Shown here piece after piece: positions 1 to 23,147 of a DNA stretch of 23,147 nt (positions are counted from its first letter, which is position 1; each line of letters starts with the position of its first letter). A model generated the notes under the pieces. The model saw only the letters and a list, made by a program, of their open reading frames with translations. It was not told the DNA's origin and made no database searches. The stretch is from a virus. Where the stretch lies: the IMG/VR virus record IMGVR_UViG_3300046313_000234, positions 1 through 23,147 of that record; one strand, 5' to 3'. A program made the translations under genes and the position numbers.

Positions 1-109
1 ACATAGCAGGGCTAAATGCACGGAAACCCGTCACAGCACCAGCGAGCGTTATATTGCCCGTACCTGTGCTAGTCGAGGTTTCTAGAACGCGGTCTGCGTA
101 GGTTGCCAT
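1..109 (-). CDS. Phage structural protein, N-terminal part (cut by window edge)
   Basis: An open minus-strand frame starts with ATG at 109 and runs off the left edge. The visible 36 residues begin MATYADRVLETS and continue with a Gly/Thr-rich stretch and GAVTGFRAF. This start is familiar from small virion-associated proteins downstream of the portal in podovirus- and siphovirus-like phages. It begins 4 bases after the stop of the 129-residue gene, in the same direction, as part of the late operon. The exact role is unknown. Confidence 0.6.
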   Translation of the reverse strand, partial: MATYADRVLETSTSTGTGNITLAGAVTGFRAFSPAM

Positions 110-112
110 TGT

Positions 113-502
113 TTAGGCTGAAAGTGCAGTGTATGTCAGACTAGAACACGACACAGTATCGCCCGCAGTCACTGTCAATCCGTTGGTCATGTTGATATCA
201 GAGCCACTTGCAGCTACTGCGCAATGAATGACCACAGTTCCGCCGGATGTTTCTAGCGTAGCCGTAGCCACTGGGGAAGCATTGCCTGCGGCGTTGGTGT
301 CGCTTGTAATCGCGTTAGCCGTAGCGGTTCCAGTAGCAGACGCGCCGAATGCCGTAGCACTCAGGGCCAAGTTAGCCACCGAAGTGCCAGGCGCTGCAAC
401 CGTGCCAGACAATCGGAAACGAAGCCTGCCAGAAGCTCCTATAAGCGCCGTTACTGCGTCCGTAGCAGCGTTACGTGCCGCTGTGCTGTGTGTCAGTGCC
501 AT
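113..502 (-). CDS. Small Ala/Thr-rich phage structural protein
   Basis: This encodes 129 residues, starting MALTHSTAARNAATDAV and followed by Ala/Thr/Ser-rich, probably beta-structured sequence with no charged clusters. The start and composition resemble small virion or decoration-type proteins found next to portal genes. No catalytic motif is visible. An AAAGAGG Shine-Dalgarno lies 6 bases before the ATG. The gene overlaps the end of the upstream 53-residue gene by 32 bases in another frame. The family is recognised only in general terms; function is inferred from position. Confidence 0.6.
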   Translation of the reverse strand: MALTHSTAARNAATDAVTALIGASGRLRFRLSGTVAAPGTSVANLALSATAFGASATGTATANAITSDTNAAGNASPVATATLETSGGTVVIHCAVAASGSDINMTNGLTVTAGDTVSCSSLTYTALSA

Positions 503-632
503 TCAATGCCTCTTTCAATTTATCTTCGTCAATAAAACCAACTAGCTCGACGGTATCAGTCTTGCCCGTTTCTTTTCTAACAATTTCAACCACTAAGCGT
601 AATTCGCCAAGGTTTCCGCCAAGATTAGCCAT
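471..632 (-). CDS. Small unknown protein coupled to the portal gene (53 aa)
   Basis: This short gene starts at the ATG of a TAATG junction with the portal stop (632), so it is probably read by translational coupling. A TGAGG ribosome-binding sequence lies about 10 bases upstream, inside the portal end. The 53-residue product starts MANLGGNLGELRLVVEIV and is charged and soluble, with an Asp/Glu/Lys-rich C-terminal half (FIDEDKLKEAL). Its last 32 bases overlap the start of the next gene. The junction supports a real gene; the function is unknown. Confidence 0.55.
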   Translation of the reverse strand: MANLGGNLGELRLVVEIVRKETGKTDTVELVGFIDEDKLKEALNGTDTQHSGT

Positions 633-2929
633 TATTCTGATACCTCAATCATGCCAACTGCCTTGCCATCCGGCCCACGTTGCAGCATACGTTTTTTAGG
701 CTTGTTCATTTGTTCGATTGTTTTTACCAGAGCCTGTGCAATCTGCCCAAAATTCTGCATCGCTTGCATCATGCTTGCGTCGCTCTTTTCAGAGTGAGAT
801 TTTACTTGCTCAGTAAGTGCCCCGGTGTCTATATTTACGGCGGGTTTCTCAGCCGCTTGAGCATTCATTCCGGCAATCTGCAACTTGGTTTCGCTATCAA
901 TCTGGGCCTTCATTTGTGCGCGTTGCGTTTCTGCGTCTTGCTTCAATTGCTCCAACTGTAGCGCGAATTGCTGTTTAACCTGCTCCAACTGCAAAGCCTG
1001 CTCACCCTTGAATTGCTCGATCTGGGCAGACTGTTGTAGCTTGGCCTGCTCCAATTGAGACTTGCCCTGCTCCACTTGCTGGCTGTGTTGCAGTTCCATT
1101 TGCTTGACTTGCAAGCTGTTGTCCTGCGGTTGCTGCTCTTGTGGAGGCGGTGGGGGCTGCTTAATCTTGTCGATAGCATCTTCCACGGCATTGCCCATCT
1201 TTGCCCGGCGTGTCACGGTCAATAGCATCTCTTTCAATGCGTCAACAGGCAAAGCACCCATTTGCACCGCTGGCATGAAACCTTGAATGACTTGGTTTAG
1301 AGCGTTCATTGTGTCGCTCAATCCCTTCATGTCAGACTCAACCGATGCGGCAACAGTCGAATCAGTCTCAACGTCAACCTTGAATGTGCGCAACTTATCA
1401 TCACGCATCACCTGGATGATCTCATCCCAGCTTGGTGGTAAGTCGGGCTGCGGTGGAGGCTGTTGGCCTTGCATCTGGGCTTGCTGTGACTGCATTTGCC
1501 ATTGCATCATGGCTTGCTGCTTTTCCTCACCAGTGGGGAATTTAAGCCCCGTCATACTGGCCAATGTCTCAGGCTGAAAGCGCTCTCCAATGATCTCGGA
1601 TTGCAAGCGAAGCAAGTCACGAATGAACAAAGCACAGTCGGTCTGCATGCGCTTCAATCGTGCGCTACCCCATTGGGCCTTAATCTGTTGAGCGCCAAGT
1701 GTTTCGTTGGCATTGGTTGAGCCGCGCAAAATGTCACTGATACCCGTAATCTCGTAGATCACCTGCTTAGATGATTCTCGCTGCACTTGCAATATCTGCA
1801 ATACTTTGGCAGCCTGCTCGATAGGCATGAACCAGATGGCCTTTTCCAATCCGCCACGCTCTAACAATGCGGTGACGTTTGAAGCCGGAATCAGGTCGTT
1901 ATCCTCGCCGCGCATCAATTCAGACAACTCGGACAGCGTGGAGTCATAGATGCCGCGCATCTTCAATCCCTTGACCAAGATGTTAATGCGACGGGTTACA
2001 GTGTCGAGTTCGTCTGCCTGTTCTCGGTAGTATTCGAACAGCGGCGTAGGTATCAGTGTGCCACTATCTTCGCAAGCGTATAAAGGGCGAGGGTTAGGAT
2101 AGAAGCCAGTTAGTCCGAGCGGGTCTGGTAACGTCTTTAGTGGGCTATCTTTATAGGCAGGGGCGATAAAGATTACTTCGCGCTCTTCCTTGTCCCATAT
2201 CTCCCATACCTCGGCAGTCTTGAACGCTTCAGCAACGTCCATGTCCTTTTCGCCTTCAACATCAGGGTCATCTGTCTTGTCCAATGGAACGGATGCGCCA
2301 ATCTCTCCGAACTGTTCCTCAAGTTCGTCGCGTGTCAATCGGTGGCGAAACGCTTCCCATGTCACAGACTCCCATGATTCACCTGCGGATATGCGGAAGT
2401 CTTTCCATTGAACGTGTTCAATAGGTGCCTGCTCCCAAGCAAGCTCCTCAAAGTCTCCATCTAACGCTTCTGTTGGCTCGGTGTCGGTTTCTTCCTGCAC
2501 TTTGTTGATGGTTGGAACATAGCGCACGCGAGCCAATCCACGGCCAGGCAATAGCATGTCAATCACGCAGAACCGAATCTGAGAATCAAACTGGGTCGTG
2601 TCCATGCCATATTCAAGGCAGCGGCCAATAACTTCGCTCACAGCCTTTCCCACTGGGTCTTCATCTTTGAACCGACGGCGTACATCAGGTTTTGGCAAGC
2701 TGTTATAGATTGCCGGGCGCATGGTCTCGGTATTCGACCAAAGAATGTTAAAGCTGTGTTTCTTAATCTCTTTTTGCCGATAGCGTTTAAGAACCTTGTC
2801 ACCCTTTTCGCGCCATTGAGATTCTCTTTTATCAGCGAGCTTTAGTTCCAATAGCCAACGGCGAACTATGCCCGCTTGGTCTACTCCAACATCTTCCGGC
2901 TTTTCCAGTGCGCCTGATTCGTAGTCCAT
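632..2929 (-). CDS. Portal protein (P22-like type)
   Basis: At 765 residues this is in the range of long podovirus-type portals (P22 gp1 is about 725). It would form the dodecameric ring at the packaging vertex, which binds terminase and admits DNA into the head. The N-terminal part includes RRWLLELKLADKRES and NTETMRPAIYNSLPKPDVRRR, typical of P22-like portals. An FDSQIRFCVIDMLLPGRGLARVRY stretch follows, and about residues 400-440 hold an EITGISDILRGSTNANETLGAQ-like segment that is well kept in portals. The C-terminal third is very Gln-rich and predicted coiled coil (about 560-700), like the barrel helix of long portals. It lies after the terminase genes in the usual order. Confidence 0.9.
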   Translation of the reverse strand: MDYESGALEKPEDVGVDQAGIVRRWLLELKLADKRESQWREKGDKVLKRYRQKEIKKHSFNILWSNTETMRPAIYNSLPKPDVRRRFKDEDPVGKAVSEVIGRCLEYGMDTTQFDSQIRFCVIDMLLPGRGLARVRYVPTINKVQEETDTEPTEALDGDFEELAWEQAPIEHVQWKDFRISAGESWESVTWEAFRHRLTRDELEEQFGEIGASVPLDKTDDPDVEGEKDMDVAEAFKTAEVWEIWDKEEREVIFIAPAYKDSPLKTLPDPLGLTGFYPNPRPLYACEDSGTLIPTPLFEYYREQADELDTVTRRINILVKGLKMRGIYDSTLSELSELMRGEDNDLIPASNVTALLERGGLEKAIWFMPIEQAAKVLQILQVQRESSKQVIYEITGISDILRGSTNANETLGAQQIKAQWGSARLKRMQTDCALFIRDLLRLQSEIIGERFQPETLASMTGLKFPTGEEKQQAMMQWQMQSQQAQMQGQQPPPQPDLPPSWDEIIQVMRDDKLRTFKVDVETDSTVAASVESDMKGLSDTMNALNQVIQGFMPAVQMGALPVDALKEMLLTVTRRAKMGNAVEDAIDKIKQPPPPPQEQQPQDNSLQVKQMELQHSQQVEQGKSQLEQAKLQQSAQIEQFKGEQALQLEQVKQQFALQLEQLKQDAETQRAQMKAQIDSETKLQIAGMNAQAAEKPAVNIDTGALTEQVKSHSEKSDASMMQAMQNFGQIAQALVKTIEQMNKPKKRMLQRGPDGKAVGMIEVSE

Positions 2930-2932
2930 AAC

Positions 2933-3181
2933 TTAGGTGGGCTGAACGATGAATGTTACGTTCAATGTGCCGCCAATCACAGCGGATAAAGCACCTTGAA
3001 ACCCGATTGGGTAAAAGTGCCATCCAACTGCGGGGGTAATCGTGCCACCAATTGCGCCATTTGAATCTGCGAGTGCGATAGTCCCGACGGTTGTCGAGTT
3101 GACGTAAAAGCCTGATATTTTCCCTTGACGTGGGGAAATAGTGCCCGTAGCGGTAAGGGTGACTGGCTGGCCGTAAATCAT
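2933..3181 (-). CDS. Small beta-rich protein between terminase and portal
   Basis: The 82-residue product (MIYGQPVTLTATGTI start; GGTLNVTFIVQPT end) is rich in Gly, Thr and Val in an alternating pattern that suggests a beta-sandwich. It resembles small proteins often sandwiched between large terminase and portal genes in phages with this head module; they are usually annotated hypothetical and may be virion or decoration proteins. Its ATG overlaps the terminase stop (ATGA), so translation is coupled. No signal peptide or membrane segment is seen. Confidence 0.65.
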   Translation of the reverse strand: MIYGQPVTLTATGTISPRQGKISGFYVNSTTVGTIALADSNGAIGGTITPAVGWHFYPIGFQGALSAVIGGTLNVTFIVQPT

Positions 3182-4488
3182 TCGTAATCTCGCTTTCTCT
3201 TGGAATTCGCTCGTATTATCTCAGAAATGGTTTGCTGTTGGGAAAATTTAGGCGGCTCAGCAGGTTTTGGTTTCATTTCCTCTCGCCATACCAAACAAGC
3301 ATATCTAAATGCATCACTGTAGTGGCTTGTCCAATCATGTCGCGGCTTATCTCTAAACGCTCTCTTATCCTCGTCATATTCACGTTGATATTGTTTCAGA
3401 GCGTCTATTCCGTCGGCGCATTTAGTGTCAATAAAGCAATCTGACAATGTTAAGCGCGATGCCTGTATACCGTCAATCAAGCCAAGCTGCGGAACGATGC
3501 GAGGCTTCCATCCAAGCCCCCTAAACTGCTCCTCGATACTTCTACCAGTTTGCAAGCTCTTAGCCCTTGCATCATGCGGCAACCATAGCCAATCACCATA
3601 TGCGTACGGCTTTGCCTTCAACACTTCGTTGTAATGCGATATTGGCATGCCGTGCGTGCTGTAGCAGTCAATCAGTCGTAATTCTTTGCCAACTTGGAAC
3701 CACCAAATAGCCGTATCGTCTGACCACCCCAAGTCAAGCACAGCGTGAACTTTAAGCGCAGGGTCATACAAATCGGCCTTGATTCGCCCTTGCTGGTCTG
3801 CAAGCCATATTTCCTTGCCATAGATAGCGCCTGGCAATGCAGCATCAAAGTCGCACTCCATCTCTTGCCGCCACGCATCTTCGGTTAGTTCAAGGCGCAG
3901 AGAATCAAGCTCTGACTCTGGCAACAGTCCTGACTCACTTGCCTTAATGCAAAGTGCCAGCCATTCATCATTGACCTTGGCGTGCTCGTATGTCTCCCAG
4001 AACTGATTACGCCCCTTGGGTGTGCCAATGATTACCGCCCATCCTTGTCTATCAGCTAATGCAGGGCGAATAACGTAACCCCATACGCTCGGCTTCCAAT
4101 CTCCATATTCGTCGGCCACTACGCCATCAAAGTACAAACCACGCAGAGCGTCAGCGTTATCAGCACCAAACAAGCGTATAGAACACCCGTTCGGATAAGT
4201 GATTCTCAGTTCTGATTCGTTGATGCTGATCCCAGGCACTGGTGCGCTGTATCGCTTGAGATAGTCCCATGCTACCGCCTTGGCCTGCGAATAGAAAGGC
4301 GCAACATAGGCAAACCGCCCGTCATTGCCATTGAATGTCAGCGCTTCTTTGATTAGCTGATTGACACACGCCACGGTCTTGCCAGCTCTTCGATGCGCAA
4401 CAACAACTGCCCACCTTTGCCGCCGTGTGTGCAAAGGCATGAAAGCCTTGCGAGGCGTGTAAGGAATTACTATTGATCTAACTGCCAT
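3178..4488 (-). CDS. terL: Terminase large subunit
   Basis: This is the packaging motor ATPase and headful or site-specific nuclease. The order of motifs over 436 residues is complete. Walker A AHRRAGKT is at about 31-38, with the Arg in the motif that is usual in terminases. Walker B VVADE is at 123-127, and the coupling motif IIGTPKG at 153-159. The RNase H-like nuclease domain has LDLGWSDD (Asp252), LPHDA (Asp306) and HYSDAFRY (Asp392) as likely metal ligands. It overlaps the small-subunit gene by 19 bases upstream and the next gene by ATGA downstream. Length and motifs match intact family members. Confidence 0.95.
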   Translation of the reverse strand: MAVRSIVIPYTPRKAFMPLHTRRQRWAVVVAHRRAGKTVACVNQLIKEALTFNGNDGRFAYVAPFYSQAKAVAWDYLKRYSAPVPGISINESELRITYPNGCSIRLFGADNADALRGLYFDGVVADEYGDWKPSVWGYVIRPALADRQGWAVIIGTPKGRNQFWETYEHAKVNDEWLALCIKASESGLLPESELDSLRLELTEDAWRQEMECDFDAALPGAIYGKEIWLADQQGRIKADLYDPALKVHAVLDLGWSDDTAIWWFQVGKELRLIDCYSTHGMPISHYNEVLKAKPYAYGDWLWLPHDARAKSLQTGRSIEEQFRGLGWKPRIVPQLGLIDGIQASRLTLSDCFIDTKCADGIDALKQYQREYDEDKRAFRDKPRHDWTSHYSDAFRYACLVWREEMKPKPAEPPKFSQQQTISEIIRANSKRKRDYE

Positions 4489-4787
4489 GAGATAACGATT
4501 GGAGCTTCTTTATCCCCCGCTAGTTCAGTGCGTGCTAGTTTAGGCGTTGCGTACTCAGCCAGCTTGCTGAGAATGTCCAGTGCGCCTTTTGGGTCTGGCT
4601 TCAATTGGTCGCCATCACCATAAGCAACGGCATTAAGCCACTCTGAGACGTTTTCAGCATTGCCCTCTAGCAAAGCATTAACCGTATCTCTAAATGCGCG
4701 TGTGGCCTTGTTTACTGCGCCCTTGGGCCTGCCCCTGCCACGGTTGGTTAAGTTAGCAGAATTTCCGCTCTCTACTTTATTTTTCAT
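4470..4787 (-). CDS. terS: Putative terminase small subunit
   Basis: This 105-residue protein lies directly upstream of, and overlaps, the large terminase gene, the usual place of the DNA-recognition subunit. The basic N-terminus (RGRGRPKGAVNKATRAFRD, about 16-34) is an AT-hook-like or DUF5681-like start seen in small phage DNA-binding proteins. It is followed by helical segments and LAEYATPKLARTEL (about 77-90). No enzymatic motif is present. The assignment rests on position and the basic N-terminus; it could instead be another DNA-binding head-module protein. Confidence 0.65.
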   Translation of the reverse strand: MKNKVESGNSANLTNRGRGRPKGAVNKATRAFRDTVNALLEGNAENVSEWLNAVAYGDGDQLKPDPKGALDILSKLAEYATPKLARTELAGDKEAPIVISWQLDQ

Positions 4788-4804
4788 AACGATGCCCTAC
4801 GTGT

Positions 4805-4819
4805 TGACGTAAAGCGTCA
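4805..4819 (-). repeat. Small perfect hairpin upstream of terS
   Basis: TGACG-TAAAG-CGTCA gives a 5-bp perfect stem and 5-nt loop in the 40-base gap between terS and the upstream gene. No U-tract follows it on the minus transcript, so it is not a terminator for this operon. On the plus strand it is followed by TTTTAT. It may be an mRNA structure or part of a packaging-site region; this is inference only. Confidence 0.35.
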
Positions 4820-4827
4820 TTTTATAT

Positions 4828-5043
4828 CTAACGCAAAGTAAGGTTAGCGCGAATCAATGCTGCGGCTTGTGCGGCTGTGTTGGTCTGGGCTACTTGTGTC
4901 CAGCCTGCTTTTTCGCTTGTAGTGCTATTTAGGTTTTGCACGTAAACGTCAGTGCTTGTGCCTGCGTTTAAAAACTTTGTGATCTTTGCACCTGCGCCGT
5001 CATTAGCCAGCTCTGCCTGTAATTGTGTTTCAGTGAATGCCAT
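4828..5043 (-). CDS. Small unknown phage protein (71 aa)
   Basis: The product starts MAFTETQLQAELANDGAGAK and ends AAQAAALIRANLTLR. It is soluble and probably part helical, part beta, with no Cys and no catalytic motif. The start is well marked: AAAGGA lies 7 bases before the ATG. It is the gene before terS in a co-directional run. The function is not recognised; position suggests a late or packaging-linked protein. Confidence 0.6.
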   Translation of the reverse strand: MAFTETQLQAELANDGAGAKITKFLNAGTSTDVYVQNLNSTTSEKAGWTQVAQTNTAAQAAALIRANLTLR

Positions 5044-5078
5044 GATGTATCCTTTTCAATAGGTTTGATTATGCCGAA

Positions 5079-5294
5079 TTATGGCTTCCAAGACAAATAA
5101 AACACTGCGCCAATAAGAGCCGCTCCCAATATTGCGCTTACTGCGGTGTGTATTGCATCCATAATCCAATCGTAAACAGTAATCCGCTCGCTTGGGTCGA
5201 TTGTTTCATCTATTTCATTGCATGATGTATTGGTTGCACGGGCTGGGCAATCTTTGCCTTGAATGCATTGCCCATTAGCGTCGCAGCAGTTCAT
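5079..5294 (-). CDS. Cys-rich small membrane protein (71 aa)
   Basis: The start chosen is the ATG at 5294, because it overlaps the stop of the upstream 34-residue gene (ATGA). A longer in-frame start at 5342 would run inside that gene. The N-terminus MNCCDANGQCIQGKDCPAR has five Cys in a short motif, followed by an acidic linker and one membrane segment (about 50-68, AVSAILGAALIGAVFYL). The layout matches the small protein at 15345-15545 on the other arm, with its CGGNCNQGRQCDCCP motif and C-terminal membrane span. The family is common in phages but its function is unknown. Confidence 0.65.
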   Translation of the reverse strand: MNCCDANGQCIQGKDCPARATNTSCNEIDETIDPSERITVYDWIMDAIHTAVSAILGAALIGAVFYLSWKP

Positions 5295-5395
5295 GGCTTC
5301 ATATCCATAAAGTAAACGATAAACGGGCTGGCAAACAAGCAAGCTATGCCCATTGCCTCCAGTAGTTCGCGAAAGTATTTTTTATAGGTGTTCAT
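5291..5395 (-). CDS. Tiny membrane protein (34 aa)
   Basis: A very short gene with a strong Shine-Dalgarno (AAGGAG, 8 bases before ATG). Its product begins MNTYKKYFRELLEAMG and continues with a hydrophobic stretch (IACLFASPFIVYFM) that would span the membrane once, Lys-rich end inside. Its stop overlaps the start of the next gene (ATGA), which supports both. It could be a small holin-like or accessory membrane protein, but nothing specific identifies it. Confidence 0.55.
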   Translation of the reverse strand: MNTYKKYFRELLEAMGIACLFASPFIVYFMDMKP

Positions 5396-5407
5396 GGTCT
5401 TTGCTCC

Positions 5408-5593
5408 TTACTTGGCGGATAAGTTGGCTTCTGTCCATCCTGCCATCCATGCCTTCATCTCTTTTGATGTGCGCTTGTCTCCAATCTCGCGGCCTGCAAT
5501 CATTGCCATCATGTTGCTATCTAAGCAAGGTGCGCACTTGATGCCATTAGCAAAGGCGATTGCTCCGAATGTTTTTGCTGCTTGAGTGTTCAT
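5408..5593 (-). CDS. Small unknown protein (61 aa), first gene of leftward unit
   Basis: The product starts MNTQAAKTFGAIAFANGIKCAPCLD and has a CAPC pair, an AGREIGDKRTSKEM segment and a WMAGWTEANLSAK end. It looks like a compact soluble helical protein. The pair at 20-23 (CAPC) resembles a redox or metal pair but is not enough for a call. AAGGAAACCAAA precedes the ATG, and a good promoter lies at 5629-5658, so this is the first gene of a transcript leading into terminase and portal. Confidence 0.65.
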   Translation of the reverse strand: MNTQAAKTFGAIAFANGIKCAPCLDSNMMAMIAGREIGDKRTSKEMKAWMAGWTEANLSAK

Positions 5594-5628
5594 TTTGGTT
5601 TCCTTGGGTTTGTGTTGTTGATGTGTTT

Positions 5629-5669
5629 ATTATAAAGCAATTTACATCATTGTGTAAACTATTTTTACA
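5629..5669 (-). promoter_or_regulatory. Promoter with overlapping palindromic operators (site A)
   Basis: On the minus strand, -35 TTTACA (5658-5653) and -10 TATAAT (5634-5629) are 18 bases apart, the best sigma70 match in the window. The palindrome TTTACA-N6-TGTAAA fills 5641-5658 and overlaps the -35. A second one, TGTAA-N7-TTACA, lies at 5653-5669. These arms match the operator family seen at other promoters here. It probably drives the 61-residue gene and the packaging genes after it. Confidence 0.6.
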
Positions 5670-5690
5670 TTTATTTAGAAAATTTCTTGT

Positions 5691-5849
5691 TCAGGACTTG
5701 GTGGTCATCGACCGGATCAGATCGGCAGCGTCATACAAGCCCAGCTTGTTTGCGAAGGCATGCAGATCGCGCAATTGGTCGGTAGTACCGTCCTGGCGTT
5801 GCGGCTGTTGCGTCAGCTTGGCCAACTCGACTTTTAGGTTTTCAGGCAT
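5691..5849 (-). CDS. Small unknown protein (52 aa)
   Basis: A short gene starting MPENLKVELAKLTQQPQRQD and ending in DAADLIRSMTTKS. The product is helical, charged and soluble. By eye the base composition is more GC-rich than its AT-rich flanks, and it stands alone between two promoter/operator sites (5629-5669 and 5897-5926), so it may be an independent, acquired unit. No strong Shine-Dalgarno is visible. A six-codon frame starting at an ATG 13 bases upstream overlaps its start, which could be a leader peptide or chance. The function is unknown. Confidence 0.5.
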   Translation of the reverse strand: MPENLKVELAKLTQQPQRQDGTTDQLRDLHAFANKLGLYDAADLIRSMTTKS

Positions 5850-5896
5850 TGGGTGTTTTCATTTTGAAGGTTTTCGTTGTTTGTTGCGTTGAATGA

Positions 5897-5926
5897 ATTG
5901 TAAACCAATTTACAGCACTACGCCAA
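5897..5926 (-). promoter_or_regulatory. Promoter with operator in spacer (site B)
   Basis: On the minus strand, -35 TTGGCG (5926-5921), an 18-base spacer and -10 TACAAT (5902-5897). The perfect palindrome TGTAA-ATTGGT-TTACA (5914-5899) has its right arm inside the -10 box, the same plan as sites C, D, E and F. It would drive the 52-residue gene. Confidence 0.55.
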
Positions 5927-5947
5927 CTATTTGCAAAATATTTTCAA

Positions 5948-6154
5948 TTATTCTTTGCGTGCGCTGTTCTTTGCGTCCATCTCTTGCATCAGTCGCTTGA
6001 GATAGATTGACAGGTCTAGTGCTTCCTCAAAAGCGTGTTGCAACCATTGGCGCTCAGTTAGCGGGTTGCCTGCTACTGTGCGACCATATTTTTTAAGGCC
6101 CAATTGCTGGCGATCCAGAATGTTTTTGCAGACTTCCTGCTCTGTGTCTTTCAT
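5948..6154 (-). CDS. Small MazG-like or phage-conserved helical protein (68 aa)
   Basis: This 68-residue protein contains ILDRQQLGLKKYGRTV (about 12-27) and a helical HAFEEALDLSIYLKRLM (about 40-56). The EEALDLxxYLKR helix resembles the metal-binding helix of MazG-like nucleotide pyrophosphohydrolases, and similar short phage proteins are often placed near that superfamily. Only one EExxD-type motif is visible, so activity is unproven. Its ATG overlaps the NinG stop (ATGA) and it ends the leftward early operon. Confidence 0.6.
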   Translation of the reverse strand: MKDTEQEVCKNILDRQQLGLKKYGRTVAGNPLTERQWLQHAFEEALDLSIYLKRLMQEMDAKNSARKE

Positions 6155-6696
6155 GCTTGTAGCTCCTTTAGCTTTCGTTTGTAGGTTTCTTTGATCTCTC
6201 TTAGGTCGTCAATACTGTAATGCTTTGCAGTGTGTGGGCCTTCTAGCCATTCGACGCGCTCTTGGCCTATCAGCTTCACCAAGTTGACGCGATATAAAGC
6301 CACGTTACCCGATAAGTGCGTGTTGCATGGTGCGCACTGTTTGTGGCAGTTATCTGGCTCATATGCAAGCTCAGGACGTGCGCCACGGCTTAGATAATGC
6401 CCTGCATGCCATTGCCCCGTGTGGTGACGTTGGCAGCTTATGCACGGCTTGTCGGCGTCTCTAGCCCTTACCCATGCGTTAAATGCTGTCTGAGCCTCCC
6501 TGGCCCAGTCTGCGCGGCTCTTAATCGCCACCTTCCGCGCCTTTACGGTCTCGCGCTCTTGCTTCTTTGCAGCCTTCACCAGCCTACTAGCGCACATTGC
6601 CGAACACACGCGCTGCATTGGTCGCAGCGGGTAAAAGCTAATGCCGCATTGCTTGCAGTCTTTTGGGCGGGAAACTGTCACAGGTCGCGCTCCCAT
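6151..6696 (-). CDS. ninG: NinG/Rap recombination endonuclease
   Basis: This is a NinG (lambda Rap) family protein, which acts on branched recombination intermediates. From the alternative upstream start, 192 residues would be made; the ATG at 6696 (181 residues) is preferred because it overlaps the NinB gene by only 19 bases, while ATG 6729 overlaps by 52. Neither has a clear Shine-Dalgarno. Numbering from 6729, two Cys pairs (C25/C28, C42/C46) form a zinc ribbon. A second cluster C96/C99, HAGHY (about 109), C128 and C132/C135-N is the HNH-like core. The C-terminus is basic and helical. NinB is directly upstream, as in lambda. Confidence 0.85.
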   Translation of the reverse strand: MGARPVTVSRPKDCKQCGISFYPLRPMQRVCSAMCASRLVKAAKKQERETVKARKVAIKSRADWAREAQTAFNAWVRARDADKPCISCQRHHTGQWHAGHYLSRGARPELAYEPDNCHKQCAPCNTHLSGNVALYRVNLVKLIGQERVEWLEGPHTAKHYSIDDLREIKETYKRKLKELQA

Positions 6697-7109
6697 GCTG
6701 CGAACTTTACGCCCTGCTCTGTTGACCATGCCAGTACAAATTCAATCAAGTCTGCACATTCTGCTCGGCTTAGCTTGCTTGTCTTGCGAAACACCACATC
6801 TATGCCATGCCCGTCGATTGCAGGAAGTATCTCCACTTGCTGGCCTGTAGCTCGTAACCAAGCCGCTGTCATTAGTCTTTTCCATGTTTCAGCGTCGCGC
6901 TTTTGGCCTGCCCATTCAATCTGATTGCTTATCTGAGTTAGCAGGGAGTGCAGTAGCGCGTTTTCCTTGAGGCTGCGTGTCTCTGGGCGCACTTCCAACG
7001 TAAATCGCTGATCTGCTTGCAACACGGCTGCAAGGAACGGGTATAGCTGCGATTGCAATGCTGCTCTCGCTTGCTGGCGGTTACTTAGTTGGATTGTGAG
7101 CGATTGCAT
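6678..7109 (-). CDS. ninB: NinB recombination protein (lambda Orf-like)
   Basis: The 143-residue length matches NinB/Orf, a recombination mediator that binds single-stranded DNA and SSB and helps load annealing proteins. Recognisable features are the N-terminal RQQARAALQSQLYPFLAAVLQA, the LEVRPETRSLKENALLHSLL segment, AETWKRLMTAAWLRATG, and the C-terminal DLIEFVLAWSTEQGVKF end. It follows a 63-residue gene with a 5-base gap and is followed by NinG, the same pair as in the lambda nin region. The gene looks intact. Confidence 0.88.
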   Translation of the reverse strand: MQSLTIQLSNRQQARAALQSQLYPFLAAVLQADQRFTLEVRPETRSLKENALLHSLLTQISNQIEWAGQKRDAETWKRLMTAAWLRATGQQVEILPAIDGHGIDVVFRKTSKLSRAECADLIEFVLAWSTEQGVKFAAWERDL

Positions 7110-7114
7110 TGTTA

Positions 7115-7306
7115 TTAACCCAAGGCCGCAAGCAATTCATCATCGCTCAGTTGATTTTCACCAACAAATTTCTCTTCGCTTGAAACTTCTTTTTCGAGTT
7201 GCTTCACCCACACTGTGCGCAAGTCACGTTCAGATTGAGTTTGTGCATTACCAAGGCGGATGCGCTCGTTTGACAGATTCATCAGCAGTGCGTTTAAGTG
7301 TGTCAT
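7115..7306 (-). CDS. Small conserved phage protein (63 aa)
   Basis: The product contains MTHLNALLMNLSNERIRLGNA, SERDLRTVWVKQLEKEV and an acidic LSDDELLAALG tail. This helical plan is seen in many small proteins next to NinB in phages. AAGGAAACCAAC precedes the ATG, and promoter C lies just upstream, so it begins the NinB-NinG transcript. Function is not known; a role as a recombination accessory is only suggested by position. Confidence 0.65.
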   Translation of the reverse strand: MTHLNALLMNLSNERIRLGNAQTQSERDLRTVWVKQLEKEVSSEEKFVGENQLSDDELLAALG

Positions 7307-7332
7307 GTTGGTTTCCTTGTTTGGTGTGCTTG

Positions 7333-7362
7333 ATTGTAATCTATTTTACCAACATTTTGCAA
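7333..7362 (-). promoter_or_regulatory. Promoter with operator in spacer (site C)
   Basis: On the minus strand, -35 TTGCAA (7362-7357), an 18-base spacer and -10 TACAAT (7338-7333). The operator GTAAAATAGATTACA (7349-7335) is identical to the one at site E on the other strand near 18990. It would start a secondary transcript for the 63-residue gene, ninB and ninG, beginning right after the stop of the 47-residue gene. Confidence 0.55.
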
Positions 7363-7506
7363 TTATTTTTCAATCTTCCAGTTTATCCAATGCAGCGCCT
7401 CGCAGTATCGCTTGAATGCCCAAATTGCATATGCTCTGTCGTGCTTTGCCATGTTTGCACAGTGGGCCACTATGCGAACTTTCAGGGCTTCGTCGGCTTC
7501 GGTCAT
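7363..7506 (-). CDS. Small unknown protein (47 aa)
   Basis: A short gene joined to the upstream HTH gene by an ATGA overlap (7506-7503), which fixes the start. The product (MTEADEALKVRIVAHCANMA start, aromatic-rich YCEALHWINWKIEK end) is helical and soluble. It is the last gene of the replication transcript before promoter C. No family is recognised. Confidence 0.55.
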   Translation of the reverse strand: MTEADEALKVRIVAHCANMAKHDRAYAIWAFKRYCEALHWINWKIEK

Positions 7507-7670
7507 AGGCTGTAACGTCCCCACCTTTGACGCTTGATTGCTCCAATATCCACTAGCTCGGCTAACACCTTGTAAGTTGACTGGTACGGCCAGCCCGTTA
7601 TTGCCACAAACTCAGCCAACATTAGCGGCCCATGCTCCAACAACTTCAATGCTGCGTATTGTCGGGTCAT
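7503..7670 (-). CDS. Small winged-helix protein after dnaC-like gene
   Basis: The ATG at 7670 overlaps the loader stop (ATGA) and gives 55 residues; a start at 7688 would add six residues inside that gene. MTRQYAALKLLEHGPLMLAEFVAITGWPYQSTYKVLAELVDIG is a compact helix-turn-helix or winged helix, ending with a basic wing (KRQRWGRYSL). Proteins of this kind are common next to phage replication genes and are probably DNA-binding regulators or replication accessories. The target is unknown. Confidence 0.65.
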   Translation of the reverse strand: MTRQYAALKLLEHGPLMLAEFVAITGWPYQSTYKVLAELVDIGAIKRQRWGRYSL

Positions 7671-8413
7671 TTTCTTTGACTCTCCCAATTGAACGAAACC
7701 ATTTTCCCGCCGCCCTCACGCATTCGATCAAGAATACGATCACCGAAGTATTCCTTCAATGCTCCCATGTCAAGGTTTGTGATAACGATGGTTGGATTCA
7801 TGTTTTCATACCTACGGTTCAGCACTTCAAACATCAGTGTCTTATTGAACTCTGTCCCGTAATCCATCCCAGCCTCATCCAAAATCAACAGTTCAACGTG
7901 CGAAAAATTGTCGATCATTTCAGATTCTGTCTCTTTTGATTCTTTGGCAAAACACTCCTTTATTCTTCGCAGCAAACCCGTGACCGTGTAAAACTTAGCA
8001 TACGATCCTTGCTCAATCAGTTCGTTAGCGATTGCGCAGGCTAAATGGGTTTTCCCTGTCCCTGCTTTGCCTGAGAAAATTAAACAGCGCCCATCGGCGT
8101 TTGCTTGCGTCCAATCGGCTGTATAGGCCTTTGCAACTGTCAGCGCTTTCTCTTGACCTTCGTTTGTAATCCTGAAGTTGTCAAAAGAGCACTTGGCGAA
8201 TCTTGGTGGAATTTTGCTATTTGCGCGTGCGCGTTCAATGGTTGTTTTTAATTCCTCAGCTTTTCTAGCAGCACTTCTTTGTGCTTTCATGTCTTCAAAA
8301 TCTTTAGTGCAACTTTGGCAACTACTGTAAAAAGTACGCCCAAGGGTGGACGTGGCCATGGCTTGAAATTCTCCATGTATTTTGCAAATCTTAGTTTCAA
8401 AAACTTCCGTCAT
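7667..8413 (-). CDS. DnaC-type helicase loader ATPase
   Basis: This AAA+ protein would load host DnaB helicase at the phage origin, as lambda P or DnaC does. From the ATG at 8416 (249 residues), Walker A SGKAGTGKT is at 115-123, Walker B LLILDEAG at 176-183, sensor 1 VITNL at 211-215, and Arg residues around 227-231 are finger candidates. The N-terminus has C11-x2-H14 and C33-x2-C36, a possible zinc site. Two tandem ATGs occur; the second (8413) is preferred because AAGGAG is 6 bases before it and only 3 before the first. It overlaps the initiator gene by 17 bases. Confidence 0.88.
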   Translation of the reverse strand: MTEVFETKICKIHGEFQAMATSTLGRTFYSSCQSCTKDFEDMKAQRSAARKAEELKTTIERARANSKIPPRFAKCSFDNFRITNEGQEKALTVAKAYTADWTQANADGRCLIFSGKAGTGKTHLACAIANELIEQGSYAKFYTVTGLLRRIKECFAKESKETESEMIDNFSHVELLILDEAGMDYGTEFNKTLMFEVLNRRYENMNPTIVITNLDMGALKEYFGDRILDRMREGGGKMVSFNWESQRK

Positions 8414-9206
8414 CATTAACTCCTTGTGTGTAGTTCATTGCTGAAATATCGTGATACGTGCGCTTCGCTTGGGTTTTGATATCGGTTCTGTAATTACTCC
8501 TGCACCAGTTGCGCCATGTTGCCTGCCAATCTAGCTTGACTCCTTTTTGTCCAGGCTGTGAATTCCAGTAATCACGAAACTTGCTTGCCTCTTCCAATGT
8601 GTTGGATATGCCTTGATCAATAGCAAATTGAAAGTCAGGTTCAAAGTCTTGAGGCAAGCGGGAACCGCGCGCTGTCTTTGTCTTCTCTATCTTTGGTAAC
8701 GGTAACGGTAACGGTATTGGAGACGGAGACGGAGACGGAGACGGAGACGGGGCATCCGCCTCGCATCCGCCTCGCATGCGGTCCGTGTGCGGTTCGGATG
8801 CGCCTCGCATGCGGTCCGCATAATCTGGCATGCGGTTCGTAGCTTCATTGCGTCCATATCGCTTGCATAAAGCTGCAAATCGTGACGCTTCGGACCTATC
8901 TTTTGCACCAGCCGCCCAGGGGTTATGCTCTGACCAATCGTGAATAGAAAGCTGGTTTTCCGCACCATCCAAAAAACCAACGTCGACCATTGCAGAGACA
9001 AAAGCGCCATGTTCACCAGTCCAATCGACTGACAGTTCTATGTCTTCGTTTGATAGTCCAGACAAGTCACCGTCGCTTCGATTGGCAGCCGACCATATAA
9101 ACAAGTATATGCATGCCAATGGACCAGCGTGCCCCAATCGCCTGAGTAGCTTCTTGGTCTTTGGGTGACCAGGTAGCCCGGTTGATATGCGAGCATCCTT
9201 TGTCAT
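8397..9206 (-). CDS. Phage replication initiator (lambda O-like role) with internal iterons
   Basis: The start at ATG 9206 (269 residues) overlaps the antirepressor stop (ATGA); a start at 9260 would overlap it by 58 bases. The N-terminal part has a winged-helix flavour (HPKTKKLLRRLG; LSNEDIELSVDW; LSIHDWSEHNPWAAGA), as in phage replisome organisers. A low-complexity linker of Ser-Pro then Leu-Pro pairs is encoded by hexamer repeats. The C-terminal domain has FRDYWNSQPG and WQATWRNWCR, the usual end of such initiators. The DnaC-like gene follows at once, giving an O/P-style pair. It probably binds the repeats within its own gene. Confidence 0.82.
   Translation of the reverse strand: MTKDARISTGLPGHPKTKKLLRRLGHAGPLACIYLFIWSAANRSDGDLSGLSNEDIELSVDWTGEHGAFVSAMVDVGFLDGAENQLSIHDWSEHNPWAAGAKDRSEASRFAALCKRYGRNEATNRMPDYADRMRGASEPHTDRMRGGCEADAPSPSPSPSPSPIPLPLPLPKIEKTKTARGSRLPQDFEPDFQFAIDQGISNTLEEASKFRDYWNSQPGQKGVKLDWQATWRNWCRSNYRTDIKTQAKRTYHDISAMNYTQGVNDDGSF
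8695..8835. repeat. Iteron cluster, candidate replication origin
   Basis: Inside the initiator gene: a hexamer array 8695-8748 (three GGTAAC, one GGTATT, five GGAGAC). Then two adjacent 11-mers CCGCCTCGCAT (8756-8766, 8767-8777). Then a 17-bp direct repeat GCCTCGCATGCGGTCCG at 8769-8785 and 8802-8818, 33 bases apart, that is three 11-base units. A further GCATGCGG lies at 8828-8835. Lambda ori is likewise a set of iterons inside gene O. Part of the pattern also follows from repeated codons (DRMRG twice in the protein). Confidence 0.6.
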
Positions 9207-9853
9207 TTTGCAGTCCACAGCTTCGTGATTTCTAGCTGCCCGAGCGGTGTAATCAGACATTGATGGAACTCGTGCCCGTTTTTTACGTCAGAAACAACGT
9301 TAAACCACTCAGAATAGCCAGCTTTAGGCAAATCAGCATTGAGCCACTTCACGCCTCCTTCACGCAAAAACTGATTTAGTTTGATGGCGGTAGTGCCTAA
9401 TTGTTTTGCAATCAGCGTCGTACTTACGTCTTGTTTGCGGTCTGCCAATATCTCGTATATTGCAACTTTAGGTGCTTGCTCAAGCAATAGCGCGTCTTTG
9501 GCTTCGATCTTCTCTGCTTGCTCTGCGGCAAGTCGCAAGGCTCCCGATAGCGTTGTGGGAACTTTGATTGCTTGTTTCGACTCCAATTCCTGCCAACGCT
9601 TGATAATTGCAAATCGCATTGGAGCTGAGTATCCAGAAACTAACGTCAGTGTCAGGTCTTTATTTAGCACATATTCCGTTTGTAGTCGTCCTACTGAATC
9701 ACGGTAGGTACATCCAAAAGTGGATACATCTTTTTCAAGCTGATCGAGCATGTTTTCAATGTCTCTCTTTACGTGCCCATGCTCTTTTTGTGTGAATTCC
9801 GCTATCTCACGGCTCGACATCTTTTGCGAGTTGTCCATTGTTGCTATCTGCAT
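9203..9853 (-). CDS. Phage antirepressor (Rha-like N-terminus, ANT/KilAC-type C-terminus)
   Basis: The start at ATG 9853 (216 residues) has GGAG 8 bases upstream. A longer start at 9883 would begin inside the terminator hairpin and is unlikely. The N-terminal domain (about 1-90: SSREIAEFTQKEHGHVKRDIENML, then TYRDSVGRLQTEYVLNKDLTLTLVSGYSAPMR) is the Rha/antirepressor module. A coiled linker (SGALRLAAEQAEKIE) leads to a C-terminal winged-helix ANT-type domain (AKQLGTTAIKLNQFLREGGVKW). Such proteins inactivate repressors. The leader holds an intrinsic terminator and loop-complementary hairpins, so expression is probably conditional. Confidence 0.85.
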   Translation of the reverse strand: MQIATMDNSQKMSSREIAEFTQKEHGHVKRDIENMLDQLEKDVSTFGCTYRDSVGRLQTEYVLNKDLTLTLVSGYSAPMRFAIIKRWQELESKQAIKVPTTLSGALRLAAEQAEKIEAKDALLLEQAPKVAIYEILADRKQDVSTTLIAKQLGTTAIKLNQFLREGGVKWLNADLPKAGYSEWFNVVSDVKNGHEFHQCLITPLGQLEITKLWTAK

Positions 9854-9865
9854 TTTCGTTACTCC

Positions 9866-9915
9866 AAAAAAAACCGCCTGCAACCCCGTGGAATCAGCAC
9901 GGAACTACAGGCGGT
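9866..9915 (-). terminator. Terminator-like hairpin II in the antirepressor leader
   Basis: On the minus strand: ACCGCCTG (9915-9908), a short region that can pair by wobble, CCGTG (9902-9898), 7-nt loop CTGATTC (9897-9891), CACGG, then CAGGCGGT (9880-9873) and a run of U to 9866. The Shine-Dalgarno GGAG of the antirepressor follows at once. This is a textbook intrinsic terminator placed so that termination removes the gene's translation start. Its loop is the exact complement of the loop at 9946-9952. Confidence 0.75.
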
Positions 9916-9921
9916 AGGCCT

Positions 9922-9972
9922 TGAGAGCTTTGACTTTTTAACCCTCTGATTCAGGGAATGTCGAAACTCTCA
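9922..9972 (-). ncRNA. Hairpin I of the antirepressor leader, possible c4-like RNA
   Basis: On the minus strand, a 13-base outer stem (9972-9960 with 9934-9922, one mismatch and one wobble) encloses a CCCT/AGGG stem with 7-nt loop GAATCAG (9952-9946). The loop is fully complementary to the hairpin II loop. Phages P1 and P7 use c4 antisense RNA, made from the leader of the antirepressor operon, to silence the antirepressor; position and loop pairing here fit that idea. Identity with the c4 family is not shown. Confidence 0.5.
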
Positions 9973-9981
9973 GCGCAAATT

Positions 9982-10005
9982 CTACCCCAAATTTCTTAGG
10001 GGTAG
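9982..10005 (-). other. Hairpin just after the dUTPase stop
   Basis: CTACCCC and GGGGTAG form a perfect 7-bp stem with a 10-nt loop, 9 bases after the dUTPase stop codon. On the minus transcript only AATTTGCG follows, so termination would be weak; it may act as an RNA-processing or stability end. On the plus strand T6 follows at 10011-10016, but no plus gene leads into it. Confidence 0.45.
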
Positions 10006-10014
10006 TGCTATTTT

Positions 10015-10668
10015 TTACAATAAAGGCGACTGCGTTCCTGTACTGCCAAAGCCTTTATCGCCTCGCTCGGTTTCCTTTAGCTCGCTAGTTTCCTCGATAG
10101 CCCATTGGTCAACAGGTATCAGCATGGCTTGGGCTATTCGGTCGCCTGGGCGTACAAAAAACGGAACGCGCCCCATGTCGTGATCAACCTCATCGCTTAC
10201 CAATTGCACCATTACCTCGCCAACGTAGTCAGAATCCACCACGCCTACACAATTTGACAATCTGACCTGATGCTTGAAGCCATGCCCTGAACGGCTATAA
10301 ACTAGCATTACGTAGCCTTCTGGCACTTCAAACGATAACCCAGTCCCGCAGGTAACAGGGAAGCCCTGCTCGACGTTTGAGCCTATTTGAGTCATGCCTG
10401 CTACCGTTGCAGCGTGCAAATCAAAGCAAGCTGCCCCTGCGGTTTGGTACTTTGGAAGAATGGCGTTGTCGTGAACGCGCTTTACTTTCAGTGTCTTTGT
10501 CATAGTGTCTCCATTGGTGAATAAATCTGTCTGTGGATTGAAAACGGCCTTAGATTGGCTGATAACTGCGGTTGGAAACAATTTTTTGTGGCAGACCGGG
10601 CCTATTGGACGGCAAGCAACAAAATACATTGCTTTGTCCAATGGCCTGGAACACATTACGCATCGCAC
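10015..10668 (-). CDS. dut: dUTPase with Cys-rich N-terminal extension
   Basis: Trimeric dUTPase hydrolyses dUTP to dUMP, keeping uracil out of phage DNA. All five motifs are present: AGAACFDL (77-84), YSRSGHG (124-130), GVVDSDYVGE (142-151), RIAQAML (177-183) and RGDKGFGSTGT (202-212). The enzyme proper starts at Met56 (ATG 10503), which has its own GGAG 6 bases upstream. The frame is open further up to a GTG at 10668 with AAGG 7 bases before it. That adds CVMC, C19 and C26-H27, a probable zinc knuckle typical of separate tiny phage proteins. Both forms, fused and short, may be made. Confidence 0.85.
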   Translation of the reverse strand: MRCVMCSRPLDKAMYFVACRPIGPVCHKKLFPTAVISQSKAVFNPQTDLFTNGDTMTKTLKVKRVHDNAILPKYQTAGAACFDLHAATVAGMTQIGSNVEQGFPVTCGTGLSFEVPEGYVMLVYSRSGHGFKHQVRLSNCVGVVDSDYVGEVMVQLVSDEVDHDMGRVPFFVRPGDRIAQAMLIPVDQWAIEETSELKETERGDKGFGSTGTQSPLL

Positions 10669-12266
10669 TTGGTCGCCTTAAGAATCACCACATTCACTCC
10701 AGTGCCTGCAAACTCGTTTTCGTAGATTGTTGACCATTCGCACTCCACGCCGTCAAAGTCCTTGCCCTTGTTGGACGCTGGCAGGATGGATACAACCACG
10801 CCACCTGGCTTTAATAGGCCTATGGCGTACTCAGTATGCAATCGTGCCCTGCCGCCTTCAAAAGGTGGGTTTAAGATGATCCTGTCGTACCTACCCGCCG
10901 TAATAGCCCACGGCAAAAAGTCAGCGTTTACCACGTTAACCCCCTTGGCCTTCAAGATTGTGCAATGTAGTTCGGATATTTCCACGCACGTAGTTCTGTC
11001 CTGTGGCATGAATTGAGCAATGCCGCCCTGCCCTGCACTGGGTTCTAAGCATTGATCATCGTCCCCAATGTATGCCCACTCAACTGCAATACGTGCCAGT
11101 TTCTCAGGGGTCGCGTAATATTGGTGCGATTGTTTGTCAGGAATACACCCAGAGGCCACAATATCATCCAGCACTTCGGTGGGGTCGTAGTCAAATTGAA
11201 AGTATGGATTAGACCCGCGCTCCATCAATACCGCGCCGATGGATTCCAGTACCTTGGTTGCTTCCTCTACACCTCCAACGTGCCTACCGCTGTCAAACTT
11301 CCGAGCGTTCTCAATATTGACGTACTTTGTAGGGTAGCCGTTTCCAACGATGCGTGTGGCGATTCTCATACCACCCAGCAGGGCCAGCACGTTAAACGGT
11401 AGCGGTCTTCCGATAAGTTCAAACTCTTTTATCTGCTTTTTAGGCTTTTGGCGAAACTCTGCCGGGATAGCTCGCGGGTACATACTGGCAAGAATCGCAT
11501 TCAATCTCCACGACATATCCGGGTGAACCTCCATGTGGGCGGTTCCTTTGCGGTGCAACTTGATCTTCATAGACCCGCCGTCCAACGTCACCCACTGGCC
11601 CCACCTACGCCTAAGAATCGGGATTAGGTCAGACGTTGCATGCCAGCCTGGCTCTTTTCGCCCCATGAATTTAGCCACCACACACCGCAGGTCATTGATC
11701 AATCCGCAGGTGCTAGTGTCCGCAGAGTCATAAGCATTTAGAACACGGGCAATAATCATCCGCTTGCCGAAACCTTCGGGGGCGTTGGTAACGTGGTCGC
11801 CCGACAATCCCCTGAATATTCCGTCTACCCGCTCAGCCAAAAACTGGGCGCGCATGTTCATCATTTCCGTGATAGTCGGGCGCACCGTTTCCTCTACAAA
11901 GTCGGGCGCTGTCATTTCTCGGATTGTCTTATGCCATTCGTCCCGTCGCTTTTGCGGCATCATGTCCAGCACGTCAGTAAGTGCTAGGGTCTTTGACCAA
12001 TAGGCAGAATTAAGGCTCGCTACTGCTCCCGATACCTCAAACAGCTTTTTTACTGAAGGCCGAAAGTGTCCGCTATCGTCACTGTTTCCAGATAGAAAAT
12101 ATTCAAGCGCGGACTCATTCTCCACGTCGATCATGTTGCCAATAGCTTCAATCCGTTTTCGCATGGATTGGTATTGACCCAATAGCTCGGTGAAGATGTC
12201 CGCACTTACTGGCGCAAAGAAGTGAGCGGTTTCGTCTACTAGCTCGGTGTGGGCTATTTCGCTCAC
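10656..12266 (-). CDS. DUF4942-type protein with adenine DNA methylase domain
   Basis: The 536-residue product starts at GTG 12266, overlapping the upstream stop (GTGA). The N-terminal two thirds match the DUF4942 style (for example RRRWGQWVTLDGGSMKIKLHRKG and AHMEVHPDMSWRLNAILASMYP). The C-terminal third is a Rossmann methylase: LEPSAGQGG (about 407-415) is motif I for S-adenosylmethionine, and LNPPF (465-469) is the catalytic NPPF of N6-adenine methylases. The likely role is modification of phage DNA against host restriction. No cognate nuclease is seen, so it is an orphan methylase. Confidence 0.82.
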   Translation of the reverse strand: MSEIAHTELVDETAHFFAPVSADIFTELLGQYQSMRKRIEAIGNMIDVENESALEYFLSGNSDDSGHFRPSVKKLFEVSGAVASLNSAYWSKTLALTDVLDMMPQKRRDEWHKTIREMTAPDFVEETVRPTITEMMNMRAQFLAERVDGIFRGLSGDHVTNAPEGFGKRMIIARVLNAYDSADTSTCGLINDLRCVVAKFMGRKEPGWHATSDLIPILRRRWGQWVTLDGGSMKIKLHRKGTAHMEVHPDMSWRLNAILASMYPRAIPAEFRQKPKKQIKEFELIGRPLPFNVLALLGGMRIATRIVGNGYPTKYVNIENARKFDSGRHVGGVEEATKVLESIGAVLMERGSNPYFQFDYDPTEVLDDIVASGCIPDKQSHQYYATPEKLARIAVEWAYIGDDDQCLEPSAGQGGIAQFMPQDRTTCVEISELHCTILKAKGVNVVNADFLPWAITAGRYDRIILNPPFEGGRARLHTEYAIGLLKPGGVVVSILPASNKGKDFDGVECEWSTIYENEFAGTGVNVVILKATKCDA

Positions 12267-12439
12267 CTTGGTGCCACCTTCGATTTAGTCTGATTTGGTG
12301 TGCATGAATGCTGCTCTGGGTTTACCCTATTTGCATCTAGCAACATCTGGCGCGTGCTTTTGATTCGGCCAAACTTGTCGGCAATGATCGATGGCTGGCC
12401 TTTCCAATCGAATGGGCTTTTTGGTTTACTTGGTTTCAT
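12263..12439 (-). CDS. Small unknown basic protein (58 aa)
   Basis: This short gene overlaps its neighbours on both sides: 14 bases with the upstream 132-residue gene and GTGA with the methylase start. The product MKPSKPKSPFDWKGQPSIIA, followed by DKFGRIKSTRQMLLDANRVNPEQ, is basic and probably partly disordered. It may assist the methylase, but only the operon position suggests that. Confidence 0.5.
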   Translation of the reverse strand: MKPSKPKSPFDWKGQPSIIADKFGRIKSTRQMLLDANRVNPEQHSCTPNQTKSKVAPR

Positions 12440-12824
12440 TTTTCTTTTTCCGTGTAGTTTTACGCAAGTCCACGTGCCTGCAAGACAACGCGCCTTTTAA
12501 GTAATCAGGGTCTCCATATGCGCCCATGATGTTGATATGCTGAACCATATCTTTGCCAAATTGCTCGGTGTCAAACTTGAATGCCTTATCCCGGCAAAAT
12601 CCTCCAACGGTTTCTAGCAAGGCTTTCACGGCACACAATGCCTCGCGCAGCTCCTCAACTTCGCGCTCGCGTGCGGATTCATCATCAGAAAGCTCTGCCA
12701 GCGCTTCATCTTGGCTTTGAATGTGCAGCATGGCCCATTGCAGCAATCCACCCAAGTCGGTTCCACGGTTAGCCAGTCCGTTCTTTTCCAGCTCTTGCAC
12801 TAGCTGTGATGTGTTGGCTAGCAT
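12426..12824 (-). CDS. Coiled-coil protein of unknown function (132 aa)
   Basis: The product has a helical core rich in Glu, Ala and Leu (DEALAELSDDESAREREVEE, then LREALCAVKALLETVGGFC), predicted to form a coiled coil, and a very basic C-terminus (RKTTRKKKNETK). The start overlaps the upstream gene by 7 bases. Similar proteins occur in phage early regions without known function. Confidence 0.6.
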   Translation of the reverse strand: MLANTSQLVQELEKNGLANRGTDLGGLLQWAMLHIQSQDEALAELSDDESAREREVEELREALCAVKALLETVGGFCRDKAFKFDTEQFGKDMVQHINIMGAYGDPDYLKGALSCRHVDLRKTTRKKKNETK

Positions 12825-13159
12825 AAGTACCCCACGCTGCGTAGGTGCGAATGGTCAGAGTTTGGTCGCTGCGGTTGATTGAACGGGTCGCACATGCCTA
12901 CCTTGTATGGTTCGTATGCTTTTTTGGCTTCTTTGGTAGCGGCTATGCCGTCTTGGTCAAGATGGCTGCGGCCTAACTTTGTGATGTGGAAAGCGCCTTC
13001 AGCTTCAAACAATAGGCCAGCTTCCACCAAGATGGCTAGGCGAGCAGGCATGTTTCCAATGCTGACGCTTACATCCTTACCATGCGTAAAGTAATCAGCA
13101 CGCCGAGGGGCTTGGGCGATGATGGTTAGCAGCTTCTTTTGTGCGGGTGTGATTTTCAT
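12818..13159 (-). CDS. Winged-helix-like phage protein (113 aa)
   Basis: The first 65 residues (TPAQKKLLTIIAQAPRRADYF, IGNMPARLAILVEAGLLF, GAFHITKLGRSHL) have the spacing of a winged helix with an MarR-like wing. The C-terminal third is polar and probably flexible. AAGGAAACAAA precedes the ATG, and the start overlaps the previous stop (ATGA). A DNA-binding role is inferred from the fold pattern only. Confidence 0.6.
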   Translation of the reverse strand: MKITPAQKKLLTIIAQAPRRADYFTHGKDVSVSIGNMPARLAILVEAGLLFEAEGAFHITKLGRSHLDQDGIAATKEAKKAYEPYKVGMCDPFNQPQRPNSDHSHLRSVGYLC

Positions 13160-13698
13160 TTTGTTTCCTTGAGTCCATTTAATTCGGCTTGCAGTTTTTC
13201 AATCTTCTTTTGCTTCAAGATACCATCAACAGAACCTTTGGTCGTTACATACCAATCGTTGATCTTATCTAGTCCAGCTTCTAGCTGCTCTGGTAAGAAG
13301 TAAAACGAGCTATTCAAATCATCGTAGTAATAGCATGCAATATCGGTAGCAAGTTTGTGGATAGATGTATTTGTCTCTGTATATACATCGTCATCAAACA
13401 TATTGATGCAATTTATATAGACGTTTACCAATCCTTGAGGCATTGGAAGTTTCCTTGGGTGGTTACATGATTGATTTGTTTGCCAGTTAATACCCCAAGC
13501 AAAGTACGTTTCTTTGTACCGATCGGCTAGTCTGAAATAATCATCACCCTCAACTTTGTTCAAAAGAATTGATTCGCTGAACAACGGAATCAGTGCAGCA
13601 AAGTCAGTGCAGTTCTTGTATTCCTTAGCTTTATTCATAAGTTCTGTTTGTAGTTCTGGGTGAATGCCGGTTACGTCGATTGTGTCGGTAGTTTTCAT
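13156..13698 (-). CDS. Unknown protein (180 aa)
   Basis: No family is recognised. The product is soluble and rich in Tyr, Asn and Asp (FDDDVYTETNTSIHKLATDI, CYYYDDLNSSFYFLPEQLEAG), with a basic helical C-terminus (KQKKIEKLQAELNGLKETK). Its base composition is more AT-rich than its neighbours, which hints at a separately acquired gene. AAGGAAACTC precedes the ATG. It follows the Cro-like gene in the leftward operon. Confidence 0.6.
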   Translation of the reverse strand: MKTTDTIDVTGIHPELQTELMNKAKEYKNCTDFAALIPLFSESILLNKVEGDDYFRLADRYKETYFAWGINWQTNQSCNHPRKLPMPQGLVNVYINCINMFDDDVYTETNTSIHKLATDIACYYYDDLNSSFYFLPEQLEAGLDKINDWYVTTKGSVDGILKQKKIEKLQAELNGLKETK

Positions 13699-13732
13699 GA
13701 GTTTCCTTTGTTGCTATTAAATGTGTAGCTGA

Positions 13733-13936
13733 TTATGCTTGCTGGTCGGGCGCTGGGAGCTTTTTGGGCTTAAGTTTCAATCTAGCCGCTGCACCACGAA
13801 CACGGTCTTCAAGTGCCTGGGGCAAGATTTCAGGCCACACGTACACAGATTGGGGTACGGAATAGCCTAGCGCCTTAGCGGCTAAATTTGGCGTACCTCC
13901 TAATAACTCTATCGCTTCATTCTTGGTCATCGTCAT
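13733..13936 (-). CDS. Cro-like helix-turn-helix regulator (67 aa)
   Basis: The first gene of the leftward operon. MTKNEAIELLGGTPNLAAKALGYSVPQSVYVW reads as the helix-turn-helix of YdaS/Cro-type regulators, followed by a Trp-Pro turn and EDRVRGAAARLKLKPKK. Two ATGs lie two codons apart; the first (13936) has AAAGGA 7 bases before it and is used. It sits beside the divergent control region with operator sites, as Cro does, and probably binds there. Confidence 0.75.
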   Translation of the reverse strand: MTMTKNEAIELLGGTPNLAAKALGYSVPQSVYVWPEILPQALEDRVRGAAARLKLKPKKLPAPDQQA

Positions 13937-13968
13937 GTGTAAGTCCTTTTAAGTTGTTTGACCCATGT

Positions 13969-13998
13969 AATGTAACACAGTTTACATCGCCATTGCCA
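13969..13998 (-). promoter_or_regulatory. Leftward early promoter with operator (site D)
   Basis: On the minus strand, -10 TACATT (13974-13969) with an 18-base spacer and a poor -35 TGGCAA (13998-13993). The palindrome TGTAA-ACTGTG-TTACA (13986-13971) has its right arm in the -10 box. The poor -35 suggests dependence on an activator or weak basal use. It leads to the Cro-like gene. Confidence 0.5.
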
Positions 13999-14005
13999 TG
14001 ACCTT

Positions 14006-14021
14006 GTTAAAACTATTTTAC
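14006..14021. promoter_or_regulatory. Degenerate operator copy in the divergent region
   Basis: GTTAAAACTATTTTAC reads on the minus strand as GTAAAATAG followed by TTTTAAC, sharing the GTAAAATAG core of sites C and E. It lies between the two divergent promoters, where a third repressor site would be expected. Confidence 0.35.
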
Positions 14022-14038
14022 TTTTTTTTCAAATTCTT

Positions 14039-14068
14039 TTGTATCTATGTTGAAAAGTAAGTTACACT
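14039..14068 (+). promoter_or_regulatory. Rightward early promoter
   Basis: -35 TTGTAT (14039-14044), an 18-base spacer and -10 TACACT (14063-14068). The -10 overlaps a shortened arm pair GTAAGTTACA (14057-14066). It leads to the 137-residue gene at 14099. Confidence 0.45.
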
Positions 14069-14098
14069 ACATGCACACCAACCAACCAAAAGGAAACT

Positions 14099-14512
14099 AT
14101 GAAAGCACAAACAATACTCAACCGTGCGGCACACGCAGCATCAAAGAACCCCGACGATCTATCGCGCATGGCCTTCCACATTGGAGCGCTTGAAGCTGAA
14201 GTGACCATGCTGTGCCATGCTATCAACGAATACACGCCAATCGCCGAAGGTGTAGAAACCACATTCAAGCACGCAGGCTGTGACCTTGTAGTCTTTTACG
14301 AAGCCGACGATGAGGGAGACATTGACATCACGGGAGTGTTTGCCAATGGTATGGATGTAACCGATCTGCTAATGGATACCTCAGCAATGGATGCGGTAAT
14401 GGAGCATTGCACAGACCATGCATACATCCAACGCAAGCAAGCTGCATATGACTTGGCGGAGCAGCAAATGGAAAACAGGCGCGATGCTGATTTGGAAAGC
14501 GGTGCAGCATGA
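14099..14512 (+). CDS. Unknown acidic protein, first gene of rightward operon (137 aa)
   Basis: The product begins with a helical, basic segment (MKAQTILNRAAHAASKNPDD) and continues with acidic sequence (FYEADDEGDIDITGVFANGM) and a C-terminal helix. No repressor-type helix-turn-helix is visible although it occupies the place of the right-hand immunity gene. AAAAGGAAACT precedes the ATG. It is followed at once by a small helix-turn-helix gene (ATGA). Function unknown. Confidence 0.6.
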   Translation: MKAQTILNRAAHAASKNPDDLSRMAFHIGALEAEVTMLCHAINEYTPIAEGVETTFKHAGCDLVVFYEADDEGDIDITGVFANGMDVTDLLMDTSAMDAVMEHCTDHAYIQRKQAAYDLAEQQMENRRDADLESGAA

Positions 14513-14727
14513 CAATCGCCGAATACTTCGCCAGCCTGCCTCGTGGCTCTATCAAAGGTGTAGCAGCTAAGTTGGGCTACTCAGTTAGCCACCTTTACAA
14601 AGTAGTCATTGGAAAAAATAATCCGTCTTTTTTCATGGCTAACGCTTTTGTTCAATTCTCAAACGGAAAAATTGATATGCACACTATAAACATAGGCGAA
14701 AGGACGAAACATCATGCGAACAAGTAA
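14509..14727 (+). CDS. Small helix-turn-helix regulator (72 aa)
   Basis: GSIKGVAAKLGYSVSHLYKVVIGKN (about 13-37) fits a helix-turn-helix of the Cro/YdaS kind, and the rest is short and basic. The ATG overlaps the upstream stop (ATGA). It may be the partner of the Cro-like protein across the divergent region, or a second Cro-type factor. It is too short for a CI repressor with a dimerisation or peptidase domain. Confidence 0.65.
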   Translation: MTIAEYFASLPRGSIKGVAAKLGYSVSHLYKVVIGKNNPSFFMANAFVQFSNGKIDMHTINIGERTKHHANK

Positions 14728-14893
14728 CACAAACAGCGACAGCGGATATTCTGGCGCATTCTCTTGGTGGCGACAAACTAGCCACCACGCACTTGGGTAC
14801 ACGGTATGCAATCACACTACGTTTTTTGAGGGCACTGGTGTATTTGATGCCGTAACCGATGATTTTGGAAACTTAGTAAAGGCTGGAAAATGA
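14714..14893 (+). CDS. Small unknown protein (59 aa)
   Basis: The start has AAAGGA 9 bases upstream and overlaps the end of the HTH gene by 14 bases; the stop overlaps the next start (ATGA). The product has a Ser/Asn-rich N-terminus, FSWWRQTSHHALGYTVCNH and VFDAVTDDFGNLV. It looks like a compact beta-rich domain. No family is recognised. Confidence 0.55.
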   Translation: MRTSNTNSDSGYSGAFSWWRQTSHHALGYTVCNHTTFFEGTGVFDAVTDDFGNLVKAGK

Positions 14894-15348
14894 AACTGAC
14901 TAAATGCGACAAGTCACTAATACTGCGCGAAATTAAGTATGACTTACCCAAAATTGATGACACGGAGGCCATTCAAGTTGCACTTGAAAAATCGATGAGC
15001 CAGTTGTGTCGTAAGTTGTACAAGTTGGACCCAGTGGCGCTGCGCACAGAGTACGCAACATCATATGACTTCTTACAAGATGGCGGCCATGAGTATTACG
15101 TTGGTGATGCAGACTTTGCTGCTGTGACCAAACCTTTCAAGGACAAGAAGAAAGCAAGGGAGGCAACCCTCAACAAGGTGAGCGCCGCACTTGACTCCTG
15201 CACCACCCTGAAGCAGCTTCAAGAGCGTCTGCCAGAATTTGTAAAGTATTTTCATGCAGAAGTCACAAAAAGTACAAACTCACTGGTTGTGCAGAGCCCC
15301 GTAAATGAATTGAGGGCCATTGGATGGCCAGTAGGATCAAAGAAATGA
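14890..15348 (+). CDS. Putative Nmad5-like nucleotide-modification-associated protein
   Basis: The N-terminus (MKLTKCDKSLILREIKYDLPKIDD) and the overall plan (helical start, then LCRKLYKLDPVALRTEYATS, a Lys-rich middle and a helical end) resemble the phage Nmad5 group, named for association with nucleotide modification. The 152-residue length fits. This match is by memory of the family pattern and is tentative. Two genes downstream lie a TGT/DpdA-like enzyme and a 7-deazapurine-type transporter, a context that supports a modification role. The biochemical activity of the family is not known to me. Confidence 0.5.
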   Translation: MKLTKCDKSLILREIKYDLPKIDDTEAIQVALEKSMSQLCRKLYKLDPVALRTEYATSYDFLQDGGHEYYVGDADFAAVTKPFKDKKKAREATLNKVSAALDSCTTLKQLQERLPEFVKYFHAEVTKSTNSLVVQSPVNELRAIGWPVGSKK

Positions 15349-15545
15349 CACACACAAAAACTAACGGATGTGGCGGAAATTGCAACCAAGGCAGACAATG
15401 CGACTGCTGTCCAAACGCATACCGCAAGAACTTCGATCACTTTGGTAATCCAATCGAACAAGAGCCGCCATTCTTGCTAACCGACTTGATCATCATTGCC
15501 ATAGCTGTAATTGGTACGGCTGTATTGTTGGCGGGGGTAGTGTGA
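15345..15545 (+). CDS. Cys-rich small membrane protein (66 aa)
   Basis: The ATG at 15345 overlaps the previous stop (ATGA); an upstream in-frame ATG at 15324 would overlap far more. The N-terminus has CGGNCNQGRQCDCCPNA, five Cys in 11 residues, followed by a linker and a C-terminal membrane span (LLTDLIIIAIAVIGTAVLLA). It matches in layout the protein at 5079-5294 in the packaging arm. It may sit in the membrane with a metal-binding or redox head in the cytoplasm. Function unknown. Confidence 0.65.
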   Translation: MTHTKTNGCGGNCNQGRQCDCCPNAYRKNFDHFGNPIEQEPPFLLTDLIIIAIAVIGTAVLLAGVV

Positions 15546-16279
15546 TTCACTATCACGGATCACCAATAACACCCGCGTCAGCTGCTGCCAAAGTTCTTGC
15601 AGGTCGCCATTCGTTCGTGTCATTTGCAAATCCCGAACAGTTGCCAATAGCGATTGAAGTGTGCCAGTCGTTTGCATTGGATAACGGCGCATTCTCTGCC
15701 TGGATGAGTGGAAACCCAGTAACGGATTGGACACCTTTTTATCAGTGGGTGGCTAAGTACATGAACACACCGAACTTTGATTTTTTCGTTATCCCTGACG
15801 TAATCGATGGTGACGAAAAAGCAAACGATTCACTTCTTAGGGACTGCCCACTTCCTAAACACATGGCTGCACCTGTTTGGCACATGCACGAAACGACTTC
15901 ACGCCTTCAATGGATGGCTAGAAATTACCCACGGGTTTGCATTGGGTCGTCCGGTGAGTTTTCAATGGTCGGTACACCTAAGTGGTGGGAGAGAATCAAT
16001 GTTGCATTGGCTTCTATCGTTGACGCAAATGGCCAGCCGATCTGCAAACTGCATGGGCTTCGTATGCTTAACCCCGAAGTATTCACACGCATTCCTTTCG
16101 CGTCAGCTGATAGCACGATGGTAGGAAGAAACGTGGGGATGGATGGCGCATGGAAAGGAACATATATGCCGCCAGACAAGGACTGGAGGGCGCAAGTTCT
16201 TGCTGCCCGTATCGAATCACACAACTCAGCAAATTGCTGGACAAATCAACCACAACAGGAGTCACTATGCCTTTTTTAA
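15542..16279 (+). CDS. TGT/DpdA-like TIM-barrel, putative 7-deazaguanine transglycosylase
   Basis: The GTG start overlaps the upstream stop (GTGA). Over 245 residues the motif order parallels queuine/preQ1 tRNA-guanine transglycosylases. LDNGAF (46-51) corresponds to TGT DSGGF with the substrate Asp. IPDVIDGDE (84-92) corresponds to the second Asp loop, IGSSGEF (134-140) to GGLAVGE, and SADSTMVGR (188-196) to FDCVxPTR with the nucleophilic Asp190. HGLRM is at 171-175. No CxCxxC zinc site is seen. DpdA proteins of phages use this fold to swap guanine for 7-deazaguanine bases in DNA. The next gene is a matching transporter. Substrate is inferred. Confidence 0.65.
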   Translation: MIHYHGSPITPASAAAKVLAGRHSFVSFANPEQLPIAIEVCQSFALDNGAFSAWMSGNPVTDWTPFYQWVAKYMNTPNFDFFVIPDVIDGDEKANDSLLRDCPLPKHMAAPVWHMHETTSRLQWMARNYPRVCIGSSGEFSMVGTPKWWERINVALASIVDANGQPICKLHGLRMLNPEVFTRIPFASADSTMVGRNVGMDGAWKGTYMPPDKDWRAQVLAARIESHNSANCWTNQPQQESLCLF

Positions 16280-16743
16280 TCGCCATCTACGCAGTTGCAA
16301 TCATCTCTGCAAATTTGCTTGTATCCAAATTCGGCCCAAGCATTACACCTATCAATGCCTTCTTCTTGATTGGACTTGACCTAGCTCTACGAAATTATCT
16401 GGCGCTGAAGATGAGCAAGTTTCAGATGGCTGCAATGATCGTTGGAACTGGGGTAATAAGTTACGCAGTCAATCCAGCAACGGGGATGATTGCCATTGCA
16501 TCCGGCGTTGCGTTCACTCTTGCAGCGCTTGCAGATTGGGCCACGTTTAACACCGTGTCAGGCCAATGGATGAAGCGAAACCTTGCAGGAAATAGTGCAG
16601 GGGCATTGGTTGATTCCATTATCTTCCCAACTATTGCTTTTGGAAGTCTGATGCCTGTAATCGTGTTGGCTCAGTTTGTAGCAAAAGTTGCAGGTGGTAC
16701 ATTCTTTGGCTACATCATTCAGAAACGGCTGGTGAAAGCATGA
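16267..16743 (+). CDS. VUT-family transporter (queuosine-precursor type, YhhQ-like)
   Basis: The start at ATG 16267 has AGGAG 5 bases upstream. It overlaps the enzyme gene by 13 bases. The 158-residue product is almost all membrane segments with family hallmarks: ANLLVSKFGP, TPINAFFLIGLDLALRNYL, ISYAVNPATGMIAIASGVAF, LAALADWATF, and VDSIIFPTIAFG with VLAQFVAKVAGG. VUT proteins such as YhhQ import preQ0/preQ1 or related bases. It is shorter than E. coli YhhQ (221) but the core is complete. With the upstream enzyme it suggests salvage of a modified base for phage DNA or tRNA. Confidence 0.82.
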   Translation: MPFLIAIYAVAIISANLLVSKFGPSITPINAFFLIGLDLALRNYLALKMSKFQMAAMIVGTGVISYAVNPATGMIAIASGVAFTLAALADWATFNTVSGQWMKRNLAGNSAGALVDSIIFPTIAFGSLMPVIVLAQFVAKVAGGTFFGYIIQKRLVKA

Positions 16744-17087
16744 CCCACACAGTAGATTCACTTATGGCACTGGCTGATGCGTATGCCGCGCTCAAGCGCC
16801 ACGACTACTTAACAGGCGAAGGATCGTCGTTGTGGTATCGAGAAAACTTGCGCGCAGCACTGACGGAAGCGCTTAAAAATAAGCAGGATTTATACACATC
16901 GCAAGAACGTGTACAAAATTCGCCTGAAAGTGTGCATATCGCGCAGCCAGTATGGGGGCCTTTAAGTGATGAGCAGATTCAAGAAATCTATATCAGCGAA
17001 TACAACAAAGGACACCACGGGCGTGATTTTGAGACTGCCTTTGCCAGGGCAATCGAGCATGCCCACAATATCGGAGGTGACAAGTGA
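16740..17087 (+). CDS. Unknown phage protein (115 aa)
   Basis: The ATG overlaps the transporter stop (ATGA). The N-terminal half is helical (DSLMALADAYAALKRHDYLT; ENLRAALTEALKNK). The C-terminal half has PLSDEQIQEIYISEYN and FETAFARAIEHAHN, a short domain often found at the end of phage early proteins of Ea22 type. No enzyme motif. Function unknown. Confidence 0.6.
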   Translation: MTHTVDSLMALADAYAALKRHDYLTGEGSSLWYRENLRAALTEALKNKQDLYTSQERVQNSPESVHIAQPVWGPLSDEQIQEIYISEYNKGHHGRDFETAFARAIEHAHNIGGDK

Positions 17088-17185
17088 CTACGTTTTTCAG
17101 GCTGTGCGCCATGTATCACCGATTCGGCCACACACCCTACCGCTCCATTGTGCGAGCATGGGAGACGATGCGGAGGATGACATGA
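17084..17185 (+). CDS. Tiny basic protein (33 aa)
   Basis: The GTG start overlaps the upstream stop (GTGA) and has a strong GGAGG 6 bases before it. The stop overlaps the next ATG (ATGA). The product MTTFFRLCAMYHRFGHTPYR continues as SIVRAWETMRRM, basic and probably helical. The two junctions and the ribosome site support a real gene despite its size. No function is known. Confidence 0.55.
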   Translation: MTTFFRLCAMYHRFGHTPYRSIVRAWETMRRMT

Positions 17186-17334
17186 ACCAATCCGACCTAT
17201 TCGCTATTGGCATGGAATCAGATACGGCCTACCGCCTGATGCAAGAGCTGTGCAAGCTGCTAGATGTTCAATACCCACCAGACCCAAACGATAGAACGCA
17301 AATAAATGTAAAAGAATTGAAAAAAGCAGAGTAA
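17182..17334 (+). CDS. Small unknown protein (50 aa)
   Basis: The ATG at 17182 has GGAGG 5 bases upstream and an ATGA junction with the tiny gene before it. The product begins MNQSDLFAIGMESDTAYRLM, continues QELCKLLDVQYPPDP and ends basic. A longer reading from further upstream in the same frame exists but runs inside the previous genes. Function not recognised. Confidence 0.55.
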   Translation: MNQSDLFAIGMESDTAYRLMQELCKLLDVQYPPDPNDRTQINVKELKKAE

Positions 17335-17347
17335 AATCGATTACAAT
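17317..17347 (+). promoter_or_regulatory. Promoter with operator in spacer (site F)
   Basis: -35 TTGAAA (17317-17322), a 19-base spacer and -10 TACAAT (17342-17347). The operator GTAAAATCGATTACA (17331-17345) differs from sites C and E at one base. It drives the Sak4-like and SSB-like genes. Confidence 0.55.
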
Positions 17348-17373
17348 AAAACTTCACTAAACAAGGAAACGAT

Positions 17374-18027
17374 ATGTCAATTGCAGCACTAATACTAGGT
17401 TCATCGGGTAGTGGAAAATCTACCAGCCTTAGAAATTTAGACCCAACCAAGACACTGCTCATCCAGTGCATCAAAAAGCCTCTGCCATTCAAATCAGCTG
17501 GGTGGAAAAAGCGGGTAAGCATGCAAGACGATGGCAACGTCATCCAAACCAGCGACCCGGTGATGATTGAAAAAATCATGCGTAAGTCACCACACGACAT
17601 TGTTGTGATTGATGATTACCAGGCGGTCTTGATTAACGAGATTTTAGGACGTAGCAGCGAACACGGTTACACCAAATACACCGATGTGGCTAAAGGTGCA
17701 TGGAACATCTTTAACGCTGCGGGTGACTTGGCAGACCATCGCCGTGTTTACATCATGGCCCACACTAGAACGGACGAATTCGGCAACATTCGCATGCAGA
17801 CTGTTGGCAAGTTGGTTGACTCGACCATCGTGCCAGAGGGTTACTTTACGATCGTACTGCGCACCGAAGTGACCAACGGAAATTACAAGTTTTTAACCCA
17901 GACCAATGGGCAAGATTGCTCGAAAAGTCCAATGGGTCTATTCAAAGACCTGCACATTGATAACGACTTAGCGCAAGTTGATCAAGACATTCAAGATTTT
18001 TATTCAATTCCCCAAACCACTGCTTAA
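17374..18027 (+). CDS. RecA-like phage ATPase, Sak4-type annealing or recombination protein
   Basis: The 217-residue protein is a RecA-fold core: Walker A GSSGSGKST (9-17), Walker B IVVIDD (76-81), and RVYIMAHTRTDEFGNI (124-139) as the sensor strand. Sak4-type proteins are single-domain RecA-like phage recombinases or annealing proteins that depend on SSB; the next gene encodes an SSB-like protein with an acidic tail. AAGGAAACGAT precedes the ATG and promoter F lies just upstream. It could also be an AAA-type ATPase of another role, but the pairing favours recombination. Confidence 0.78.
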   Translation: MSIAALILGSSGSGKSTSLRNLDPTKTLLIQCIKKPLPFKSAGWKKRVSMQDDGNVIQTSDPVMIEKIMRKSPHDIVVIDDYQAVLINEILGRSSEHGYTKYTDVAKGAWNIFNAAGDLADHRRVYIMAHTRTDEFGNIRMQTVGKLVDSTIVPEGYFTIVLRTEVTNGNYKFLTQTNGQDCSKSPMGLFKDLHIDNDLAQVDQDIQDFYSIPQTTA

Positions 18028-18047
18028 CTAAAAAGGAAAAAGCAACC

Positions 18048-18668
18048 ATGTATAACCTCGACCCAAACGCAGCGCGAAAAGCTGACACGCAAGGCAACCA
18101 GATTAAAGAGCTTGGCAAATACCTCGGAGCTATCACACAAGCCGAAGACATCACAGCAAAGACTGGCACAAAAGGGTTAAACCTGCACTTCACCAGCGAC
18201 GCAGGCCAAAAAACGAAGGTTTCTATCTACGTTGAAAAAGCCGACGGAACAAAGCTCAGCGGCTTCTATCTGCTACAAGCCTTAATGACCTGCTTACAGC
18301 TTCGCAGCTTGTCGCCCAAACAAGGCACTGTGACTGTTTACGACTACGATCAAAAGAAAGACGTGCAGAAACAAGCAAGCATTTTCCCAGAGCTATGCAA
18401 GCCCATTGGCCTATTGCTTGGCACTGAGGACTATCAGAAACAAGATGGCAGCGTCAGCAGCCGCATGGTGTTGCGCGGCGTGTTTCAGGCTAGCACAGAG
18501 CTGACAGCGAGCGAGATTCTTGACCGAAAGACTGTGCCGGAAGCATTGCCCAAAATGGTGCAGGCTCTAAAACACAACCCTTTGAAGGCTGCACCAATGG
18601 CACAGCGTACGAATGCATCTAACGCTGCCACTCAGCCCTTTGGCGAAGATGAAGATCTTCCATTCTGA
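18048..18668 (+). CDS. SSB-like phage protein with acidic C-terminal tail
   Basis: The 206-residue product has a beta-rich middle (KGLNLHFTSDAGQKTKVSIY, then DYQKQDGSVSSRMVLRGVF), a Gln/Ala-rich linker, and ends in GEDEDLPF. That end is very close to the DDDIPF tip by which SSB recruits partners. It follows the Sak4-like gene by 20 bases, consistent with a recombinase/SSB pair. A classic OB fold cannot be proven by eye. AAAGGAAAAAGCAACC precedes the ATG. Confidence 0.72.
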   Translation: MYNLDPNAARKADTQGNQIKELGKYLGAITQAEDITAKTGTKGLNLHFTSDAGQKTKVSIYVEKADGTKLSGFYLLQALMTCLQLRSLSPKQGTVTVYDYDQKKDVQKQASIFPELCKPIGLLLGTEDYQKQDGSVSSRMVLRGVFQASTELTASEILDRKTVPEALPKMVQALKHNPLKAAPMAQRTNASNAATQPFGEDEDLPF

Positions 18669-18814
18669 TGTTGGCCAAATGGACTGAAATTCTCCCGCTG
18701 TTTGTAGTGCGCTGGATTGCCTTGCGCCATTGCGAACGGTTGATTGTTTTTCGCGAAGAGCATGAGCGAATCATGGCCGTCGCTAGGCCTGACGTTTACA
18801 TCAAGATTAAGTAA
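18668..18814 (+). CDS. Small unknown protein (48 aa)
   Basis: The start shares one base with the SSB-like stop (TGATG), so it is probably coupled. The product (MLAKWTEILPLFVVRWIALR start) has an amphipathic or membrane-near N-terminal helix, then a charged helix (ERLIVFREEHERIMAVARPD) and a basic end. Function unknown. Confidence 0.5.
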   Translation: MLAKWTEILPLFVVRWIALRHCERLIVFREEHERIMAVARPDVYIKIK

Positions 18815-18818
18815 GTTT

Positions 18819-18870
18819 TTGGCACTGGTAGCCTCTGGGGATTCTCGGGGGAGCGCACTACCAGTGCCAA
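18819..18870 (+). other. Long perfect hairpin in the gap after the recombination genes
   Basis: TTGGCACTGGTAG (18819-18831) and CTACCAGTGCCAA (18858-18870) form a perfect 13-bp stem around a 26-nt GC-rich loop. No U-tract follows on either strand, so it is not an ordinary intrinsic terminator. It may mark a processed RNA end, a small RNA, or a DNA structure used in replication. It begins 5 bases after the stop of the 48-residue gene. Confidence 0.6.
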
Positions 18871-18873
18871 TCT

Positions 18874-18944
18874 AACTTGGCAAACAAGTTGGCAAATAGC
18901 CCAGTTTTTCCAATGTAGAAGCTGCAAAAATAAGTTGGCAATAG
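18874..18944. repeat. TTGGCAA repeats and a second small hairpin
   Basis: TTGGCAA occurs at 18877, 18889 and 18935, on top of the TTGGCA arms of the neighbouring 13-bp hairpin. AAGTTGGCAAATAG (18886-18899) and AAGTTGGCAATAG (18932-18944) are near-copies 46 bases apart. AACTTG-GCAAA-CAAGTT (18874-18890) is a 6-bp hairpin. The set looks like a protein-binding array or an origin-type element; there is no gene in this gap. Confidence 0.45.
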
Positions 18945-18966
18945 ACGCTAATTTATTTATAAATAT

Positions 18967-18997
18967 TTTACAAAACGCTAGTAAAATAGATTACACT
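18967..18997 (+). promoter_or_regulatory. Promoter with operator in spacer (site E)
   Basis: -35 TTTACA (18967-18972), a 19-base spacer and -10 TACACT (18992-18997). The operator GTAAAATAGATTACA (18981-18995) equals that at site C. It drives the gene at 19021, which has AAGGAAACCA before its ATG. Confidence 0.55.
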
Positions 18998-19020
18998 ATA
19001 CACAAACAAAAAGGAAACCA

Positions 19021-19242
19021 ATGACCAAGCTACCAAAACCAGCTTGCCCAAAATCAGGGACAAGACAACCAAGTAATCTTTACACCGAAGAGCAAATGCT
19101 CCAGTTCCGGCGCGATGCGTTGGAAGATGCTGTGAGTATTTGCTTTGAGGCCGAAGACTCAGATGATGAATATGTATCAACACGGCACACTATTGCTCGC
19201 GCAATCAGCAAACTAAAGGAAACCAATGTCCTCACTTTTTAA
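19021..19242 (+). CDS. Unknown small protein (73 aa)
   Basis: The product has a Lys/Pro-rich start (MTKLPKPACPKSGTRQPSN) and then a helical acidic part (QMLQFRRDALEDAVSICFEA; DSDDEYVSTRHTIARAISKL). It resembles short phage proteins of the Ea-type whose role is not known. Clear Shine-Dalgarno, promoter E upstream, 17-base overlap with Gp157 downstream. Confidence 0.6.
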   Translation: MTKLPKPACPKSGTRQPSNLYTEEQMLQFRRDALEDAVSICFEAEDSDDEYVSTRHTIARAISKLKETNVLTF

Positions 19243-19729
19243 TTTGTCAAATCAGTACCTAGAACTGGCGCACACACTCTCAGAGCTAGATTTAGATGCT
19301 ACAACTGTAGCTGACACGCTAGAAGCAAGCAATTTGCCTGAAGATATCGCTACAAAGGCTGCAAACATCGAATACGTTGCCCGTAGTGCAGAGTCTAACC
19401 ATGCAGCAATCGACGCAGAGATATCCCGTTTGCAGGCTCTCAAAGCGCATCGCACCAAGATTGCTGCAGGTTTGCGGGAATACATCCTAAGCAACATGCA
19501 ACGAATGAACATTGAGCGCATTGAATGTCCGTTGTTCACAATGAAGATACAAAAGAACCCCGCAAGCGTAGATGTGTATGACCCACTAAGCATACCAGCC
19601 GAATACATGGTGACACCAGAGCCACCGCCTGCCCGTGTGGATAAGAAAGCACTGGCGACCGCTATGAAAGCAGGCACTGAGATACCAGGCGCACGTATGG
19701 TGCAAGGCGTGAGGCTCGCGATTAAATGA
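19226..19729 (+). CDS. Gp157 family protein
   Basis: At 167 residues it matches the siphovirus Gp157 group. Hallmarks are SLFNLSNQYLEL near the start, a long helical coiled-coil centre (NIEYVARSAESNHAAIDAEI; LQALKAHRTKIAAGLREYIL) and a conserved C-terminal part with PLFTMKIQKNPASVDVYD and IPAEYMVTPEPPPARVDKKA. The family is found in early operons near recombination genes and was linked to phage resistance in Streptococcus thermophilus. The molecular function is not established. AAGGAAACCA precedes the ATG. Confidence 0.85.
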   Translation: MSSLFNLSNQYLELAHTLSELDLDATTVADTLEASNLPEDIATKAANIEYVARSAESNHAAIDAEISRLQALKAHRTKIAAGLREYILSNMQRMNIERIECPLFTMKIQKNPASVDVYDPLSIPAEYMVTPEPPPARVDKKALATAMKAGTEIPGARMVQGVRLAIK

Positions 19730-20025
19730 AAGTCACCAAATTCGACAAAATGCGCCAGCTACTTCGTGAAGCTGATTGGACGTATCAGGAACTGGCAGAC
19801 GAGGTAGATTGTCAAAAAGCCAGCGCAATAAAGCTAGTACGCGAAGAAATTGCCGCAGGTAATGTGAAATTTGTTGGCTACAAGGCTGATAGCAACCTTT
19901 ACACATGGGTAGGCGATGATGATCTGATAACCATGGCAAAACGTGCTGCTGATTACTTGGAACAGCATGCAAAAGACCAATTAGGCCAGTCGATTGCCAA
20001 GCACCTGCGGAGGATGACGACGTGA
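19726..20025 (+). CDS. Small winged-helix-like protein (99 aa)
   Basis: MRQLLREADWTYQELADEVDCQKASAIKLVREEIAAGN followed by VKFVGYKADSNLYTWVG reads as a winged helix. The C-terminal part is helical and basic (QLGQSIAKHLRRMTT). The ATG overlaps the Gp157 stop (ATGA). It may be a DNA-binding early protein. No specific family is named. Confidence 0.62.
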   Translation: MKVTKFDKMRQLLREADWTYQELADEVDCQKASAIKLVREEIAAGNVKFVGYKADSNLYTWVGDDDLITMAKRAADYLEQHAKDQLGQSIAKHLRRMTT

Positions 20026-20234
20026 AAAAAACTAGCACATACGCACGCAAGATGCGCCGAACCGACCAAACCTACAATGCCGCGGCTTGGTTGAACACCT
20101 TGACCAAGTGCCGCGCCTATTCTGACGAACTGATACCTGGGGCGATTGCAAAAGTGCCAAGCTTTGAAGCTATCCGCGCAATGATTATCGAAACCCGCAT
20201 TGGCAGAGATAGCGAACGGCCTCGACTTGTTTGA
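20022..20234 (+). CDS. Small early protein, N-terminal piece of a probably frameshifted gene
   Basis: The GTG start overlaps the previous stop (GTGA). The first 58 residues (MKKTSTYARKMRRTDQTYNA, AAWLNTLTKCRAYSDELIPG) look like the start of a phage family of KKTSxYARK proteins. After the CCC at 20194-20196 the frame turns into IGRDSERPRLV and stops, while the +1 frame goes on with a fitting helical C-terminus to 20334. Dropping one C joins them to about 103 residues. This may be a mutation, a sequence error or a programmed shift. Function unknown. Confidence 0.55.
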   Translation: MKKTSTYARKMRRTDQTYNAAAWLNTLTKCRAYSDELIPGAIAKVPSFEAIRAMIIETRIGRDSERPRLV

Positions 20235-20334
20235 GGAAGTGGCGACCAATAGCAGCCCTATGCAGATGAACAATGCCATGCTTGAGAGAAATAGGCTAGT
20301 GGAACAATTAAAAAGAAATTACACTACAATGTAA
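20200..20334 (+). pseudogene. C-terminal piece in +1 frame of the frameshifted gene
   Basis: This frame reads LAEIANGLDLFEEVATNSSP, then MQMNNAMLERNRLVEQLKR, to the stop at 20334. It has no Shine-Dalgarno and no ATG at its proper start (TTG 20200), but the sequence is helical and matches the style of the C-terminus (YEEIxxxSSPxQM) that follows KKTSxYARK N-termini in related phage proteins. Its last 16 bases coincide with the palindrome at 20319-20334. An independent TTG-started gene is the alternative. Confidence 0.45.
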
Positions 20335-20349
20335 AATTTGTTGTATAAT
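20319..20349 (+). promoter_or_regulatory. Promoter region with outward palindrome (site G)
   Basis: -10 TATAAT is at 20344-20349; the -35 is unclear (ACACTA at 17 bases or TTACAC at 19). The palindrome TTACA-CTACAA-TGTAA (20319-20334) has the half-sites of the operator family in the opposite order, as in 5641-5658. It leads to the gene at 20377 with AAGGAAACAAAC before its ATG. Confidence 0.45.
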
Positions 20350-20376
20350 CGCATTGCAAAAACAAAGGAAACAAAC

Positions 20377-20997
20377 ATGCACAAAGAATTGATAGCACGA
20401 CTGCGCTCTGGTGCAGGCAATGCGCGTGAGCGAGTTGTGTACAGCGGATTAGCCCCTCTTGCCGATGAAGCCGCCGACGCTATCGAAGAGCTGCAAGCAG
20501 ATCACGAGCTGATGCAGACCCAACTGCAAAACTCGATTACACGCAGACAAGAGCAAATTGCATCAGCCGATTTTGCAGTGGCTTCATTGAAAGCAGAGCG
20601 TGACGAATACCAGCAAGCCGCCGACAAGATGGCAATGGAACACAAGGTAGAGCGCGACACCCTACGCCAGCAACTAGCTGAAGCGCAGGCGCTGATTGAA
20701 GCAAGCCAGAAGCAGACACCGTGTGCATTCGCTATGCGGAGAGATGATGGTTTGGTGCTTGATGTTATCTGCCCTGATGAACACGAAAGCCATGAAGGTG
20801 AATACACCCTGCCTTTGTACTCTACCCCAGTCATTGATGACTATGTGCAACGGGATGCTTGGCGTTATCGTGAACTGATCTTTGCAGTTGCGCGAAAGTT
20901 CCAAAACGAGAGCCGCCATGAAACAGCACTACGGTATATCCAAAGAATGGAAGCACCAAGCACCACATCTAGCGCAGCTATGAAAGTCGCAGCATGA
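20377..20997 (+). CDS. Ea22-like coiled-coil early protein (206 aa)
   Basis: The ATG at 20377 is chosen for its AAGGAAAC ribosome site; an in-frame ATG 39 bases up lies across the -10 box. The N-terminus HKELIARLRSGAGNARERVV with LADEAADAIEEL is the common module of phage Ead/Ea22-like proteins. A long coiled coil follows (about 35-110, LKAERDEYQQAADKMAMEHK), and the C-terminal domain has LDVICPDEHESHEGEYTLPL. Such proteins are early and non-essential in lambda-like phages; function is not established. Confidence 0.72.
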   Translation: MHKELIARLRSGAGNARERVVYSGLAPLADEAADAIEELQADHELMQTQLQNSITRRQEQIASADFAVASLKAERDEYQQAADKMAMEHKVERDTLRQQLAEAQALIEASQKQTPCAFAMRRDDGLVLDVICPDEHESHEGEYTLPLYSTPVIDDYVQRDAWRYRELIFAVARKFQNESRHETALRYIQRMEAPSTTSSAAMKVAA

Positions 20998-21191
20998 GTT
21001 ACACCGCAACACCAACAGTATTCGAGATACACGACGACGAAACACGAGAGTTTTCCGCTCGTGTGAGCATGTTTGACGAAGGTGGTGCAACGATTGAGCT
21101 AAAAAGCTGCTTTGATCGAACAACTTTTGATGCAATCGTACCAAGCTTGCAATATGCTTTATCGGCAATGAAATTGGATGGCGATCAGTGA
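20994..21191 (+). CDS. Unknown small protein (65 aa)
   Basis: The ATG overlaps the upstream stop (ATGA). The product (MSYTATPTVFEIHDDETREF, FDEGGATIELKSCFDRTTFD, LQYALSAMKLDGDQ) is a compact beta-rich protein with no motif. The chained overlaps on both sides support it. Function unknown. Confidence 0.58.
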   Translation: MSYTATPTVFEIHDDETREFSARVSMFDEGGATIELKSCFDRTTFDAIVPSLQYALSAMKLDGDQ

Positions 21192-21400
21192 GCACGCCAA
21201 CCGCAAAACAATGGGAGCGCCGCGCACTTACAGCAGAGCAAGAGCTTGAAACAATCCGCGCCATTCGCAAACAGGACAGCGACCGTGAATTGACAATGGC
21301 GAGAGAAAATGCAGCACTTCGTGTGGCAATGCGCGAGATTCAAGAGGCTAGCAACTGGGCGTATGGCATGATTGCTGATACTTTGAAAGGTTCCAAATGA
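21188..21400 (+). CDS. Small coiled-coil protein (70 aa)
   Basis: The GTG start overlaps the upstream stop (GTGA). The product is almost wholly helical (WERRALTAEQELETIRAIRK; ELTMARENAALRVAMREIQE), predicted coiled coil, ending in ASNWAYGMIADTLKGSK. Such short helical proteins are frequent at the end of phage early operons. Function unknown. Confidence 0.58.
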   Translation: MSTPTAKQWERRALTAEQELETIRAIRKQDSDRELTMARENAALRVAMREIQEASNWAYGMIADTLKGSK

Positions 21401-21543
21401 CAAAAGAACAAATCCTAGAAGTGCTAAAACTTCTTTCGGCATTGGAGGCATGGAGCTTTGCAGAAAAGCACAACTTGCCGGACTATCTTTTTGACCGACT
21501 AGACAAGAGCATCCAAGTGCTAACTGCTAAGGTTCTTGAATAA
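21397..21543 (+). CDS. Small helical protein, last gene of rightward operon (48 aa)
   Basis: The ATG overlaps the upstream stop (ATGA). The product MTKEQILEVLKLLSALEAWS, followed by FAEKHNLPDYLFDRLDKSIQ, is all-helical and soluble. The stop is 8 bases before the terminator stem. The overlap and placement in the operon support a real gene. Function unknown. Confidence 0.6.
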   Translation: MTKEQILEVLKLLSALEAWSFAEKHNLPDYLFDRLDKSIQVLTAKVLE

Positions 21544-21550
21544 TTCCACA

Positions 21551-21593
21551 GCCCCCATCAAAAGCACTTCGGTGCAATTGCTTGGGGGTTTTT
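21551..21593 (+). terminator. Intrinsic terminator of the rightward operon
   Basis: CCCCC (21552-21556) pairs with GGGGG (21584-21588), followed by T5. An inner GCAC-TTCG-GTGC tetraloop hairpin (21564-21575) caps it. It separates the rightward early operon from the convergent lysis genes. There is no T-run on the minus side, so it acts mainly on the plus strand. Confidence 0.82.
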
Positions 21594-21597
21594 CGTA

Positions 21598-22098
21598 TCA
21601 CTTCAGCGATCTTGCAATGGTATCGTCCTTGTTTCTTGACGAACTACTGGAACCAAACCAATAACTGACACAGGCCATCCACGCGGTGCCCAAGCTGCCC
21701 AACATGACCAATAGAGGTTCGCTACTCTTGTACGATTCAGACATCATGAAGGCTAATATCCCAAAGAACCCCACCGTGATCAAGTAAGTTAGTACAGCGG
21801 GGACTGTTGACCCCGTAGACACATGCATTTCACGCGCGCTCTTCCTATCATCTAAGGCCAATTGTTCGCGCTTAATCTCGTTATCATCCATCCACTTTTT
21901 GAACTCGATCTCTGCCAACTTTACTTGCGCTACTTGGTCTGGTGTGAGTTTGTCCGCAGTCATAGCCTCGCTAACGGCTTTAACCGTCTTTTCAGGAACG
22001 CCTAGCTTATCGGCAATGAAAGACGCTGCAATGCCACCGAATGGGCCTAAAAAAGCAGTTCCTAAGAGTGGTGCAAGTTTTGCCAGTAGTTCATTCAT
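21598..22098 (-). CDS. Holin, 3TM type
   Basis: The 166-residue protein has an N-terminal hydrophobic segment (APLLGTAFLGPFGGIAASFI), a charged middle (about 65-90, KKWMDDNEIKREQLALDDRK) and two C-terminal membrane segments (AVLTYLITVGFFGILAFMM, LLVMLGSLGTAWMACVSYWF), ending in WFGSSSSSRNKD. The YWFGSS ending is typical of the three-span holins related to the gene-transfer-agent holin family. It would form the membrane lesions that release the endolysin encoded next door. ATGA overlap with the endolysin gene. Confidence 0.85.
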   Translation of the reverse strand: MNELLAKLAPLLGTAFLGPFGGIAASFIADKLGVPEKTVKAVSEAMTADKLTPDQVAQVKLAEIEFKKWMDDNEIKREQLALDDRKSAREMHVSTGSTVPAVLTYLITVGFFGILAFMMSESYKSSEPLLVMLGSLGTAWMACVSYWFGSSSSSRNKDDTIARSLK

Positions 22099-22535
22099 GC
22101 GTAAGCCCTCGCCCCATGTTCATCAATAACTAGAGCCTGCTTTTTGTTAGCATCGCTAAAAGAAATATGCACCCAGCCGCCGCCATTAGATGCAAACTCA
22201 CTTATCAATTGGTCGTAGTCAATATCGCTATCAATGATGGCCTTGACAATCTGGTCAACACTTCCAAACGTAGGGCAAGTAAAGTCCACCGCCTCGGCTT
22301 TGACGTGTTGACTGGTGTTCTTAGAACCTACAGCAGCATTAAGAGACAAGCAGCGATAACCGCTACTAATATGGATTGGATTAGAACGAAGGCGCAGTCT
22401 AACCTGCTCAAGTCCGGCTGCTGTTCTTTTCGCAGTTTCATAAAGTTCTATCGGTAAGTCGTTGTTGATGCCAAGCCTCCCAGCCGTTTGAGACTGGGTG
22501 AACTCTGCGACGGTGAAGTGGGGTGAAAGGTTCAT
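22095..22535 (-). CDS. Endolysin, peptidase M15 family
   Basis: A 146-residue zinc peptidase of the M15_3 type, cutting peptide bridges of peptidoglycan at lysis. SSGYRCLSLNAAVG (57-70) leads to H77 (SQHVKAEAVDF), D84 and H123 (WVHISF), the three zinc ligands of the family. There is no signal peptide, so it depends on the holin for release. It overlaps the holin gene (ATGA) and is preceded by a 93-residue membrane protein gene. Confidence 0.88.
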   Translation of the reverse strand: MNLSPHFTVAEFTQSQTAGRLGINNDLPIELYETAKRTAAGLEQVRLRLRSNPIHISSGYRCLSLNAAVGSKNTSQHVKAEAVDFTCPTFGSVDQIVKAIIDSDIDYDQLISEFASNGGGWVHISFSDANKKQALVIDEHGARAYA

Positions 22536-22813
22536 TTGAAGCCATGCGCTTTCAGGTAATCAATGAACATAAGCCCAAGTCCAACAAGAGCCGACCACAC
22601 CAAACCAGCGAGCGACTTCTCAATGATGGCTTTGCGTATGGATGCACGGTCTGTCTGCTCTTTTATCGCAAGCCGTACCCATTGCTGTTCCTGCTCTGTC
22701 AGGCACGTGGGCTGATAGTGAACCTTGAGAGCCGTGATTATCGAATTGACTAAATGCTCATGTGTACCGCTGCGTCGCTCTGTGCCGCCGTAGGTTTGAT
22801 GATCGTCTGTCAT
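22532..22813 (-). CDS. Small membrane protein of the lysis cassette (93 aa)
   Basis: The product has a polar N-terminus (TDDHQTYGGTERRSGTHEH), a helical TEQEQQWVRLAIKEQTDRAS segment, and one C-terminal membrane span (LAGLVWSALVGLGLMFIDYL) with a short basic end. Such proteins sit beside endolysin genes in many phages; a role as a holin accessory or pinholin-like partner is possible but unproven. ATGA overlaps on both sides. Confidence 0.65.
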   Translation of the reverse strand: MTDDHQTYGGTERRSGTHEHLVNSIITALKVHYQPTCLTEQEQQWVRLAIKEQTDRASIRKAIIEKSLAGLVWSALVGLGLMFIDYLKAHGFK

Positions 22814-23073
22814 TTTGGGTATTTCACCTTAATGGCAAGACAAGCATCTTTATACGCTTGTATCTGTGACTCATCGCCTTTCACAATACCGTCCAAAAAA
22901 TCCGTAATTGGAGGGTATTCCGCAGCACGTAGTTCTTTATACGTTGGAGGTGCTGGAACCGGGCGTAGTGCTTCCGCTTCTTCGGCTGTGATTTGCACAG
23001 AGCCAGCGGGGAGCAAGTGGGCGAACTCAGGCTCAATGAAGTGAAGGGAGTTGTCGGGGGATTTGTAGTTCAT
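22810..23073 (-). CDS. Small tail-associated or XkdW-like protein (87 aa)
   Basis: The product begins MNYKSPDNSLHFIEPEFAHL, has a Pro-rich middle and ends AEYPPITDFLDGIVKGDESQ, IQAYKDACLAIKVKYPK. The last part resembles the XkdW-like or tail-fibre-assembly domain (YPPxxDxxDxIVK). It follows the tail-fibre end at the right edge, so it is probably a tail or fibre accessory. The ATG has AAAGGATAAATC before it. Confidence 0.6.
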   Translation of the reverse strand: MNYKSPDNSLHFIEPEFAHLLPAGSVQITAEEAEALRPVPAPPTYKELRAAEYPPITDFLDGIVKGDESQIQAYKDACLAIKVKYPK

Positions 23074-23083
23074 GATTTATCCT

Positions 23084-23147
23084 TTAGCGGAGTTCTGTCC
23101 AGCCGTTCAAAGTAGCCCCAGTAATACTGTAACTTCCACCTACAGGA
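23084..23147 (-). CDS. Probable tail-fibre protein, C-terminal end (cut by window edge)
   Basis: Only the last 20 codons are visible. They read PVGGSYSITGATLNGWTELR and stop at 23084, 11 bases before the next gene. Gly/Ser/Thr-rich beta-type endings such as this are usual for phage tail-fibre or receptor-binding proteins. The other minus frame over these bases is also open but gives a less plausible sequence. Confidence 0.5.
   Translation of the reverse strand, partial: PVGGSYSITGATLNGWTELR

Follow-up and report, generated by a model that had tools for sequence, protein, structure and literature searches.

Two overlapping genes in an early region of this phage, one related to the tRNA-guanine transglycosylases (TGT) and to DpdA and the other of the VUT/YhhQ membrane protein type, raise the question of whether a phage can import a 7-deazaguanine base and place it in its own DNA without encoding the pathway that makes the base. 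The window, by which we mean the whole stretch of DNA analysed, is an IMG/VR viral record of 23,147 bases with 48 % G+C. Its gene content includes a portal, a terminase, an antirepressor, a DnaC-like loader, NinG and a dUTPase, and the phage looks temperate. The rightward early region spans the dpdA-VUT site and reaches a Sak4-like annealing protein and an SSB. A 536 aa DNA methyltransferase (PHROG 6263; 10656-12266, - strand) is encoded in the leftward operon, where it adjoins the dUTPase and is a second DNA-modification gene.

When the entire window was compared to phage records using megablast, no matches were found. A twin contig, G001 (IMGVR_UViG_3300048690_000048; 37,914 bases), is 100 % identical to positions 12719-23147 of the window, and the other end of G001 extends the window leftward at 99.7 % identity (window 8498-12693). 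As the window spans both ends of G001, this contig is near-complete and circularly permuted, with a genome size near 37.9 kb. Positions 1-5320 of the window are only 91.6 % identical to G001 and, hence, the two contigs represent two related phages. The features of the locus are as follows.

14890-15348, + strand: Nmad5-like gene, 152 aa (open reading frame; Pfam Nmad5, PF18757)
15324-15545: Cys-rich gene, 73 aa (open reading frame)
15542-16279, + strand: short dpdA gene, 245 aa, with a GTG start that overlaps the stop of the preceding gene (PHROG 887, 9g-type profile match, predicted fold)
15680-15682, + strand: codon for the invariant Asp47, in LDNGAF, equivalent to LDSGAF of 9g DpdA (homologue alignment, hhalign)
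16052-16054, + strand: codon for the invariant His171, in KLHGLR, equivalent to His196 of 9g DpdA and not found in DpdA2 (alignment; PMC6884629)
16109-16111, + strand: codon for the invariant Asp190, candidate nucleophile, in SADST, equivalent to SCDSS of 9g DpdA (alignment, hhalign)
16257-16261, + strand: AGGAG ribosome-binding site for the VUT gene, within dpdA
16267-16743, + strand: gene for a VUT/YhhQ-type membrane protein, 158 aa, short and QPTR-like (Vut_1, PHROG 4899, model)

The initial annotation had placed the 245 aa protein with TGT and DpdA on the basis of its motifs, and the relationship was confirmed. The motifs LDNGAF, IPDVIDGDE, IGSSGEF and SADST are present, far above chance, the protein matches PHROG 887 (E 1.7e-67), and a short DpdA profile matches the 9g-type DpdA in hhalign (E 3.8e-17). 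Matches to Pfam, including the Pfam TGT family (PF01702), and to NCBIfam were not found. The protein retrieved 107 phage records in a tblastn search, each sharing <60 % identity with it, and the DpdA of Pantoea phage MED16 shares 42 % identity over 199 aa. All 30 homologues, at identities down to 36 %, retain Asp47, Asp86, His114, His171 and Asp190, and the conservation expected of Asp47 and Asp190 was thus borne out. When a DpdA profile was built from 30 diverse homologues, it matched the DpdAs of slur01 (5e-19), yong3 (4e-17) and 9g (3.6e-19), and hhalign paired Asp47, His114, His171 and Asp190 with the LDSGAF, PCFH, KVHG and SCDSS motifs of the 9g type. DpdA2 does not include the residue corresponding to His196 of 9g DpdA (PMC6884629) and, since His171 is the equivalent of this residue, the 245 aa protein is a short DpdA and not a DpdA2.

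The DpdA of slur01, which is 69 % identical to that of 9g, itself matches PHROG 887 (E 8.2e-96) and, judged by sequence, the experimentally grounded DpdAs belong to this PHROG, the family of the 245 aa protein. CAjan is a Seuratvirus, as is slur01. Deletion of dpdA in CAjan abolishes dPreQ0 (PMC6884629). With the DpdAs of 9g and CAjan the window protein has in common PHROG 887, the catalytic residues including His196, the barrel fold and the lack of a zinc motif, but at 245 aa it is smaller than these proteins (~306-317 aa), its C-terminal part being shorter. The genomes of 9g and CAjan also encode their own preQ0 pathway, which the window phage lacks.

An AlphaFold2 model of the 245 aa protein is a confident barrel (pLDDT 88). 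In a fold search of the PDB, generic or TrpA-type barrels rank first and the arcTGT 1j2b was 12th (E 1.8e-3), which by itself is ambiguous. A fold search of BFVD, in which the named matches were phage queuine tRNA-ribosyltransferases (TM 0.5-0.7, E down to 1e-10), settled the match for the predicted fold, and structure prediction therefore agrees with the assignment made from the motifs. The protein is not a canonical TGT (PF01702), as the Pfam TGT match is absent and the CxCxxC zinc motif is missing in 30 of 30 homologues. Though the want of a zinc site had suggested a divergent class, this suggestion was not upheld because the motif is also missing from the 9g-type phage DpdAs (none of seven, compared to nine of ten TGTs) and its absence is the normal state in phages. 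Comparison with cellular TGT using hhalign was non-significant, but the 9g-type DpdA fails in the same way and this comparison is without power. Sequence searches of the PDB with both the DpdA and the VUT alignments yielded nothing useful.

The next gene had been described as encoding a VUT/YhhQ-type protein and as overlapping dpdA by 13 bases, and both points stand. The frame at its longest begins at 16150, but the most likely start is the ATG at 16267, which is preceded by AGGAG and agrees with the starts of homologues, and with this start the overlap is exactly 13 bases. The gene scores above the cut-off for Pfam Vut_1 (PF02592; 31.6 bits, cut-off 27.2), all 30 homologues examined match Vut_1 at E <= 0.1, and the protein matches PHROG 4899 (E 9.9e-34). 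The model is all-helical (pLDDT 92) and the top fold match in the PDB is the ECF S-component 5edl (probability 0.98, TMq 0.62), with a weak E of 0.42. The protein fails the TIGR00697 queuosine-precursor transporter equivalog, scoring 10.7 bits against a cut-off of 50.95, and this counts against a role in salvage. It shares with E. coli YhhQ/QPTR (COG1738, VUT family TC 2.A.88) a membrane-helix architecture and a short core that surrounds two Asp residues, but YhhQ is 221 aa long. The Lg3-type VUT and E. coli YhhQ, when used as queries in viral contigs, detected no relatives by the pattern method.

In order to see how often the two genes occur together, IMG/VR was searched with the VUT protein alone, giving 80 loci that are partly redundant. 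A dpdA gene immediately adjoins vut on the same strand in 79 of them, with dpdA first in 77 and vut first in two, and after reduction to <88 % identity the pair was found in 29 of 30 representatives. In the loci with dpdA first, the genes overlap by 1-10 bases or are separated by gaps of up to ~240. Nine checked isolates from several unrelated genera (Obolenskvirus, Peatvirus, Drexlerviridae and others) carry the pair, with dpdA first in AB3P2 and vut first in PEAT2, Tbat1_6, Opt-719, ECO111 5-P, Phc, LHE71, Lg3 and RCIP0319. The host recorded for LHE71 is E. coli K-12. The record of PEAT2 already annotates both genes side by side, but no description of the pair as a recurrent unit was found in the literature searched, the coverage of which was incomplete. 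Mapped onto a tree of 94 DpdAs, the paired or solo state changes at least nine times (gains or losses) and, hence, the association has been re-formed or lost repeatedly. Comparison of the DpdA and VUT distances gave r 0.46 (0 of 5000 permutations). This very strong linkage supports the salvage logic of the initial annotation.

The converse search gave a different picture. VUT was not detected in 18 of 36 viral loci found with DpdA, and was present in only six of 80 DpdA loci in bacterial genomes, which counts against the salvage reading. VUTs of the PHROG 4899 type without dpdA are rare, the clear exception being one lineage of mEp-type coliphages with 27 near-identical loci, and this also counts against salvage; VUT may have another role there. 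In the mEp-type coliphages (L129/L130, which are mEp010 and mEp021, and L236-L262), the VUT gene overlaps a gene for a PHROG 757 DNA methyltransferase. That DpdA is often found without VUT but VUT seldom without DpdA is what would be expected if VUT were an accessory that supplies DpdA.

The Nmad5-like and Cys-rich genes upstream had been proposed as possible parts of the same cassette, but among the compared loci no others than the window and G001 carry them. Their place in the cassette is therefore not supported, and they were not counted as components. The 152 aa protein scores 40.7 bits against Nmad5 (PF18757; cut-off 27) and covers only positions 135-206 of the 206 in the model. Its sole phage hit was in BcepC6B, where no dpdA or VUT gene is annotated within 4 kb. 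Mutation of Nmad5 in a Dhillonvirus allows phage escape from the Tmn defence (PMC11846954), and the C-terminal fragment encoded in the window may be relevant to the sensing of defence, independently of dpdA.

The absence of genes for preQ0 synthesis, which the initial annotation could judge only in the window, extends to the rest of the genome as represented by the near-complete twin and to other contigs and isolates with the pair. No QueC, PTPS, FolE, radical SAM or QueF was detected in the window or G001, none of 20 pair-bearing viral contigs includes QueC, a QueD-type PTPS or FolE, and radical-SAM (QueE-type) and QueF genes were absent from all 28 pair-bearing contigs and isolates. With dpdA present and FolE, QueD, QueE and QueC absent, the phages represented by the window and G001 fall into the DpdA-only class that Hutinet 2019 defines as group 3, in which low dADG was found in Salmonella phage 7-11 and none in Orion (PMC6884629). 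That study suggested that the base comes from the host or by uptake, found that phage YhhQ did not correlate with any group, and was unable to predict modification status for the largest group of DpdA phages, which is without preQ0 genes (PMC6884629). Phage MED16 likewise has dpdA but no preQ0 genes, and dADG was measured at ~0.13 % of G (PMC8306585). These DpdA-only phages resemble the window, but in MED16 the gene after dpdA is annotated as hypothetical and not as VUT, whereas in the window it is an overlapping VUT gene.

A Vut_1 family gene has been seen in a phage 7-deazaguanine context before, namely ORF41 of Pantoea phage Vid5, which is similar to bacterial VUT proteins, and in the clusters of Seuratvirus and Nonagvirus, and salvage of preQ0/preQ1 by phages was already proposed in 2018 by the authors who described Vid5. 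In those phages VUT accompanies a preQ0 synthesis cluster, whereas in the window it is paired with dpdA alone. In the Queuovirinae (slur01, yong3), the same VUT family lies inside a queE-queC-vut-queD-folE-dpdA cluster, with dpdA ~2 kb away. Some bacterial dpd islands also have dpdA near a preQ0 transporter, and YhhQ accompanies dpdA-C in ~9 % of them (PMC11888242). However, the islands are chromosomal modification-restriction systems that include dpdB/C and dpdD-K, while the phage cassette consists of two genes.

The prophage DpdAs nearest to that of the window are mostly from Burkholderiales, and a strong QueC match was found in 22 of 23 host genomes of DpdA prophages. Hence, most hosts can provide preQ0, to which VUT would add import, and import is not obviously needed, a point against salvage. 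This raises the possibility that DpdA uses preQ0 made by the host, with VUT an accessory that boosts the supply in poor hosts or that has drifted to another purine-like ligand. The 74 of 80 bacterial-genome loci that lack VUT, the retention of VUT without dpdA in the mEp phages, and the dADG found in MED16 and 7-11 despite the lack of preQ0 genes (PMC8306585, PMC6884629) are all in keeping with it. We nevertheless consider it unlikely, as an unrelated VUT is hard to reconcile with linkage in 79 of 80 loci, independent gene orders and repeated re-association, and as several of the Burkholderiales hosts tested lack a Vut_1 gene, so that the phage copy would add an ability. Rhizobium subbaraonis (G037, L212), the one host without a strong QueC match, carries its own TGT and additional Vut_1 genes alongside the dpdA-vut pair. 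This would make it a host that relies on salvage alone, and the one for which the pair is likely to be most important. In Variovorax and Pararoseomonas (G021:C23:514698-517530 and G031:C26:9437-13057), weak TGT-family hits lie <=3 kb from a second copy of QueC and are possibly dpd-type islands.

Membership of the TGT superfamily, and the database label queuine tRNA-ribosyltransferase, would also fit an enzyme that targets tRNA of the host or phage, or another RNA, rather than DNA and in this way increases or diverts queuosine-type modification while the phage infects. We regard this as very improbable, given that the DpdAs of the 9g type, which belong to PHROG 887 as well, place the base in DNA, as seen from the CAjan deletion (PMC6884629), that the closest tested relative, MED16, has dADG in its DNA, that the hosts tested already possess a full-length TGT, and that the zinc site of TGT is absent. 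A tRNA with a GUN anticodon, which would point to tRNA as the target, was not found near the pair in the loci scanned, nor was a preQ1 riboswitch. It is scarcely credible that VUT is a superinfection or membrane-takeover factor and that its pairing with dpdA merely reflects the place both occupy among the early accessory (moron) genes of temperate phages. Although the two genes lie in the variable early region, among further small genes of accessory type, the other neighbours recur far less (126 of the compared loci have the dpdA frame and 109 the vut frame, and a replication protein, which is the next real gene family, recurs in 40), the family match and fold of VUT are those of transporters, and the Queuovirinae place the same VUT family within the preQ0 cluster.

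The family, catalytic-residue conservation, predicted folds, translational overlap, recurrent pairing and absence of preQ0 genes established here probably reflect a cassette of two genes by which the phage salvages a 7-deazaguanine base to modify its DNA, for which we infer the direction of import, the substrate, the DNA target and the benefit. In such a cassette, VUT in the inner membrane would import preQ0, or else preQ1 or a closely related derivative, and the short DpdA would exchange guanine in the phage DNA for the imported base by the TGT mechanism, with Asp190 as the nucleophile and Asp47 as the general acid/base. The expected outcome would be low-level marks of the dPreQ0 or dADG type that allow the DNA to evade restriction and, without preQ0 synthesis of its own, the phage would depend on base made by the host or present in the environment. 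DpdA-only phages and phage YhhQ have been published already, and what is new here is the prediction of a conserved two-gene salvage unit.

The linkage offers the DpdA-only phages a concrete and testable source of base and gives PHROG 4899, which is listed as of unknown function, a likely role. If the salvage reading is correct, the camouflage of phage DNA would hinge on scavenged metabolites, and this would affect restriction assays performed in defined media. More tentatively, the pair may be a widespread minimal import-and-insert module, in which the transporter would give the infected or lysogenic cell an uptake of preQ0, preQ1 or another precursor that the host may lack and the short DpdA would insert the base into DNA. 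Were this so, modification would depend on neighbours and the environment, and the short enzyme might take a base other than preQ0.
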